Source: Streptomyces uncialis
GTDB taxonomy: Bacteria > Actinomycetota > Actinomycetes > Streptomycetales > Streptomycetaceae
Direction of reading: 5' to 3'
Length of the DNA: 64,000 nt
Assembly (NCBI RefSeq): GCF_036250755.1
Contig: NZ_CP109583.1
Coordinates: 3,658,001 to 3,722,000, forward strand
Positions 1 through 64,000 of this stretch are shown here, piece after piece. The translations under genes were made by a program, and so were the position numbers. The notes under the pieces were generated by a model. That model did no database searches and was not told the DNA's origin. It was given only the letters and a program-made list of their open reading frames with translations. Each line of letters starts with the position of its first letter. Positions within the stretch are counted from its first letter, which is position 1.

Positions 1-182
1 GCGAGCGCCTCCGCTGTGTCCTGTTTCACAGCTTCTTCCGCTTGCGCCGCTTCGACGGGGGAGATCCGGGCGTCCTCGGCGATCTGCCGCAGAGCGCCGC
101 CGGTCAGCGCGCCGCTGTCCCGGACTTCCAGTACGAGATCCACTCGGAGACGTACATAGCGGGATGTTTCTGGATTGGTCAT
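1..182 (-). CDS. Hypothetical protein, 3' part outside the window
   Basis: Reading the minus strand from an ATG at 182 gives an open frame to the window edge, starting MTNPETSRYVRLRVDLVLEV and continuing through an acidic, Ala/Glu-rich stretch. Only about 60 residues are visible and no stop is reached, so length and function are unknown. It is divergent from the surface-protein gene that starts at 293. I do not recognise the family. The frame is judged real because its codon use is typical and it starts close to the divergent gene. Confidence 0.55.
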   Translation of the reverse strand, partial: MTNPETSRYVRLRVDLVLEVRDSGALTGGALRQIAEDARISPVEAAQAEEAVKQDTAEAL

Positions 183-292
183 GGGCTGGAGCGTACGGGT
201 CCCGGGGACCGCGACTTTCCCGCGACCCGCGGCTTTCACTAGCATCGGTGCACACGGCCAATTCGTCAGCGTCACAAGGGGATCGATATTCC

Positions 293-625
293 GTGTCCGC
301 CGCACGCCGTTCGTTGTTGACCGCCACCGCCGCGGGGACCCTGCTGGGTGCGCTGTGGTTCGTTCCTTCCGCCAATGCGACGGGCGTGGAGCCGCCCGGC
401 GCGGAGCGGCGGCCGCCGGCCGTCACGGAGCTCCGCACGGATGACGGGAGCCGGGTGGCTTCCGCCTCTTACGGAGGGGTTCGGGCCGAGGGGGGCACGC
501 CGGCCCGGCTCGCCGACACCGGGAGCTTCAACACGGGGCCCTATGTGTTCGGGGGCACGGTGTTCCTCTGCGTCGGCGCGGGCTTCGTCGCCTTCTCGGT
601 CCACCGAGCCCGCACCCTCACCTGA
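293..625 (+). CDS. Small LAXTG-type sortase-anchored surface protein
   Basis: GTG at 293 is chosen because AAGGGG lies about 11 bases upstream; the longer ATG at 164 would overlap the divergent gene. The product is about 110 residues. It has an N-terminal signal peptide (Arg-Arg, a hydrophobic stretch, then SANA), a short low-complexity middle, and a C-terminal sorting signal: LADTG, a hydrophobic segment (YVFGGTVFLCVGAGFVAF) and a basic tail (HRAR). LAXTG is the pentapeptide used by class E sortases of Streptomyces, so the protein is probably linked to the cell wall. No catalytic domain is visible. Its stop codon is followed within a few bases by repeat cluster 1. Confidence 0.75.
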   Translation: MSAARRSLLTATAAGTLLGALWFVPSANATGVEPPGAERRPPAVTELRTDDGSRVASASYGGVRAEGGTPARLADTGSFNTGPYVFGGTVFLCVGAGFVAFSVHRARTLT

Positions 626-1366
626 CCGGCGGGTCGCCTTCGCTCACGCCCCCGGGTTTCCTGTGCTGGGCGCAATTGTCCCGGCACAGGTCGTCCGGGG
701 GTGCGCAGTTCCCCGCGGGTCGCCTTCGCTTGCGCTTCCCAGGTCTGTCCGAGTGGACGCACTTGTCCCCGCACAGGTCGCTCGGTGGGTGCGCAGTTCC
801 CCGCGCCCCTGGATGCTGCCCTCTTGCGGTCGCTCTTCGGGTGCGGGGCCGTCCTCGTCTTCGCGCAGTTCCCCGCGCCCCTGAAGGGGCGCCTACCTGG
901 GGATGCCCCTCGGGTGCGGGTCCTTATGCTTGCGGAACCCCCCTCCGCGCGGACTCGCGCTGCTGCGGGAGGGGGTGGGCGGGAATCTCTGCCCGCAGAC
1001 TCCGATGCTCTTCAGTCGGGCAAGGGAGACGTCGTGCCGAGCGCGTTGGAGCGAGGACGGAGAATCCCGACCGGCACCGACCCGAAGAACCGGCCGGATG
1101 CGCCCCGATAGGGGCGCGGGGAACTGCGCGAAAACGAGGGCCGACCCTCACCCGACGAACAAACCCGAAGGGGCAGCATCCAGGGGCGCGGGGAACTGCG
1201 CACCCCACGAACGACGGCACGGGGACGGAGTCCGCTCAGCCGGACGGACCTGGGAAGCGCAAGCGAAGGCGACCCGCGGGGAACTGCGCGAAACCACCGG
1301 GCGACGGCACGGGAACGGAGTACGCCCAGCACAAGCAACCGCAGGGGCCGCAGGGCGGACCGGGCC
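626..1366. repeat. Composite intergenic repeat, cluster 1
   Basis: This 740-base spacer between convergent genes holds no credible gene. The left half carries GCGGGTCGCCTTCGCTTGCG and GCGCAGTTCCCCGCGCCCC modules; the right half carries the same modules as reverse complements (three of each by eye). The single core at about 966-1090 reads on the plus strand: a G-rich run, then TCTGCCCGCAGACTCCGATG at 988-1007, then GAGAATCCCGACCGGCACCG. The whole is a large imperfect palindrome. ORFs predicted inside it are repeat-encoded artefacts. Confidence 0.85.
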
Positions 1367-2911
1367 TCAGGACAGGGGGCCCGTGACTGATTCCGCCGCC
1401 GCGACCAGGCGGCCGTCCCGGACGAAGGACTCCGCCGCCGCGAGGTCGGGCGCGAGGTACCGGTCAGGACCGGGCCCCCCGACCCCCGCCCCCCGCACCG
1501 CCGAGATCACCGCACGGGAAGCCCCCGCCGGCACCAGCCCGTCCCGCAGCTCGACGCCCCGCGTCGCCGCGTACAGCTCGATGGCGAGCACCTGCGTCAG
1601 ATGCCCGACGGCAGTCCTCAGCTTCCGCGCCGCCGACCACCCCATCGACACATGGTCCTCCTGCATCGCGGAGGACGGGATCGAGTCGGCCGACGCGGGC
1701 ACCGCGAGCCGCTTCAGCTCGCTGACCAGCGCGGCCTGGGTGTACTGGGCGATCATCAGCCCGGAGTCCACCCCGGCGTCGTCCGCGAGGAACGGCGGCA
1801 GCCCGTGCGAACGGTTCTTGTCGAGGAGCCGGTCGGTACGGCGTTCCGCGATGGACGCCAGGTCGGCGACGGCGATCGCGAGGAAGTCGAGGACGTAACC
1901 GACCGGCGCACCGTGGAAGTTGCCGTTGGACTCGACCCGTCCGTCGGGCAGCACGACGGGGTTGTCCACGGCGGCGGCGAGTTCCCGCTCGGCGACGAGC
2001 CGCGCGTGCGCGAGGGTGTCCCGCCCCGCGCCCGCGACCTGCGGGGCGCACCGCACGGAGTACGCGTCCTGGACGCGCGGCGCGTCGTCCTGGTGGTGTC
2101 CCGTCAGCTCCGAGCCCTGGAGCACGGCGAGCATGTTGGCGGCGGAGGCGGCCTGCCCGGGATGCGGCCGGATGGCGTGGAGTTCGGGGGCGAGGACCTT
2201 GTCGGTGCCGAGCAGGGCCTCCAGGCTGAGCGCGGCGGTGATGTCGGCCGAGGTGTACAGCCGGTCGAGGTCGGCGAGGGCCATGACGAGCATGCCGAGC
2301 ATCCCGTCGGTGCCGTTGAGAAGGGCGAGCCCTTCCTTCTCCCGGAGTTCGACGGGCTCGATGCCGTGCGCGGCGAGCAGTTCGGCGGCGGGCCTCAGCA
2401 CCCCGTCGGGCCCTTCGGCGTCGCCCTCGCCGATCAGGGTCAGCGCGCAGTGGCTGAGCGGCGCGAGATCGCCGGAACAGCCGAGCGAACCGTGTTCGTG
2501 GACGACGGGGGTGATGCCCGCGTTGAGCACATCGGCCATGGTGCGGGCGACCTCGGGACGGACGCCGGTGCGGCCCGAGCACAGGGTCTTCAGCCGCAGG
2601 AACATCAGCGCGCGCACGACCTCGCGTTCGACCCGGGGGCCGATCCCGGCGGCGTGCGAGCGGACGATGTTGCGCTGCAACTGTGCGCGCAGGGCGGGAC
2701 CGATGTGCCGGGTGGCGAGGGCGCCGAACCCGGTGGAGACGCCGTACACCGGCTCGGGTCTGGCCGCGAGGGCGTCCACGACCGCGCGGGCGGCGGCGAG
2801 CGCCGTCTCCGCTTCCCCGGACAGCTCGACCCGCGCGTTGTCCCGGGCCACGGCGATGACATCGGCCGCGGTGGTCCCGGAGGTCCCCACCACCACAGTG
2901 TGCATATCCAT
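1367..2911 (-). CDS. hutH: Histidine ammonia-lyase
   Basis: This enzyme deaminates L-histidine to trans-urocanate, the first step of histidine catabolism, in the cytoplasm. The ATG at 2911 gives 514 residues starting MDMHTVVVGTSG, the length I recall for the S. griseus enzyme. The upstream extension lacks a ribosome site. YGVSTGFGAL (56-65) and GSLGCSGDLAPLSH (141-154) are lyase signatures; the self-forming MIO cofactor would come from residues 145-147, which read Cys-Ser-Gly here instead of the common Ala-Ser-Gly. SSAMQEDHVSMG lies in the C-terminal half. A good promoter 7 bases before the ATG suggests a leaderless mRNA. A small DUF4287 gene lies just upstream on the same strand. Confidence 0.97.
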   Translation of the reverse strand: MDMHTVVVGTSGTTAADVIAVARDNARVELSGEAETALAAARAVVDALAARPEPVYGVSTGFGALATRHIGPALRAQLQRNIVRSHAAGIGPRVEREVVRALMFLRLKTLCSGRTGVRPEVARTMADVLNAGITPVVHEHGSLGCSGDLAPLSHCALTLIGEGDAEGPDGVLRPAAELLAAHGIEPVELREKEGLALLNGTDGMLGMLVMALADLDRLYTSADITAALSLEALLGTDKVLAPELHAIRPHPGQAASAANMLAVLQGSELTGHHQDDAPRVQDAYSVRCAPQVAGAGRDTLAHARLVAERELAAAVDNPVVLPDGRVESNGNFHGAPVGYVLDFLAIAVADLASIAERRTDRLLDKNRSHGLPPFLADDAGVDSGLMIAQYTQAALVSELKRLAVPASADSIPSSAMQEDHVSMGWSAARKLRTAVGHLTQVLAIELYAATRGVELRDGLVPAGASRAVISAVRGAGVGGPGPDRYLAPDLAAAESFVRDGRLVAAAESVTGPLS

Positions 2912-2918
2912 ATTCAGG

Positions 2919-2947
2919 AGCGTACGCAGTGAATTCCGGCTTGTCAC
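2919..2947 (-). promoter_or_regulatory. hutH promoter, probably leaderless
   Basis: On the minus strand GTGACA (2942-2947) and TACGCT (2919-2924) are separated by exactly 17 bases. The -10 box ends 7 bases before the hutH ATG, so transcription should start at or next to the start codon. There is no Shine-Dalgarno sequence in front of the ATG, which fits a leaderless message. Confidence 0.65.
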
Positions 2948-3007
2948 GACGCCGGCAGGACGGGACTCCTCACACCCGGAAGGGCCCCGCAAGGGGCCTC
3001 CCACGCG

Positions 3008-3214
3008 TCACTTGCCGCCCGCGCGGACGTGGGCGACCAGCGCGTTGGCGTGGCCGTGACCCAGTCCGTGCGCGGACTTGAGCCAGGCGACCAGTTCCAT
3101 GTGCTTGGTGAGCGGCGAGGCATGGATGAGTTCCAGCCACTCCGCGATCGGGCGTCCGTGCTTCTTCTCGATCGCGGGGAAGTAACTCGCGGGGCCCTTC
3201 ACGGCGGCCGTCAT
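3008..3214 (-). CDS. Small DUF4287-type protein
   Basis: A 68-residue cytoplasmic protein starting at ATG 3214, with AAGGGA about 11 bases upstream; the in-frame GTG at 3238 has no such site. The sequence contains YFPAIEKKHGRPIAEWLELI followed by helix-forming residues and GLGHGHANALVAHVRAG. This matches the compact DUF4287 fold found alone or as a domain in many bacteria; its function is unknown. It lies about 100 bases upstream of hutH on the same strand, but hutH appears to have its own promoter. Confidence 0.75.
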   Translation of the reverse strand: MTAAVKGPASYFPAIEKKHGRPIAEWLELIHASPLTKHMELVAWLKSAHGLGHGHANALVAHVRAGGK

Positions 3215-3357
3215 GGCAATGGCGTCCCTTCGCTGCACACCCGCCGACGACTGCCGACGGGCTCTTCACAGGGAAGACAGCACAGCACGGACGTTCTCAT
3301 CCACCACGGCAAGTGATCCACGCCACATCCGACACGCTTCACACACCCCCGCCGCCG

Positions 3358-4533
3358 CTACCCCTGACGGTCCCGCCAGCGGCGGAAGCGGCGGCGTTCC
3401 CCGACAGGCGGGGCGGGCTCCCCGGCGGGCGGGGCGGTGGCGTCCGCGAGCCGGACGACCGGGTCGTCGGGCCCGGACCGGCCCGCGACCACCGGCAGCG
3501 GCGACCGCGCGGCCTTGGCCCGGTACTGGGCGGCGTCCGCGAGCCGGAACAGCCGCCGGGCGGACCGCACCGCGCCGATCGGGTCGCCCGTGGAGGCGAC
3601 CCCGCACGCGACACCGTCCCCGAGCCCGAGCGCGGCGGCCCGGCGGCACAGCTCCTCCGCGACCCGCACCACCTCGTCCGCCGGGGGACCGACCGCGAGC
3701 AGGCAGAACTCGTCACCGCCGAGCCGCGCGGCGAGGGTGCCCGGCAGCATGGCCCCGCACAGCGACAGCACCGAGCCGAACCGTTCCAGCAGTTGATCGC
3801 CGACGGCGTGTCCCTGGGTGTCGTTGACCCGCTTGAGCCCGTTGAGGTCGCACACCACCAGACTCACGACGACTCCCTCGGAGCGGTGCCGGTCGACCGC
3901 GTCGTCCAGGTTCGCGTCGACCGCACGGCGGTTGGCGAGCCCGGTGAGCGAATCGGTGAACGCGAGCCTGCGGGCCTCCTCAAGCCGCTCGGTCTGCGCC
4001 AGCCCGGCGGCGACGACGGACGCGAGCACGGTGGCGAAGTCGGCGTCCACCTGGCCGAAGACCCGGGCCCCCGCGGCGCGCGCCACGTACAGCTCGCCCC
4101 ACGCCCGGCCGTGCAGCACGATCGGCGCGACGACACAGCAGCCCCGGCCGCGGCGGCGCAGCGCGGCGACCCGCTGATGGCAGTAGCCGGGGGTGCCCCC
4201 GGCGGGGCCCTCGGCGGTCTCGACCCAGGCGTCGGGCTCGCCGCCGCCCACCCAGCGCTCGTGCAGGAACTCGGTGATCTCGGGGAACTCGTGCACGGGG
4301 TACACCTCGCGCTCCGGGAACTCCTCCTCGCCCGCGACCCGCTCACCCGCGTTGACGAGGACCCTCAGCAGGCCCAGTTCCCGCTCCCACACCGACAGCG
4401 CGGCGAAGTCCCCCGCGAGGGCGCGGCAGGCGCCTTCCGCGGCGGCACGCCAGGACTCCCGGGGGGTGCGGGCCGCCGCCATGCCCTGCGCCAGTTCCAC
4501 GACACCCCGCAGCCGCACATCGTCACCCATCAT
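3358..4533 (-). CDS. GAF-GGDEF diguanylate cyclase
   Basis: A 391-residue cytoplasmic protein. Residues about 15-180 look like a GAF-type sensor domain; about 190-360 form a GGDEF domain with the intact signature GGDEF at 272-276, preceded by TDSLTGLANRR (193-203) and CDLNGLKRVND. It should make c-di-GMP from two GTP. The residues before GGDEF read GTLAARL, so the RxxD inhibitory site is missing and product inhibition at that site is unlikely. The tail after 360 is Pro/Arg-rich and probably disordered. No transmembrane segment is seen. From memory the S. coelicolor counterpart at this locus is also a GAF-GGDEF protein. Confidence 0.9.
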   Translation of the reverse strand: MMGDDVRLRGVVELAQGMAAARTPRESWRAAAEGACRALAGDFAALSVWERELGLLRVLVNAGERVAGEEEFPEREVYPVHEFPEITEFLHERWVGGGEPDAWVETAEGPAGGTPGYCHQRVAALRRRGRGCCVVAPIVLHGRAWGELYVARAAGARVFGQVDADFATVLASVVAAGLAQTERLEEARRLAFTDSLTGLANRRAVDANLDDAVDRHRSEGVVVSLVVCDLNGLKRVNDTQGHAVGDQLLERFGSVLSLCGAMLPGTLAARLGGDEFCLLAVGPPADEVVRVAEELCRRAAALGLGDGVACGVASTGDPIGAVRSARRLFRLADAAQYRAKAARSPLPVVAGRSGPDDPVVRLADATAPPAGEPAPPVGERRRFRRWRDRQG

Positions 4534-4614
4534 GACAGGTTAGGGATGTTTGGCTGGTTTTGGCGCATTGATGGGGCAGGCGGTACGGACGGGTCCCGCC
4601 CGTACCGCCGCTCG

Positions 4615-5409
4615 TCACTCCCCGGGCCAGTCGGGCGTCCGCTTCTCGTTGAACGCGGCCACACCCTCGGCGCGGTCACCGGAGAAGGCGACCGACCGCC
4701 ATGCCGCGTCCTCGACCTCCAGGCCGGCGCGCAGGTCGAGACCGTGGCCCAGCCGCAGCGCGCGCTTGGCGGCGCGCAGGCCGACCGGGGAGTTCGCGGC
4801 GATACGGGCGGCGAGGGCCAGGGCCTGCTCGCGGTCCTCGCCCTCCTCCGCCAGGACGTCCACGAGGCCCAGCGCGTGGGCCTCCACGGCGGGGACCCGG
4901 CGGGCGGTGAAGATCAGCTCGGCCGCGCGGGCGGCGCCGATCCTGCGGGGCAGCAGCTGGGTGCCGCCGCCGCCCGGGATCACCCCGACGGAGACCTCGG
5001 GCAGCCCCACCACCGCGGTGGGGTCCGCGACGATCAGGTCGCAGGAGAGCGCGATCTCGAAGCCGCCGCCGAGGGCGAAGCCGTGGACCGCGGCGAGGGT
5101 GGGGACGGGCAGGTCGAGCACCGCGGTGTACGCGGCGCGGGTCACGGGGCGCTGGCGCAGGAGGTCCTGGTCGGTGAAGCTGTTGCGTTCCTTGAGGTCC
5201 GCGCCCACGCAGAAGGCTTTCGGGTGGGTGGAGGTCAGGACCACCACGCGGGTCGCGGGGTCCGCGGTGAGGTCGGCGCAGGCCGCTGTCAGCGCGCGGG
5301 CCATGTCCGTCGAGACGGCGTTCATCGCTTTCGGGCGGTCCAGCACCAGCTCTGTGACGCTGCCGTGCCGCCGTACGACCACGAAGTCCCCGAACCGGAG
5401 TTCGTCCAC
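4615..5409 (-). CDS. Enoyl-CoA hydratase/isomerase family protein
   Basis: GTG at 5409 is preceded by GAGGAG at ideal spacing, giving 264 residues starting VDELRFGDF. The crotonase fold is clear: the CoA/oxyanion motif FCVGADLKE, GGGFEIALSCDLIVA (first catalytic Glu) and GLPEVSVGVIPGGGGTQ (second Glu). With both glutamates present it should hydrate 2-enoyl-CoA thioesters; the precise substrate cannot be read. The C-terminal FNEKRTPDWPGE is typical. Upstream lies repeat cluster 2, and the GGDEF gene is downstream on the same strand. Confidence 0.92.
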   Translation of the reverse strand: MDELRFGDFVVVRRHGSVTELVLDRPKAMNAVSTDMARALTAACADLTADPATRVVVLTSTHPKAFCVGADLKERNSFTDQDLLRQRPVTRAAYTAVLDLPVPTLAAVHGFALGGGFEIALSCDLIVADPTAVVGLPEVSVGVIPGGGGTQLLPRRIGAARAAELIFTARRVPAVEAHALGLVDVLAEEGEDREQALALAARIAANSPVGLRAAKRALRLGHGLDLRAGLEVEDAAWRSVAFSGDRAEGVAAFNEKRTPDWPGE

Positions 5410-5454
5410 ACCCGCCTCCTCGTTAACGACCGTTACCCAATCATTCCACCGTCC

Positions 5455-6000
5455 GCCCCCGCCAGTGCCCCCGGGTTCCCTGTACTGATCGCACTTGCCC
5501 CTGTGCGGGCCGTTCATGGGGTGCGCAGTTCCCCGCGGGTCGCCTTCGCTTGCGCGTCCCAGGTCTGTCCGGCTGGACGTACTTGTCCCTGTGCGAGCCG
5601 TTCGGGGGTGCGCAGTTCCCCGCGCCCCTGGATGCTGCCCCGTTCGGTCGCTGTTCGGGTGCGGGCCGGTTCTCGTCTTTTGCGCAGTTCCCCGCGCCCC
5701 TGAAGGGGCACTCCTCTCCTCGTGCAGTCGCGCTGCTGCGGGAGGGGGTGGGCGGGAATCTCTGCTCGCAGACTCCGATGCTCTTCAGTAGGACCACAGG
5801 GACGTCGTACCGAGCGTGTCGGATCGAGGACGGAGAATCCCGACCGGCACCGACCCGAAGAACAAGCAGAACGCGCCCCAAAGGGGCGCGGGGAACTGCG
5901 CGAAACCACCGAACGACGGCACAGGAACGAAGTACGCAAGGCCGGACAGACCTGGGAAGCGCAAGCGAAGGCGACCCGCACGGGAAACCCACGGACCCCG
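5455..6000. repeat. Composite intergenic repeat, cluster 2
   Basis: Non-coding spacer between two minus-strand genes. The left arm has three copies of GCGCAGTTCCCCGCG plus a GGGTCGCCTTCGCTTGCGC module; the right arm has inverted copies ending next to the cya stop codon. The core runs about 5740-5863 on the plus strand, with TCTGCTCGCAGACTCCGATG at 5761-5780, so it is antisense to both flanking genes. Confidence 0.85.
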
Positions 6001-6001
6001 T

Positions 6002-7180
6002 CTAGGTGTTGCGTGTCAGCAGCCAGGGCTCGACCACGCCCAGTCCCCGCACGGGGCGCTGCCACATCGGCTGGAGGGCGAAACGGTGGGCCGGGGCGCC
6101 CCCGTCGCCGGGGTCCTTCGGGTCGCCCTCCGACCCGGCCTTCGGCGCGTCCCCGGTACGCGTCAGCTCCTCGGCGAACGCCCCGTCCACCAGGACGGCG
6201 TCCCGCGGAGCTATCGACGTCAGCCTGCTGGCGAGGTTCACCGTCGTACCGAAGACATCGCCCATACGTGTGGTGACCGTGCCGAAGGCCATACCGACGC
6301 GCAGCTCGGGCATGGTCTCGTCACCGGCCATCGTCTCGATGAGCCGCAGCGCGATCTCCGCCGCGACCCCCGCGTCGTCCGCCGCGTACAGCACCTCGTC
6401 CCCGAGGGTCTTGACGAGGCGCCCGCCGTGCGCGGCGACGAGGTCCGCGGAGGTGGTCTCGAACGCCTCCACCAGCTCGCCCAGCTCCTCCTCCTCCATC
6501 CGGCGGGTCAGCCGGGTGAAGCCCACGAGGTCCGCGAAGCCGACGGCGAGCCGGCGGTCGACCATCTCCTCGTCGTCAGCGGCCTGCACGACCCGGCCGG
6601 TGGCCGCGGCGAGCTGGCGGCGCCAGACGTAGACGAGGAACTCCTCCAGCTCCGGCAGCAGCAGCTCCATCAGCGGATAGGTGACCTCGGTCCGGGTCAT
6701 CCCCGGCTCCGGGGGTTCGGTGAGGCCCTCCAGGAACGAGTCGATCTGCCACTCCGCGAGCCGCGCCGTGGTCTGCCCGGTGGACCGGGCGACCTGCACG
6801 GCCATGGCCTCGCTGAGCAGCCCGGCCTCGACGAGTCCGGCGAGCCGCCGCAGCGCGAGGACGTCCGCCTCGGTGAGGGCGCGTGCCTGGCCGATGTCGG
6901 CGAAGCCCATCGCCCGCCAGAAGCGGGACGCCAGCTCCATGGAGACACCCGCGCTGCGGGCCGCCTGGAAGGGGGTGTAGCGGCGCTCGGCGCCGAGGAT
7001 CAGCTGTTCGAGCCGGAGCGCGAGGGGGTCGTCCCCCTCCTCCTCGTCCGGTCCGCCCGCGCCGCCCGGCAGGTCCGGTCCGTCGGGACCACCCGGGCCG
7101 CCGGACGCGTCCGTGCCGCCGGGGTCGCCGTCGGGGACGCCGCCCCTCTCGGCTCCCGGGCCCGTGTCGTCGACGGTCAC
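6002..7180 (-). CDS. cya: Class III adenylate cyclase
   Basis: Converts ATP to cAMP. GTG at 7180 has GGAAGG 8 bases upstream and gives 392 residues. An acidic Gly/Pro-rich N-terminus (to about 50) precedes a helical segment with a MerR-like stretch ([14 protein letters not shown]). A C-terminal class III catalytic domain follows: [12 protein letters not shown] carries the first metal-binding Asp, and [12 protein letters not shown] carries the purine-selecting Lys and second Asp. [16 protein letters not shown] is also conserved. No membrane segments are visible, in line with the soluble S. coelicolor Cya encoded at the same position. birA lies upstream on the same strand. Confidence 0.92.
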
Positions 7181-7318
7181 GCCTGCTGCCTTCCGATCTG
7201 CCACGCGGTCAGGGACGCCTCCGAAGAGGCCCCCGAAGAGACACAGTACGGCAGGTGTGCCGTGGCTCACTCCCGACCGGACGGTCCGGCGACGGGAACC
7301 ACCTCGAACGACGGGGGG

Positions 7319-8191
7319 TCAGTCCGCCGCCGGACGCAGATGGACGATGTCGCCCGCGCCGACGGCCTGCCGGGTGCCGCCGGCGGTGGCGATGACCAGC
7401 CGCCCGTCCCCGTCCACGGCGACCGCCTCACCCACCAGCTCCCGGTCCCCGGGCAGCAGCGCCCGCACCGTGCGGCCGAGGGTGGAGCAGCCCGCGGCGT
7501 ACGTGCTCTGGAGCCGGGAGACCATCGGGTCGCCGCCGCTCGCGCGCCAGTCGCCGTACCACTGCTCCAGGGAGCGCAGCACGGCCCGCAGCAGCGGGTC
7601 GCGGTCGGTGGTGACGGCGCCCGCGAGCGCGAGGGAGCCCGCGCCGGGTACGGGCAGCTCGTCGGCGCGCAGGGTGACGTTGAGGCCGATGCCGAGGACG
7701 ACGGCGTCCGCGCCCGCGCGTTCGGCGAGGATGCCGCCCGCCTTGCGCTCCTCGCCGTCGACCGTGACCAGGAGGTCGTTGGGCCACTTGAGTGCCGTGT
7801 CGACCCCGGCCGCCCGGGACAGGGCGGTGGCGACGGCCACCCCGGCGAGCAGCGGCAGCCAGCCCCACCGTTCGGTGGGGACGGGGCCGCGGTCCGGGTC
7901 GCCGGGCTTCAGGAGGACGGAGACGAAGATCCCCGAGCGGGCCGGCGCGTTCCAGCGGCGGTCGAGACGGCCCCGGCCGGTGTCCTGGGCCTCCGCGACG
8001 AGCACCGCGCCCTCGGGCAGGGTGTCCGCGCGGGCGGCGAGGTCGGTGTTGGTGGAGCCGGTCGCGGCGACGACGTCCAGCGAGGTCCACAGGGACCCGG
8101 GCCGGACCAGGGCGCGCCGCAGCGCCGTCGCGTTCAGCGGCGGTCGGTCGAGGTCGGACCAGCGATTGTCAGCAGCATCCGGTGACGTCAT
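7319..8191 (-). CDS. birA: Biotin--[acyl-CoA carboxylase] ligase
   Basis: Attaches biotin to the carrier lysine of acyl-CoA carboxylases via biotinyl-AMP. ATG at 8191 has AGGGTGG just upstream; 290 residues. The catalytic domain shows [11 protein letters not shown], the biotinyl-AMP loop [11 protein letters not shown] (normally GRGRxGR), LKWPNDLLV and KAGGILAE. A short C-terminal SH3-like domain follows. There is no N-terminal helix-turn-helix, so it is the monofunctional type and cannot itself repress biotin genes. It is divergent from pccB, whose partner accA2 is its evident substrate. Confidence 0.94.
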
Positions 8192-8232
8192 GCAAGCCAC
8201 CCTAGGTGTGGCAAACGCCGCACTGCCGAACG

Positions 8233-8263
8233 GTATCGCCGCCGATACGCTACGAAACGTAGC
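8233..8263. promoter_or_regulatory. Twin abutting palindromes between birA and pccB
   Basis: GTATCG-CCGC-CGATAC (8233-8248) is followed without a gap by GCTACG-AAA-CGTAGC (8249-8263). Both are perfect inverted repeats in the divergent promoter region about 100 bases before pccB. TACGCT at 8246-8251 could be a -10 box inside them. They look like operator sites for one or two dimeric regulators; the regulator is unknown. The half-site CTACG/CGTAG resembles that of the nucleoside operators in this window, but spacing differs by one base. Confidence 0.55.
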
Positions 8264-8366
8264 CCCCGGTCACCGCGCCGAGGCCGCCCGTAGCGGCTTC
8301 CCCGCCGGCCGGTTCCCCCCGTCCCCGTCCAGCCGTCCGCCACGTGATCCAGGGAGCCGCACGCCG

Positions 8367-9998
8367 ATGTCCAAGCCGGAAGAGTCCCCTACCTCCGAGC
8401 CCGGGGCCGCCGTGGGCGGTCCGGCGATCGACGTCCGCACCACGGCGGGGAAGATCGCCGATCTGCGGCGGCGTGTCGACGAGGCGACCCACGCCGGTTC
8501 GGCGCGGGCGGTCGGGAAGCAGCACGCGAAGGGCAAGCTGACGGCCCGTGAGCGGATCGGTCTGCTGCTGGACGAGGACTCGTTCGTGGAGCTGGACGAG
8601 TTCGCGCGGCACCGTTCGACCGCCTTCGGGCTGGCGGACAACCGCCCCTACGGCGACGGGGTGGTGACCGGGTACGGCACGGTCGACGGGCGTCCGGTGG
8701 CGGTGTTCTCGCAGGACTTCACGGTCTTCGGCGGCGCGCTCGGCGAGGTCTACGGCCAGAAGATCGTCAAGGTGATGGACTTCGCGCTGCGCACGGGCTG
8801 TCCGGTGATCGGGATCAACGACTCCGGCGGCGCCCGTATCCAGGAGGGCGTGATGGCCCTCGGGATGTACGGGGAGATCTTCCGCCGCAACACCCACGCG
8901 TCCGGGGTGATCCCGCAGATCTCGCTGGTCGTCGGCCCGTGCGCGGGCGGCGCGGTGTACTCGCCCGCGATCACCGACTTCACGGTGATGGTCGACGAGA
9001 CGTCGCACATGTTCATCACCGGCCCCGATGTCATCAAGACGGTGACCGGTGAGGACGTCGGCTTCGAGGAGCTGGGCGGGGCGCGCACCCACAACACGAC
9101 GTCCGGTGTCGCGCATCACATGGCGGGTGACGAGAAGGACGCCGTCGAGTACGTCAAGTCGCTGCTGTCGTACCTGCCGTCGAACAATCTCAGCGAGCCG
9201 CCCGCGTTCACCGAGGAGGCGGAGCTGGAGCTCACGGACGAGGACCGTGAGCTGGACACCCTGATCCCGGACAGCGCCAACCAGCCGTACGACATGCACA
9301 CGATCGTCGAGCATGTGCTGGACGACGGTGAGTTCCTGGAGACGCAGGCGATGTTCGCGCCGAACATCCTCACCGGCTTCGGCCGGGTCGAGGGGCGTCC
9401 GGTGGGGATCGTCGCGAACCAGCCGATGCGGTTCGCGGGCTGTCTGGACATCGACGCCTCCGAGAAGGCGGCCCGCTTCGTCCGTACCTGCGACGCGTTC
9501 AATGTCCCCGTCCTCACCTTCGTGGACGTCCCCGGGTTCCTGCCGGGTGTCGGCCAGGAGCACGAGGGCATCATCCGCCGGGGCGCCAAACTGATCTACG
9601 CGTACGCGGAGGCGACCGTCCCGCTGATCACCGTGATCACCCGCAAGGCGTTCGGCGGCGCGTACGACGTGATGGGCTCCAAGCATCTGGGCGCGGACCT
9701 CAACCTGGCCTGGCCGACGGCGCAGATCGCCGTGATGGGCGCACAGGGCGCCGTCAACATCCTGCACCGCAGGACCATCGCCGGGGTGCCCGAGGACGAG
9801 CGCGAGGAGCTCCGCGCCCGTCTCGTCCAGGAGTACGAGGACACCCTGCTGAACCCGTACACGGCCGCCGAGCGCGGCTATGTCGACGCGGTGGTCGTCC
9901 CCTCGGAGACCCGCCGCCATGTCGTGCGGGGGCTGCGCCAGCTCCGTACCAAGCGGGAGAACCTGCCGCCCAAGAAGCACGGGAACATCCCGCTGTAG
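8367..9998 (+). CDS. pccB: Propionyl-CoA carboxylase beta subunit (carboxyltransferase)
   Basis: Transfers the carboxyl group from biotin to acyl-CoA, giving methylmalonyl-CoA from propionyl-CoA. ATG at 8367 with AGGGAG about 10 bases upstream; 543 residues, slightly longer than the 530-residue S. coelicolor PccB because of an N-terminal extension. Crotonase-type oxyanion regions [12 protein letters not shown] and [15 protein letters not shown] are intact. The Asp in AYDVMGSK corresponds, by counting from the C-terminus, to Asp422 of S. coelicolor PccB, reported to favour propionyl-CoA. It heads a run with the epsilon subunit, a small membrane protein and maf. Confidence 0.95.
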
Positions 9999-10048
9999 GG
10001 ACCTGTTCCCCGTACCCCCGTCCCGGCCGTCGCTGAGGAGTCGCCGCC

Positions 10049-10258
10049 ATGATCAAGGTAGTGAGGGGCAACCCCACCCCGGAGGAGCTGGCCGCCGCCC
10101 TGGCGGTGGTCCGGGTGCGGGCCGCCGCCGCGCTCGCGGCCCGGGACGGGTCGTCCGGGCGGCTCCCGGACGCCTGGTCCCATCCGTCCCGGGTGGCCCG
10201 CCACCGCACGCCCACGCCGGGCCCGTCGTCCTGGACCCGCACGTACTGGCCGTCGTAG
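10049..10258 (+). CDS. Acyl-CoA carboxylase epsilon subunit
   Basis: A 69-residue protein starting at ATG 10049 with GAGGAG upstream, 50 bases after pccB. The opening IKVVRGNPTPEELAAALAVV is the typical signature of the small epsilon subunit that stabilises and stimulates actinobacterial acyl-CoA carboxylases. A variable middle and the Trp-containing tail fit the family. It should bind PccB and AccA2 in the holoenzyme. Confidence 0.9.
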   Translation: MIKVVRGNPTPEELAAALAVVRVRAAAALAARDGSSGRLPDAWSHPSRVARHRTPTPGPSSWTRTYWPS

Positions 10259-10380
10259 CCGGGACGCCCCGCACGTACCGGCCGTAGCGGCCCGGCCGTC
10301 GCAGCCGTGGGGCGGGTGCCGGGGCAAGTTAGGTACCCGTACTCAGGCGCCGCGCGGCGGTCCGTTCCACCATCGAAGAC

Positions 10381-10509
10381 ATGCTGTGGTCCGACCCCGA
10401 GAACAAGCCGCCCGAGGAACTGCGCGACATGCAGGGCATGCTGCGCAGAGCGGGCATCGTGCTGGCCCTCGCCATGATCCTGGCGATGGTCACCCTGGGT
10501 CTGCGCTGA
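10381..10509 (+). CDS. Small single-span membrane protein
   Basis: A 42-residue frame reading [20 protein letters not shown], then LRRAG and one hydrophobic helix ([16 protein letters not shown]) ending in Arg. It fills the gap between the epsilon subunit and maf. I recall a similar tiny gene at this place in other Streptomyces. The expected topology is a cytoplasmic acidic N-terminus with one membrane helix. No strong ribosome site is seen before the ATG, so the exact start is less certain. Function unknown. Confidence 0.7.
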
Positions 10510-10570
10510 CCCGTCCCAGCCGGGCCCGTCCGCTGCCGGGCGCCCCGTCCGGCTGCCCTACGCTCTGTCC

Positions 10571-11188
10571 ATGAGCGAAGCACGTCACCTCGTCCTGGCC
10601 TCCCAGTCCCCCGCCCGGCTCGGGCTCCTGCGTCAGGCGGGCCTCGACCCCGAGGTCATCGTCAGCGGGGTCGACGAGGACGCCGTGAGCGCCCCGACCC
10701 CCGCCGAACTGGCCCTCGCGCTCGCGGTGGCCAAGGCGTCGGTGGTCGCCGCCCGGCCGGAGGTCGTCCGCGCCGGGTCGCTGGTCGTCGGCTGCGACTC
10801 GGTCCTCGACCTCGACGGCGAGGCGCTCGGCAAGCCCGCCGACGCCGAGGAGGCCACCGCCCGCTGGAAGTCCATGCGGGGCCGCGCGGGCACCCTCCAG
10901 ACCGGGCACTGCGTGTACGACGCCCGCACCGGACGACATGTCTCCGCGACCGCGTCGACCGTGGTGCGCTTCGGGGAGCCCACGGACGCCGAGATCGCCG
11001 CGTACGTCGCCTCCGGCGAGCCCCTGCACGTCGCGGGCGCCTTCACCCTGGACGGCCGCTCGGCCCCGTTCGTGGACGGCATCGACGGCGACCACGGCAA
11101 CGTCATCGGGATCTCGCTGCCGCTGCTGCGCCGGCTGCTCGCGGAGCTCGGCGTGGGCATCACCGACCTGTGGACGCCGCGTCCTTGA
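10571..11188 (+). CDS. maf: Maf-type nucleoside triphosphate pyrophosphatase
   Basis: 205 residues starting [20 protein letters not shown]; the SxSPxR motif, [15 protein letters not shown] with the catalytic Asp, and the C-terminal [28 protein letters not shown] segment all match Maf. These enzymes hydrolyse non-canonical or methylated NTPs to NMP and pyrophosphate and are also linked to septum control. It starts 61 bases after the small membrane gene and is probably co-transcribed with pccB. Confidence 0.92.
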
Positions 11189-11607
11189 CCTGCCGCGCCG
11201 CCCCACCCGCGCCTACTCACGGGTAGGGCGGCCGGAGGCGGCCCGCGCGACGCAAAGAACCGTTGGGCCATTCGTAGGGATTCCACAAAGAAACCCGATC
11301 TCCGGCAGCGCTCTCTCATAGAGACCTTGGCCACACGGCGGGGCTAGGGTTCTCCACAGGATTCCTGCGCACCGGGTATGACGAGGGATTTCACCGCGCA
11401 CGGGACCTGTTCTCACGCTCTGTGTGGGCAAGCTCACCAGGGGGAACAGGTCGTAAGGCCGTGTCGGCAGTCCCTAAACTCGGCGTGTTCCGGGGAAGTC
11501 TTTCGAAGTGAGCGGCACGGGGACCCGTGGACCGCGTCGGCCCGTGGGCCGCGGGCCGGAGTCCGGGGTTCGGCCCCCCGGTCGAAAACTGCAAGGAGGG
11601 AGCCATC
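11189..11607. other. Long non-coding leader upstream of accA2
   Basis: 419 bases without a convincing gene; frames crossing it have poor codon use and no ribosome sites. It contains a short hairpin right after maf (CCTAC..GTAGG near 11212) and AT-richer patches around 11270-11370 that could hold the accA2 promoter. I could not assign a clear -35/-10 pair. The last bases carry the strong AAGGAGGG ribosome site of accA2. Confidence 0.5.
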
Positions 11608-13362
11608 GTGCGGAAGGTGCTCATCGCCAATCGCGGCGAGATCGCGGTTCGGGTGGCACGGGCGTGCCGGGACGCGGGGATCGCGAGTGTGGCGGTCTAC
11701 GCGGAGCCGGACCGTGACGCGTTGCATGTCCGGGTGGCGGATGAGGCGTTCGCGCTGGGTGGGGACACCCCCGCCGCCAGCTATCTCGACATCACCAAGG
11801 TACTCAAGGCGGCGGCGGACTCGGGCGCGGACGCCGTGCACCCGGGCTACGGCTTCCTGTCGGAGAACGCGGAGTTCGCCCAGGCCGTGACCGACGCGGG
11901 CCTGACCTGGATCGGTCCGCCGCCCCAGGCCATCCGCGACCTCGGCGACAAGGTCGCCGCCCGGCACATCGCCCAGCGCGCGGGCGCGCCGCTGGTCGCC
12001 GGGACGCCGGACCCGGTGTCCGGCGCGGACGAGGTCGTGGCCTTCGCGAAGGAGCACGGACTGCCCATCGCGATCAAGGCCGCGTTCGGCGGTGGCGGGC
12101 GCGGGCTGAAGGTGGCCCGCACCCTGGAGGAGGTCCCCGAGCTGTACGACTCGGCGGTCCGTGAGGCCGTCGCCGCGTTCGGCCGCGGCGAGTGCTTCGT
12201 CGAGCGCTATCTCGACAAGCCCCGGCATGTCGAGACCCAGTGCCTCGCCGACACCCACGGCAATGTCGTGGTCGTGTCCACCCGTGACTGCTCGCTCCAG
12301 CGGCGCCACCAGAAGCTGGTCGAGGAGGCCCCCGCGCCGTTCCTCTCCGACGAGCAGAACGCCCAGCTCTACGCGTCGTCCAAGGCGATCCTCAAGGAGG
12401 CCGGGTACGTCGGCGCGGGGACCGTCGAGTTCCTGGTCGGCGCCGACGGCACGATCTCCTTCCTGGAGGTCAACACCCGGCTCCAGGTCGAGCACCCCGT
12501 GACCGAGGAGGTCACCGGGATCGACCTCGTGCGCGAGATGTTCCGTATCGCCGACGGTGAGGCCCTCGGCTACGACGACCCGCCGGTGCGCGGCCACTCC
12601 TTCGAGTTCCGGATCAACGGCGAGGACCCGGGACGCGGCTTCCTGCCCGCGCCGGGCACCGTCACCGTGTTCGCCCCGCCGTCCGGGCCCGGTGTCCGGC
12701 TCGACGCGGGTGTCGAGTCCGGCAGCGTCATCGGTCCCGCGTGGGACTCGCTGCTCGCCAAGCTGATCGTGACCGGTGCGACGCGGGAGCAGGCCCTTCA
12801 GCGGGCCGCGCGGGCACTGGACGAGTTCCGGGTCGAGGGGATGGCCACGGCGATCCCCTTCCACCGCAAGGTCGTCGCCGACCCCGCGTTCACGTCCTCG
12901 CCGTTCCGGATCTTCACCCGGTGGATCGAGACCGAGTTCGTCAACGACATCCCCGCGTTCTCCGCTGTCGCGGACGCGGAGGCGGAGGACGAGACCGGCC
13001 GCGAGACGGTGGTCGTCGAGGTCGGCGGCAAGCGGCTGGAGGTGTCGCTGCCGTCCTCGCTCGGGATGTCGCTCGCGCGCACCGGTCTCGCGGCGGGCGC
13101 GCGGCCCAAGCGGCGGGCCGTGAAGAAGTCCGGGCCGGCCGCCTCGGGTGACGCGCTGGCCTCGCCGATGCAGGGCACGATCGTGAAGGTCGCCGTCGAG
13201 GAGGGCCAGGTCGTCGCGGAAGGGGACCTCGTGGTCGTGCTGGAGGCGATGAAGATGGAGCAGCCGCTCAACGCGCATCGTTCCGGGACGGTCAAGGGGT
13301 TGGGGGCGGAGGTCGGTGCCTCCGTCACCTCCGGCGCGGTGATCTGCGAGATCAAGGACTGA
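11608..13362 (+). CDS. accA2: Acyl-CoA carboxylase alpha subunit (biotin carboxylase + BCCP)
   Basis: Carboxylates its own biotin with ATP and bicarbonate, then serves carboxyltransferase partners such as PccB. GTG at 11608 follows AAGGAGGG at ideal spacing; 584 residues starting [19 protein letters not shown]. The ATP-grasp biotin carboxylase domain covers about 1-450: [12 protein letters not shown] loop, [15 protein letters not shown] and [15 protein letters not shown]. After a linker, the biotinyl domain ends with EAMKMEQPL, in which the central Lys is biotinylated by BirA. A strong hairpin follows the stop codon. Confidence 0.95.
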
Positions 13363-13390
13363 CCCCCTCCGGGGGTGCGGGATTTCGTCT

Positions 13391-13420
13391 GCGGGGGGCG
13401 TTTTTGGTTGCGCCCCCCGC
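13391..13420 (+). terminator. Terminator after accA2
   Basis: A perfect 10-bp stem, GCGGGGGGCG (13391-13400) with CGCCCCCCGC (13411-13420), and a T-rich loop, about 30 bases after the accA2 stop. A smaller CCCCC-TCC-GGGGG hairpin sits directly upstream. Confidence 0.7.
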
Positions 13421-14090
13421 GGGTCGCCTTCGCTTGCGCTTCCTAGGTCTGTCCGGCTGGCCGTACTTCGTTCCTGTGCCGTCGTTCGTCGTTTTCGCGC
13501 AGTTCCCCGCGCCCCTTTGGGGCGCAACCGGCTTGTTCTTCGGGTCGGTGCCGGTCGGGATTCTCCGTCCTCGCTCCAACGCGCTCGGTACGACGTTTCC
13601 TTACCCGGCTGAAGAGCATCGGAGTCTGCGAGCAGAGATTCCCGCCCACCCCCTCCCGTAGCGGGGCGAGTCCGCGAGGAGGATGGTTCAACCCCGCCCC
13701 GGGCTGATGCCGGCCCGCAGGCAGACGGCAGCCCCAGGAGGGCGCCCCCAAAGGGGCGCGGGGAACTGCGCAAAAGACGAGAACCGGCCCGCACCCGAAC
13801 AGCGACCGCAAGAAGGCAGCACCTCAGGGGCGCGGGGAACTGCGCAAAAGACGAGGGCGGACCCGCACCCGAGGAACGACCGCAATGGGGCAGCATCAGG
13901 GGCGCGGGGAACTGCGCACCCACGAACGGCCCGCACAGGAACAAGTACGCCGAGCCGGACAGACCTCAGAAGCGCAAGCGAAGGCGACCTGCGGGGGAAC
14001 TGCGCACCCACGAACGGCCCGCACGGGAACAAGTACGTCCCGCCGGACGGACCTCGGAAGCGCGAACGAAGGTGACATGCTGGGGGGACC
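13421..14090. repeat. Composite intergenic repeat, cluster 3
   Basis: Spacer between accA2 and the TetR gene, both on the plus strand. It begins GGGTCGCCTTCGCTTGCGC straight after the accA2 terminator. The core is on the minus strand (reverse complement of TCTGCTCGCAGACTCCGATG at 13617-13636), antisense to both neighbours. The right half holds several inverted GGGGCGCGGGGAACTGCGC copies and ends about 30 bases before the TetR start. Confidence 0.85.
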
Positions 14091-14119
14091 CTGGTAGACG
14101 TGAGGACGGAGGAACCGGG

Positions 14120-14707
14120 ATGAGCGCCAGCACCTCGCAGCCCCCGGCCCGCCCCCGGCCGATGAGGTCGGACGCCCGCCGCAACCGCGAACGCCTGCTC
14201 GCGGCAGCCCGCGAGGTCTTCGCGGACCACGGCACGGACGCGTCCCTGGAGGACGTGGCCCGCCGCGCGGGCGTCGGGATCGGCACGCTGTACCGCCACT
14301 TCCCCACCCGCCACGCGGTGATGTGCGCGGTCTTCGAGGACGCCGTGAGCGACCTCCTGTCCCGCTCCCGCGCCCTCCTCGACGCCCCGCAGTCCTGCAC
14401 CGCCCTGGTCGACTGGCTCCGCGCGATCATCACCCACGCGAGCGAGTACCGGGGTCTGTCGCACGCGCTCATGTCGGCGTGCCACGACGACAGTTCCGCA
14501 CTGGCGCGGTGCAGCACCCCGATGCGCGAGGCGGGCACCGCCCTGCTGACCCGCGCCCAGCGCTCGGGCGCGGTCCGCGCCGATGTGTCCGTCTCGGACC
14601 TGATGCAGCTCACGAACGCGATCGCGCTGGCCGCCGAGGAGACCCCCGACGACCCCGGGCTGGCGGACCGGCTGCTGAACCTGACGCTCCGCGGCATCCG
14701 CGCGTAG
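14120..14707 (+). CDS. TetR-family transcriptional regulator
   Basis: 195 residues; ATG 14120 follows GGAGGAA. The N-terminal DNA-binding domain is clear: RRNRERLLAAAREVFADHG, DASLEDVARRAGVGIGTLYRHF. The C-terminal ligand domain is all-alpha with no recognisable ligand signature. It converges on the DeoR-type gene (13 bases between stop codons). Its target is unknown; no divergent partner gene exists, since repeat cluster 3 lies upstream. Confidence 0.9.
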   Translation: MSASTSQPPARPRPMRSDARRNRERLLAAAREVFADHGTDASLEDVARRAGVGIGTLYRHFPTRHAVMCAVFEDAVSDLLSRSRALLDAPQSCTALVDWLRAIITHASEYRGLSHALMSACHDDSSALARCSTPMREAGTALLTRAQRSGAVRADVSVSDLMQLTNAIALAAEETPDDPGLADRLLNLTLRGIRA

Positions 14708-14719
14708 CGCCGCGGCGGC

Positions 14720-15679
14720 TCAGCGGCGCCGCATGTCCGCGACCCGCGCCGCCGCGCTCCGCTCCCCCGCCGTGCTCTCCCCGAGCATCGAAGCGGCGGC
14801 ACTGCGCAGTTGCGGGCCCCGGCGCGGCCCCGGCAGGGGCATGTCCCGGCGCTGCTGGCGCCCCGTCGGGACCGGGTCGGGGCCCACTGTGCCGCTCTGG
14901 CCACCGGCGACCGTGATCTGTACGCCCTGATCGGCGAGGGCCTGGAGTTCGGTGGCGGCGCGGTCGTCGTGGAGTGGCGGATCGTCGGTGACGAGCCGGG
15001 TGATCACATCGGTCGGCACCGTCTGGAACATCGTGTCGGTGCCGAGCTTGGTGTGGTCGGCGAGGACGACGACCTCGGCCGCGGCCTGCACCAGCGCCCG
15101 GTCGACACTGGCCGACAGCATGTTGGAGGTGGACAGCCCGCGTTCGGCGGTCAGGCCGCTGCCGGAGAGGAAGGCACGGGACACCCGCAGCCCCTGGAGG
15201 GACTGTTCGGCGCCGCTGCCCACGAGGGCGTAGTTGGAACCCCGCAGGGTGCCGCCGGTCATGACGACCTCGACACGGTTGGCGTGGGCCAGCGCCTGGG
15301 CCACGAGGAGGGAGTTGGTGACCACGGTGAGGCCGGGGACCCGTGCGAGACGGCGGGCGAGTTCCTGGGTGGTGGTACCGGCCCCCACCACGATGGCCTC
15401 GCCTTCTTCGACGAGTCCCGCCGCGAGATCGGCGATGGCCGTCTTCTCGGCGGTCGCGAGATGAGACTTCTGCGGAAAGCCGGATTCTCGCGTGAACCCG
15501 CCCGGCAATACCGCACCGCCGTGCCGGCGGTCGAGGAGTCCTTCTGCCTCCAGCGCCCGCACGTCCCGCCGTACGGTCACTTCGGAGGTCTGGACGACGC
15601 GGGCGAGCTCACGGAGCGACACGGCTCCGTTGGCACGCACCATTTCGAGGATCAACTGACGACGTTCTGCAGCGAACAC
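14720..15679 (-). CDS. DeoR-family transcriptional regulator
   Basis: 319 residues from GTG 15679. The N-terminal winged helix (ERRQLILEMVRANGAVSLRE, TSEVTVRRDVRALEAEGLL, RRHGGAV) and the sugar-phosphate-sensing domain (VVGAGTTTQELARRL, VVTNSLLVAQAL, LADHTKLGTDTM) are typical. The last 60 residues are an unrelated Gln/Arg/Ser-rich tail. The family usually responds to phosphorylated sugars, so by position it is one candidate regulator of the nucleoside genes that follow. A 15-bp palindrome sits in its own promoter region. Confidence 0.9.
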   Translation of the reverse strand: MFAAERRQLILEMVRANGAVSLRELARVVQTSEVTVRRDVRALEAEGLLDRRHGGAVLPGGFTRESGFPQKSHLATAEKTAIADLAAGLVEEGEAIVVGAGTTTQELARRLARVPGLTVVTNSLLVAQALAHANRVEVVMTGGTLRGSNYALVGSGAEQSLQGLRVSRAFLSGSGLTAERGLSTSNMLSASVDRALVQAAAEVVVLADHTKLGTDTMFQTVPTDVITRLVTDDPPLHDDRAATELQALADQGVQITVAGGQSGTVGPDPVPTGRQQRRDMPLPGPRRGPQLRSAAASMLGESTAGERSAAARVADMRRR

Positions 15680-15705
15680 GAAACTGACAGTAACCCCAAC
15701 GACCG

Positions 15706-15720
15706 ACTGCTTTCAGCAGT
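15706..15720. promoter_or_regulatory. Palindrome upstream of the DeoR gene
   Basis: ACTGCT-TTC-AGCAGT, a perfect 6-bp inverted repeat with 3-base spacer, 27 bases upstream of the GTG. A partial AGCAG recurs 15 bases further out. Position and symmetry suggest an autoregulatory operator, unproven. Confidence 0.45.
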
Positions 15721-15825
15721 TTCCGCCGAATAGCAGAAGTTGTTCGCACCGGACCGCACCGAGTGGTATAGCCCCCCGAAGGGGGCACGGGAGGGTCGTA
15801 CCGTACCGGGTCCGGGGCGCCGCGG

Positions 15826-17274
15826 CTACGCCTCGTCCGCGGCCTTCCGCGTCTGCAACTGCCGTGCCACCTCCGCGATGGACCCGGACAGCGACGGGTA
15901 CACGGTGAACGCGTTGGCGATCTGCTCGACCGTGAGGTTGTTGTCGACCGCGAGCGAGATGGGGTGGATCAGCTCGGAGGCCCGCGGCGCGACCACGACG
16001 CCCCCGACCACGATGCCCGTGCCCGGACGGCAGAAGATCTTCACGAAGCCGTCCCGGATGCCCTGCATCTTCGCGCGGGCGTTGCGCAGCAGCGGCAGCT
16101 TGACGACGCGGGCGTCGATCTTGCCGGAGTCGACATCGGCCTGGCTGTAGCCGACGGTCGCGATCTCCGGGTCGGTGAACACGTTCGACGACACGGTCTT
16201 CAGGTTGAGCGGGGCGACCGCGTCACCGAGGAAGTGGTACATCGCGATGCGTCCCTGCATCGCCGCGACGGACGCCAGCGCGAAGACGCCGGTCACGTCA
16301 CCGGCGGCGTACACCCCGGGGGCCGTCGTACGGGAGACCCTGTCGGTCCAGATGTGGCCGGAGTCGCGGACGCGGACGCCCGCCTCCTCCAGGCCCATCC
16401 CGCTGGAGTTCGGGATCGCGCCGACCGCCATCAGGCAGTGCGTACCGCTGATGACCCGGCCGTCGGACAGGACGACCTCCACCCGGTCCCCCACCCGCTT
16501 CGCGGACTCCGCGCGGCAGCGGGACATGACGTTCATGCCGCGGCGCCGGAACACGTCCTCCAGGACGGCCGCGGCGTCCGGGTCCTCACCGGGCAGCACC
16601 CGGTCCCGGCTGGAGACGAGGGTGACCCGGGAACCGAGGGCCTGGTAGGCGCCCGCGAACTCGGCTCCGGTGACACCGGAGCCGACGACGATGAGTTCCT
16701 CGGGGAGCTCGGTGAGGTCGTAGACCTGGGTCCAGTTGAGGATGCGCTCGCCGTCGGGCAGCGCGTCGCCCAGCTCACGCGGGTGGCCGCCGGTGGCGAT
16801 CAGCACGGCGTCGGCGGTCAGCCGCTCCTCCGTGCCGTCGGCCGCCCGGACCACCACGGTCCTGCTGCCGTCCGCCGCCTGCTGCCCCTCCAGGCTGCCC
16901 CGGCCGCGCACCACGCGGGCGCCCGAGCGGGTGACGGAGGCGGTGATGTCGTGCGACTGGGCGAGCGCCAGCCGTTTCACCCGCCGGTTGACCTTCCCGA
17001 GGTCCACACCGACGACGCGGGCGGGCGCGTCGATGTGGGGGGTGTCGTCGGCGACGATGATCCCCAGTTCCTCGTACGACGAGTCGAAGGTGGTCATCAC
17101 CTCGGCCGTCGCGATCAACGTCTTCGACGGCACGCAGTCGGTGAGTACCGACGCTCCGCCCAGACCGTCGCAGTCCACGACGGTCACCTCCGCGCCTAGC
17201 TGGGCGGCCACCAACGCCGCCTCGTAGCCGCCGGGCCCTCCACCGATGATCACGATCCGAGTCACGTACCCCAT
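15826..17274 (-). CDS. NAD(P)H-quinone dehydrogenase, lipoamide-dehydrogenase fold
   Basis: 482 residues (ATG 17274; GTG 17265 is an equally plausible start). The FAD-binding motif VIIGGGPGGYEAALVAAQLG, the NAD motif VVGSGVTGAEFAGAYQALG and GVYAAGDVTG are intact. The segment that holds the redox disulphide in lipoamide dehydrogenase reads GGASVLTDCVPSK: the first Cys is Val, so no disulphide can form. The C-terminal His-Glu motif is also absent (FTVYPSLSGS). This matches Mycobacterium LpdA (Rv3303c), a quinone reductase, rather than a true lipoamide dehydrogenase. Confidence 0.9.
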   Translation of the reverse strand: MGYVTRIVIIGGGPGGYEAALVAAQLGAEVTVVDCDGLGGASVLTDCVPSKTLIATAEVMTTFDSSYEELGIIVADDTPHIDAPARVVGVDLGKVNRRVKRLALAQSHDITASVTRSGARVVRGRGSLEGQQAADGSRTVVVRAADGTEERLTADAVLIATGGHPRELGDALPDGERILNWTQVYDLTELPEELIVVGSGVTGAEFAGAYQALGSRVTLVSSRDRVLPGEDPDAAAVLEDVFRRRGMNVMSRCRAESAKRVGDRVEVVLSDGRVISGTHCLMAVGAIPNSSGMGLEEAGVRVRDSGHIWTDRVSRTTAPGVYAAGDVTGVFALASVAAMQGRIAMYHFLGDAVAPLNLKTVSSNVFTDPEIATVGYSQADVDSGKIDARVVKLPLLRNARAKMQGIRDGFVKIFCRPGTGIVVGGVVVAPRASELIHPISLAVDNNLTVEQIANAFTVYPSLSGSIAEVARQLQTRKAADEA

Positions 17275-17403
17275 TGTCCCGCACGCTTCAAGCCGCGCGC
17301 CTCCGGGGTGGCCACCGCGTGTCCCGGGGCATGACCTCCCTCTTCAGAGGGGTACTTCCGGTACGGGAGGGGCACACGGCGCCGCTGCCGTACCCTCGAC
17401 TCC

Positions 17404-17841
17404 ATGTCGCTCTACGCCGCGTACGCCGGCAATCTCGACGCGCGGCTCATGTCACGCCGCGCTCCGCACTCGCCGCTGCGTGCCACCGGCTGGCTGAACG
17501 GCTGGCGGCTGACCTTCGGTGGGGAGCACATGGGCTGGGAGGGTGCGCTCTCGACGATCGTCGAGGCGCCCAGGTCACAGGTGTTCGTGGCCCTCTATGA
17601 CATCGCGCCCATGGACGAGGACTCCATGGACCGGTGGGAGGGGGTCGGGCTGGACATCTACCGCCGGATGCGGGTGCGGGTCCATACGCTGGACGCGGAG
17701 GAGCCCGCCTGGGTGTACGTGCTCAACGGGTACGAGGGCGGGCTGCCGTCCGCGCGGTACCTCGGGGAGCTGGCCGACGCGGCCGAGTCCGCGGGGGCGC
17801 CCCACGACTACGTCATGGAGCTGCGCAAACGCCCCTGCTGA
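17404..17841 (+). CDS. Gamma-glutamylcyclotransferase-like protein
   Basis: 145 residues starting MSLYAAYAGNLDARLM, the YxxYxxNL-type phosphate/substrate loop of the GGCT fold. LSTIVEAPRSQVFVALYDI and the acidic DEDSMDRWEGV follow, where the usual catalytic Glu region lies. The fold cyclises gamma-glutamyl or related amines, but the substrate here is not known. It is divergent from the quinone dehydrogenase. Its stop codon abuts repeat cluster 4. Confidence 0.8.
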   Translation: MSLYAAYAGNLDARLMSRRAPHSPLRATGWLNGWRLTFGGEHMGWEGALSTIVEAPRSQVFVALYDIAPMDEDSMDRWEGVGLDIYRRMRVRVHTLDAEEPAWVYVLNGYEGGLPSARYLGELADAAESAGAPHDYVMELRKRPC

Positions 17842-18730
17842 CCGCCTTCGCTTGCGCTTCCCAGGTCTGTCCGGCCTTGCGCACTTGTTTCTGTGCGGTC
17901 GCTCGGTGGTTTCGCGGTTCCCCGCGGGTCGCCTTCGCTTGCGCTTCCCAGGTCCGTCCGGGGTGGGCGCACTCGTTCCTGTGCCGTCGCTCGGTGGCTT
18001 CGCGCAGTTCCCCGCGCCCCTGGGTGCTGCCCCTGTCCGTCGTTCTTCGGGTGCGGCCCGGTCCTCGTCCTGCGCAGTTCCCCGCGCCCCTTTGGGGCGC
18101 ATCCGGTCGGTTCTTCGGGTCGGTGCCGGTCGGGATTCTCCGTCCTCGCTCCAACGCGCTCGGTCGGACGTTCCTGTGGTCGGACTGAAGAGCATCGGAG
18201 TCTGCGGGCAGAGATTCCCGCCCACCCCCTCCCGCAGCAGCGCGAGTCCGCGAGGAGGATGGTTCAACCCCGCCCCGGGCTGACGCCAGCGCGCAGCCTG
18301 ACCCCACCCGCAGCCTGAGAACAGCCCCAGGTGGGCGCCCCCAAAGGGGCGCGGGGAACTGCGCAAAGACGAGGGCAGGCCCGCACCCGAAGAGCGACCG
18401 CCAGAGGGCAGCACCCAGGGGCGCGAGGAACTGCGCACCCACGAACGACCTGTGCGGGAACAGGTACGCCCAGGTGGGGAACCCTAGGGGCGCGGGGAAC
18501 TGCGCGAAGACGAGGACCGGCCCGCACCCGAAGAGCGACCGCCAGAGGGCAGCATCCAGGGGCGCGGGGAACTGCGCACCCACGAACGACCTGTGCGGGA
18601 ACAAGTACGCCCAGCCGGACAGACCTCAGAAGCGCGAGCCACCGAACGACCTGTGCGGGGACAAGTACGTCCAGCACAGGAAACCTCGGAAGCGCGAGCG
18701 AAGGCGACCCGCTGGTCCGGGATCTGAGAC
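17842..18730. repeat. Composite intergenic repeat, cluster 4
   Basis: Spacer between two plus-strand genes, beginning immediately after the stop codon with CCGCCTTCGCTTGCGCTTCC. Two forward arms, a minus-strand core (18193-18212, variant TCTGCCCGCAGACTCCGATG) and several inverted arms follow. Within the right half a block of about 140 bases is nearly duplicated (around 18350-18470 and 18490-18610), showing recent internal expansion. Confidence 0.85.
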
Positions 18731-18777
18731 CCAGGGAAACGACCAGGCAACGATCCTCGTAACCGTTCCCTCTCTAT

Positions 18778-18807
18778 CTACGCGCGTAGGCGAATTAGGG
18801 CTACGCT
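18778..18807 (+). promoter_or_regulatory. pnp operator CTACGCGCGTAG and -10 region
   Basis: The 12-bp palindrome CTACGCGCGTAG occupies 18778-18789. TACGCT at 18802-18807 is a good -10 box and ends 7 bases before the GTG of pnp, so the transcript is probably leaderless. A 17-base spacer would place the -35 box inside the palindrome, so a bound regulator would block polymerase. The identical palindrome occurs in the deoC and add promoters. Confidence 0.65.
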
Positions 18808-18814
18808 CATCCGC

Positions 18815-19639
18815 GTGAACGAATCTCTTCTTCCGGACGACATCCAGGGCGACCCCCACGCCGCGGCCGACGCCGCCGCGTCCCGCCTCCGTGAGCTGAC
18901 GGGCGCCGGGACCCACGACGTCGCCCTCGTGATGGGCTCCGGCTGGGCCCCCGCCGCCCGCGCGCTCGGCGAGCCCGAGCACGAGTTCTCCGTGACGGAA
19001 CTGCCCGGCTTCCCGCCGCCCGCCGTCGAGGGCCACGGCGGCACCGTCCGCTCGTACCGGATCGGCGACAAGCGGGCGCTGGTGTTCCTGGGCCGTACGC
19101 ACTACTACGAGGGCCGGGGCGTCGCACCCGTCGCGCACGGCGTGCGCACGGCCGTCGCGGCCGGCTGCAAGACCATCGTCCTGACGAACGGCTGCGGCGG
19201 TCTGCGCGACGGCATGCGCCCCGGTCAGCCGGTCCTCATCAGCGACCACCTGAACCTCACCGCGACCTCGCCGATCGTGGGCGCGAACTTCGTGGACCTC
19301 ACCGATCTGTACTCGCCCCGGCTGCGCGCCCTGTGCAAGGAGATCGACCCCACCCTTGAGGAGGGCGTCTACGCGCAGTTCCCCGGCCCGCACTACGAGA
19401 CGCCCGCCGAGATCCGGATGGCCCGGACGATCGGCGCCGACCTGGTCGGGATGTCCACCGTGCTGGAGGCCATCGCCGCCCGTGAGGCGGGCGCCGAGGT
19501 GCTCGGGATCTCGCTGGTCACCAATCTCGCCGCCGGCATGACCGGGGAACCCCTCAACCACGAGGAGGTCCTCCAGGCGGGCCGCGACTCCGCCACGCAC
19601 ATGGGCGACCTGCTCACCCAGGTGCTGGGCCGCATCTGA
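18815..19639 (+). CDS. Purine-nucleoside phosphorylase
   Basis: Phosphorolyses (deoxy)inosine and (deoxy)guanosine to base and (deoxy)ribose-1-phosphate. 274 residues from GTG 18815. Trimeric PNP signatures: [10 protein letters not shown] (phosphate loop), [51 protein letters not shown] and LVTNLAAG. The Asn in VTNLAAG and the Glu of YETPAE line the purine site. The product feeds the mutase encoded next. A terminator hairpin follows. Confidence 0.94.
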
Positions 19640-19650
19640 CGGCACCCGCG

Positions 19651-19684
19651 CGCCCGTGGCGGGTCCACACCCCGGCCACGGGCG
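19651..19684 (+). terminator. Hairpin after pnp
   Basis: CGCCCGTGGC (19651-19660) pairs perfectly with GCCACGGGCG (19675-19684), 14-base loop, 12 bases after the pnp stop. It lacks a T-run, as is common in Streptomyces. The mutase probably has its own start signal or depends on read-through. Confidence 0.6.
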
Positions 19685-19779
19685 GCCGTACGCGTCCGCG
19701 TTCCCGGTGGGCGCGCCCCGTCACCGGGTAGAGCGAGGGAAGACCGCGCCCACCCGGACACCACCCGAGAGGCAGAACC

Positions 19780-21456
19780 GTGCAGGACGACGAGCTGATC
19801 ACCCGCGCCCGTGCCTGGCTGGCCGAGGACCCCGACCCCGGGACCAGGGACGAGCTGGCCCGCCTGCTGGAGCGGCTGCACCCGGGCACCGCCGACAAGG
19901 AGGCCGCCGCCGAGCTGGCCGACCGGTTCGCGGGCACCCTCCAGTTCGGCACCGCCGGGCTCCGCGGTGAGCTGGGCGCGGGCCCGATGCGGATGAACCG
20001 CGTGGTGGTCGTACGGGCCGCCGCGGGACTCGCCGCGTACCTCAAGGACGAGGGCCACACGGGTGGCCTGGTGGTGATCGGTTACGACGCCCGGCACATG
20101 TCGGCCCGGTTCGCACAGGACACGGCGGCCGTGCTGACCGGCGCGGGCCTGCGGGCCGCGCTGCTGCCGCGCCCGCTGCCCACCCCCGTCCTCGCGTTCG
20201 CGATCCGCCATCTGGGCGCGGTCGCGGGCGTCGAGGTCACCGCGAGCCACAACCCGCCCCGGGACAACGGCTACAAGGTGTACCTGGGTGACGGCTCGCA
20301 GATCGTGCCCCCGGCCGACAGCGGGATCGCCGAGCGGATCGCCGCGGTCGGCGCGCTGGCGGACGTACCCCGTCCGGACGGCGGCTGGGACACCCTCGGC
20401 GAGGAGGTCACCGAGGCGTATCTGGCGCGGACCGACGCCGTCCTCTCGACGGGCTCCCCGCGCACCGCGCGCACCGTCTACACAGCGATGCACGGGGTCG
20501 GCAAGGACGTGCTGCTCGCCGCGTTCGCCCGCGCGGGCTTCCCCGCCCCGGTGCTGGTGACCGAGCAGGCCGAGCCGGACCCCGACTTCCCGACGGTCGC
20601 GTTCCCGAACCCGGAGGAGCCCGGGGCGATGGACCTCGCGTTCGCGACGGCCCGCGCCGCCCGCCCCGACCTGATCGTCGCCAACGACCCCGACGCCGAC
20701 CGCTGCGCGGTGGTCGTACCGGTCGTGGACGCCGTCGACCCGGACGGCGGGTGGCGGATGCTGCGCGGGGACGAGGTCGGCGCCCTGCTCGCCGCGCATC
20801 TGGTCCGCCGGGGCGTCAGCGGCACGTTCGCGGAGTCGATCGTGTCGTCGTCGCTGCTGGGCCGGATCGCCGCGAAGGCCGGGCTCGGGTACGAGGAGAC
20901 CCTGACCGGTTTCAAGTGGATCGCCCGGGTGGACGGTCTGCGGTACGGCTACGAGGAGGCGCTGGGTTACTGCGTCGACCCGGAGGGCGTCCGCGACAAG
21001 GACGGCATCACGGCCGCGCTGCTGATCACCGAGCTGGCGTCGGAGCTGAAGGAGGAGGGCCGTACCCTCCTGGACCTGCTGGACGACCTCGCGGTCGAGC
21101 ACGGGCTGCACGCCACCGACCAGCTCTCGGTACGGGTGGAGGACCTGTCGGTGATCGCCGACGCCATGCGCGCGCTGCGTGAGCGCCCGCCCGCCGCGCT
21201 CGCGGGCCGTCCCGTGACCCGGGCCGAGGACCTGACCCTGGGGAGCGGTGAGCTGCCCCCCACGGACGGTCTGCGGTACTTCCTGGACGGCGCCCGGGTC
21301 ATCGTCCGCCCGAGCGGCACCGAGCCCAAGCTGAAGTGCTATCTGGAGGCCGTCGTGCCCGTCGGGGCCCGCGAGGAGCTGCCCCGGGCCCGTACCGAGG
21401 CCCTGGACCTGCTGGCGGCCCTGAAGCGGGATCTGGCCGCCGCCGCGGGCATCTGA
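19780..21456 (+). CDS. Phospho-sugar mutase (phosphopentomutase/phosphomannomutase type)
   Basis: 558 residues from GTG 19780. Alpha-D-phosphohexomutase domains in order: QFGTAGLRGELG, catalytic phosphoserine loop VTASHNPPRDNGYK, metal loop NDPDADRCAV, sugar loop GYEEALGYC and phosphate-binding RPSGTEPKLK. Many annotations say phosphomannomutase. Its place between pnp and deoC argues that it interconverts (deoxy)ribose-1- and -5-phosphates, linking nucleoside phosphorolysis to the aldolase. Assays would be needed to separate pentose from hexose use. Confidence 0.88.
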   Translation: MQDDELITRARAWLAEDPDPGTRDELARLLERLHPGTADKEAAAELADRFAGTLQFGTAGLRGELGAGPMRMNRVVVVRAAAGLAAYLKDEGHTGGLVVIGYDARHMSARFAQDTAAVLTGAGLRAALLPRPLPTPVLAFAIRHLGAVAGVEVTASHNPPRDNGYKVYLGDGSQIVPPADSGIAERIAAVGALADVPRPDGGWDTLGEEVTEAYLARTDAVLSTGSPRTARTVYTAMHGVGKDVLLAAFARAGFPAPVLVTEQAEPDPDFPTVAFPNPEEPGAMDLAFATARAARPDLIVANDPDADRCAVVVPVVDAVDPDGGWRMLRGDEVGALLAAHLVRRGVSGTFAESIVSSSLLGRIAAKAGLGYEETLTGFKWIARVDGLRYGYEEALGYCVDPEGVRDKDGITAALLITELASELKEEGRTLLDLLDDLAVEHGLHATDQLSVRVEDLSVIADAMRALRERPPAALAGRPVTRAEDLTLGSGELPPTDGLRYFLDGARVIVRPSGTEPKLKCYLEAVVPVGAREELPRARTEALDLLAALKRDLAAAAGI

Positions 21457-21464
21457 CGTCCCGG

Positions 21465-21499
21465 CCGTTCCCGGAGGGCGTGCGTCCTTCCGGGAACGG
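21465..21499. terminator. Hairpin between convergent genes
   Basis: CCGTTCCCGGA (21465-21475) pairs with TCCGGGAACGG (21489-21499). It separates the mutase from the converging reductase gene and can serve both strands. Confidence 0.65.
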
Positions 21500-22390
21500 T
21501 CAGCTCTCCCGGACGGCCGCCCTGAGCTGCCGGACACCCAGCGGCGCGCTCCAGGTGTCGTGGCCCCCGGCGGACAGCGCCCGCAGCCGGGCCGGCGACA
21601 GATCGAGCCACTCGGTGTCGACTCCCGCGTCCCGGGCCGTCGCCACCATGTTCAGCATCCCGGCGGTCTGCACGTCGAGGCCCTGGGTGAGCCGCGGCGG
21701 GGTGCCGTCGGCGGCCTCGGCGTCGATCTCCGCCGCGAAGGCCGGCATCAGCGCCCCCATGCTGCCCAGCCAGGGCACGAGCAGTTCCGTCACCCCGGCC
21801 GCGCTGCCGCCGGGACGGGAGGTCGCCATGGCGACGGCCAGGTTGAAGCCGTGGAACATCAGGTCCATCGCGCTCAGCAGGGCGATGTCGTGGAGCGACG
21901 CGAGCCCGGTGTCCTCGCCGAGCCAGTGCGCGGTGCCGAGCACCTCCAGGTCCGTCCGCCAGCGGGCGAACGCCTCCTGGGGCCCGCTGTACAGCACGAA
22001 CGCCCCGGGTGAGGCGATGGTCCCCGGGACGGCCATGATCCCTCCGTCCAGACAGGTGATGCCCGCCCCGGCGGCCCACCCGGCCAGTTCGGCGGCCTGG
22101 GCGGGCGAGCCGTTCGTCAGATCGACGACCGTCCGGCCGCGCAGCTCCCGCGCGAGGGGTTCCAGCACCTCGCGGACCGCGGCGGGGTCGAGCAGACAGA
22201 CCACCACGAGCCGGGCGTCCCGTACGGCTTCCCCGGCGTCGGCGGCCCGTTCCGCTCCCCGCTCGACCAGGGCGTCGACGCGGGACGCTGTCCGGTTCCA
22301 CACCACGGTCCGCCGCCCGGCGTCCAGGAACGCTCCCGCCAGCGCCCGCCCCATGTCGCCCAGCCCGAGCACACTCACATCACCGCGCAC
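21500..22390 (-). CDS. NADPH-dependent imine-reductase-like oxidoreductase
   Basis: GTG 22390, with GAAGAGG upstream, gives 297 residues starting VRGDVSVLGLGDMGRALAGA. The N-terminal Rossmann domain (GLGDMG; VVWNRTASR selects NADPH) is followed by VVDLTNGSPAQAAELA, LDGGIMAVPGTIASPGA and a helical C-terminal dimer domain. GAFVLYSG and LGEDTGLASLHDIALL are characteristic of the IRED branch of the beta-hydroxyacid dehydrogenase superfamily, which reduces cyclic imines. The natural substrate is unknown. It is isolated, with no biosynthetic neighbours. Confidence 0.82.
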   Translation of the reverse strand: MRGDVSVLGLGDMGRALAGAFLDAGRRTVVWNRTASRVDALVERGAERAADAGEAVRDARLVVVCLLDPAAVREVLEPLARELRGRTVVDLTNGSPAQAAELAGWAAGAGITCLDGGIMAVPGTIASPGAFVLYSGPQEAFARWRTDLEVLGTAHWLGEDTGLASLHDIALLSAMDLMFHGFNLAVAMATSRPGGSAAGVTELLVPWLGSMGALMPAFAAEIDAEAADGTPPRLTQGLDVQTAGMLNMVATARDAGVDTEWLDLSPARLRALSAGGHDTWSAPLGVRQLRAAVRES

Positions 22391-22576
22391 CGCGGCCCCG
22401 CCTCTTCCCTCACCCCGGCAACGGGCCCGGCCGGACCCGCCCTTCCACCCTGGAGGCGGCCGGACCCGCGGACAAGAAGGCACATGAGAGTGCCGAACTC
22501 ACCAAAAGGTGCGCACCAAATGGTTCGGGGTCGGCCGAGAAGGAACTCCTGACGGCTTTCGGACGTCATCGGGTGC

Positions 22577-23008
22577 ATGGAGGCGGACGAGCAGAACGGG
22601 CAGAACACCGGTATCAAGACACGGCCCGGCCAGGCCGGGGAGGAGCCCGGCCCACCGGCGGACGGACCCTCGGGGGCGCTCGCCGGATGCCTGGTCGCGA
22701 TCCTGGCGGGCGCGGTCGGGCTCACGGTGTGGCTGCACGGGGCGCGGCCCGGGATACGCGGCGGCTTCGAGGGCGAGCGGGACCTGAGCCTCGTCTACGG
22801 CGAGCTGCCCCTGATGCTGTTCGGCGTGCCCGCCCTGACGCTGACCGTCTGGTCGGTGAGCCGCGCCGCGCTGCGCGACCGGCTGGCCCCGTTCCCCCGG
22901 GCGGCCGTCCTCGTCGCGGTGGTCGGCGCGACCCTGGCCCTGCTGGGCTGGCTGTGCCTGCTCTGGCTGGAGTCCCGCGTGTCCTTCTTCGTCCATCCCT
23001 CCTGGTGA
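22577..23008 (+). CDS. Hypothetical membrane protein
   Basis: 143 residues: a polar, Pro/Gly-rich N-terminus of about 30, then three likely membrane helices (about 34-55, 75-98, 108-132). No recognised motif. It is followed by the PH-domain gene on the same strand after a 138-base gap. Codon use is normal for the genome. Function unknown. Confidence 0.7.
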   Translation: MEADEQNGQNTGIKTRPGQAGEEPGPPADGPSGALAGCLVAILAGAVGLTVWLHGARPGIRGGFEGERDLSLVYGELPLMLFGVPALTLTVWSVSRAALRDRLAPFPRAAVLVAVVGATLALLGWLCLLWLESRVSFFVHPSW

Positions 23009-23146
23009 GCCGGCCCGCCCGCACCCCTGGCCCCGGCGGCCCGTCCCTGTTCCTCGACGGCTGAGGGCGGCTGGGGGCGGCCGGGAAGGGGCGTCGGGCG
23101 AGGGCTCCGGGGACCCGTTCCGGCCAGGTGGGGCAGAATCGTTCGT

Positions 23147-23797
23147 ATGACGAGTTCCGATCGCCGCACGCCGTCCCCGCCCCCTTCGGGGAACCCGGAG
23201 GAGCCCGTGTACCAGGACCGGGTCTTCCGGTCCTCCGCCGCGATCGCGGGCGGTGTACTGCTGCTCGCGCTGGGCGGCTGGCTCGGGGTGGACGCGCTGG
23301 TCCGCGGTGAGGGCACCGCGCCATGGCTGGCGCTCGCCACGCTGCTGTTCCTGGTGCCGCTCGTCGTGGCGTACACGCTCCGTCCGGCCGTCTTCGTCAA
23401 CGAGGACCGCCTGCGGATCCGCAACCCGTTCCGGACGATCACCCTGCCCTGGAGCTGTGTGGGCAATCTCCGCGCGGGCTACTCCAACGAGGTCTTCGAC
23501 GACACCGGGGTGAAGTACCAACTCTGGGCGGTGCCGGTGTCGCTGCGGGCCCGCAAGAAGGCGGCCCGTCAGCAGAGCCGGGCCGCCGTGGACGATCTGT
23601 CCGGCCGCACCACCCTGACGGCGGCATCCGTCCGCTCGCCCTCCGACCAGACCGTGGAGGACCTGCGGGAGCTCGCGGAGCGCCGCGGCGGCGCGGAGTC
23701 CGCGCAGGGCCGCCCGCAGATCCGCTGGGCGTACGAGATCCTCGGCCCGTCGGCCGCGGGCGCGGTGCTGCTCGCGGTGGTCCTCGCGCTCACCTGA
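23147..23797 (+). CDS. PH-domain membrane protein
   Basis: 216 residues: a polar N-terminus, two membrane helices (about 30-50 and 62-80), then a bacterial PH-like domain (FVNEDRLRIRNPFRTITLPWSCVGNLRAGYS) and a C-terminal helix (about 195-215). This layout is common in Streptomyces; no reaction is known. The 3' end overlaps the converging LysR gene by 8 bases. Confidence 0.78.
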   Translation: MTSSDRRTPSPPPSGNPEEPVYQDRVFRSSAAIAGGVLLLALGGWLGVDALVRGEGTAPWLALATLLFLVPLVVAYTLRPAVFVNEDRLRIRNPFRTITLPWSCVGNLRAGYSNEVFDDTGVKYQLWAVPVSLRARKKAARQQSRAAVDDLSGRTTLTAASVRSPSDQTVEDLRELAERRGGAESAQGRPQIRWAYEILGPSAAGAVLLAVVLALT

Positions 23798-24707
23798 GTT
23801 CTCTGGCGGGGCCCGGCGGGGCCCCGTCCGGTCCGGGCCGCCGGGACAGCGCGCGGATCAGCGGGCGCAGCGCCGGGCCGGGCACCCCGGGCGGTACGGC
23901 CAGCGAGGTGGGCGCCCCGGGGGCGGCCAGCGGGCGGACGGCGACCCCGGTCAGGGTCGGCAGGGTCCCGGTGACGTCGTAGAAGACGGTCCAGGACGGC
24001 GGGTCGGCGGCGATCGCGCCCAGGGTGTCCTGGAGGTCGGTGAACGGCGGTCCGGGCACCGGTTCGGCCCCGGTGGCGCGTACGAGGTCCGTGACCAGGT
24101 CGTGGAACGGCGGGTTCCGTGCCCGTGGGGCGAGCCGCAGCGGGAGTCCCGCCAGCTGCTCCGGGCGTGGTTCGGGGCAGTCCGCCAGGGGGTGCGCGGC
24201 GGGAAGTGCCACGTACAGCGGTTCGGTCCACAGGGGCAGGAGTTCCAGTCCGGGCGCGGCGGGCATGGCCCGGACGAGCGCGGCGTCCAGCTCACCGGCG
24301 CGGACGGCCGCCAGCCGCTCGGTGACGGGCATCCTCGATGTGCGGACCCGCAGCCCGGGGGCCTGGGCCGCGAGCTCGTCGAGCAGCCGGTACACCCGGT
24401 CCCCCGGGCCCCTGATCACCCCCAGCCGCAGCAGCCCGCCGGTGCCGGAGGCGATGTCGGCGGCCACCCGGCGGACGCGGTCGGCGGCGGCGAGTGCCGT
24501 GCGCGCCTCCGGGAGCAGCCGTTCCCCGGCCCCGGTCAGCCGCACCCGGCGTGCGGAACGGTCGAACAGGGTGACGCCCAGTGCGCGTTCCAGTCGCCGT
24601 ATCTGCTGGCTGACCGCCGACTGGACGATGCCGAGGTGTTCGGCGGCCCGCCCGAAGCCGCCGGTCTCGGCGACCGCCACGAAGTACTGGAGCTGCCGCA
24701 GTTCCAT
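23790..24707 (-). CDS. LysR-family transcriptional regulator
   Basis: 305 residues from ATG 24707. Helix-turn-helix: MELRQLQYFVAVAETGGFGRAAEHLGIVQSAVSQQIRRLE, then LFDRSARRVRLTGAG. A two-lobe effector domain follows. It is divergent from the cupin gene (150-base gap), which is the likely target. The intergenic sequence holds GATCGGTGATC/ CACGATCG-type symmetry near 24735-24755, suitable for LysR binding. Confidence 0.9.
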   Translation of the reverse strand: MELRQLQYFVAVAETGGFGRAAEHLGIVQSAVSQQIRRLERALGVTLFDRSARRVRLTGAGERLLPEARTALAAADRVRRVAADIASGTGGLLRLGVIRGPGDRVYRLLDELAAQAPGLRVRTSRMPVTERLAAVRAGELDAALVRAMPAAPGLELLPLWTEPLYVALPAAHPLADCPEPRPEQLAGLPLRLAPRARNPPFHDLVTDLVRATGAEPVPGPPFTDLQDTLGAIAADPPSWTVFYDVTGTLPTLTGVAVRPLAAPGAPTSLAVPPGVPGPALRPLIRALSRRPGPDGAPPGPARELR

Positions 24708-24859
24708 GGTCCCGCCCCGTCCGCCCTCGCATCACGATCGGTGATCCCCACGATCGGCAACCGCTGCTGGTTCAGGTTCTGTTCCCGGGGTCGAATGGTC
24801 ACGCGGGCAGGCACCCGGCAGGACCGCCGGGGCCGCCCGGACGGACAGGAGCCGAGCCG

Positions 24860-25375
24860 ATGGACCGAGACCTCTCCCCGACCGGGACGGGCGCCCCGCG
24901 CGCGCTGGTCGTACGCGCCGAGGACGCCGAGCGGGTGCCGCTGCCGTCCGGCGGGGGCTTCGGCCTGCTGGTCGACGGCGGGTCGACGGGCGGTGCGCTG
25001 GGCGCCAACCGGCTCGACCTCGCCGAGGGCGCGGACGGCGGTCTGCCGCATCTGCACACCCGGTCGACCGAGCTGTTCCACGTCCTCACCGGCACGGTCG
25101 AGTTCCTGCTGGACGGGACGCTGACCCCGGTGGCGGCGGGCGGAACGGTGGTCGTCCCGCCGGGGCTGCCGCACGCCTTCGGCGCGGCGCCCGGGTCCGC
25201 CGCGCGGCTGTTCGTGGTGCTGACCCCGGGGCTCGACCGGTTCGGCTACTTCCGCGCGCTGGGCCGGGTCCAGCACGGGCTGGAGCCGTTCACGAGCCTG
25301 CTGCCCGAACAGGACCGTTACGACGTGCATTTCCTCGACCCGGAGCCTTGGCGGGCCGCCCGGAACCGGTCCTGA
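24860..25375 (+). CDS. Cupin-domain protein
   Basis: 171 residues. A single cupin: GLPHLHTRSTELFHVLTGTVEFLLDG supplies motif 1 (His-x-His, Glu, then His), and VVVPPGLPHAFGA supplies motif 2 with the fourth ligand His, so a metal centre is expected. The C-terminus is a helical extension. It may be a dioxygenase, isomerase or small-molecule sensor. Divergent from, and probably controlled by, the LysR regulator. Confidence 0.82.
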   Translation: MDRDLSPTGTGAPRALVVRAEDAERVPLPSGGGFGLLVDGGSTGGALGANRLDLAEGADGGLPHLHTRSTELFHVLTGTVEFLLDGTLTPVAAGGTVVVPPGLPHAFGAAPGSAARLFVVLTPGLDRFGYFRALGRVQHGLEPFTSLLPEQDRYDVHFLDPEPWRAARNRS

Positions 25376-25418
25376 CGGGACGGGTTCCGGGGCCGGGAGG
25401 TCACTTCCACTCCGGGAA

Positions 25419-25435
25419 CATCACCTAAAGTGATG
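25419..25435. promoter_or_regulatory. Palindrome upstream of the GH16-like gene
   Basis: CATCAC-CTAAA-GTGATG, a perfect 6-bp inverted repeat with a 5-base A/T-rich spacer, 90 bases before the GH16-like start and 44 bases after the cupin stop. A candidate operator for the downstream gene. Confidence 0.45.
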
Positions 25436-25523
25436 AACCAACCGCACAAAGTCGCCTTCGTGCGCATATGCGGGCTACCCCCGGGCAGAACTCCCCGGAC
25501 ACCCCGTCCCGGGGAGGAGTGAC

Positions 25524-26255
25524 ATGCTCACCGAAGGACTGGCCCGGCTCCGCGGGCGGCTCCGGCGCCTCGTCGGCAGACCGCGGCCCCCTATCGACAC
25601 CACCGCCGGCACACCCGTGTTCACGGCCGACTTCACCTCCACCTCGCAGTGGGTGGCGGGCCGCACCTGGGCGTATCCCGGGGGCGGTCCGACGAACCTC
25701 GGCGACAACAAGCTGGACCATCTGGTCGCGGACCCCGGCTACAGCCGTTCCGGGGTCTTCCGCGCGACGCGCCGCCCGGACGGCAAGTGGGACGCGGGGC
25801 TGCTGACCACCGAGGGCAGCGACGAGGGCTTCATGGTGCGCGCGGGGGACACCCTGGAGGCCCGGGTGCGGCTGCCGGAGGAGATGGGCGCCTGGCCCGC
25901 GATCTGGACCTGGCTCGACGGGGACCAGGAGATCGACGCGTTCGAGTACCACCCCGACAACCCGGACCTGCTGGAGCTGTCCAACCGGGTCCGCGGCGGT
26001 CAGTCCTACTACCGGGACCCGGCGATCGCCCCCGGCGGATGGCTCGACCTGAAGGTCGAGTTCGGGGTGCGTTCGGTGGTGTGGTGGGTGAACGGCACGC
26101 GGGTGTACGCGGACCGGCGCGGGGTGGGACGCAGATGGCAGGCGTACCTCATCGTCAACCTCTCCGTCTGCGCGGGCCGCTACCACCCGCGCCCCGACCC
26201 GTCCGTCTCGGAGATGTCCTTCGAGGTGGCCCGCCTCCTCATCCACCGACCTTGA
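25524..26255 (+). CDS. GH16-like beta-glucanase-fold protein
   Basis: 243 residues from ATG 25524 (GGAGGAG upstream). The sequence fits a jelly-roll lectin/glucanase: WPAIWTWLDGDQEIDAFEY contains EIDAFE, the E-x-D-x-x-E catalytic signature of glycoside hydrolase family 16, and GGWLDLKVEFGVRSVVWWVNG is the typical return strand. Unlike secreted GH16 enzymes it has no signal peptide; the N-terminus is Arg-rich (RLRGRLRRLVGRPR). It might be cytoplasmic or exported by another route. The stop is close to repeat cluster 5. Confidence 0.75.
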   Translation: MLTEGLARLRGRLRRLVGRPRPPIDTTAGTPVFTADFTSTSQWVAGRTWAYPGGGPTNLGDNKLDHLVADPGYSRSGVFRATRRPDGKWDAGLLTTEGSDEGFMVRAGDTLEARVRLPEEMGAWPAIWTWLDGDQEIDAFEYHPDNPDLLELSNRVRGGQSYYRDPAIAPGGWLDLKVEFGVRSVVWWVNGTRVYADRRGVGRRWQAYLIVNLSVCAGRYHPRPDPSVSEMSFEVARLLIHRP

Positions 26256-26261
26256 GCCCCG

Positions 26262-27208
26262 CTACACGGGTCGCCTTCGCTTGCGCGTCTGAGGTCTGTC
26301 CGGGTGGGCGCACTCCGTTCCGGTGCCGTCGCTCGGTGGGTTCGCGCAGTTCCCCGCGGGTCGCCTTCGCTTGCGCGTCTGAGGTCTGTCCGGCTGGACG
26401 CACTCCGTTCCGGTGCCGTCGCTCGGTGGGTGCGCAGTTCCCCGCGCCCCTTTGGGGCGCGTTCTGCTTGTTCTTCGGGTCGGTGCCGGTCGGGATTCTC
26501 CGTCCTCGATCCGACACGCTCGGTACGACGTACGTGTGGTCCTACTGAAGAGCATCGGAGTCTGCGAGCAGAGATTCCCGCCCACCCCCTCCCGTAGCCA
26601 TGCGCCTGCGGGAGGAAGGGGGTTTGAACCCCGGCCGGGCTGACGCCAGCCCGCTGTCTGACCCCACCCGCAGACTCAGAGCAGCCCCAGGTGGGCGCCC
26701 CAAAGCGGCGCGGGGAACTGCGCAAAAACGAGGGCAGACCCGCCCCCGAAGAGCGACCGCAAGAGGGCAGCACCTCAGGGGCGCGGGGAACTGCGCAAAG
26801 ACGAGGACCGGCCCGCACCCGAAGAACAAACCCGAAGGGGCAGCATCCAGGGGCGCGGGGAACTGCGCACCCACCGAGCGACGGCACAGGAACGAAGTGC
26901 GCCACGCCGGACAGACCTCGGAAGCGCAAGCGAAGGCGACCTGCGGGGAACTGCGCACCCACGAACGGCCCGCACAGGGACAAGTACGCCCAGCACAGGA
27001 AACCCAGGGGCGCGGGGAACTGCGCACCCCACGAGCGACGGCACAGGGACAAGTGCGCCCACCCGGACAGACCTGACAAGCGCGAGCGAAGGCGACCCGC
27101 ACGGGGAACAGGTACGCCCAGCACAGGAAACCCAGGGGCGCGGGCGACGGCGAGGTCCGGACCTGGGTACGGTCGACGTGTGGCTGCGGGGCGCGAGCGA
27201 AGGCGACC
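26262..27208. repeat. Composite intergenic repeat, cluster 5
   Basis: The longest element, about 950 bases between two plus-strand genes. Two forward arms, a minus-strand core (26553-26572) and at least five inverted arms in which GGGGCGCGGGGAACTGCGC recurs. It ends with GCGCGAGCGAAGGCGACCTG at the very edge of the deoC promoter, so the element supplies the sequence just upstream of the -35 box. Confidence 0.85.
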
Positions 27209-27237
27209 TGTACAGCTGCTACGCGCGTAGATATGCT
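27209..27237 (+). promoter_or_regulatory. deoC promoter with CTACGCGCGTAG operator
   Basis: TGTACA (27209-27214) and TATGCT (27232-27237) are 17 bases apart. The palindrome CTACGCGCGTAG (27219-27230) fills the spacer, one base from the -10 box. The -10 ends 6 bases before GTG 27244, so the transcript is probably leaderless; no Shine-Dalgarno is present. Confidence 0.7.
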
Positions 27238-27243
27238 CAGCTC

Positions 27244-28275
27244 GTGACCATGTCCAGTACCTCGCCCCCAGAGCAGGAACCCACCCTCATGGACCCCACC
27301 ACCACCGGGGCCCCGGCCCCGGGCCCCCGCGCGGCGGACGATCACGGCCTCGCCGACGTGACCTCGTCGGAGACGACCCTGCGCCGGTTCCTGCACGGAC
27401 TGCCCGGCGTGGACACGGTCGGCCTCGAAGCCCGTGCGTCGGCGCTCGGTACCCGTTCGATCAAGACGACGGCGAAGGCGTACGCCATCGACCTGGCGAT
27501 CTCGATGATCGACCTGACGACCCTGGAAGGCGCCGACACCCCCGGCAAGGTCCGCTCCCTCGGTGCCAAGGCCGTGTACCCGGACCCCACCGACCGGTCC
27601 ACCCCCCGGGTGGCCGCGGTGTGCGTGTACCCGGACATGGTGGCCACGGCGAAGGCCGCGGTCACCGGCAGCGGCGTCAAGGTCGCGTCCGTGGCGACCG
27701 CCTTCCCGGCGGGCCGCGCCGCGCTCGACGTGAAGCTCGCCGATGTGCGGGACGCGGTCGCCGCCGGGGCCGACGAGATCGACATGGTCATCGACCGGGG
27801 CGCGTTCCTCTCCGGCCGGTACATGAAGGTGTACGAGGAGATCCGCGCCGTGAAGGAGGCGTCCGGCGCGGCCCGGCTCAAGGTCATCTTCGAGACGGGC
27901 GAGCTGTCGACGTACGACAACATCCGCCGCGCGTCCTGGCTCGGGATGCTCGGCGGCGCCGACTTCATCAAGACCTCGACCGGCAAGGTCGCCGTGAACG
28001 CCACCCCGCCGAACACCCTGCTGATGCTGGAGGCGGTCCGGGACTTCCGCGCCCAGACCGGCGTCCAGGTCGGGGTGAAGCCGGCCGGGGGCATCCGTAC
28101 CACCAAGGACGCGGTCAAGTTCCTGGTGCTGGTGAACGAGACGGCGGGCGAGGACTGGCTGGACAACCACTGGTTCCGGTTCGGCGCCTCGTCCCTGCTG
28201 AACGATCTGCTGATGCAGCGCCAGAAGCTGGCGACCGGCCGCTACTCCGGCCCCGACTACGTGACGGTGGACTGA
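27244..28275 (+). CDS. deoC: Deoxyribose-phosphate aldolase
   Basis: Cleaves 2-deoxyribose-5-phosphate to glyceraldehyde-3-phosphate and acetaldehyde. GTG 27244 gives 343 residues; ATG 27250 and ATG 27289 are alternatives. The Schiff-base lysine lies in GADFIKTSTGK and the second active-site lysine in VGVKPAGGIRT; IDMVIDRGAFLSG is also conserved. The N-terminal extension of about 70 residues is usual for actinobacterial DeoC. The next gene starts 5 bases after the stop, so the aldehyde product is passed to a co-expressed dehydrogenase. Confidence 0.95.
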   Translation: MTMSSTSPPEQEPTLMDPTTTGAPAPGPRAADDHGLADVTSSETTLRRFLHGLPGVDTVGLEARASALGTRSIKTTAKAYAIDLAISMIDLTTLEGADTPGKVRSLGAKAVYPDPTDRSTPRVAAVCVYPDMVATAKAAVTGSGVKVASVATAFPAGRAALDVKLADVRDAVAAGADEIDMVIDRGAFLSGRYMKVYEEIRAVKEASGAARLKVIFETGELSTYDNIRRASWLGMLGGADFIKTSTGKVAVNATPPNTLLMLEAVRDFRAQTGVQVGVKPAGGIRTTKDAVKFLVLVNETAGEDWLDNHWFRFGASSLLNDLLMQRQKLATGRYSGPDYVTVD

Positions 28276-28280
28276 TCACC

Positions 28281-29717
28281 ATGGCAAGCATCTTCGAGTA
28301 CGCGCCCGCGCCCGAGTCGCGCGCGGTCGTCGACATCGCGCCCTCGTACGGGCTGTTCATCGACGGCGAGTTCACCGAGGCCGCCGACGGCCAGGTCTTC
28401 AAGACGGTGTCGCCCGCCACGGAGGAAGTGCTCTCCGAGGTCGCGCGGGCCGGTGAGGCCGATGTGGAGCGGGCGGTGAAGGCGGCCCGCAAGGCGTTCG
28501 TGGGCTGGTCGGCGCTGCCGGGCGCCGAACGCGCGAAGTACCTGTTCCGGATCGCCCGGATCATCCAGGAGCGCAGCCGTGAGCTCGCGGTCCTGGAGAC
28601 GCTCGACAACGGCAAGCCGATCCGGGAGACCCGGGACGCGGACCTGCCGCTGGTCGCCGCGCACTTCTTCTACTACGCGGGCTGGGCCGACAAGCTCTCC
28701 CACGCGGGCTACGGCACCGACCCGAGGCCGCTGGGTGTGGCCGGCCAGGTCATCCCGTGGAACTTCCCGCTGCTGATGCTGGCGTGGAAGATCGCCCCGG
28801 CGCTCGCGACCGGCAACACGGTCGTGCTGAAGCCCGCCGAGACGACTCCGCTGTCGGCCCTGTTCTTCGCGGACATCTGCCGTCAGGCCGGTCTGCCGAA
28901 GGGTGTCGTCAACATCCTGCCCGGTTACGGTGACGCGGGTGCCGCGCTGGTCGCGCACCCGGACGTGAACAAGGTCGCGTTCACCGGTTCCACGGCCGTC
29001 GGCAAGCAGATCGCCCGGACCGTCGCGGGCACGGACAAGAAGCTGACCCTGGAGCTGGGCGGCAAGGGCGCCAACATCGTCTTCGACGACGCGCCCGTCG
29101 ACCAGGCCGTCGAGGGCATCGTCACGGGCATCTTCTTCAACCAGGGCCAGGTCTGCTGCGCGGGCTCCCGGCTGCTGGTGCAGGAGTCGGTGGCGGACGA
29201 GCTGATCGCGTCGCTGAAGCGTCGCCTCGCCACCCTGCGCCTCGGGGACCCGCTCGACAAGAACACCGACATCGGCGCGATCAACTCCGCCGAGCAGCTG
29301 GCCCGGATCACGGCGCTGACCGAGCAGGGTGAGCAGGAGGGCGCCGAACGCTGGTCCGCCCCCTGCGAGCTGCCGTCGTCGGGGTACTGGTTCGCGCCGA
29401 CGCTGTTCACCGGTGTCACCCAGGCGCACACGGTCGCCCGGGACGAGATCTTCGGCCCGGTCCTGTCGGTGCTGACGTTCCGCACCCCCGACGAGGCCGT
29501 CGCCAAGGCGAACAACACCCAGTACGGCCTGTCCGCGGGCATCTGGACCGAGAAGGGCTCCCGCATCCTCGCCGTGGCGAACAAGCTGCGCGCGGGAGTC
29601 GTCTGGTCCAACACGTTCAACAAGTTCGACCCTGCCTCGCCGTTCGGCGGGTACAAGGAGTCGGGCTTCGGCCGCGAGGGCGGCCGACACGGCCTGGAGG
29701 CGTACCTCGATGTCTGA
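28281..29717 (+). CDS. Aldehyde dehydrogenase, deoC operon
   Basis: 478 residues from ATG 28281. NAD-binding and catalytic parts are complete: VIPWNFPLLMLAWKIAPAL, VAFTGSTAVGKQI, LELGGKGANIVF with the general-base Glu, GQVCCAGSRL with the catalytic Cys, and DEIFGPVLSVLTF. With DeoC it most likely oxidises acetaldehyde to acetate (or acetyl units) using NAD. The following ALDH-like gene overlaps its end by 8 bases, suggesting a fixed stoichiometry complex. Confidence 0.92.
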   Translation: MASIFEYAPAPESRAVVDIAPSYGLFIDGEFTEAADGQVFKTVSPATEEVLSEVARAGEADVERAVKAARKAFVGWSALPGAERAKYLFRIARIIQERSRELAVLETLDNGKPIRETRDADLPLVAAHFFYYAGWADKLSHAGYGTDPRPLGVAGQVIPWNFPLLMLAWKIAPALATGNTVVLKPAETTPLSALFFADICRQAGLPKGVVNILPGYGDAGAALVAHPDVNKVAFTGSTAVGKQIARTVAGTDKKLTLELGGKGANIVFDDAPVDQAVEGIVTGIFFNQGQVCCAGSRLLVQESVADELIASLKRRLATLRLGDPLDKNTDIGAINSAEQLARITALTEQGEQEGAERWSAPCELPSSGYWFAPTLFTGVTQAHTVARDEIFGPVLSVLTFRTPDEAVAKANNTQYGLSAGIWTEKGSRILAVANKLRAGVVWSNTFNKFDPASPFGGYKESGFGREGGRHGLEAYLDV

Positions 29718-30624
29718 CAACAGCCGGCTGAGCGTCTTCAAGACCTACAAGCTGTTCGTGGGGGGCAAGTTCCCCCGCAGCGAGAGCGGACGGGTGTACG
29801 AGGTGACGTCGAAGGCATCAGGCGCTGCCGCGCCGGGCAAGGGCGGCTGGCTGGCCAACGCGCCGCTGTCGTCGCGCAAGGACGCCCGGGACGCGGTGGT
29901 CGCCGCCCGCAAGGCGTTCGGTCCGTGGTCGGGGGCGACCGCGTACAACCGCGGCCAGGTCCTGTACCGGGTCGCGGAGATGCTGGAGGGCCGCCGGGAG
30001 CAGTTCGTCCGCGAGGTCGCGGACGCGGAGGGCCTGTCGAAGTCGAAGGCGGGCGCCCGGGTGGACGCGGCGGTCGACCGCTGGGTCTGGTACGCGGGCT
30101 GGACCGACAAGGTCGCCCAGGTCGTCGGCGGGGGCAACCCGGTCGCGGGCCCGTTCTTCAATCTGTCGACCCCGGAGCCGACGGGTGTGGTGGCCGTACT
30201 GGCACCCCAGGAGTCGTCGTTCCTCGGTCTGGTCTCGGTGCTCGCCCCGGTGCTCGCGACCGGCAACACGGCCGTGGTCGTGGCGAGCGAGCGGGCGCCG
30301 CTGCCCGCGCTGTCCCTCGGCGAGGTCCTGGCGACCTCCGACGTCCCCGGCGGGACGGTCAACATCCTGTCCGGCCGGACGAAGGAGATCGCGGCCCCGC
30401 TCGCCGCGCACAGCGACGTCAACGCGATCGACCTCACCGGCGCGGACGAGGCGCTGGCCACGGAGCTGGAGATCGCGGCGGCGGACAACCTCAAGCGGGT
30501 GCTGCGGCCGGGCGCGGAGGACTGGTCGGCCGACCCGGGGATGCGGCGGCTGACCGCGTTCCTGGAGACCAAGACGGTGTGGCACCCGACCGGTTCACTG
30601 GGCGCCTCGGGCTCCTCGTACTGA
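29710..30624 (+). CDS. Catalytically incomplete aldehyde-dehydrogenase-like protein
   Basis: 304 residues, about 170 shorter than an active ALDH. The N-terminal Rossmann part is recognisable (NAPLSSRKDARDAVVAARKAF, GVVAVLAPQESSFLGLVSVL, VLATGNTAVVVASE) but it ends before the catalytic domain: there is no Cys motif and no LELGG Glu. The ATG lies inside the end of the active ALDH gene, so translation is coupled. The pair resembles ALDH16-type proteins, where an active ALDH is fused to an inactive one; here the halves are separate genes. A structural or regulatory subunit is the likeliest role. Confidence 0.85.
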   Translation: MSDNSRLSVFKTYKLFVGGKFPRSESGRVYEVTSKASGAAAPGKGGWLANAPLSSRKDARDAVVAARKAFGPWSGATAYNRGQVLYRVAEMLEGRREQFVREVADAEGLSKSKAGARVDAAVDRWVWYAGWTDKVAQVVGGGNPVAGPFFNLSTPEPTGVVAVLAPQESSFLGLVSVLAPVLATGNTAVVVASERAPLPALSLGEVLATSDVPGGTVNILSGRTKEIAAPLAAHSDVNAIDLTGADEALATELEIAAADNLKRVLRPGAEDWSADPGMRRLTAFLETKTVWHPTGSLGASGSSY

Positions 30625-30690
30625 ACCGGGCCGAACCGGCCTGAACAGACCTGAACCGGGCCTCGCGCCCGTAGCAGGGTGGACGTTCCA

Positions 30691-30739
30691 CCGAGCGCGC
30701 CGTGCGGACCCCGACCGGGGTCCCGTACGGCGCGCTCGG
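30691..30739. terminator. Strong bidirectional hairpin after the deoC operon
   Basis: CCGAGCGCGCCGT pairs with ACGGCGCGCTCGG and, further in, GGACCCC pairs with GGGGTCC around a GACC loop. It lies between the ALDH-like gene and the converging TetR gene and can stop transcription from both sides. Confidence 0.75.
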
Positions 30740-30773
30740 CCGTTCCCCGGGCGAGCGGCCCCGGCGCGGGCCG

Positions 30774-31532
30774 TTACGGCAGGCCCAGGCGGGCGGCCAG
30801 GCCGTCGAGGACGCAGTCGAGTCCCGTCGCGAACTCCCACGCGGGGTCGTCGCGGCGCCGCAGTGCCCGCAGGGTTTGGCCGTAGACGGGGTAGCGGTCC
30901 GTCCCCATCAACCACTTCATGGTCGGGGCGAGCCCGAGCCGGATGTCGTCGCCGCTGGCCCAGCCCTGCTCGTCCATGTATGCGCGCAACGCCACCTCGG
31001 CCTGCACCGCGCCCTGGACGTACGCGTTGACGGTCCGGAAGGCGACCATCAGCGTGTCGGCGTCCAGCCCGTGGCCGTCGAGGGCGGCGATCTGGCGTTC
31101 GGCCGCCGCGATCCGGTGCGGGGTGAGCAGCGAGAGCGGCGCGGGCACGGTGGTGAGCCAGGGGTGGGCGAGGGTCGTCCCGCGGGTCCGCAGGGCCATC
31201 TCCCGCAGCACCTCGCGCCAGCCGGTGACCTCGTCGGGCACGACCAGCTCGACGGCGACCCGGTCGACCATCAGCGCCCAGAGGTCGTCCTTGCCGGAGA
31301 CATGGCGGTACGCGGCCATGGGCGCGACCCGGAGTTCGGTGGCGAGGCGGCGCATGGTGACCGCCTGCATCCCCTCGGCGTCGGCGATCCGGACGGCGGC
31401 CTCGGCGAGGGTGGCGGGGGTGAGGGTGTTCCGGGGAGTGGGGGCGGGCCGCTCCAGCCGCTCCCACAGGGAGGCCTCGGGCTGCCGCCCGCCGGGGCCG
31501 CCCGGGTCGGCCCTCTTGTTCTGCGCGGCCAT
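30774..31532 (-). CDS. TetR-family regulator, tetracycline-repressor-like
   Basis: 252 residues; ATG 31532 has GAGAGGAGC 9 bases upstream. The DNA-binding part starts late, at about residue 37 (TPATLAEAAVRIADAEGMQA, TMRRLATELRVAPMAAYRHVSGKDDLW), after a Pro/Arg-rich stretch. The C-terminal domain resembles the TetR_C type that controls exporters. It is divergent from an FMN reductase/MFS exporter pair, and the intergenic region has four GTACA boxes. Confidence 0.9.
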   Translation of the reverse strand: MAAQNKRADPGGPGGRQPEASLWERLERPAPTPRNTLTPATLAEAAVRIADAEGMQAVTMRRLATELRVAPMAAYRHVSGKDDLWALMVDRVAVELVVPDEVTGWREVLREMALRTRGTTLAHPWLTTVPAPLSLLTPHRIAAAERQIAALDGHGLDADTLMVAFRTVNAYVQGAVQAEVALRAYMDEQGWASGDDIRLGLAPTMKWLMGTDRYPVYGQTLRALRRRDDPAWEFATGLDCVLDGLAARLGLP

Positions 31533-31575
31533 CGCCACACGCTCCTCTCCGGCGGTCCGCGGTGACCTCCGATCA

Positions 31576-31648
31576 TGTACAGCGTATGCCCTGTGGACGG
31601 CGTACACATTGAGGGATACCTTGTACACACCAGATACGCCGTACACAT
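31576..31648. promoter_or_regulatory. Operator array of GTACA boxes
   Basis: TGTACA at 31576-31581, CGTACACAT at 31601-31609, TGTACA at 31622-31627 and CGTACACAT at 31640-31648 lie in the 140-base gap between the TetR gene and the FMN reductase. CGTACACAT is an exact direct repeat 39 bases apart. The layout suggests cooperative binding by the TetR protein over both promoters. Confidence 0.55.
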
Positions 31649-31673
31649 CGGCCTGATCCTCCGGGGGAAACCC

Positions 31674-32297
31674 ATGCCCGACGACCTGTCCCCGCGCACC
31701 TCCGCGCCCACCGACCGCGCCCCCCTGCATGTCGCGGTCATCACCGGCAGCACCCGCGACGGCCGCTTCGGCCCCCTGGTCAGCGACTGGATCGCGGACC
31801 GTGTCAGGGCCCGCGCCGATATGAGCCTCGATGTGATCGACCTCGTCGCGACCCCGCTGCCCACGGTGATGCCCGCCTTCGGCACCCCGCCACCGGCGGA
31901 GACCATCGCCCTGCTGGCCGATGTCTCCCCCCGGCTCACCGTCGCCGACGCCTTCGTGATCGTGACGCCGGAGTACAACCACAGCTATCCCGCGTCCCTG
32001 AAGAACGCCGTGGACTGGCACGGACCGGAATGGCAGGCCAAGCCGGTCGGATTCGTGTCCTACGGCGGACTGTCCGGCGGACTGCGGGCCGTCGAGCATC
32101 TGCGGCCCGTCCTCGCCGAACTGCACGCCGTGACCATCCGCGACACGGTCAGCTTCCACAACGCGTGGGGCTCCTTCGGTGAGGGCGCCTCCGTCGACCC
32201 GGCCGCCGAAGCCGCCGCGAAGGGGTTCCTCGACCAGCTCACCTGGTGGGGCCGCGCCCTGCGCAGCGCCAAGTCCGTCCACCCGTACGTGGCCTGA
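31674..32297 (+). CDS. NADPH-dependent FMN reductase family protein
   Basis: 207 residues from ATG 31674, preceded by GGGGGAAA. Flavodoxin-like fold: VAVITGSTRDGRFGPLVSDWI binds FMN phosphate, TPEYNHSYPASLKNAVDW is the conserved flavin/substrate loop, and VSYGGLSGGLRAVEHLR follows. Such enzymes reduce FMN, quinones or azo/nitro compounds. It precedes an exporter by 11 bases, so the two probably act together in resistance to a quinone-like or redox-active compound. Confidence 0.88.
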   Translation: MPDDLSPRTSAPTDRAPLHVAVITGSTRDGRFGPLVSDWIADRVRARADMSLDVIDLVATPLPTVMPAFGTPPPAETIALLADVSPRLTVADAFVIVTPEYNHSYPASLKNAVDWHGPEWQAKPVGFVSYGGLSGGLRAVEHLRPVLAELHAVTIRDTVSFHNAWGSFGEGASVDPAAEAAAKGFLDQLTWWGRALRSAKSVHPYVA

Positions 32298-32308
32298 GGA
32301 CGGCGACC

Positions 32309-34003
32309 GTGTCCGACCCCTCCCCCACCGCCGGGCGCACCGGCACCTCACCCTCCCGGCTCACCCTGCTGGGACTGCTGCTGGGTGTGGTGCTCGCGAC
32401 CCTGGACGGGACGATCACCGCGACCGCGCTGCCCGTGATCGTCGGCGACCTCGGCGGTGTCGACCAGCTCTCCTGGGTGGTCACCGCCTATCTGCTCGCC
32501 TCCTCGGTCGCCACCCCCCTGTGGGGCAAGGCCGGGGACCTGTACGGGCGCAAGGGCGCCTATCTGGTGTCCATCGGCGTGTTCCTCGCCGGTTCCGTGC
32601 TCTGCGGACTCGCGCGGGACATGGGCCAGCTGATCGCGTTCCGCACCCTCCAGGGCCTCGGCGCCGGCGGGATGTTCGTCGGCTCGCTGGCCCTGATCGG
32701 GACACTGCTGCCGCCACGCGAGAGCGGACGTGCCCAGGCCATGATCGGCGCGGTGCTGCCCGCCGCGTTCCTGGGCGGCCCGCTGGTCGGCGGCTTCCTC
32801 ACCGACCAGCTGAGCTGGCGCTGGACGTTCTACGTCAATGTGCCGCTCGGCGCGCTCGCCGTGCTGATCGTCGTCACCCGGGTCCGGCTGCGCCAGCCCC
32901 GGATCAAGGCGCCGGTGGACCTCCTCGGGGCGGCGCTGCTCACCACCGGCATCCTCGCCGTGACCCTGCTCGCGACCTGGGCCGGGACGGCGTACCCCTG
33001 GTGGTCGGCGCCCGTCGCCGGACTCGCGCTGCTCTCGGCGGGCTCGCTGTACTGGTTCCTGCGGGTGGAGCGCCGCGTCCCCGAACCGGTGCTGCCCGTG
33101 CGGCTGTTCCGCGACCGGGGGTTCGCCACCGCCCAGGCCATCAGTCTGCTGGTCGGCGCCGCGATGCTCGCGCTCAGCAGCTATCTGCCGCAGTACCTCC
33201 AGTACGCGCGGGGCGCCTCGTCCACCGGGAGCGGGCTGCTGCTGCTCCCGCTGTCGATGGGCATGATCGTGGTGCAGCTCGTGACCGGACGGCTCATCAG
33301 CGCCACCGGCCGCTACCGGATCTACCCGATCCTCGGCGGTGCCGTCGTCGCGGCGGGGGCGCTCGGGCTGTTCGTCCTGGTCGGCACGGGGACCTCGACC
33401 TGGGTGGTCACGGCCCTGTCCCTGGTGATCGGCGCGGGCCTGGGGCTGCTCCTCCAGTCCACGATGGTCATCACCATGAACAGCACCGGGCCGCGCGACC
33501 TGGGCGCCGCCAGCGGGACGGTGACACTGCTGCGCGGCATCGGCGGCTCGCTGGGCGTCGCCGTCCTCGGCTCCGCTTACGCGGCGCGGGTGGACGGCAC
33601 CCTGGAGGAGCGGCTGGGCGCGGCGGGCGGCCGGCTCACCGACAGCTCCGGACAGCTCGCACCGGACGCCCTGGCCGAGCTGCCCGCGGCGCAGGCCGAC
33701 GCGCTGCGCGAGGCGGTCACGGGCGGGCTGCACGCCGTCGCCCTCGGGGCGCTGCTGCTGGGCGCCCTGTCGTTCGCGCTGGCCTGGCTCATCCGCGAGG
33801 TACCGCTGCGGACCCGCTCGGCCGAGGAGGAACTGGCCGGGGACGCTACGGGGGGCGGCCCCGACGGGGCGGGTGACGGAGCCGGGGACGACGACGGGGA
33901 CGGTACGGGGGTGAGCCCGGGGGTCAGCCCGTCACCAGCTGGGTCACGGGACCGACCAGCGGGAGTTCCGCCAGCGAGTCGCCCCGGGCCAGCGGCGCCG
34001 TAG
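32309..34003 (+). CDS. MFS drug exporter, DHA2/EmrB type
   Basis: 564 residues from GTG 32309. Fourteen hydrophobic helices are expected. DGTITATALPVIVGDLGG and GKAGDLYGRKGAYLVSIG (loop motif A), RTLQGLGAGGMFVG and GPLVGGFLTDQLSWRWTFYVNVPLG (motif C) are standard for 14-TM proton-coupled drug exporters. The C-terminal 60 residues are a Gly/Asp/Pro-rich tail that runs 80 bases into the converging secreted-protein gene. Part of the TetR-controlled unit. Confidence 0.92.
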   Translation: MSDPSPTAGRTGTSPSRLTLLGLLLGVVLATLDGTITATALPVIVGDLGGVDQLSWVVTAYLLASSVATPLWGKAGDLYGRKGAYLVSIGVFLAGSVLCGLARDMGQLIAFRTLQGLGAGGMFVGSLALIGTLLPPRESGRAQAMIGAVLPAAFLGGPLVGGFLTDQLSWRWTFYVNVPLGALAVLIVVTRVRLRQPRIKAPVDLLGAALLTTGILAVTLLATWAGTAYPWWSAPVAGLALLSAGSLYWFLRVERRVPEPVLPVRLFRDRGFATAQAISLLVGAAMLALSSYLPQYLQYARGASSTGSGLLLLPLSMGMIVVQLVTGRLISATGRYRIYPILGGAVVAAGALGLFVLVGTGTSTWVVTALSLVIGAGLGLLLQSTMVITMNSTGPRDLGAASGTVTLLRGIGGSLGVAVLGSAYAARVDGTLEERLGAAGGRLTDSSGQLAPDALAELPAAQADALREAVTGGLHAVALGALLLGALSFALAWLIREVPLRTRSAEEELAGDATGGGPDGAGDGAGDDDGDGTGVSPGVSPSPAGSRDRPAGVPPASRPGPAAP

Positions 34004-34313
34004 CGGCGGTGGTCGACAGCGGCTTGAAGTCGGCGATCTGGGTACCGAGGCCGTTGGCCAGCGGGTCCACGCCGGTGTTGGCGAGCGGGTTGATCTGGAG
34101 GGCGGTGACGGGGGCGATCGCGTACCCCACGATGCCGGGCACGGAACCGGCGGCGGCCTGCGCGTCGAGCTCGCCCGCGGTGGCGGGGGCGTCGACCCCG
34201 GCCGCCGATGCCGGGGTGGCGCCGAACGCCATCCCTGCGGCGGTCAGCGCGAGTCCGGCGCGCAGCAGGACGCGGTGTGCGGTGGTGGTCGGACGGGCCT
34301 GGTGACGTGCCAT
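33924..34313 (-). CDS. Small secreted Ala-rich protein
   Basis: 129 residues from ATG 34313 (AGGCGG upstream). Signal peptide: basic start, a hydrophobic stretch LLRAGLALTAAGMAFG, then ATPASAAG. The mature part is about 90 residues with no cysteine; ALQINPLANTGVDPLANGLG and AELPLVGPVTQLVTG resemble the other small secreted protein at 46620-46994. Found widely in Streptomyces; role unknown. Its 3' end overlaps the MFS gene antisense. Confidence 0.75.
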   Translation of the reverse strand: MARHQARPTTTAHRVLLRAGLALTAAGMAFGATPASAAGVDAPATAGELDAQAAAGSVPGIVGYAIAPVTALQINPLANTGVDPLANGLGTQIADFKPLSTTAATAPLARGDSLAELPLVGPVTQLVTG

Positions 34314-34438
34314 GGGTGCCGCCTGGGGTGAGTGGAGGGTAATCATGGACTCACGAAGAGTAGTTGAGCGGGGCGGTGGCCGCCAATGCCGACCCGCGGG
34401 GTCGGCAACCGCGCGGACATGCCCCACACTGGTCTCTC

Positions 34439-35092
34439 GTGACTTCTCATCCCGCCATACCGGTGTCACCGGCCCGTGTCGTGCTGCTCACCGGACCCTC
34501 CGGTTCCGGCAAGTCCTCGTTCGCGGCGCGCAGCGGACTGCCCGTGCTGTGTCTCGACGACTTCTACAAGGAGTGGGACGACCCCTCGCTGCCCCGGGTC
34601 GCGGGCTCGTCCGACATCGACTGGGACTCACCGCTGTCCTGGGACGCGGACACGGCGGTGGCCGCGCTGGCACGTCTGTGCGGGGAGGGACGGACCGAGG
34701 TCCCCGTGTACGACATCTCCACGAGTTCCCGTACGGGGGCGGGGGTGCTGGACCTCCGGGGGGCGCCGCTGTTCGTGGCGGAGGGGATCTTCGCGGCGGA
34801 TGTCGTGGCGCGGTGCCGGGAGCTGGGGATACTCGCGGACGCGATCTGCCTGCGCGGGCGGCCGGTGACGACGTTCCGGCGGCGGCTGCTGCGGGATCTT
34901 CGCGAGGCGCGTAAGCCGGTGGGGTTCCTGCTGCGCAGGGGGTGGCGGCTGATGCGGGCCGAGCGGGGGATCGTGGGGCGGCAGGTGGCGCTCGGGGCGG
35001 TGGCCTGTGACGGGGACGAGGCCGTGGCCCGTCTGTCACGGGCCACAGCGGCGCAACGCCTTCGCTCGCGCTTCTCAGGCCTGTCCGGCTGA
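34439..35092 (+). CDS. Uridine-kinase-like P-loop kinase
   Basis: 217 residues from GTG 34439. Walker A GPSGSGKSSFA; LCLDDFYKEWDDPSLP carries the DDFY substrate/metal motif of uridine and pantothenate kinases; DIDWDSPLSWD, VYDISTSSR and FVAEGIFAADVV follow. It probably phosphorylates a nucleoside or similar alcohol. The last residues RLRSRFSGLSG and the stop codon are encoded by the first module of repeat cluster 6, so the native end has probably been replaced by repeat sequence. Confidence 0.82.
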   Translation: MTSHPAIPVSPARVVLLTGPSGSGKSSFAARSGLPVLCLDDFYKEWDDPSLPRVAGSSDIDWDSPLSWDADTAVAALARLCGEGRTEVPVYDISTSSRTGAGVLDLRGAPLFVAEGIFAADVVARCRELGILADAICLRGRPVTTFRRRLLRDLREARKPVGFLLRRGWRLMRAERGIVGRQVALGAVACDGDEAVARLSRATAAQRLRSRFSGLSG

Positions 35093-35834
35093 GCGCACTT
35101 GTCCCTGCGCGGGCCGTCCGTGGGTGCGCAGTTCCCCGCGGGTCGCCTTCGCTCGCGCTTCCCAGGTCTCTCCGGCGGGACGTACTTGCCCCTGTGCGGG
35201 CCGTTCGTGGGTGCGCAGTTCCCCGCGGGTCGCCTTCGCTTGCGCTTGTGAGGTCTGTCCGGCTGGACGTACTTCGTTCCTGTACGGGCCGAACGGGGGT
35301 GCGCAGTTCCCCGCGCCCCTGGATGCTGCCCCCTTGCGGTCGCTGCTCGGGTGCGGGGCCGCCCTCGTCTTCGCGCAGTTCCCCGCGCCCCCGGATGCTG
35401 CCCCTTCGGGATTGTTCGTCGGGTGCGGGGCCGTCCTCGTTCTTGCGCAGTTCCCCGCGCCCCTTCGGGGGCGCCCCCTGAGGTTGTTCTTCACCCTCCT
35501 CCTCGCGCAGTCGCATGGCTGCGGGAGGGGGTGGGCGGGAATCTCTGCCCGCAGACTCCGACGCCACCAGTACGACCACTGAACGTCCGTACCGAGCGCG
35601 TTGGAGCGAGGACGGAGAATCCCGACCGGCACCGACCCGAAGAACCGGCCGGGAGCGCCCCAAAGGGGCGCGGGGAACTGCGCGAAGACGAGAACCGGCC
35701 CGCACCCGAAGAGCGACGAACAGGGGCAGCATCCAGGGGCGCGGGGAACTGCGCAAACCCACGGGCGACGGCACAGGGACAAGTGCGTCCACCCGGACGG
35801 ACCTGGGAAGCGCAAGCGAAGGCGACCCGCGGAC
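35050..35834. repeat. Composite intergenic repeat, cluster 6
   Basis: Between convergent genes. Three forward arms, with the first one inside the end of the kinase frame, then a plus-strand core (35544-35563, variant ending GACG in place of GATG) and inverted arms. The right end GGAAGCGCAAGCGAAGGCGA lies next to the EamA stop codon. Long frames read through this block only because the repeats lack stops. Confidence 0.85.
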
Positions 35835-35836
35835 TG

Positions 35837-36766
35837 TCAGGACTTCTGGGGTTCCGGGTCGAGAGGGGCCGACGGGACCGGAGGGCGGGGTGGGGCGGGG
35901 CGGCGGGAGACCGCTACGCCCAGCAGGCACAGGGCACCGCCCGCGAGCGCGACCGCACCGGGGATCTCCCCGAGGAAGATCCACGACAGCGCGACGACGA
36001 GCGCGGGCACCACGTACGTCGTGGCCCCCAGCTTCCCCGCCGTGGTCCGCGACAACGCGTACGCCCAGGTCCAGAACGCCAGCGCCGTGGGCAGCAGCCC
36101 GAGGTAGACGACCGAGAGGGTGACCCCCGTCGGCGCGGTCCGCACATCGGACACCAGCTGCCCCGCGAACGGCAGGCACGCCACCGCGGCGACCAGGCAG
36201 GCGAACGTCGTGACCTGGAGCGCCGAGGCATGCCCCAGGGACGACTTCTGCGCGACGACCCCGATCGCGTACCCGACCGCCGCGACCAGCAGGAGCAGCA
36301 CACCCCAGACGGAGCTGCTGCCCTCCCCGCCGAGGACCCCGGCGATCACCGTGCCGACGAAGGAGATCCCGAGGCCCAGCAGCAGCGGCCGGGGATAGCC
36401 CTCGCCCAGCACCCGTCCGCCGAGCAGCGCGACGAGGATCGGGCCGATGCCGATGATCAGCGCGGCGGTGCCCGCGTCGGTGTGCTGCTCGCCCCAGTTG
36501 AGGGCGACCATGTAGACCCCGAACCAGAAGACACCCGCCCCGAGGATGCCGGGCCACGCCTCCCGTTTCGGCAGCCCCTCGCCACGGGCGAGGAGGAGCG
36601 CGCCGAGCGCGAGGCCCCCGACGAGCAGCCGTCCCAGCGCCATCGACCCGGGATGGAAGTCCTCGACGGCGTACCGGATGGCGACGAACGCCGAGGCCCA
36701 CAGCAGCATGGTGACGCTGATCGCGAGGAGCGCCTTGGTGTCCGGGGAGCGGGGTGGTGTGGTCAT
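35837..36766 (-). CDS. EamA/DMT-family transporter
   Basis: 309 residues, ten predicted membrane helices in two EamA repeats (first half LLWASAFVAIRYAVEDFHPG; second half VAAVGYAIGVVAQKSSLGH). The ATG at 36766 overlaps the stop of the ligase gene as ATGA, so it is translationally coupled as the last gene of a three-gene operon. Members export metabolites such as amino acids or aromatic compounds. In this context export of a hydroxybenzoate-derived product is an inference. Confidence 0.88.
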   Translation of the reverse strand: MTTPPRSPDTKALLAISVTMLLWASAFVAIRYAVEDFHPGSMALGRLLVGGLALGALLLARGEGLPKREAWPGILGAGVFWFGVYMVALNWGEQHTDAGTAALIIGIGPILVALLGGRVLGEGYPRPLLLGLGISFVGTVIAGVLGGEGSSSVWGVLLLLVAAVGYAIGVVAQKSSLGHASALQVTTFACLVAAVACLPFAGQLVSDVRTAPTGVTLSVVYLGLLPTALAFWTWAYALSRTTAGKLGATTYVVPALVVALSWIFLGEIPGAVALAGGALCLLGVAVSRRPAPPRPPVPSAPLDPEPQKS

Positions 36767-38295
36767 GAGTGAGGATCACCTTCCCGCGCCAGCGCGCGTA
36801 CCGCGCGGCGCAGTAGTTTTCCGGTGGGATTGCGAGGCAGTTCGGGGACGATCAGTACGTCGTCGGGGACCTTGTACCAGGTGAGCCGGGAGCGGGCGGT
36901 GGCGAGGAGTTCGGCGGTCACGGCCCCCGGCCGCGCCCCGTCGTGGAGTGCGGCGTAGGCGCGCAGGGACGTGGCGCCCCCGGCGCGGCGCACCGAGACG
37001 ACGGCGGCCTCCCGTACCGCGGGGTGCGCGGTCAGCAGGTCCTCGATCTCGGTGGGGTGGACGTTCTGGCCGCCGACGATCTCGATGTCGTCGAGCCGTC
37101 CGTGGACACTGACGTAGCCGTCGGCGTCGACGGTGGCGGCGTCACCGGTGGTGTACCACTCGTCGGGGGTGAGCCGCGCGGGTTCGGCGCCGCCGCGGGC
37201 GACCCCGGGGCCGATGGTGGGTCCGGCGACCTGGAGGCGGCCCTCGGTGCCGGCGGGCACCTCGTCGCCGTGGTCGTCGACGATCCGCAGCCGGTAGGGG
37301 GGAAGGACCCGGCCGAGGGTGTACTCGCGTATGCCGTGGGGGCCGTTGGCGAGCAGGGCGTGCCCGATCTCCGTGGTGCCGAAGATGTTGAGGAGCTTCT
37401 CGCCGAGGATCGCGCGCAGCCGTCGTTCCAGTACGGGCGGCAGCACCTCACCGGCCACGACGGCGGCCCGCAGGGTGGCGAGCACCCCGTGCGCGGGGTG
37501 GTCGAGCAGCCGGGCGTAGAAGCTGGGCTGTCCGTACAGGACGGTGACGCCGTGCTCCCCGACGGCCTTCAGGGTGTCGTCCTCGGTGGCCCGGCGGGGG
37601 CTCAGCACGGTGGTCGCGCCGCGCAGCAGCGGGAAGAACAGCGAGTTGCCGAGTCCGTAGGAGAAGTAGAGCCGGGAGACGGAGAAGCCGGTGTCGTCGG
37701 GTCCGATGCCGATGGCCTCCCCGGCGGCCCGGCTGAAGACCTCCGGGTCGCCGTGGGTGTGGAAGCACAGCCGCGGGTCGCTGGTGGTGCCGGAGGTGAA
37801 CGCGGCGAACGCGAGGCTGTCCGCGCCGACGCGGGCGTACGGGGGCGCGCCGGGCGAGGGGGTGCGCAGCTCACCGGGGGTGAGGACCAGCGGCGCGGGG
37901 AAGTGCCGGGCGAGTTCGGGGGCGGAGACGATCGCCGCGGGTTCCGCGAGCGCGGCGGCCCGGGTCAGTTCGGCGGCGTGCAGGGCCGAATTGACGGGAA
38001 CGGCGACGGCGCCGATGTGCAGGGCGCCGAGGAAGGCGCGGACGAAGTCGATGCCGTCGGGCACGGCGATCAGGATGCGGGAGCCGGGCCCGAGGCCGCG
38101 GGCGATGAACGCGGCGGCGGCCCGTCCGGCGCCCTCGTGGACCTCGGAGAAGAGGTACGAGCGGCCTTCGACGACATAGGCGCGGCGGCCCAGCCACCCG
38201 TGGGCGCGGGCGGTGGCGGCGAGGAGTTCGGCGAGATTGCCGCTGGGGACCGGGACGGGCACGGCGGGCGCGGGACGGACGGGTGCGATGCTCAT
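36763..38295 (-). CDS. Benzoate-CoA-ligase-type aryl:CoA (or carrier) ligase
   Basis: 510 residues from ATG 38295. ANL superfamily: AFTSGTTSDPRLCFHTHGD is the P-loop (Arg in place of the usual Lys), LYFSYGLGNSLFFPLLRG is diagnostic for the benzoate/hydroxybenzoate-CoA ligase branch, NIFGTTEIGHALLAN binds AMP, YTTGDAATVD holds the ribose Asp, and LPRNPTGKLLRR holds the C-terminal catalytic Lys. The start overlaps the chorismatase stop (ATGA). It should activate the benzoic acid made by that enzyme to a CoA or carrier thioester. Confidence 0.9.
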   Translation of the reverse strand: MSIAPVRPAPAVPVPVPSGNLAELLAATARAHGWLGRRAYVVEGRSYLFSEVHEGAGRAAAAFIARGLGPGSRILIAVPDGIDFVRAFLGALHIGAVAVPVNSALHAAELTRAAALAEPAAIVSAPELARHFPAPLVLTPGELRTPSPGAPPYARVGADSLAFAAFTSGTTSDPRLCFHTHGDPEVFSRAAGEAIGIGPDDTGFSVSRLYFSYGLGNSLFFPLLRGATTVLSPRRATEDDTLKAVGEHGVTVLYGQPSFYARLLDHPAHGVLATLRAAVVAGEVLPPVLERRLRAILGEKLLNIFGTTEIGHALLANGPHGIREYTLGRVLPPYRLRIVDDHGDEVPAGTEGRLQVAGPTIGPGVARGGAEPARLTPDEWYTTGDAATVDADGYVSVHGRLDDIEIVGGQNVHPTEIEDLLTAHPAVREAAVVSVRRAGGATSLRAYAALHDGARPGAVTAELLATARSRLTWYKVPDDVLIVPELPRNPTGKLLRRAVRALAREGDPHS

Positions 38296-39308
38296 CCGGC
38301 TATCCCTTCTATCTCCACCAGCAGATCGGGGCGGCAGACGTCGACGTTGAGGTAGGCGATGTCGGCGTGGTCGGGGAAGACCTCCGCGCACCTGGCGCGC
38401 ACCAGCGGCAGATCGTGCTCGTCGCGTACGTAGACCTTGATGGAGTCGAGGTCCTTGAGGCCGTAGCCGCCCTCCACACCGTGCTCGCGCAGGTTGCCGG
38501 GGCTGATGAGGGCCTCGATGTTGGCGAGGGTCGCGTCGACCTGGGCGGCGATGTCGTCGTGGTGGACGGTGTCGTCGCCGACGATGCTGGCCGTCCCGGA
38601 GACATAGACGGTGCCCGTGGACCCGTCGGCGGCCGGCAGATGGGTGGCGCGGGCGAAGCTCGGGGACTTCGGGCCGTACTGCTTGGGGTACTTGTACGCG
38701 GGGGTCTGGTTCGGGTTCTCCAGATGGCGGGGCACCCCGGCGCGGGTGGCGAGGAAGTACAGGTCGATCCCGGGGCTGAGGCTGCCGATGCCGGTGGCGG
38801 CGGGGATCCGGCCGGGCCACTTGTCGAAGGCGCGGGCGCGGCCCACGCAGAAGTCCCGGTAGTTCTCCATGCCTTCGGCGTTGTCGCCGGTGATGGCGCC
38901 GACGAGGTTCCACATCCGGAACAGTTCGGTGTACCCGAGCCGGGACAGCAGGGCGAACGCCTGCTCGTAGGCGGACTGCACGGCGTTCTGGTAGACGCCC
39001 CGCTCGTCGATCCGGACCGCGCAGAAGATGTGGTCGCCGTCCTCCGCGTAGACGAGGCTGCCCTCGACCCCGGCGCGCACCGGCCGGTCGGTCACCCATA
39101 TCTCGGTGAACGGTTCGGTGTTGTCCCCCGCCATATGCACCGTGAGGCGGGGCGCCCCCTCGTGCAGGGTGGGCGGCTGGCCGCCCCGGGCGTAGGCGAC
39201 CCGGCCCAGCACACCGCGACCGACGACATCCGCGCGGCCGTGGCACGCGGACTTCACGAAAAGGCACTCCAGACCACGGCGGACGGGGGAGCGATGTGTA
39301 TCGGTCAT
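38292..39308 (-). CDS. Chorismatase, FkbO/Hyg5-like
   Basis: 338 residues from ATG 39308. The family signature is clear: YPKQYGPKSPSFARATHL, VYVSGTASIVGDDTVH, DIAAQVDATLANIEAL and a C-terminal VCRPDLLVEIEG with the catalytic Glu at 332. Chorismatases hydrolyse chorismate to pyruvate plus either dihydroxycyclohexadienoate (FkbO) or 3-hydroxybenzoate (Hyg5). If I recall Hyg5 numbering correctly (Gly240, Cys327, Glu334), then Gly238, Cys325 and Glu332 match with a constant offset of two, favouring 3-hydroxybenzoate. First gene of a coupled operon with the ligase and an exporter. Confidence 0.9.
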   Translation of the reverse strand: MTDTHRSPVRRGLECLFVKSACHGRADVVGRGVLGRVAYARGGQPPTLHEGAPRLTVHMAGDNTEPFTEIWVTDRPVRAGVEGSLVYAEDGDHIFCAVRIDERGVYQNAVQSAYEQAFALLSRLGYTELFRMWNLVGAITGDNAEGMENYRDFCVGRARAFDKWPGRIPAATGIGSLSPGIDLYFLATRAGVPRHLENPNQTPAYKYPKQYGPKSPSFARATHLPAADGSTGTVYVSGTASIVGDDTVHHDDIAAQVDATLANIEALISPGNLREHGVEGGYGLKDLDSIKVYVRDEHDLPLVRARCAEVFPDHADIAYLNVDVCRPDLLVEIEGIAG

Positions 39309-39501
39309 GGTTTCCGTCAGCCCCAGCCCTGATCGTCACGGTTCATTTGTAACCCCCGCATGTCGAGTTCTTGAAATTTCTATGGCGATGTGCTCGGTGC
39401 GAATGGTGCTACGTCTTCAACATCACCACAGAAACCTTCTGTTCGCCTTTCTCGCATAGGCTCCAAGTAATGCCAGGCGCAAACTGGAGGGGTGACAGGG
39501 C
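39309..39501. promoter_or_regulatory. AT-richer divergent promoter region
   Basis: 193 bases between the chorismatase operon and the LuxR-type gene, clearly richer in A/T than the surroundings (for example TTCTTGAAATTTCTATGG near 39368). TAGGCT near 39458 is a plausible -10 box for the LuxR gene. GGAGG precedes its ATG. No obvious long palindrome. Confidence 0.45.
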
Positions 39502-40539
39502 ATGGGAAACAGCGACATAAGGGATCTCCCGGAGGTCCCTCAGGCGGGGACGCTCGCCAACCGTGTGTACGAACTCGCGCTGCACAGCGACTTCGTCGAC
39601 GCCGAGGTATGCGTCCGCGAGCTGGGCATCACCCGCGAGGAGGCCGAGCGCACCGTGCGCGACCTGGTCGACCTGCGGCTGCTGCTGTCCGCCCATGGCT
39701 GCCGCGCCACCTATGTCGCGGTCAACCCGCTGTCCGCGTCCCTTCAGCTCCTCGCCCCGTACGACGAGCAACTTCGATCAAGACAGAACGAGTTGGAGCA
39801 GATCCGGCAGCAGATGCACAGTCTGCTGCCGTTGTACCGGGCGAACCTCCCCGAGGAACAGTCCGGGCCCGAGATCCAGCGCATCGACGACCTCGACACC
39901 GTGCGCGGGGTCCTCGGCCAGCTCGCCGAGCAGTGCCGGACCGAGGTCATCACCTCGCAGCCGGGCGGCGCCCGGGATGTCGGGGTGCTGCGCGAGGCCG
40001 CCCGCCGCGACCGTGAGGTGCTCGACCGCGGGGTGCGGATGCGGACGCTCTACCAGCACACCGCGCGATTCGATCAGCCCACCCGGGAATACGTGGAGCG
40101 CATTTCCGAGGGCGGCGCCGAAGTACGGACCACGACCGGCGGATTCCAGCGGGCGATAGTTTACGACCGCAGCGCCGCCGTCATACCCCTCGCCGACAAT
40201 TCCCGGGGTGCGCTGCTGGTCCGCGATCCGGATCTCGTGCATTTCGTGGCGGAGGCTTTCGAGGGGTCCTGGGACACCGCCGATCCGTTCCGTCCGACCT
40301 ATGACCGCGACGAGATCCGGCTGGTGTCGGACACCCTCAACCGGTCGCTGCTGCGGATGCTCGCCAACGGCCATGACGACAAGGCCATCGCGCGGCGGCT
40401 CGGTATCTCACCGCGGACCTGCCAGCGGCGGATCTCGGAACTGATGCATGAACTCGGCGCCCGTACCCGGCTGCACGCCGGGGTCCTGATCCATCAGCGC
40501 GGTCTGCTGGACGAGCCGGTGCCCGTCACCGCCGGATAG
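39502..40539 (+). CDS. LuxR-type transcriptional regulator
   Basis: 345 residues. The N-terminal part (about 1-100) looks like a winged-helix, TrmB-like domain (CVRELGITREEAERTVRDLVDLRLL) with a coiled segment (RSRQNELEQIRQQMHSLL). The middle resembles a phospholipase-D-like sensing fold (AVIPLADNSRGALLVRDPDLV). The C-terminal LuxR helix-turn-helix reads MLANGHDDKAIARRLGISPR and TCQRRISELMHELGARTRLH. Such regulators commonly sit beside Streptomyces natural-product genes. Divergent from the chorismatase operon, its likely target. Confidence 0.88.
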   Translation: MGNSDIRDLPEVPQAGTLANRVYELALHSDFVDAEVCVRELGITREEAERTVRDLVDLRLLLSAHGCRATYVAVNPLSASLQLLAPYDEQLRSRQNELEQIRQQMHSLLPLYRANLPEEQSGPEIQRIDDLDTVRGVLGQLAEQCRTEVITSQPGGARDVGVLREAARRDREVLDRGVRMRTLYQHTARFDQPTREYVERISEGGAEVRTTTGGFQRAIVYDRSAAVIPLADNSRGALLVRDPDLVHFVAEAFEGSWDTADPFRPTYDRDEIRLVSDTLNRSLLRMLANGHDDKAIARRLGISPRTCQRRISELMHELGARTRLHAGVLIHQRGLLDEPVPVTAG

Positions 40540-40616
40540 CGCACCACCGCAGGACGGACCGGTCCGGCGGCGCACACCGGTGACGGACCCGGCAGGCAAG
40601 GCCACCGGGAACGCGA

Positions 40617-40660
40617 AGAAGCAGGACCGGGAAGACCCCCCGGCCTCCGGTCCTGCTTCT
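40617..40660. terminator. Bidirectional terminator between LuxR gene and sigQ
   Basis: AGAAGCAGGACCGG (40617-40630) and CCGGTCCTGCTTCT (40647-40660) form a perfect 14-bp stem with a 16-base loop, 77 bases after the LuxR gene stop. Confidence 0.8.
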
Positions 40661-40670
40661 CCTGTCACGG

Positions 40671-40893
40671 CCCCCGCGACTCCCACCCCCCGGTGGTCAC
40701 CGCTCTCCCGTCGGGCCGATCTCCCCCGTGTTCCCACCCCCCGGTGGGTCCACGTCCCCCGTGCGGTCCGTCCCCCGACGGACCCGCTCCCCCGGCATCC
40801 CCCGCCGTGGGGCGCGTCCTCCCCCCGTACCCCCGATCGTGCTCCCACCCCCGTGGGGTACTTCTTCCCCCCGTCCGGTGCCGTGCCTCCCCC
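40671..40893. repeat. C-run tract (G-runs on the sigQ strand)
   Basis: Thirteen runs of five or six C in 223 bases, at intervals of roughly 9-37 bases and often followed by GTG or GAT. There is no gene. On the minus strand these are G-runs immediately downstream of the sigQ stop codon, so the sigQ transcript would carry them before it meets the terminator. Intramolecular G-quadruplex formation is possible. Confidence 0.7.
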
Positions 40894-40928
40894 GATGGCC
40901 CGGTACCGGGCCCTTCGACGGTCCGCCG

Positions 40929-41669
40929 CTACGCGACGAGTTCGCCGAAGGACTCCTCCTCGTCACGGCCGAAGCTGAGGACCTGGTCCTCACGCAGCCG
41001 GCGCAGGGAGCGCCAGATGCTGGACTTCACCGTGCCGACACTGATGCCGAGGATCTCCGCGATCTCCGGGTCGGTGCGGCCCTCGTAGTAGCGCAGGACC
41101 AGCATCGTCCGCTGGAGTTCGGGCAGCCGGGCCAGCGCCTGCCACAGGACCGCGCGCAGCTCCGTGCCGCGCATCGCGTCCGTGTCGCCGGCCGTCTCCG
41201 GCAGCTCCTCGGTCGGGTACTCGTTGAGCTTGCGCCGCCGCCAGGCGCTGATGTGCAGATTCGTCATCGTGCGGCGCAGATAACCGCCGACGGCGGCCTT
41301 GTCGCTGATCCGGTCCCAGGCCCGGTACGTCGAGAAGAGGGCGCTCTGGAGCAGGTCCTCCGCCTCGAAGCGGTCCCCGGTCAGGTGGTACGCCGTGGCG
41401 TACAGGGAGGCCCGGCGCTCCTGGACGTACGCCGTGAACGCCTGCTCGGCGCTCGGCTCGGTCCTGCGCTCCCCCGTGGCCTCCCCGTGCGCACTGCCCC
41501 CGTTCGGCGCGTCGACCACCGTCATATAGGCGGTGTGCTGACGCCCGGTGCCGCGAGCGCACCCCCGCCCGCTCACGGCACCGGCCTTCTCGATGGAACC
41601 GTTCCCCCGTCCGCCGTCGTGAAGACGCGTGACGACCGCGCTCGCGGTGATGCCGTGCGGCTTGTTCAT
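40929..41669 (-). CDS. sigQ: ECF-type RNA polymerase sigma factor SigQ
   Basis: 246 residues from ATG 41669; a shorter ATG at 41525 lacks a ribosome site. Region 2: LYATAYHLTGDRFEAEDLLQSALFSTYRAW; region 4: LPELQRTMLVLRYYEGRTDPEIAEILGISVGTVKSSIWRSLRRL. This is the SigE-like ECF family typical of Streptomyces. The gene is divergent from afsQ1, as in S. coelicolor, where SigQ and AfsQ1 jointly control antibiotic production under nitrogen-limited conditions. An AfsQ1-type box sits between them. A G-run tract follows the stop. Confidence 0.93.
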   Translation of the reverse strand: MNKPHGITASAVVTRLHDGGRGNGSIEKAGAVSGRGCARGTGRQHTAYMTVVDAPNGGSAHGEATGERRTEPSAEQAFTAYVQERRASLYATAYHLTGDRFEAEDLLQSALFSTYRAWDRISDKAAVGGYLRRTMTNLHISAWRRRKLNEYPTEELPETAGDTDAMRGTELRAVLWQALARLPELQRTMLVLRYYEGRTDPEIAEILGISVGTVKSSIWRSLRRLREDQVLSFGRDEEESFGELVA

Positions 41670-41757
41670 CTCGCGCCCCCCGTCGGTGGTGTTCCCCCGT
41701 GTTCCCTGCGATGACCAGAATCCTGCCGGGGGCACTTCATGGCGGTGTCCGCCGACT

Positions 41758-41773
41758 GTCACAGGCCTGTCAC
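41758..41773. promoter_or_regulatory. AfsQ1 box in the sigQ-afsQ1 intergenic region
   Basis: GTCACAGGCCTGTCAC fits the described AfsQ1 consensus GTnAC-n6-GTnAC exactly, with two GTCAC direct repeats 11 bases apart. It lies 89 bases upstream of sigQ and about 115 upstream of afsQ1, where autoregulation and sigQ control are expected. Confidence 0.8.
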
Positions 41774-41887
41774 AGGGGTCCGGGGCGCTCAGGCGGACCG
41801 GGCGGCGGGGCGTGCGCGCGGGGCGCCGGGGAGCGGACGGGCCCCGGCAGTCGAAACCCCACCGTGCTATGGGACAGAATGAGGCCC

Positions 41888-42565
41888 GTGCCTTCCCTGT
41901 TGCTGATCGAGGACGACGACGCCATCCGTACGGCCCTGGAGCTGTCTCTGACACGCCAGGGTCACCGGGTGGCCACCGCTGCCACCGGCGAGGACGGCTT
42001 GCAGCTCCTGCGTGAGCAGCGGCCGGACCTGATCGTGCTGGACGTGATGCTGCCGGGCATCGACGGATTCGAGGTGTGCCGCCGTATCCGGCGCACCGAC
42101 CAGTTGCCGATCATCCTGCTGACCGCGCGGAGCGACGACATCGACGTCGTCGTCGGACTGGAGTCCGGCGCCGACGACTATGTCGTCAAACCCGTGCAGG
42201 GCCGGGTGCTCGACGCCCGGATCCGCGCGGTGCTGCGCCGGGGGGAACGCGAGTCGACGGACTCCGCGACCTTCGGCAGCCTGGTCATCGACCGGGCCGC
42301 GATGACGGTGACCAAGAACGGCGAGGACCTGCAACTCACCCCGACCGAACTGCGGCTGCTCCTGGAGCTGAGCCGCAGGCCCGGTCAGGCGCTGTCACGG
42401 CAGCAGTTGCTGCGGCTGGTGTGGGAGCACGACTACCTCGGTGACTCCCGGCTCGTGGACGCGTGTGTGCAGCGGCTGCGGGCCAAGGTCGAGGACGTCC
42501 CGTCGTCCCCGACGCTCATCCGTACGGTGCGAGGGGTCGGCTACCGGCTGGACAGTCCTCAGTGA
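41888..42565 (+). CDS. afsQ1: Two-component response regulator AfsQ1
   Basis: OmpR-type regulator, 225 residues from GTG 41888 (the S. coelicolor length); an in-frame ATG at 41879 is an alternative. The receiver domain has IEDDDAIRTAL, phospho-acceptor Asp52 in IVLDVMLPGIDG, and Thr/Lys in LLTARSDD and VVKPVQGR. The winged helix covers about 125-225 (LQLTPTELRLLLELSRRPGQ, VRGVGYRLD). Stop and start overlap (GTGA) with afsQ2. Known to activate antibiotic genes and repress development with glutamate as nitrogen source. Confidence 0.95.
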   Translation: MPSLLLIEDDDAIRTALELSLTRQGHRVATAATGEDGLQLLREQRPDLIVLDVMLPGIDGFEVCRRIRRTDQLPIILLTARSDDIDVVVGLESGADDYVVKPVQGRVLDARIRAVLRRGERESTDSATFGSLVIDRAAMTVTKNGEDLQLTPTELRLLLELSRRPGQALSRQQLLRLVWEHDYLGDSRLVDACVQRLRAKVEDVPSSPTLIRTVRGVGYRLDSPQ

Positions 42566-44175
42566 CCGCAGAGCGTGACCAGGCCGGGCGACCCGGCGAC
42601 CGGAAGGGTGCCGGCACCGGCACACCGCGCGGCTGGGCCCGTACGCGCCGGGCGGTGTCCCTGGGGATGCGGTTCACCAGTCTGCGGCTGCGGCTCGTCC
42701 TCGTGTTCGCCCTGGTGGCGCTGACGGCGGCGGTGTCGGCGTCGGGGATCGCGTACTGGCTGAACCGGGAAGCGGTGCTCACCCGCGCCCAGGACGCGGC
42801 GCTGAACGACTTCCAGCAGGAGATGCAGAACCGGGCGGGCGCCCTGCCGGGCCGTCCCACCCAGACCGAGCTGGAGAACACCGCCGGGCAGATGGCGACG
42901 AGCAACCAGCACTTCAGTGTGCTGCTGATAGCGCGCGACGCGGTCGGGGACACCGTTGTCGGCAACTCCGACCTGGACACCTTCTCCCTCTCCGACGTAC
43001 CGGAGTCGCTGCGCGAGGCCGTGGACCAGCGCCAGCGGCTGTCGTCCACCAACAAGTCGCCGTACCACCTGTACTGGCAGCGGATCTCCGACGACGACAC
43101 CCCGTACCTGGTGGCCGGGACCCGGCTGATCGGCGGCGGGCCGACCGGCTACATGCTGAAGTCGCTGGAGCCGGAGGCCAAGGACCTCAACTCGCTGGCC
43201 TGGTCACTGGGGATCGCGACGGGTCTGGCGCTGATCGGGGCCGCGCTGCTGGCGCAGGCCGCCGCGACGACCGTCCTCAGACCGGTGCACCGGCTGGGCG
43301 CCGCCGCCAGACGGCTCGGCGAGGGCAAGCTGGACACCCGGCTGCGGGTCTCCGGCACCGACGAACTCGCCGAACTGTCACGGACGTTCAACCAGGCCGC
43401 GGCGGCCCTGGAGAAGCGGGTCGCGGACATGAGCGCCCGGGACGAGGCGTCCCGCCGGTTCGTCGCGGACATGTCCCATGAACTGCGGACCCCGCTGACC
43501 GCGATCACCGCGGTCACCGAGGTGCTGGAGGAGGAACTGGACGCGGAGACCGGCAGCGTCGACCCGATGATCGAACCGGCGGTACGGCTCGTGGTGAGCG
43601 AGACCCGGCGGCTGGGCGACCTGGTGGAGAACCTGATGGAGGTGACCCGCTTCGACGCGGGCACCGCCCGGCTGGTCCTCGACGACGTGGACCTGGCCGA
43701 CCAGATCACCGCCTGCATCGACGCCCGCGCCTGGCTGGACGCCGTCGAACTGGACGCGGCGCGCGGGATCATGGCACGGCTCGACCCGCGGCGCCTCGAC
43801 GTGATCCTCGCGAACCTGATCGGCAACGCGCTCAAGCACGGCGGTTCGCCGGTACGGATCGCGGTGCGCACCGATGTCACCGACGGCGCCGACGACGTAC
43901 TGATCGAGGTCAGCGACCACGGTCCCGGAATCCCGCTGGAGGTGCTGCCGCATGTCTTCGACCGCTTCTACAAGGCCAGCGCGTCCAGGCCGCGTTCGGA
44001 GGGCAGCGGGCTCGGGCTGTCGATCGCGCTGGAGAACGCCCATATCCACGGCGGGGAGCTGACCGCCGCCAACGCACCCGAGGGGGGAGCGGTGTTCACC
44101 CTGCGGCTGCCCCGTGACGTCTCCGACACGAGCGGACCCTCCGGGGTGCCCGACCCGCAGGGCGGTGCCCGGTGA
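42562..44175 (+). CDS. afsQ2: Sensor histidine kinase AfsQ2
   Basis: 537 residues from GTG 42562, overlapping afsQ1. Two membrane helices (VLVFALVALTAAVSASGIAY and LAWSLGIATGLALIGAALLA) flank an extracellular sensor region of about 150 residues. A HAMP segment follows, then the H-box FVADMSHELRTPLTAITAV with the phosphorylated His, N-box DVILANLIGNALKHGG, G1 VSDHGPGIPLEVL and G2 SEGSGLGLSIA. Partner kinase of AfsQ1. The lipoprotein gene follows with another GTGA overlap. Confidence 0.95.
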   Translation: MTAERDQAGRPGDRKGAGTGTPRGWARTRRAVSLGMRFTSLRLRLVLVFALVALTAAVSASGIAYWLNREAVLTRAQDAALNDFQQEMQNRAGALPGRPTQTELENTAGQMATSNQHFSVLLIARDAVGDTVVGNSDLDTFSLSDVPESLREAVDQRQRLSSTNKSPYHLYWQRISDDDTPYLVAGTRLIGGGPTGYMLKSLEPEAKDLNSLAWSLGIATGLALIGAALLAQAAATTVLRPVHRLGAAARRLGEGKLDTRLRVSGTDELAELSRTFNQAAAALEKRVADMSARDEASRRFVADMSHELRTPLTAITAVTEVLEEELDAETGSVDPMIEPAVRLVVSETRRLGDLVENLMEVTRFDAGTARLVLDDVDLADQITACIDARAWLDAVELDAARGIMARLDPRRLDVILANLIGNALKHGGSPVRIAVRTDVTDGADDVLIEVSDHGPGIPLEVLPHVFDRFYKASASRPRSEGSGLGLSIALENAHIHGGELTAANAPEGGAVFTLRLPRDVSDTSGPSGVPDPQGGAR

Positions 44176-44789
44176 CGGCGTGGGGGCGGCGCAGGGCCGC
44201 CGTGGGAGCGGTGTCGCTGGTGGCCCTGCTGGTCACCGGATGCGGTATCCGTACGACGGGCGTGCCGACGGACTTCGGACCGGCGCCGTCCCGGGCGCCG
44301 TGCGCGCTGTCGGAGCCGGGCGCGGCGGCGCATCCGGTACGGGGCATCCCCGTGCAGGTGTTCCTGCTGTGCTCGACGCAGTTGGTGACCGTCGACCGGA
44401 CCGTGGAACTGCCGACGGGCCAGACCTCCGAGAAGGACCGGGGCCGGGTGGCCCAGGCCCTCCTCACCCAGCTGGAACGGGCGCCCTCAGCGGCGGAGCG
44501 GCAGGCCGGGTACACGACGGACGTCCGGGGCGGGCTCACCGTGTCGGGGCCCCGGGGCAGCGATCCCGACGACGCGCTGCGGATCAGCGCGCCGGTGGAC
44601 GATCTGTCGCAGTTCGCGCTGGCGCAGTTGGTGTGCACGCTGGCGAACTCGGCGGCGGCGTCGCGGGACGGGCGGGTCATCCTCGGGGGGCCCGGGGACG
44701 ATCCGCTGCGCACCTACGAGTGCACCCCGGAGGTCCGGTCCCGCCCCGGCACCCACGAGCCCCCGCACACGGTCCTCACCCCCACGTAA
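44172..44789 (+). CDS. Lipoprotein of the afsQ operon
   Basis: 205 residues from GTG 44172, coupled to afsQ2 by a 4-base overlap. A lipoprotein signal peptide ends with the lipobox LVTGC. The mature part contains VQVFLLCSTQLVTVDRTVELP and VAQALLTQLERAPSAAE, reminiscent of GerMN-type extracytoplasmic domains, and has several Cys. By operon structure it may modulate the AfsQ2 sensor, as proposed for the S. coelicolor counterpart. The stop codon is directly followed by repeat cluster 7. Confidence 0.88.
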   Translation: MTAWGRRRAAVGAVSLVALLVTGCGIRTTGVPTDFGPAPSRAPCALSEPGAAAHPVRGIPVQVFLLCSTQLVTVDRTVELPTGQTSEKDRGRVAQALLTQLERAPSAAERQAGYTTDVRGGLTVSGPRGSDPDDALRISAPVDDLSQFALAQLVCTLANSAAASRDGRVILGGPGDDPLRTYECTPEVRSRPGTHEPPHTVLTPT

Positions 44790-45630
44790 CGCCTTCGCTC
44801 GCGCTTCTGAGGTCTTCCCGGCCGGGCCCACTTGTCCCCGTGCGGGTCGCCTGCGCTCGCGCTTCCTCGGTCTGTCCGGCTGAGCGCACTTGTTCCTGTG
44901 CCGTCGCTCGGTGGGTGCGCAGTTCCCCGCGGGTCGCCTTCGCTTGCGCCCCGGAGGTTCCACACCTGGGCCCACCGGTTCCCGTGCAGGTCGGACGGGG
45001 GTGCGCAGTTCCCCGCGCCCCTGGATGCTGCCCCCTTGCGGTCGCTTCTCGGGTGCGGGTTCGCCCTCGTTCTCGCGCAGTTCCCCGCGCCCCTTTGGGG
45101 CGCGTTCTGCCGGTCCTTTGGGGCGGGGCCGGTCGGGATTCTCCGTCCTCGATCCGACACGCTCGGTAACACGTCCAGTGACCCGACTGAAGAGCATCGG
45201 AGTCTGCGAGCAGAGATTCCCGCCCACCCCCTTCGGCAGCCGAGCGAGTCCGCGAGGAGGGTGGTTGAACCCCAGCCCCGGGCTGATGACAGCCCGCAGC
45301 CTGACCGCAGCCCCAGACGGGCGCCCCCAAAGGGGCGCGGGGAACTGCGCAAGAACGAGGACGGCCCCGCACCCGACGAACAACCGCAAGGGGGCAGCAT
45401 CCAGGGGCGCGAGGAACCGCGCGAGCAACCAAGGGCCATCCGCACGCGAACGGGAACCGCAAGGGGCGCAGCCCAAGGGGCGCGGGGAACTGCGCACCCC
45501 ACGAGCGACGGCACAGGGACAAGTGCGGTCAGCCGGACGGACCTCGGGAGCGCGAGCGAAGGCGACCCGCACAGGGACAAGTGGGCTCAGCCGGACGGAC
45601 CTGGAAAGCGCGAGCGAAGGCGTTGCGTGA
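44790..45630. repeat. Composite intergenic repeat, cluster 7
   Basis: Spacer between two plus-strand genes, starting CGCCTTCGCTCGCGCTTCTG at the base after the stop codon. Forward arms, a minus-strand core (45195-45214) antisense to both neighbours, then inverted arms. The right end GCGCGAGCGAAGGCG lies about 65 bases before the VanZ start. Confidence 0.85.
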
Positions 45631-45688
45631 CGGGGGACACGCTGGGCGGGACGGAACCGATGGGCGGGAAGGTGTCGTCCTTCCCTGC

Positions 45689-46249
45689 GTGCAGCGCAAA
45701 GGCTTCCGCATCCGCGCGGCAGGAGGGGTCCTCCTGCTGGCCCACCTCCTCCTCGTGGGGTGGGTAACACTGCGCCCCCTGGACGTCCCCTGGGTCAGCG
45801 CACCGAACCTCCACCCCTTCGCCGGGATCAGGGCGGACCTCGCGCTGGGCCCCCGGACGGCGGCCCGCCAGATCGGCGGAGCGCTGACCCTGCTGGCCCC
45901 GCTGGGATTCCTGCTGCCGGCCGTGGGAGGCCGGCTCCATGTCTCCCCGTGGGGGTCACTGCTGCGCACGGTGACGGTCGCGGCCCTGCTGTCGCTCGGC
46001 ATCGAGCTGTTCCAGACCGGGGTGCCCGGACAGGTCGTGGACGTCGACTCGCTGCTGCTGAACACCCTGGGTGTCGCGCTCACGCATCTCGTCGTGGTGC
46101 CGGCCGTCCGGGCCCGGCTCCGCCGCGGGGTGGAGCGGCCACGGCCGGCCCCCCTCCGCCGGGAGGAGCGCGCTCAGGGTCCGACCCCGACGATTTCCAG
46201 GGTCGGGATCGCCCCGCAGAGCGACGCTTTGCCCGCTTCCCGTCCGTAG
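45689..46249 (+). CDS. VanZ-family membrane protein
   Basis: 186 residues from GTG 45689; no strong ribosome site at any candidate start, so the 5' end is uncertain. LLLAHLLLVGWVTLRPLDVPW, a helix around TLLAPLGFLLP, SLGIELFQTGVPGQVVDVDSLLLNTLGVALTH is the VanZ signature. Four membrane helices are expected. VanZ-like proteins give low-level teicoplanin tolerance in enterococci; here the role is unknown. The conserved position after the afsQ operon is seen in S. coelicolor. Confidence 0.82.
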   Translation: MQRKGFRIRAAGGVLLLAHLLLVGWVTLRPLDVPWVSAPNLHPFAGIRADLALGPRTAARQIGGALTLLAPLGFLLPAVGGRLHVSPWGSLLRTVTVAALLSLGIELFQTGVPGQVVDVDSLLLNTLGVALTHLVVVPAVRARLRRGVERPRPAPLRREERAQGPTPTISRVGIAPQSDALPASRP

Positions 46250-46341
46250 CGTTGGGGTCATCGGTTCGGCCCGGTCCATCGGGGGAACCCGATGACGAGC
46301 CGGTGCACCCGTACCGCGGACAGTCAACGAAGGAGCAGCCC

Positions 46342-46545
46342 ATGACCGCCCTGGCCCGCCCCACCAACGGACGGATGATCGGCGGCGTGTGCGCGGCGCT
46401 GGGCAGGCGCTTCGGCCTCTCCGCGACGACCGTGCGCATCGCCACCGTGGTCTCGTGCCTGCTGCCCGGCCCGCAGATCCTGCTGTACCTGGCGCTGTGG
46501 TTCTTCCTGCCGAACGAGAAGACCGCGACGCAGCACGCCTGGTAG
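46342..46545 (+). CDS. PspC-domain protein
   Basis: 67 residues from ATG 46342 with AAGGAG 8 bases upstream. LARPTNGRMIGGVCAALGRRFGLSATTVRI followed by a hydrophobic segment and LYLALWFFLP is a stand-alone PspC domain. These small membrane proteins are linked to envelope-stress (phage-shock-like) responses. A long terminator hairpin follows. Confidence 0.88.
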   Translation: MTALARPTNGRMIGGVCAALGRRFGLSATTVRIATVVSCLLPGPQILLYLALWFFLPNEKTATQHAW

Positions 46546-46567
46546 CCGCCGGACACGCACAGGCAAG

Positions 46568-46607
46568 GGGACGGGCCCGCCGACACCTTCGTCGGCGGGC
46601 CCGTCCC
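46568..46607. terminator. Bidirectional terminator
   Basis: GGGACGGGCCCGCCGAC (46568-46584) pairs perfectly with GTCGGCGGGCCCGTCCC (46591-46607), 17-bp stem and 6-base loop, between the PspC gene and the converging secreted-protein gene. Confidence 0.88.
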
Positions 46608-46619
46608 ACGCGCGCGGGA

Positions 46620-46994
46620 TCAGCCGAGGGGGATGCCGTTGATCGGCAGACCCTTCAGGGGCAGACCGCCGAGGAGGCCCAGCGCGGGCACGGCGCCGGT
46701 CGCGGCCTGGGTGACGGTGGGCTGGGCGGTGGCGGCCGTGGTGCCGAGGGCGGTCTTCGCGGCCTCCACCGAGCGGGTGTCGGGCACCAGCTGGGTCAGC
46801 TGGCCGAGGGGGAGGATCTTCGTGGCGTCGCCCAGCGGAAGGGCCTTCGTGGCGTCGCCGAGGGGCAGGGTGCTGGTGACACCGTCGAGAGCCGTGGCGG
46901 TGGGCGCGGCGGCGTTCGCGGCACCGGCGCCGGTGGCGGCGATGGCCGCGCCGAGGGCGGCGGCACCAAGGGTCCTGGCGGCAGTCTGCTTCAT
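46620..46994 (-). CDS. Small secreted protein with LPLG repeats
   Basis: 124 residues from ATG 46994. Signal peptide MKQTAARTLGAAALGAAIAA then ANAAAP. The mature part has short repeats: LPLGDATKALPLGDATKILP, LGQLTQLV, and a C-terminal GGLPLKGLPINGIPLG. Low-complexity, no Cys. Similar in style to the 33924-34313 product. Such proteins are abundant in Streptomyces and uncharacterised; an envelope or extracellular matrix role is a guess. Confidence 0.78.
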   Translation of the reverse strand: MKQTAARTLGAAALGAAIAATGAGAANAAAPTATALDGVTSTLPLGDATKALPLGDATKILPLGQLTQLVPDTRSVEAAKTALGTTAATAQPTVTQAATGAVPALGLLGGLPLKGLPINGIPLG

Positions 46995-47127
46995 CGTGAA
47001 ATCGCGTCCTTGAGTGTGTGCGTGCGCGAGCGTGCGCGGTACAGCGGTCTGCGTTGCCGATGACCGCCGGAAATGACGGGACGAGCGGTCAAGAAACGTA
47101 ACCAGGGCACACGGTCGCCGCAAACAC

Positions 47128-47168
47128 GCGCGGGCGGCCGGAGTGTTGATTCACCCGGCCGCCCGCGC
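47128..47168 (-). terminator. Hairpin after adenosine deaminase
   Basis: GCGCGGGCGGCCGG (47128-47141) pairs with CCGGCCGCCCGCGC (47155-47168): a perfect 14-bp stem, 13-base loop, 15 bases after the add stop on the minus strand. Confidence 0.7.
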
Positions 47169-47183
47169 TAAGCGTCTTTTCCG

Positions 47184-48341
47184 CTAGGAGGAGGAAGAAC
47201 CCCTGGTGGAAGCGGTCTGCTGGAACAGCCATGCGGACTTCAGCTCGGCGTATCCGGGCTTGATCACGTCGTTGATCATGGCCAGACGTTCATCGAAAGG
47301 AATGAACGCCGACTTCATCGCATTGACGGTGAACCACTGCATGTCGTCGAGCGTGTATCCGAACGTGCCGACCAGGTGCTCGAATTCGCGGCTCATGCTG
47401 GTGCCGGACATCAGACGGTTGTCGGTGTTCACCGTGGCCCGGAAGTGCAGCTTGCGCAGCAGCCCGATGGGGTGGTCCGCGTACGAGGACGCGGCGGCCG
47501 TCTGGAGGTTGGAGGTCGGGCACAGCTCCAGCGGGATGCGCTTGTCGCGGACGTAGGACGCGAGCCGGCCGAGCTTGACGGTGCCGTCCTCGGCGACCTG
47601 GATGTCGTCGATGATCCGGACGCCGTGCCCGAGGCGGTCCGCGCCGCACCACTGGAGGGCCTGCCAGATGGACGGCAGCCCGAACGCCTCACCGGCGTGG
47701 ATGGTGAAGTGGTTGTTCTCGCGCTTCAGGTACTCGAAGGCGTCGAGGTGGCGGGTGGGAGGGAAGCCCGCCTCGGCGCCCGCGATGTCGAAGCCGACGA
47801 CCCCGAGGTCGCGGTAGCGGTTGGCCAGCTCCGCGATCTCCAGCGCGCGGGCCGCGTGCCGCATCGCGGTGAGCAGGGCGCCGACCCGGATGCGGTGGCC
47901 GTTCTCCCTGGCCCGGCGCTCGCCCTCGCGGAATCCGTCGTTGACGGCCTCCACGACCTCTTCGAGGGTGAGGCCCTTCTCCAGGTGCTGCTCGGGGGCG
48001 TAGCGCACCTCGGCGTAGACGACGCCGTCCTCGGCGAGGTCCTCCGCGCACTCGGCGGCGACCCGGAACAGGGCCTCCTTGGTCTGCATGACGGCACAGG
48101 TGTGCGCGAAGGTCTCCAGGTACCGCTCCAGCGAGCCGGAGTCGGCGGCCTCGCGGAACCAGACGCCGAGCTTGTCGGGGTCGGTCTCGGGGAGTCCGTC
48201 GTACCCGGTCGCGAGGGCGAGATCGACGACGGTCCCGGGGCGCAGGCCGCCGTCGAGGTGGTCGTGCAGGAGGACCTTGGGAGCCCGGCGGATCTGGTCC
48301 GCGCTGGGGGTCTCGGGGTGCTGACTGGTCTGGCTCGTCAT
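47184..48341 (-). CDS. add: Adenosine deaminase
   Basis: 385 residues from ATG 48341. Hydrolyses (deoxy)adenosine to (deoxy)inosine. Zinc ligands HDHLDG near the N-terminus; TIHAGEAFG with ligand His and catalytic Glu; RLGHGVRI with catalytic His; [13 protein letters not shown] with the Asp ligand. The C-terminal poly-Ser end is variable. The product inosine is a PNP substrate, and add has the same CTACGCGCGTAG operator as pnp and deoC. Confidence 0.95.
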
Positions 48342-48347
48342 CTTGTC

Positions 48348-48376
48348 ACTCTACGTCCTACGCGCGTAGATGCCGA
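48348..48376 (-). promoter_or_regulatory. add promoter with CTACGCGCGTAG operator
   Basis: On the minus strand TCGGCA (48371-48376) and TAGAGT (48348-48353) are 17 bases apart. CTACGCGCGTAG (48358-48369) lies in the spacer. The -10 box ends 6 bases before the ATG and no ribosome site exists, indicating a leaderless transcript, as for deoC. Confidence 0.7.
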
Positions 48377-48454
48377 GTGGGCCGCGGTCGCCGATACGTA
48401 AAGGTGACCCCAAGGACGTGTGGTGCGCACCACCACTTCTGACACTGTTCTGTC

Positions 48455-49216
48455 ATGGGACTGGGAGCGGGGGCGGAGCACACCGCGCGGCTGGGCAAGG
48501 TACGCGGGCCCCGGGGCGAAGCCGTGAGCGGGGTCGTCCTGCTGCTGCCGGGCGGCGAGGAGGTCTCCGAGCGGCGCCCCTCCCCGCTGGCCGCGGGGAC
48601 GGTCCGGGCGCTGAGCGGGCACCTGGCCCGGCGCGGCGGCCCGGAGGGGCTGGCCACCCATGTCGTGCGCTACCGGGTACGCGGCTGGAACGGTGAGCGG
48701 GCGGGGCTCGCCGGGGACGCGGAGTGGGCCGCCGACGAGGTCGTACGGCGGTACGGGGACGTGCCCGTCTGTCTGGCGGGGGTCGGGATGGGGGGCCGCG
48801 CGGCGCTGCGCGCCGCGGGGCATCCGGCGGTCGGCTCCGTGCTGTCGATCGCGCCGTGGCTGCCGGCGGAGGACATGGCGGGGGCGCCCGAGCCGGTGAA
48901 GCAGCTCGCGGGGCGGCGGGTGATGATCGTGCACGGTACGCATGACGGGCGGACCGATCCCGAACGGTCGTTCCGGCTGGCGGCCCGGGTGAAGAAGGTG
49001 AACCGGGACATCTGCCGGTTCGAGGTGCACGCGGACGGGCACGGGCTGCGGCAGTACCGGGCGGAGGTGCTGGCGCTGTCCGCGGATTTCGTGCTGGGGA
49101 CGTTGTTCGGGGCGGCGTTCTCCCGGCCGGTGGCCGACGCGTTCGCGGCTCCGCCGCCGTTGGGGTTGCGGATGCCCCTCGCCTCCGGTTTCGGCCGCAC
49201 CCTCCGAAAACCCTGA
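48455..49216 (+). CDS. Alpha/beta-hydrolase-fold protein lacking the nucleophile
   Basis: 253 residues. VVLLLPGGEE, a nucleophile-elbow segment VCLAGVGMGGRAALRAAGHP, HGTHDGRTDP with an acidic residue and HADGHGLRQY with a His. In active enzymes the elbow reads G-x-S-x-G; here the Ser position is Gly (GVGMG), so serine hydrolase chemistry is unlikely. It may be a binding protein. From memory the neighbour of add in other Streptomyces is also degenerate at this position. Divergent from add; repeat cluster 8 starts right after the stop. Confidence 0.8.
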   Translation: MGLGAGAEHTARLGKVRGPRGEAVSGVVLLLPGGEEVSERRPSPLAAGTVRALSGHLARRGGPEGLATHVVRYRVRGWNGERAGLAGDAEWAADEVVRRYGDVPVCLAGVGMGGRAALRAAGHPAVGSVLSIAPWLPAEDMAGAPEPVKQLAGRRVMIVHGTHDGRTDPERSFRLAARVKKVNRDICRFEVHADGHGLRQYRAEVLALSADFVLGTLFGAAFSRPVADAFAAPPPLGLRMPLASGFGRTLRKP

Positions 49217-49219
49217 CAG

Positions 49220-50062
49220 GTCGCCTTCGCTCGCGCTTCCGGGGTCCGTCCGGCTGGACGTACTTGTCCCCGTGCGGGCCGTCCGTGGGTGCGCAGTTCC
49301 CCGCAGGTCGCCTTCGCTTGCGCTTCTGAGGTTCCCCACCTGGGCGTACTTGTTCCCGTGCGGGTACGTCCGTGGGTGCGCAGTTCCCCGCGCCCCTGGA
49401 TGCTGCCCCCTTGCGGCCGCTTCTCGGGTGCGGGCCGCCCTCGTCTTTTGCGCAGTTCCCCGCGGGCCGCCTTCGCTTGCGCTTCTGAGGTTCCCCACCT
49501 GGGCGTACTTTGTTGCCGTGCGGGTCGTCCGTGGGTGCGCAGTTCCCCGCGCCCCTGGGTGCTGCCCCGCTCGGTCGCTCTTCGGGTGCGGGTGCGCCCT
49601 CGTCTTTTGCGCAGTTCCCCGCAGGTCGCCTTCGCTTGCGCTTCTGAGGTTCCCCGCCTGGGCGTACTTGTTCCCGTGCGGGCCGTCCGTGGGTGCGCAG
49701 TTCCCCGCGCCCCTGGGTGCTGCCCCGTTCGGTCGCTCTTCGGGTGCGGGCCTGCCCTCGCTTTTGCGCAGTTCCCCGCGCCCCTTAAGGGGCACCCCCT
49801 TCCTCTCGCAGGCGCTCGGCTGCGGGAGGGGGTGGGCGGGAATCTCTGCTCGCAGACTCCGATGCTCTTCAGTAGCTCCGCTGGACGTCGTACCGAGCGT
49901 GTCGGATCGAGGACGGAGAATCCCGACCGGCACCGACCCGAAGAACAAGCCGGATGCGCCCCAAAGGGGCGCGGGGAACTGCGCGAAACCCACGAACGAC
50001 GGCACAGGAACAAGCGCGCCCACCCGGACAGACCTGGGAAGCGCAAGCGAATGCGGCCCCCG
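49220..50062. repeat. Composite intergenic repeat, cluster 8
   Basis: Between convergent genes, starting right after the hydrolase-fold stop codon. Four forward arms in a row (GTCGCCTTCGCTTGCGCTTC recurs with the following CTGAGGTTCCCC-type link), a plus-strand core (49845-49864) and one inverted arm ending next to the LPMO terminator. The most asymmetric of the eight elements. Confidence 0.85.
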
Positions 50063-50068
50063 GACATG

Positions 50069-50109
50069 AAAAAAGGGCCCGCCCTGGCGTGGGTGTGGTG
50101 GGCGGGCCC
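50069..50109 (-). terminator. Rho-independent terminator of the LPMO gene
   Basis: On the minus strand GGGCCCGCCC and GGGCGGGCCC form a 10-bp stem followed by six T residues (A-run at 50069-50074), about 30 bases after the LPMO stop. A classical terminator, unusual in this GC-rich window. Confidence 0.88.
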
Positions 50110-50138
50110 CGGGATCGGGTGGTTCTGTCAGGGGGGCG

Positions 50139-50729
50139 TCAGAACTTGACGTCCGAGCAGGAGTAGAACGCGTTCTCCGTGTCGTGGACCGTCCACACCC
50201 CGAGGATCAGGTGCTTGCCGGTCTTCTGCGGCAGCACACCCGAGTGGGTGACCGTCGCGCCGGGCTGACGGCCGTTGAAGGGCACCGTCAGGAAGGGCTG
50301 GGGGTCCAGGTCCGCCCGGGTGAGCGGCTTGGCCGGGTTGTAGCCGTTCTTGGTGATGTAGTAGCGGAAGTCGGTCGTGGCGTGGCGTGCGACGATCCGC
50401 CAGTTGAAGGTGTAGCTCTGCCCGCCGGACACGTTCGTGGCGGGCCAGTTGCCCCCACGGGGATCGTCCAGCTCGGAGAAGCGGCCGTTGCCGCCCGCGC
50501 AGAGCTGGCCGTCGGCGGGACCGCGCCCGGGGAAGCCCTTGTACCCCTCGACGCTCCACGCCTCCCATTCGATCTGCCCGCAGTCCTGCACGGAACCGTT
50601 GCCGCACACTCCCGAGCGGCTGATGGGCGAGTCGACGTAGCCATGACCCTGCGCGCTGCCGGTGGCGGCGAAGAGCGCCGCCGTGGCCAGGCCTATCCCG
50701 AGCAGGGACGTACTCAATTTCCTACGCAT
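50139..50729 (-). CDS. Lytic polysaccharide monooxygenase, AA10 (chitin-binding) type
   Basis: 196 residues from ATG 50729 with GGAG upstream. After signal peptide cleavage at AQG the mature protein starts HGYVDSPISRSGVCG; the N-terminal His plus His in IVARHATTDF would form the copper histidine brace. GQIEWE, VEGYKGFPGRGPADGQLC, GGNWPATNVSGG and the C-terminal FYSCSDVKF fit single-domain AA10 enzymes that oxidatively cleave chitin. Secreted. A perfect DasR-type operator and a T-tailed terminator flank the gene. Confidence 0.93.
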   Translation of the reverse strand: MRRKLSTSLLGIGLATAALFAATGSAQGHGYVDSPISRSGVCGNGSVQDCGQIEWEAWSVEGYKGFPGRGPADGQLCAGGNGRFSELDDPRGGNWPATNVSGGQSYTFNWRIVARHATTDFRYYITKNGYNPAKPLTRADLDPQPFLTVPFNGRQPGATVTHSGVLPQKTGKHLILGVWTVHDTENAFYSCSDVKF

Positions 50730-50788
50730 GTTCACTCCAGGGGTGGGGGTGCCTCGGTCTGTCGTGGGGAGAGGCGGAGTCATCAACA

Positions 50789-50800
50789 TGGTCTAGACCA
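50789..50800. promoter_or_regulatory. DasR-responsive element upstream of the LPMO
   Basis: TGGTCTAGACCA is a perfect 12-bp palindrome identical to the core of the dre site bound by DasR, the N-acetylglucosamine-responsive repressor of chitin genes. It is 59 bases upstream of the LPMO start. The rest of the gap to the dnaE-type gene (50801-51056) shows no gene. Confidence 0.82.
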
Positions 50801-51056
50801 AGCACCAGCATATTTCGGCCGGTTGACGGTGTCGCCGCTGGTTTCGGACACTCAGGAACACGGAGGAACCCACCCGATTCACCTCACCCGATGGTTGAGC
50901 GCGAAACGGTTGAGGGGTGTGTGGTCCCGGTGGGCGACGGACGTCCCAGCAGTCGGGGGGTCGTACGGCGGTGCGTGGTACGCCGGACGCGGGGTGCCGT
51001 GACGGACCGGTGGAACGGACGCGTCCGGTGGCTCAACTGCGGTCCACACGGACGGC

Positions 51057-54000
51057 TCATCCCCAGCGGGTGACCGCCACCGCGGCCTTGAGGTCAGCCC
51101 AGAACTCCGGGCGCGGGGCGATCCGGGGACCCAGCCGGTAGACGGTCGTCCGGGTCCGGCCCGTCACCCGCAGCTGGACCTCGGCGGGACCGGGGTGGGA
51201 CCGCAGGATCTCCTTCAGCCGCCGCACCGAGGGACCCGTGACCCGGGACTCCTCGATCGCCAGCCGGACCGGCGCGTCCGCGCCGAGGGCCGTCGCCTCC
51301 GGGACCGTGAGCTCCATGGCGACGAGCCGGGGCACGTCCTCCCGTTTGTCCAGCCGTCCCTTGACGAAGACGACGGCGTCCTCCACGAGCCGGGTCCCCA
51401 CCAACTGGTAGGTGGCGGGGAAGAACAGACAGTCGACGGACCCTCCGAGGTCCTCCACGGTCGCGATCGCCCACGCGTTGCCCTGCTTGGTCATCTTGCG
51501 TTGCAGACCGGAGACGATGCCGCCGAGGGTGACCACCGCCCCGTCCGGGTGCTCGCCGCCGGTGAGCCGCGCGATCGGGGCGTCCGACCGTTCCGCGAGG
51601 ACGTGTTCGATCCCGAACAGCGGGTGGTCGGAGACATAGAGGCCGAGCATCTCGCGCTCCTGGGCGAGCAGATACGGTTTCTCCCACTCCTGCGCGGGGA
51701 AGTCCGGGTCCAGCGCGGGAAGCGTCCCGGGGGCGGTGTCCGGTCCGTCCGCGCTGAAGAGGTCGAACTGGCCTTCCGCCTCGCGGCGTTTGACGGAGAC
51801 GGCCGCGTCGACCAGCGGTTCGTAGCGGGCGGTGAGTCCCTTCCTGGTGTGGCCGAGGGCGTCGAACGCGCCCGCCTTGATCAGGGACTCGGTGGCGCGT
51901 TTGGCGCACATGACCGCCTCGGACTTGTCGAGGTAGTCGGGAAAGGACATGTACTTCCCCCTGGACTCGCGGGCGCGGACGATCGCCTCGACGACAGGGG
52001 CGCCCACGTTCCGTACGGCGGACAGCCCGAACAGGACGGTGTCGTCGCCGTGCGCGGTGAAGTCGGACAGCGACGCGTTGACGTCCGGCGGCAGCACCTT
52101 GATGCCCATCCGGCGGCATTCGTTGAGGTAGACCGCGGACTTGTCCTTGTCGTCCTTCACCGAGGTGAGCACCGCCGCCATGTACTCGGCCGGATGGTTC
52201 GCCTTGAGGTACGCCGTCCAGTAGGACACGAGCGCGTACGTGGCCGCGTGGGCCTTGTTGAACGCGTATCCGGCGAACGGCACCAGGACGTCCCAGACCG
52301 CCTGGACCGCCTCGTCGGAGTAGCCGCGCGCCCGGCAGCCGTCACGGAAGGGGCCGAACTCCCGGTCCAGGACCTCCTTCTTCTTCTTTCCCATCGCCCG
52401 GCGCAGCAGATCCGCCTGGCCCAGCGAGTATCCGGCGAGGATCTGCGCGGCCCGCTGGACCTGTTCCTGGTAGACGACCAGGCCGTAGGTGAGGTCGAGG
52501 ATCTCCTTGAGGGGTTCTTCGAGTTCCGGATGGATGGGGGTGATGTCCTGCCGGCCGTTCTTGCGCAGGGCGTAGTTGGTGTGCGAGTTCATGCCCATCG
52601 GGCCCGGCCGGTAGAGCGCGGTCACGGCCGTGATGTCCTCGAACTGGTCGGGGCGCATCAGCCGGAACAGCGAGCGCATCGCGCTTCCGTCGAACTGGAA
52701 GACGCCGAGGGTGTCGCCCCGGCCGAGGAGTTCGAAGGTCCTGGGGTCGTCGAGCGCGAGCCCCAGGAGATCGATGTCGATGCCCTTGTTGGACTTCACC
52801 ATCTTGACGGCGTCGTCCATGATCGTGAGGTTGCGCAGCCCGAGGAAGTCCATCTTCAGCAGGCCGAGCGACTCACAGCTCGGATAGTCCCACTGGGTGA
52901 TCGTGACGCCGTCGGAATGCCGTACCCAGACGGGGACATGGTCGGTCAGCGGTTCGCTGGACATGATGACGCCGGCGGCGTGGACGCCCATCTGCCGGAC
53001 CAGGCCCTCCACCCCGCGCGCGGTGTCGACGACCTTCTTCACGTCCGGCTCGTTCTCGTACATCCCCCGGACCTCGCCCGCCTCCGCGTAGCGGGGATGC
53101 GCGGGATCGGTGATCCCGGCGAGCTCGATGCTTCTGCCGCCCGCGTCCGGCGGCATGGCCTTGGTGATGCGGTCGCCCATGGCGTACGGGTAGCCGAGGA
53201 CGCGGGCGGAGTCCTTGATGGCGTTCTTCGCCTTGATCGTGCCGTACGTACCGATCATGGCGACCTTGTCGGCGCCGTACTTCTCGGTGACGTACCGGAT
53301 CACCTCGACACGCCTGCGCTCGTCGAAGTCGATGTCGACATCGGGCATCGACACGCGCTCGGGGTTCAGGAACCGCTCGAAGATCAGCCCGTGTTCCAGC
53401 GGGTCGAGGTCGGTGATGCCCATCGCGTACGACACCAGGGAACCCGCCGCGGAACCGCGTCCCGGGCCCACCGCGATACCGTTCCGTTTGGCCCACATGA
53501 TGAAATCGGCGACCACCAGGAAATAGCCGGGGAATCCCATCCGGATGATGATGTCCATCTCGTACGCGGCCTGGCGTTCATAGCGTTCCGCGATTCCGCC
53601 GGGAAAGCGGCGGGCGAGTCCTCGGCGTACCTCTTCCTTGAACCAGGTGATCTCCGTCCAGCCTTCGGGGATGTCGAATTTCGGCATGAGGTTCCGCTGC
53701 TGGAACATGCCCTCGGTGTTGATCTGCTCGGCGACGAGGAGGGTGTTGGCGCAGCCTTCCTGCCAGGCGTCCGAGGAGTCGATGGCGTACATCTCGTCGG
53801 TGGACTTGAGGTAGTAGCCGGTGCCGTCGAAGCGGAAGCGGTCGGGGTCGGAGAGGTTCTTGCCGGTCTGGATGCAGAGCAGCGCGTCGTGGGCGACCGC
53901 TTCGGAGGCGTGGGTGTAGTGGGAGTCGTTGGTGACGATCGGGGGGATGCCGAGCTTCTTCCCGATCTCCAGCAGCCCCTCGCGGACCCGGCGCTCGATC

Positions 54001-54587
54001 TCGATGCCGTGGTCCATCAGCTCCAGGAAGTAGCGGTCCTTGCCGAAGATGTCCTGGTAGTCGGACGCCGCCTTCAGCGCCTCGTCGAACTGCCCCAGCC
54101 GCAGCCTCGTCTGGAGTTCGCCCGAGGGGCAGCCGGTCGAGGCGATGAGGCCCTGGGACCATTTCGAGATCGTCTCGCGGTCCATCCGGGGCCACTTCGT
54201 CAGCCAGCCCTCCGCGTACGCGTCCGAGGAGAGGCGGAACAGATTGTGCAGCCCCGTCGCGTCCGCCGCCCAGATCGTCTTATGGGTATAGCCACCCGAA
54301 CCGGAGACGTCGTCCCGCTTCTGGTGCGGCTGGCCCCACTGGATCTTCCGCTTGTCGCGCCGCGACTCCGGCGCCACATACGCCTCGATCCCGATGATCG
54401 GCGTGATGCCCGCCTTCGTCGCCTGATGGAAGAAGTCGTACGCCCCGTGCAGGTTCCCGTGGTCCGTCATCGCGATATGCGACATCCCCATGTCGTCGCA
54501 CGCGTGGAACATGTCCTTCAACCGCGCCGCACCGTCCAGCAGCGAATACTGGGTATGGACGTGCAAATGCGTGAAATGACGGGGCAT
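51057..54587 (-). CDS. DNA polymerase III alpha subunit, DnaE1 type
   Basis: 1176 residues from ATG 54587, the full length of replicative DnaE. PHP domain at the N-terminus (FTHLHVHTQYSLLDGAARLK, AMTDHGNLHGAYDFF), palm with PDVDIDFDERRRVEVIRY, finger and beta-binding regions, and a C-terminal OB-fold (VVTLGGIVSGLQRKMTKQGN). It is clearly DnaE1-like, not the ImuC/DnaE2 error-prone type. The housekeeping dnaE of S. coelicolor lies elsewhere (SCO2064) and is similar but distinct by my recall, so this is probably a second copy. The neighbours (LPMO, LysR) are accessory. Confidence 0.9.
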   Translation of the reverse strand: MPRHFTHLHVHTQYSLLDGAARLKDMFHACDDMGMSHIAMTDHGNLHGAYDFFHQATKAGITPIIGIEAYVAPESRRDKRKIQWGQPHQKRDDVSGSGGYTHKTIWAADATGLHNLFRLSSDAYAEGWLTKWPRMDRETISKWSQGLIASTGCPSGELQTRLRLGQFDEALKAASDYQDIFGKDRYFLELMDHGIEIERRVREGLLEIGKKLGIPPIVTNDSHYTHASEAVAHDALLCIQTGKNLSDPDRFRFDGTGYYLKSTDEMYAIDSSDAWQEGCANTLLVAEQINTEGMFQQRNLMPKFDIPEGWTEITWFKEEVRRGLARRFPGGIAERYERQAAYEMDIIIRMGFPGYFLVVADFIMWAKRNGIAVGPGRGSAAGSLVSYAMGITDLDPLEHGLIFERFLNPERVSMPDVDIDFDERRRVEVIRYVTEKYGADKVAMIGTYGTIKAKNAIKDSARVLGYPYAMGDRITKAMPPDAGGRSIELAGITDPAHPRYAEAGEVRGMYENEPDVKKVVDTARGVEGLVRQMGVHAAGVIMSSEPLTDHVPVWVRHSDGVTITQWDYPSCESLGLLKMDFLGLRNLTIMDDAVKMVKSNKGIDIDLLGLALDDPRTFELLGRGDTLGVFQFDGSAMRSLFRLMRPDQFEDITAVTALYRPGPMGMNSHTNYALRKNGRQDITPIHPELEEPLKEILDLTYGLVVYQEQVQRAAQILAGYSLGQADLLRRAMGKKKKEVLDREFGPFRDGCRARGYSDEAVQAVWDVLVPFAGYAFNKAHAATYALVSYWTAYLKANHPAEYMAAVLTSVKDDKDKSAVYLNECRRMGIKVLPPDVNASLSDFTAHGDDTVLFGLSAVRNVGAPVVEAIVRARESRGKYMSFPDYLDKSEAVMCAKRATESLIKAGAFDALGHTRKGLTARYEPLVDAAVSVKRREAEGQFDLFSADGPDTAPGTLPALDPDFPAQEWEKPYLLAQEREMLGLYVSDHPLFGIEHVLAERSDAPIARLTGGEHPDGAVVTLGGIVSGLQRKMTKQGNAWAIATVEDLGGSVDCLFFPATYQLVGTRLVEDAVVFVKGRLDKREDVPRLVAMELTVPEATALGADAPVRLAIEESRVTGPSVRRLKEILRSHPGPAEVQLRVTGRTRTTVYRLGPRIAPRPEFWADLKAAVAVTRWG

Positions 54588-54743
54588 ACGCGCTCCTGGC
54601 GGAACAGGATTCGGCGGAATCGCGGCGGAAGGGGACGAGTGCGCGCCCCAGGGAACCCGTACCGGAGCCGGTGATCAAACAACGGAAGGCGTCCGGCCGA
54701 CAACCAGCGGTTGTCGGGCGGCGCGGCTGGTAGTTTCGGCCGG

Positions 54744-55727
54744 ATGAATCCGGAGTTCCTGCGGGCCTTTGTCGCGGTCGTCGAGGAAGGGCAGTTCCGG
54801 CACGCCGGGGACCGGCTCGGGATCTCCCAGCAGGCCGTGTCCAAGCGGATCGCCGCCTTGGAGGACGAACTCGGCGTGGTGCTGTTCCACCGGCTGCCGA
54901 CCGGGGCCGAACCGACCGCCGACGGAAGGACGTTCCTGCCGCACGCCCGCGCGGTGCTCACCGCGATCCGGCACGCCGTCGCGTCGGTCCGCCACCCCGC
55001 CCGGCCGCTGCGGGTCGACGTCCTGGACAACCGGGTCGCCTCCGCGGCGCTGCTGCGCGCCTTCCACGAGGCACACCGCGAACTGCCCCTGGAGATCGCC
55101 GCCCTGCGCGGCGCGGACCACGCGGTACGGGCCCTGCTGGACGGGGACGTCGACGCGGCGTTCGGGTATCCCCGGCGGCCGGTGCGGGAGACCGACGCCC
55201 GGCTGACCGCCGTCCCGGTGCTGCTGGAGGCCCTGGAGGTGGTCGTCGGGGAACGGCATCCCCTGGCGGAAGCGGCCTGCGTCACCCCGGCGGACCTGGT
55301 GCCGTACACCTGCTGGGTGCCGGGGATCGTGGACGGCAGCGAATGGGGCGCCTTCTACGCCGAGCTCGCCGGGGCGTTCGGGCTGACCATCGACCCCACC
55401 GGGCCCGACTTCGGTATCGAGGCGCTGCTGGACGCCCTCGCCGGGTCGCCGGCGCTGCTGACCTTCGTCGGGCGCGGGACCCGGCTGGTGGGGCTCACCG
55501 GACGGCGGCTGCGGCGCGTACCGGTGGTGTCACCCACCCCCGTCTACCCGTGGTCGCTGCTCTGGCACACCGGCAACCGGCATCCGGGGCTGCGGCGGCT
55601 CGTCGCGTACGTCACCCGGCACGCGGCGGACCGTCCGGCCGATGTCTGGCTGCCGACCGGGGCGCCGGGCCGCCGGCCGCTCACTCGGGCAGCAGATGGC
55701 CCCGGCGGGACAGCAGGAACCGCTTGA
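54744..55727 (+). CDS. LysR-family transcriptional regulator
   Basis: 327 residues from ATG 54744. Helix-turn-helix: NPEFLRAFVAVVEEGQFRHA, GDRLGISQQAVSKRIAALED. The effector domain is typical, followed by a Gly/Thr-rich tail. Divergent from the dnaE-type gene (156-base gap), and its last 47 bases overlap the converging second LysR gene. Target unknown. Confidence 0.88.
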   Translation: MNPEFLRAFVAVVEEGQFRHAGDRLGISQQAVSKRIAALEDELGVVLFHRLPTGAEPTADGRTFLPHARAVLTAIRHAVASVRHPARPLRVDVLDNRVASAALLRAFHEAHRELPLEIAALRGADHAVRALLDGDVDAAFGYPRRPVRETDARLTAVPVLLEALEVVVGERHPLAEAACVTPADLVPYTCWVPGIVDGSEWGAFYAELAGAFGLTIDPTGPDFGIEALLDALAGSPALLTFVGRGTRLVGLTGRRLRRVPVVSPTPVYPWSLLWHTGNRHPGLRRLVAYVTRHAADRPADVWLPTGAPGRRPLTRAADGPGGTAGTA

Positions 55728-56637
55728 ACGCGGCGACCGGCGGGGTGTCCGGGCCGCCGCCCGCGAGCCAGGCCACCCCGATCTCGCGGACCGCGCGCGG
55801 CGCCGTCACCGTCAGCTCCACCACCCCGGGCCGCGCCACCGTCGGCGGGGGCAGCAGCGCGACGCCGAGGCCCGCCTGCACCAGACCGCGCAGGGTCTCG
55901 GCCTCCTCGCCCTCGAAGGCGATCCGGGGGCGGAACCCGGCCGCCGCGCACAGATCGTCGGTGATCCGGCGCAGCCCGTAGCCGGGCTCCAGCGTCACGA
56001 ACGTCTCGTCGGCGGCCTCGGCGAGCCTGATCCGGCGGCGGCCCGCCAGCCGGTGGTCACCGGGGACGACGAGGCGCAGCCGCTGCTCGTCGAGGCGGCG
56101 GGCCTCCAGATCGGGGGCGTCGGGCACCGGCGAGGTCAGACAGAGGTCCAGTTCACCGGCGCGCAGCCGTTCCAGCATGGCCTCGCCGTAGTTCTGCACC
56201 AGGCTGAAGCGGACCCGGGGGTGGTCGGCGCGGAAGCCGCGGATCAGTCCGGGGACGGTCTCGGTGCCCAGGGTGTGCAGAAAGCCGAAGGCGACCTTCC
56301 CGCCCGTCGGGTCGGCGTCGGCGCGGACCTCCTCGGCGGCGCGCTCGATGTCGGCGAGGGCGCGTTCGACGGAGGCGAGGAACGTACGGCCCGCCGGGGT
56401 GAGGGCGACGGTCCGGCCCCGGCGGGCGAAGAGGTCCACCCCGAGGTCCGCTTCGAGCCGGACCATCGCGCGTGACAGCGTCGACTGGGGGACCTGCATC
56501 TCCTGTGCGGCGCGGGTCACATGCTCGGTGCGGGCGACCCCGGCGAAGTACGCGAGCCGGGGCGCGAGCAGCGTGACGATGTCTTCTGTGTCACTGGACG
56601 GTGACAGGCGCGCCCGTGAGCTGTTCTTATGCTCCAT
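55681..56637 (-). CDS. LysR-family transcriptional regulator
   Basis: 318 residues from ATG 56637. LAPRLAYFAGVARTEHVTRA, AQEMQVPQSTLSRAMVRLEA is the DNA-binding part; the effector domain contains GFLHTLGTETVPGLIRGFRA and LGVALLPPPTVARPG. Divergent from an MFS transporter gene 62 bases away, its evident target, as in YnfL/YnfM-like pairs. Confidence 0.9.
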   Translation of the reverse strand: MEHKNSSRARLSPSSDTEDIVTLLAPRLAYFAGVARTEHVTRAAQEMQVPQSTLSRAMVRLEADLGVDLFARRGRTVALTPAGRTFLASVERALADIERAAEEVRADADPTGGKVAFGFLHTLGTETVPGLIRGFRADHPRVRFSLVQNYGEAMLERLRAGELDLCLTSPVPDAPDLEARRLDEQRLRLVVPGDHRLAGRRRIRLAEAADETFVTLEPGYGLRRITDDLCAAAGFRPRIAFEGEEAETLRGLVQAGLGVALLPPPTVARPGVVELTVTAPRAVREIGVAWLAGGGPDTPPVAAFKRFLLSRRGHLLPE

Positions 56638-56699
56638 GGGATCGATTATGGACGTTCCATGCATTGGACGCATGAAGCGGGCGGCCGTACGTTCGGCAT

Positions 56700-58208
56700 A
56701 TGCCTGCTGCCAGTACCGGGGCGGTCGCACGGTTCGCCGGGTCAACCCCGGCGACCGCCGGAGCGGCCGCCTCCTCCGTCCCCGCCGTCGACTCCCCCGC
56801 CCCCGCCTCCACCGTGCCCGCCGCTCCCGTCCCGCCCGCCGGCGAGGACCGCCGGCGCGCGCCGGGCGCGCCCGGCTTCCGCCGGATGAGCTTCGCGCTG
56901 TTCCTCGCCGGGGTCGCCACCTTCGCCCTGCTCTACTCGACGCAGGCCCTGCTCCCGCTGATCTCCGCCGACTTCGCGGTCGGCGCCGGGGACGCGAGCT
57001 GGACGGTGTCGGCGGCGACCGGCGCGCTGGCGCTGTTCGTCCTGCCGCTGAGCGCGCTGTCCGAGCGGTTCGGGCGGCGGACCCTGATGACGGTGTCCCT
57101 CGCGGTCGCCGTGGCGGTCTCGCTGCTGATCCCGTTCGCGCCCTCGCTCGAAGCGCTGATCGCGCTGCGGGCCGTGCAGGGCGCCGCGCTGGCCGGTGTG
57201 CCCGCCTCCGCGATGGCGTACCTCGCGGAGGAGGTACGGCCCAGGGCGCTGGTCGCCGCGATCGGACTGTTCGTCGCGGGCAACAGCATCGGCGGGATGA
57301 GCGGCCGGGTCGTGACCGGCTGGGTCGCCCAGGAATGGGGCTGGCGGGTCGCGCTCGGGGTGCTCGGACTGCTCGCGGTGGTCTCCGCGCTGGCCTTCCG
57401 CGCCCTGGTGCCCGCGCCACGCCACTTCACCCCGGCGCCGCTGAGCCCCCGGGCCCTCGGCCGTACGGTCCGCGACCATCTCTCGGACCCGCTGCTGCGG
57501 CGGCTGTACGCGATCGGCGCGCTGTTCATGACGGTGTTCGGCGCGGTGTACACGGTCATCGGCTACCGGCTGACGGAGGCGCCGTTCTCGCTGCCGCAGG
57601 GCGTCGTCGGCTCGATCTTCCTGGTCTATCTGGTCGGTACGGTCTCCTCGGCCGCCGCCGGACGGCTCGTCGCCCGGCTCGGCCGGCGCGGCACGCTGTA
57701 CCTGGCCGGGGGCACCACCTCGGCGGGGCTGCTGCTGTCGCTCGCCGGGTCGCTGATCCCGGTCCTCGCCGGACTGGTGCTGATCACGGCCGGGTTCTTC
57801 GCGGGCCACGCGGTCGCGTCGGCGGCGGTGAGCCGGACCGCCACCCATGGCCGGGCCCAGGCATCGGCGCTCTACCAGTCCGCCTACTACCTGGGCTCCA
57901 GCGCGGGCAGCACGCTCGGCGCGCTGGCGTTCCACGCCGGGGGCTGGGCCGCGGCCGTCGCCCTCGGACTGCTCGCCGTGACGGGCGTCGTGGCGATCAC
58001 CCTGCTGGGCACCCGGGCCGCCCGCGTCGAACAGCGGGTACGCCGGGACGCGGCGGTGGCCCGGGGCGGCGCGGTCCGGAGCGGTTCGGGCCAGGGTGGT
58101 TCGGGCCAGGGCTCTGCGGGACGCGACGGATCGGGCCGGAGCGGGTCGGGCCTGGGCGGGTCGGTGCGGGCCGGGCGGGCGGCGCCCGTGATGGCGGCCC
58201 GGCACTGA
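56700..58208 (+). CDS. MFS transporter, YnfM-like
   Basis: 502 residues from ATG 56700. A Pro/Ala-rich N-terminus of about 60, then twelve helices: LLYSTQALLPLISADFAVG, motif A LSALSERFGRRTLMTVSLAV, GNSIGGMSGRVVTGWVAQEWGW. The C-terminus is a Gly/Ser-rich tail of about 50 residues with GSGQ, GSGR and GSGLG units, likely disordered. It exports an unknown compound under control of the divergent LysR protein. Confidence 0.88.
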   Translation: MPAASTGAVARFAGSTPATAGAAASSVPAVDSPAPASTVPAAPVPPAGEDRRRAPGAPGFRRMSFALFLAGVATFALLYSTQALLPLISADFAVGAGDASWTVSAATGALALFVLPLSALSERFGRRTLMTVSLAVAVAVSLLIPFAPSLEALIALRAVQGAALAGVPASAMAYLAEEVRPRALVAAIGLFVAGNSIGGMSGRVVTGWVAQEWGWRVALGVLGLLAVVSALAFRALVPAPRHFTPAPLSPRALGRTVRDHLSDPLLRRLYAIGALFMTVFGAVYTVIGYRLTEAPFSLPQGVVGSIFLVYLVGTVSSAAAGRLVARLGRRGTLYLAGGTTSAGLLLSLAGSLIPVLAGLVLITAGFFAGHAVASAAVSRTATHGRAQASALYQSAYYLGSSAGSTLGALAFHAGGWAAAVALGLLAVTGVVAITLLGTRAARVEQRVRRDAAVARGGAVRSGSGQGGSGQGSAGRDGSGRSGSGLGGSVRAGRAAPVMAARH

Positions 58209-58407
58209 GACGGGCACCGGGACCGGCACCGGAACGGGTGTCCGGGGTGCTGCGCGGGTGCGGTGGCCGACCGGTCAGGCTACGGGCAACCGGGCCCGCG
58301 CGCAGCCGGAACCGCAGGTCAGCCCGGACTGTCAGTGCGGTCCTGTACGTTCCCCCTTGCTGGCGCCGCACACGGGCGACGGACACACCACAGGGGTGGG
58401 CTGGACC

Positions 58408-59388
58408 ATGACTGACAGTACGGCGACGATCGAGCTGGACGCCCGGCTGGAGAAGCACCGGGTGGAGCTGACCGGCTACTGCTACCGCATGCTGGGCTCG
58501 TCGTTCGAGGCCGAGGACGCGGTGCAGGACACGATGGTCCGCGCCTGGCGCAGCTTCGACAAGTTCGAGGGCCGCTCGTCGCTGCGCTCCTGGCTGTACC
58601 GCATCGCCACGAACGTCTGCCTCGACATGCTGAGCGCGGGCAACCGCCGCGCCCGCCCCATGGACCTCAGCGAGCCGCAGCACCACGCGACCGCCGTCCT
58701 GAAGGAGCGCGCCGAGCCGACCTGGCTGGAGCCCGCGCCCGACGGCCGGGTGCTGCCGGACACGGCCGATCCGGAACGCGCCGTGGTGGCCCGGGAGTCG
58801 GTGCGGCTCGCGTTCATGGCCGCGCTCCAGCATCTGCCGCCCAAGCAGCGGGCCGTGCTGATCCTGCGCGAGGTGCTGGCCTGGCGGGCGCAGGAGGTCG
58901 CCGATCTGCTCGGCACCTCGGTCGCCTCCGTCAACAGCGCGCTCCAGCGGGCGCGTTCCACCCTCTCCGCCGCGGACATCCGCGAGTCGGACCAGGCGCA
59001 GCCCGCCGACGAGGAGCAGCAGAAGCTCCTCAAGCAGTATGTCGAGGCGTTCGAGGGCTACGACATGGTGAAGCTGACCGCGCTGCTCCATGACGACGCG
59101 GTGCTGTCCATGCCGCCCTACGACCTGTGGCTCCAGGGGCACGACGAGATCAGTGGCTGGATGCTCGGCCACGGCTCGGTCTGCCGGGGCTCGCTGCTGG
59201 TCCCCACCGTGGCGAACGGCACGCCCGCGTTCGCGCAGTACCACCCGACGCAGACGCCGGGCCGGTTCGAGCCGTGGGCGCTCCAGGTGGTGGAGATCTC
59301 AGCGGGCAGGATCGTGGAGATCACGACCTTCCTCGACACGGCCCGGTGGTTCCCGCTGTTCGACCTGCCCCTCCATCTGGAGCGGTAG
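58408..59388 (+). CDS. ECF sigma factor with SnoaL-like C-terminal domain (SigG-like)
   Basis: 326 residues from ATG 58408. Region 2: YCYRMLGSSFEAEDAVQDTMVRAWRSFDKF, SLRSWLYRIATNVCLDML. Region 4: ALQHLPPKQRAVLILREVLAWRAQEVADLLGTSVASVNSALQRARSTL. Residues about 205-320 form a SnoaL-like domain (LLKQYVEAFEGYDMVKLTALLHDDAVLSMPP) that in related ECF groups tunes activity without an anti-sigma factor. The 3' end overlaps the STAS gene by 90 bases on the other strand. Confidence 0.9.
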   Translation: MTDSTATIELDARLEKHRVELTGYCYRMLGSSFEAEDAVQDTMVRAWRSFDKFEGRSSLRSWLYRIATNVCLDMLSAGNRRARPMDLSEPQHHATAVLKERAEPTWLEPAPDGRVLPDTADPERAVVARESVRLAFMAALQHLPPKQRAVLILREVLAWRAQEVADLLGTSVASVNSALQRARSTLSAADIRESDQAQPADEEQQKLLKQYVEAFEGYDMVKLTALLHDDAVLSMPPYDLWLQGHDEISGWMLGHGSVCRGSLLVPTVANGTPAFAQYHPTQTPGRFEPWALQVVEISAGRIVEITTFLDTARWFPLFDLPLHLER

Positions 59389-59685
59389 GCCGACGAGTTC
59401 GAGCAGGTTCCGCAGCAGGGGGTCCGGGTCGCGTACGACGATCCGGGCGCCCGCGCGGCGGGCCGTGAGCTCCAGCCGGGCCAGGGCGTTGACGGCGGCG
59501 AGGTCCGGGGGCAGGGCCGACGCGTCACAGACGAGTTCCGTCGCGCCCGTGGCCGCGAGGAGCGAGCGCGCGGAGTCGCACAGCCGTGACAGGTCCTCCT
59601 CGCCGGCGGGGGCGACCGGGAGTATCGGGGCAGGGGGTTCGGGTTCGTCCACGCACGGTAGACCCGGGGTGCGCCGGTAACTCAT
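59299..59685 (-). CDS. STAS-domain protein
   Basis: 128 residues from ATG 59685. ATELVCDASALPPDLAAVNALARLELTARRAG and IVVRDPDPLLRNLLELVGLPLQMEGQ resemble the STAS fold of anti-anti-sigma factors, with the family tail QVEQREPPGRVEEG. The classical phosphorylatable Ser after the Asp is present as DASAL. It overlaps the end of the ECF sigma gene antisense by 90 bases. The same pair arrangement recurs in Streptomyces; a direct functional link is unproven. Confidence 0.8.
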   Translation of the reverse strand: MSYRRTPGLPCVDEPEPPAPILPVAPAGEEDLSRLCDSARSLLAATGATELVCDASALPPDLAAVNALARLELTARRAGARIVVRDPDPLLRNLLELVGLPLQMEGQVEQREPPGRVEEGRDLHDPAR

Positions 59686-59796
59686 CGGCGGCCCGGGGCC
59701 GGTGCGGGTCCGGGTGGGCACCGGTATGCCCGTAGGTGCCCCCAGGTGGTTCCGCGTGCCGCGCCCCGGTCGTGGTTCCGGGTGCCGCCGCGCGGG

Positions 59797-60819
59797 TCAG
59801 CGGTGGACGGTCCTGCGGTGTTCGGTGGGGCGGATGCCCATGGTGCGTTTGAAGGCGACGCTGAGCGCGTACGCGTTGGCGTAGCCGACCTGGCGGGACA
59901 CCGCCTCGACGGTGTCGTCGGTGTGCGCCAGCAGATCCGCGGCCTGGCAGATACGCCACTCCGTGAGGTACGTCATCGGGGGCTGTCCCATCAGTTCGGT
60001 GAACCGCTGGGCGAAGCGGGCCCGGGACGCCCCGGCGGCGGTGGCGAGCGACGCCACCGTCCAGGGGCGGGCCGGTTCCCCGTGCATGAGTTTCAGCGCG
60101 CGGCCGACGACGGGGTCGGCGTGGCCCCGGTACCACGACGGCGCCCGCGCCTCGGGCAGTTCGAACCACTCGCGCAGCCCGGACACCAGCAGCAGATCCA
60201 GCAGCCGGTCGAGGACGACCTGCTGACCGGGGGCGTCCCTGCGTATCTCCCGGGAGATCATCTCCAGGGCCGGGCGGCCCTCCGGGACCGCCGGGATCCG
60301 GGCGATCCTCGGCAGCGCGTCCAGCACCCGCGCCGACACACTGCCCGCCACCTGGTACGTCCCCTTGAGCAGCACACCGTGCGGGCGGCCGGCCGGCGCC
60401 CCGGCGAGGTCGGCCGGGTCCGTGTCCCCGGCGCACATCGGGAGGTCGTCCAGCGCGTCCGGGTCACCGCCGCACATCGGCAGATCGTCCAGCAGGAGGG
60501 CCCCGTCGGGGGTGGTGCAGCGGTTCCCCTCGTGGACGACGGCGAGGGGGGCGGTGGCGGGGTGGTCGGCGACGACGTACGGGTCGGAGCCGACGACGAT
60601 CACCACGTCCCCCGGGTCCAGCGGGACGGGCTCCGCGCCGCCGGGGCCGTCCGCCGGGCCCACGGAGGTGACCCACGCCCGGCCGCTGAGCATGGTGAGC
60701 AGCGCGAGCGGGGTGCCTTCCTCGAAGCGCAGCGACCAGGGCGGCCGGAGCAGCGACCGGTCGAAGAGGGCACCGCGGGGCCGGACGTCGTGCAGCAGGG
60801 TGGTCAGCGCGTCATCCAT
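59797..60819 (-). CDS. AraC-family transcriptional regulator
   Basis: 340 residues from ATG 60819. An N-terminal cupin-type domain (LLRPPWSLRFEEGTPLALL, PLDPGDVVIVVGSD) and a C-terminal double helix-turn-helix (WTVASLATAAGASRARFAQRF; AVSRQVGYANAYALSVAFKRTMGIRP). The middle contains a tandem duplication: DDLPMCGGDPDA then DDLPMCAGDTDP, with two Cys. Divergent from the NmrA-like gene, its likely target. Confidence 0.9.
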   Translation of the reverse strand: MDDALTTLLHDVRPRGALFDRSLLRPPWSLRFEEGTPLALLTMLSGRAWVTSVGPADGPGGAEPVPLDPGDVVIVVGSDPYVVADHPATAPLAVVHEGNRCTTPDGALLLDDLPMCGGDPDALDDLPMCAGDTDPADLAGAPAGRPHGVLLKGTYQVAGSVSARVLDALPRIARIPAVPEGRPALEMISREIRRDAPGQQVVLDRLLDLLLVSGLREWFELPEARAPSWYRGHADPVVGRALKLMHGEPARPWTVASLATAAGASRARFAQRFTELMGQPPMTYLTEWRICQAADLLAHTDDTVEAVSRQVGYANAYALSVAFKRTMGIRPTEHRRTVHR

Positions 60820-60911
60820 ACGGGTGAGTCTAGGGGCGGTGGGACGATCGGACATCGAATCGAGCGCAACAGCCATCGTGCCGCCCGCCCGTCGGGGGTT
60901 CACTGATCCGT

Positions 60912-61775
60912 ATGACCAACACAACGAGCTCATCCGCCTCCTCCACCGCTCCGGTCCTCGTCCTCGGCGGGACCGGCAAGACCGGCCGCCGGGTCGCCGC
61001 CGAACTGACCCGGCGCGGCCACACCGCGCGCCCGGCCTCCCGCCGCGGCGACACCCGCTTCGACTGGTCCGACCCGGACACCTGGGAGGCGGCGATCGAC
61101 GGAGCGCGGGCCGTCTATCTCGTGGACTCCGAGAGCCCCGAGGCACCCGACCAGGTCCGCGCGTTCGTCCGGCTCGCCGCGGATCAGGGCGTGGAGCGGC
61201 TGGTGCTGCTGTCGGCGCGGGTGTGGGAGGAGCTGGACAACGGCAGCCGCGAGGGGCTGGCCGTCGAGGACGCGGTGACCGGGTCGGGGCTCGCGTGGAC
61301 GATCCTGCGGCCCGCGTGGTTCGCGCAGAACTTCACCGAGGCGCCGTTCGTCAACACGCTCCTCACCGCCGGTGAGCTGCGGCTCCCGACCGGGGAGGGC
61401 CGGGAGGCGTTCGTCGACCTGGACGACCTCGCGGAGGTCGCGGCCGTGGCGCTGACCGAGGACGGGCACGCGGGCCAGAAGTACGTGCTGTCGGGGCCGC
61501 GCGCGCTGACGTTCGGGGAGGCCGTCGCCGAGATCTCCGCGGCGGCGGGCCGTCCGCTGGCCTTCGTCGCGCTGACCGACGAGGAGTACCTGGCGGAGCA
61601 GAAGGCGGCGGGGGTGCCGCAGGAGATGGCGGATCTGCTGCTGTATCTCTTCCAGCACATCCGCGCGGACGGCAGCGCCGCGATCGGGGACGGGGTGCGG
61701 CGGGCACTGGGCCGTGAGCCCCGGGACTTCTCCGTGTACACCGGCGGCACCGACTTCAGCGCCCCGCGCGCCTGA
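60912..61775 (+). CDS. NmrA-like NAD(P)-binding protein
   Basis: 287 residues. VLVLGGTGKTGRRVAAELTRRGH binds the dinucleotide; LLSARVWEELDNGSREGLAVEDAV and WTILRPAWFAQNF follow the atypical SDR/NmrA pattern without a YxxxK motif. Such proteins act as redox sensors or NAD(P)H:quinone oxidoreductases. Divergent from the AraC regulator by 92 bases. A 21-bp tandem array starts 25 bases after the stop. Confidence 0.85.
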   Translation: MTNTTSSSASSTAPVLVLGGTGKTGRRVAAELTRRGHTARPASRRGDTRFDWSDPDTWEAAIDGARAVYLVDSESPEAPDQVRAFVRLAADQGVERLVLLSARVWEELDNGSREGLAVEDAVTGSGLAWTILRPAWFAQNFTEAPFVNTLLTAGELRLPTGEGREAFVDLDDLAEVAAVALTEDGHAGQKYVLSGPRALTFGEAVAEISAAAGRPLAFVALTDEEYLAEQKAAGVPQEMADLLLYLFQHIRADGSAAIGDGVRRALGREPRDFSVYTGGTDFSAPRA

Positions 61776-61800
61776 CCCGTACGGCGGCGGCCCGGGGCGT

Positions 61801-61968
61801 CCGTACCTCGGGCCGGGGCGTCCGTACCGCGAGCTGGGATGCCCGTACCGCAGGCCGGGGTGCCCGTACCGCGTGCTGGGACAGCCGTACCCCGAGCCGG
61901 GGTGCCCGTACCTCGGGCCGGGACAGCCGTACCGCGAGCCGGGGTCCCCGTACCGGTGTCCGGCCCGG
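61801..61968. repeat. 21-bp tandem repeat array, eight units
   Basis: CCGTAC recurs exactly every 21 bases at 61801, 61822, 61843, 61864, 61885, 61906, 61927 and 61948, with consensus CCGTACCGCGAGCCGGGGTG and one more base. It lies between the stops of two converging genes. The period is a multiple of three, so frames stay open on both strands, but no start or codon bias supports a protein. Confidence 0.88.
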
Positions 61969-61990
61969 CGCCCCGTGCCGACCCGATGGG

Positions 61991-62599
61991 TTACCGCGGT
62001 CCGGTGGGCTGCCGCGGTCCGGGGCGGCCGGGCGGGGCCGTGAAGGTGACGGCGGCGGCCGGGGCGGTGATCTCCGCCCGGCCGCCTAGGGCCCACGCGG
62101 CGACCCGGGAGACGGTCGCGGCCGGGATCTCGTCGCTGATACCGGGGGCCGCCGGGACATTCTGCGTGGCGTGGGCGTCGTACGGCAGGACCACCCGGTG
62201 GCCGCGTGCCAGGGCGGTCCGGGCCGTCGCCTGGACACACATCTCGGACATCGCCCCGCACACCGCGACGGCCCGCACACCGGCGCCGGACAGCAGACCG
62301 GCCAGCGGGGTCCCGGCGAAGGCGTCGGCCTCGGACTTGCGGACCACCGTCTCCCCCGGGCCGTCGCCCACGGGGTGGTGCAGTTCCCAGCCGGGCGTCC
62401 CGGTGGCGTCGGGCGATCCGGCGGGCCCGTCGTTCTGGACATGGACGACGAGCGCCCCGGCCGCGCGGGCCCGCGCGAGGAGATCGGCCGTCCGGTCCAG
62501 CAGCCGGGCCGCGCCGGGCACGGCCCTCGGGCCGGAGACGGTGGACACCTGGACATCCACCACGAGCAGCGCCTCGACGGGCTTCGTACGTTCGGTCAT
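61991..62599 (-). CDS. Isochorismatase-fold cysteine hydrolase
   Basis: 202 residues from ATG 62599. Catalytic triad: Asp in ALLVVDVQV, Lys in VVRKSEADAFAGT, Cys in VCGAMSEMCVQATAR. The substrate of this YcaC-like group is usually an amide, not isochorismate. The last 35 residues (after ALGGRAEITA) are Pro/Arg-rich and run toward the tandem array. Single gene; function undetermined. Confidence 0.88.
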   Translation of the reverse strand: MTERTKPVEALLVVDVQVSTVSGPRAVPGAARLLDRTADLLARARAAGALVVHVQNDGPAGSPDATGTPGWELHHPVGDGPGETVVRKSEADAFAGTPLAGLLSGAGVRAVAVCGAMSEMCVQATARTALARGHRVVLPYDAHATQNVPAAPGISDEIPAATVSRVAAWALGGRAEITAPAAAVTFTAPPGRPGPRQPTGPR

Positions 62600-62746
62600 C
62601 CCGTCATCATCGCCGCCCCGGGCGGCCCGCCTCCACCGGATTCCGGCGGCCGACCACCGGTCAGGGCCGCTGTGTCACATGGAGCATCCGGACCAGCGAG
62701 ACGGCCATCACCGGTCCGCGTCCTCCCCCTGGTCCCCCGTACGCGG

Positions 62747-62777
62747 CGATGCCGCCCTTCGGGGAAGGACGGCATCG
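62747..62777 (-). terminator. Hairpin after deoA
   Basis: CGATGCCG...CGGCATCG with an inner CCTT/AAGG extension around a short loop, about 30 bases beyond the deoA stop on the minus strand. Confidence 0.65.
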
Positions 62778-62806
62778 AGGCGGGGGCCGGTTCTCCCGGC
62801 GCGGGG

Positions 62807-64000
<1,194 letters not shown>

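Follow-up and report, generated by a model that had tools for sequence, protein, structure and literature searches.

The window, a stretch of 64,000 nucleotides from the Streptomyces uncialis contig NZ_CP109583.1, contains a chorismatase gene in the company of a ligase, a transporter and a regulator, and the question raised by this locus is what the chorismatase serves there. We propose that the four genes probably form a self-contained cassette to make, activate and export a 3-hydroxybenzoyl compound.

Components of the cassette

The features are listed in Table 1. The initial annotation described a three-gene run of chorismatase, aryl-acid ligase and EamA transporter with two ATGA overlaps and a divergent regulator, and its coordinates and strands check out. 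The 4-nt chorismatase/ligase overlap is also present, in the called genes, at a second locus with the same four genes (L043) and at 5/5 ligase-bearing class B loci (see below); as called, it measures 10 nt in two further such four-gene loci (L044 and L077). In L043, L044 and L077 the called ligase and EamA genes do not overlap but have short gaps between them. A promoter/terminator scan found no promoter-like site; it returned 4 terminator-like sites, where the mean was 1.4.

Table 1. Features of the cassette and its flanks (window positions)
Feature	Position	Strand	Evidence or remark
Chorismatase, CH-II (Hyg5) type by residues	38292..39308	-	TIGR04444, PDB match, four residues
Stand-alone aryl-acid adenylating ligase, ANL superfamily	36763..38295	-	PF00501, PF13193
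EamA (DMT) transporter, predicted exporter	35837..36766	-	PF00892, two repeats
Regulator with C-terminal LuxR (GerE) HTH, divergent	39502..40539	+	GerE match
ATGA overlap, chorismatase/ligase	38292..38295	-	gene calls
ATGA overlap, ligase/EamA	36763..36766	-	gene calls
Divergent promoter region	39309..39501	.	between chorismatase and regulator
Stretch parting two genes that are convergent neighbours in relatives	35093..40928	.	blast against relatives
Kinase-like gene	ends 35092		flank of cassette
SigE-family sigma gene	ends 40929		flank of cassette
Repeat array	35081-35832		within or at edge of separating stretch

The chorismatase, the only match of its kind in the host genome, belongs to the FkbO/Hyg5 family TIGR04444, scoring 450.6 bits (curated cut-off 325) across the full model (positions 2-310 of 311), and matches Hyg5 (PDB 5ag3, E 2e-102) better than FkbO (4bps, E 1e-76). 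It carries all four residues diagnostic of the CH-II type, namely Gly173, Gly240, Cys327 and the catalytic Glu334 in Hyg5 numbering, as do 4/4 chorismatases of the four-gene loci; the equivalents in Nat-hyg5 are G164, G231, C318 and E325 (PMC7170507, in excerpt). Among 31 loci, G/G/C/E is found in 27, A/A at positions 240 and 327 in L030 and L048, and V at 173 in L047, while L046, a chorismatase relic, is without the glutamate; L036, with its chorismatase in a 732-aa frame, is left out of this count and of the chorismatase tree. CH-I (FkbO) chemistry, marked by Ala at the Gly240 and Cys327 positions, is rejected on residues: the window enzyme has G and C, whereas both positions are A in FkbO 4bps, L030 and L048. 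The reaction is most likely the conversion of chorismate to 3-hydroxybenzoate (3-HBA) and pyruvate, as predicted from these residues; Nat-hyg5 makes 3-HBA in vitro, according to the same excerpt.

The ligase, a separate 510-aa protein, scores 207.2 bits against PF00501 (cut-off 29.9) and 54.6 bits against PF13193. With both the AMP-binding and the C-terminal domain, and with a phosphate-binding loop (T167-T171) and a C-terminal lysine (K493) that are invariant across 15 aligned ligases, it is an ANL adenylating enzyme. Its best PDB match is the benzoate-CoA ligase 2v7b. It falls below the cut-offs of all NCBIfam models listed (the best 25 of 107 matched), and the two best among those listed do not admit it: the p-hydroxybenzoyl-AMP ligase FadD22 (NF004716; 314.4 bits, cut-off 1228, covering only positions 3-488 of 705) and the benzoate-CoA ligase family (TIGR02262; 273.5 bits, cut-off 375.25). 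The enzyme is predicted to activate 3-HBA as an AMP or CoA ester. At the loci read, ligase relatives without a chorismatase adjoin genes of other aryl-acid-type pathways.

The transporter matches PF00892 in two stretches (151.4 bits, cut-off 28.2) and has the two repeats of the EamA/DMT type. Proteins related to it at 47-65% identity often occur where there is no chorismatase. In a tree, the four EamAs of the cassettes group on a branch of their own (100/100) and 11 other Streptomyces EamAs fall outside it; of 12 EamA regions collected, L087 has no called EamA and is absent from this tree. The window EamA belongs to a separate branch within an exporter that is widespread in Streptomyces, with matches in 68/101 Streptomyces genomes, the host included.

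The regulator had been described as a divergent LuxR-type activator. The orientation and the GerE HTH (27.9 bits, cut-off 23.5) hold, but the protein does not resemble a homoserine-lactone LuxR: at E up to 0.001 it matches only HTH families, with no N-terminal autoinducer-binding domain, and the middle domain of its model matches TrmB/PLD folds. In its AF2 model (pLDDT 74.7, pTM 0.45) it looks like an N-terminal winged helix followed by a TrmB/PLD-like middle domain and a C-terminal LuxR HTH. Foldseek matched the model to TrmBL2 (5box) at E 6.6e-12, but with TM values of 0.35/0.45 and a model pTM of only 0.45, and to the PLD-family structure 1byr with a TMt of 0.74. The two best non-self matches in a survey of 101 genomes (48% identity in G034, 50% in G068) both adjoin a chorismatase gene, one of these being the relic. 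A shared operator in the divergent region was considered and found weak: the motif near the regulator start that is common to three lineages has a score reached by 2/100 shuffles.

Surroundings, recurrence and chromosomal sites

The absence of a visible PKS or NRPS, as first annotated, holds beyond the window. Among 37 ketosynthase matches in the host genome, the nearest clear ones are a pair at 3.615-3.617 Mb, outside the window; with no ketosynthase within ~77 kb, the ligase-KS PKS that adjoins the chorismatase in rapamycin/FK506-type clusters is not found here. The genome also has 66 AMP-binding matches; apart from the cassette's ligase there is none between 2.12 and 4.98 Mb, and no other lies within more than 1 Mb of the cassette.

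These matches are many candidate acceptors for a supply in trans, in which the cassette would feed 3-hydroxybenzoyl-CoA or 3-HBA to a distant PKS or NRPS and the EamA protein would be incidental or an exporter of surplus acid. A direct precedent comes from S. conglobatus, where Nat-hyg5 belongs to an unrelated PKS cluster and supplies the distant neoantimycin assembly line with 3-HBA (PMC7170507, in excerpt). However, five 20-kb host regions read by motif contained no obvious aryl-accepting start: L091 starts with AT-ACP, L093 starts like KSQ-AT, L092 is similar by spacing only, and no PKS start could be read by motif in L094 or L095. The aryl-starting region L095 moreover has a ligase of its own, which resembles DHB-AMP ligases (587 bits, under the cut-off of 723.55), and the chorismatase-ligase pair is accompanied by an exporter and a regulator dedicated to it. 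The search covered these five regions of the host; for the other genomes with the four genes, KS matches were listed. Supply in trans is regarded as unlikely. The Hyg5 and Nat-hyg5 enzymes share with the window enzyme the family, the four diagnostic residues and the expected 3-HBA product, and they are part of, or supply, modular PKS/NRPS lines (BC325, unantimycin supply; excerpt of PMC7170507), whereas the window cassette has a stand-alone ligase, an exporter and a regulator, with no assembly line nearby.

The neighborhood search proposed with the initial annotation located the same four genes in 3 more of 31 chorismatase-bearing Streptomyces genomes (G176, G068 and G586). The quartet is rare, being present in 3/392 genomes, the host included, and in one more genome of a further sample. 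Survey counts refer to TIGR04444 matches above the cut-off; weaker matches (4, 10 and 17 genomes in three samples) were left out, among them G285, where the chorismatase is split over two frames. Two of the four quartets, in G068 and G586, are near-copies. The gene content is kept across lineages as divergent as 47-69% identity. The quartet rows do not form one clade in the tree of chorismatases or in that of ligases, the latter restricted to ligases under 600 aa and disturbed by one very long row; for the ligases a single clade is not rejected (p-AU 0.293).

For 6 flank genes of the window, a search of the 20 kb surrounding the three other quartets and the relic gave no match; the flanks that L044 and L077 have in common are not shared with L043. 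The genes shared by L043, L044 and L077 include no extra biosynthetic gene common to the quartets; among ten quartet neighbors whose domains were read, one luciferase-like gene adjoins L044 and one LCM methyltransferase adjoins L043. Judged from sequence, the cassette appears to sit at different chromosomal sites as a self-contained unit. In 7/8 Streptomyces relatives (8 of 23 other genomes with a match were sampled) the kinase-like and SigE-family sigma genes that flank the window's cassette are direct neighbors, 213-594 bp apart by blast edges. This empty site and the recurrence of the bare quartet speak against the triad being a fragment of a larger cluster, which had been named as grounds for abandoning the stand-alone reading. 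That the cassette is the relic of a larger 3-HBA cluster with its core genes lost is very improbable: the pair is also found in larger class B clusters and the relic L046 exists, but divergent lineages share the gene content with open reading frames and their own regulator, at different sites, one of them known in its empty form.

The chorismatase-ligase pair at other loci

Chorismatases had been said to lie normally inside large polyketide clusters, which the Streptomyces loci do not bear out: a ketosynthase motif is present within ~20 kb in only 13/32. Since 19/32 have none in the stretch read, the survey suggests that Streptomyces chorismatases are not mainly polyketide-starter enzymes.

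In class B (L031, L032, L034, L068, L069) the chorismatase-ligase pair is part of larger clusters and adjoins a tyrosine 2,3-aminomutase. The two proteins are 61-67% identical to those of the window, with the same 4-nt overlap, whereas P450, aminomutase and MFS genes take the place of the EamA and LuxR-type genes. The pair is not obligatory, because the class B locus L039 has kept chorismatase and aminomutase and is without the ligase. The pair is an old module.

Proposed pathway and product

In the proposed route, chorismatase would convert chorismate to 3-HBA; the ligase would adenylate the acid and hand it over to CoA or straight to a small nucleophile; and EamA would export the end product, which is most likely a conjugate of the 3-hydroxybenzoyl group and possibly 3-HBA in free form. 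Transcription from the divergent promoter would be under the control of the divergent TrmB/PLD-LuxR protein, which may be a sensor of a small ligand. Of the sequence first suggested, from chorismate through hydroxybenzoate and thioester to export, the synthesis, activation and export by a stand-alone unit are favored by the residues, the recurrence and the empty site; the thioester becomes a predicted CoA or AMP ester. Neither an acyltransferase nor a carrier protein is among the four genes, and export of a CoA ester would not be expected, so one step would be missing or done elsewhere.

In Xanthomonas, 3-HBA serves as a diffusible factor. The cassette could likewise export free 3-HBA as a signal or allelochemical, the ligase recapturing or removing the intracellular acid, and the accompanying exporter and regulator with a possible ligand domain would suit this. 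Forward synthesis fits better, because the ligase is translationally coupled straight behind the chorismatase, class B aminomutase clusters included, and export of the free acid as a signal is accordingly judged quite unlikely.

The missing step of the conjugate-forming route might be modeled on McbA-type amide bond synthetases, which make aryl-acid amides with ATP and no separate transferase (PMC6282839, in excerpt; the comparison is by description alone). As a tentative extension, and a rather doubtful one, the pair may be a portable "3-hydroxybenzoyl donor" module that Streptomyces couple to various acceptors, beta-tyrosine being the one in class B and another metabolite the one in the quartet. 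The quartet ligase would then make the amide or ester on its own, an exported aryl conjugate would arise from chorismate through just two enzymes and one exporter, and the quartet regulator would sense this conjugate as a new, non-lactone signal.

The arcuflavin/xanthomonadin loci have carrier proteins and ketosynthases, which are absent from the window cassette. The brasilicardin cluster is a large terpenoid cluster. The former resemble the cassette in combining a hydroxybenzoate enzyme, of the XanB2 type, with an AMP-ligase and no modular PKS, XanB2 giving 3- and 4-HBA for aryl-polyene pigments (PMC3949708, in excerpt). In brasilicardin 3-HBA is a donor group attached to a non-polyketide, with no quartet in the excerpt consulted (PMC7170507).

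No report of this quartet was found in titles and abstract starts of mostly open-access literature, which is weak evidence of novelty. Cassettes without the hallmark genes of large clusters may escape genome mining. The present one, a minimal unit of four genes, is compact enough to be cloned in one piece, and its product is predicted to hold a 3-hydroxybenzoyl group.

Gene content, chorismatase type and regulator

A chorismatase, an aryl-acid ligase and an EamA transporter are joined in that order by two ATGA overlaps, with a divergent regulator gene; this set, described in the initial annotation, is present as tabulated. The host genome measures 9.26 Mb, and a contig of S. uncialis DCA2648 contains the same locus, with four proteins 99.6-100% identical to those of the window; the host is taken to belong to this species or to a very close relative.

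Features of the cassette and its surroundings (window positions)
Feature	Position	Strand	Remarks
Repeat array	35081-35832		between kinase-like gene and EamA
EamA transporter	35837-36766	-	
Aryl-acid ligase	36763-38295	-	both ANL domains
Chorismatase	38292-39308	-	TIGR04444, 450.6 bits (cut-off 325)
Regulator	39502-40539	+	HTH domains; divergent from the three minus-strand genes
SigE-family sigma gene, response regulator, histidine kinase	40929-44175		sigma gene divergent from the other two
GGCGCGGGGAACTGCGC array	703-1289		
GGCGCGGGGAACTGCGC array	5523-5901		
GGCGCGGGGAACTGCGC array	13497-13917		
GGCGCGGGGAACTGCGC array	18002-18577		
GGCGCGGGGAACTGCGC array	26344-27025		
GGCGCGGGGAACTGCGC array	44917-45495		
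GGCGCGGGGAACTGCGC array	49378-49984		

Compared with solved structures, the chorismatase scored 346 bits against Hyg5 (5ag3) versus 261 bits against FkbO (4bps). The marker residues of the Hyg5 type (CH-II) are given for Nat-hyg5 as G164, G231, C318 and E325 (PMC7170507); in Hyg5 numbering, those of the enzymes forming 3-hydroxybenzoate (3-HBA) are Gly173, Gly240, Cys327 and Glu334. All four are found in the window chorismatase, as in 4/4 chorismatases of the quartet (the loci with all four genes), which makes 3-HBA its predicted product. This enzyme type, its role as a source of 3-HBA and the use of 3-HBA in trans are already known (PMC7170507). According to PMC8210675, S. uncialis has 30 clusters or more and produces an enediyne, cladoniamides and ammosesters; the string "hydroxybenz" is absent from the main text of that paper. 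No report of the quartet was found in the literature searched, judged by titles and the beginnings of abstracts, which weakly suggests, within that literature, a previously unreported arrangement of a known enzyme type.

An AHL-type LuxR identity of the regulator was not borne out by its profile, which comprises HTH domains only. Its structure model (pLDDT 74.7, pTM 0.45, built on 8 sequences) matches TrmBL2 and phospholipase-D-like folds; at a guess from this model, the protein might sense a ligand. The motif near the regulator start that is common to three lineages is weak.

Distribution and neighborhoods of chorismatase genes

The TIGR04444 cut-off was exceeded in 20 of 392 Streptomyces genomes and in 19 of 391 from the order, all 19 being Streptomyces; these overlapping draws combine to 31 genomes and 32 loci. 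All 32 neighborhoods were read with our own gene caller and sequence motifs over about 20 kb where the contig permitted (shorter stretches: L034, 9.7 kb; L045, 12 kb; L035, 16 kb; L030, 17 kb). A ketosynthase motif lies nearby in only 13 of the 32, at odds with the earlier statement that chorismatases are normally found inside large polyketide clusters. The neighborhood search that had been proposed recovered the gene set of the window at L043, L044 and L077, so the quartet accounts for 4/32 loci. One more (1/32; L046, genome G034) is a relic, where ligase and EamA were not found. In this relic (L046 positions 9482-12634) the regulator adjoins the chorismatase, whose catalytic-glutamate end is replaced by unrelated sequence.

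Six loci (class B: L031, L032, L034, L039, L068, L069) include a tyrosine 2,3-aminomutase homologue, scoring 949 bits against TIGR03832 (cut-off 501) in L031 and 76-93% identical to it in the other five; the ligase stands between chorismatase and aminomutase in five of the six and is missing from L039. These small clusters also hold P450 and MFS genes beside the CH-II chorismatase, to which L031 adds three ATP-grasp ligases, a PALP enzyme and a hexapeptide transferase. The clusters appear to be pathways that join 3-HBA with beta-tyrosine; no such product was found in the literature searched. Six others (class C: L040, L041, L042, L073, L074, L075) combine the chorismatase with a class II DAHP synthase, a luciferase-like monooxygenase and an MFS gene; the stretch read contains no ketosynthase motif. 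Domains were read in L042, and the other five loci were assigned by 71-84% identity. Two loci (L070, L078) are of other make-up. In G285 (L021, L026) the chorismatase is divided between two overlapping frames, probably by a frameshift or sequencing error. At class level, 5 of 394 genomes exceeded the cut-off, and the three of these outside Streptomyces (L121-L123) showed no quartet within the 20 kb read.

Ligase and proposed pathway

For none of the 25 NCBIfam models shown does the window ligase reach the cut-off, with FadD22 and the benzoate-CoA ligase family scoring highest; its best solved-structure match is the benzoate-CoA ligase 2v7b. To the observed gene content, order, overlaps, residue type and recurrence of the cassette a pathway may be fitted in which chorismate would be converted to 3-HBA, 3-HBA activated to 3-hydroxybenzoyl-AMP or -CoA, and the 3-hydroxybenzoyl group conjugated to an acceptor and exported. 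Some related enzymes, such as McbA, make amides directly (PMC6282839); if the window ligase does likewise, the cassette would need no further gene. Among the host PKS regions, L091 starts AT-ACP by motif, L093 is like KSQ-AT, and L092 is similar by spacing only; an aryl NRPS region (L095, at 8.44 Mb) encodes a DHB-AMP-ligase-like protein of its own. This partial set of host regions read by motif yielded no conspicuous trans partner.

Ligase relatives (40-47% identity) without a chorismatase occur in 36 further genomes of 295, and as a second copy in G068; seven such loci were read. In L096 the relative is accompanied by a 3-dehydroquinate-synthase-II gene, a DeoC-type aldolase and an arylamine N-acetyltransferase, as in 3-amino-4-hydroxybenzoate pathways. 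L098 has a UbiA prenyltransferase, and L102 a TrpE/G-like fusion, an FAD hydroxylase, a carboxymuconolactone-decarboxylase-like gene and a second AMP-binding protein that resembles a diazotase model only weakly (69.7 bits, cut-off 975). L099-L101 have gene families in common with L102, the one in which domains were read. The impression is of small aryl-acid pathways, in keeping with a ligase that would activate an aryl acid to be conjugated.

Relationships, flanks and repeat arrays

In a tree of 33 chorismatase rows, the quartet, relic and class B proteins form one group (support 100/100), the PKS-linked and class C proteins fall outside it, and within it the window protein is not grouped with the other quartet chorismatases. 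The four quartet ligases do not form one clade, and a single clade is not rejected (p-AU 0.293), in a tree disturbed by one very long row. The four quartet EamAs group in a single clade (100/100), apart from 11 other Streptomyces EamAs; of 101 Streptomyces genomes, 68 gave matches to the window EamA, host and G068 included, with 47-65% identity outside the host. In a 101-genome survey the best non-self matches of the regulator (48% and 50%) are the two adjoining a chorismatase, one of them in the L046 relic. From these trees and the survey, the chorismatase-ligase pair looks older than the quartet, exporter and regulator having become linked with it on possibly more than one occasion. In L079-L082, common Streptomyces EamA relatives stand tail-to-tail with a LuxR-type gene that is shorter than the window regulator but akin to it (34-38% in the three aligned), a hint that exporter and regulator were recruited together.

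The cassette is flanked by a kinase-like gene ending at 35092 and a SigE-family sigma gene ending at 40929. These are convergent neighbors 213-594 bp apart (blast edges) in seven of the eight other Streptomyces fetched; L103, the eighth, gave no sigma match at that position. Six flank genes of the window had no match in 20 kb around L043, L044, L077 or the relic. L044 and L077 are 92-96% identical with common flanks, so that the intact quartets occupy three distinct sites rather than four. The cassette thus appears self-contained and may have moved between sites. The sigma gene, response regulator and histidine kinase resemble sigQ/afsQ1/afsQ2 of S. coelicolor.

The array adjoining EamA is built on the 17-bp word GGCGCGGGGAACTGCGC; it was looked for but not found in the gap between the flank genes at any of the seven empty sites. 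The word occurs 46 times in the window with at most two mismatches (0.16 expected), and the genome has 1163 exact copies, versus 0 for a reversed control. Its copies mostly form head-to-head arrays, giving long inverted repeats between genes, with 72/87-bp spacing in the one array analysed.
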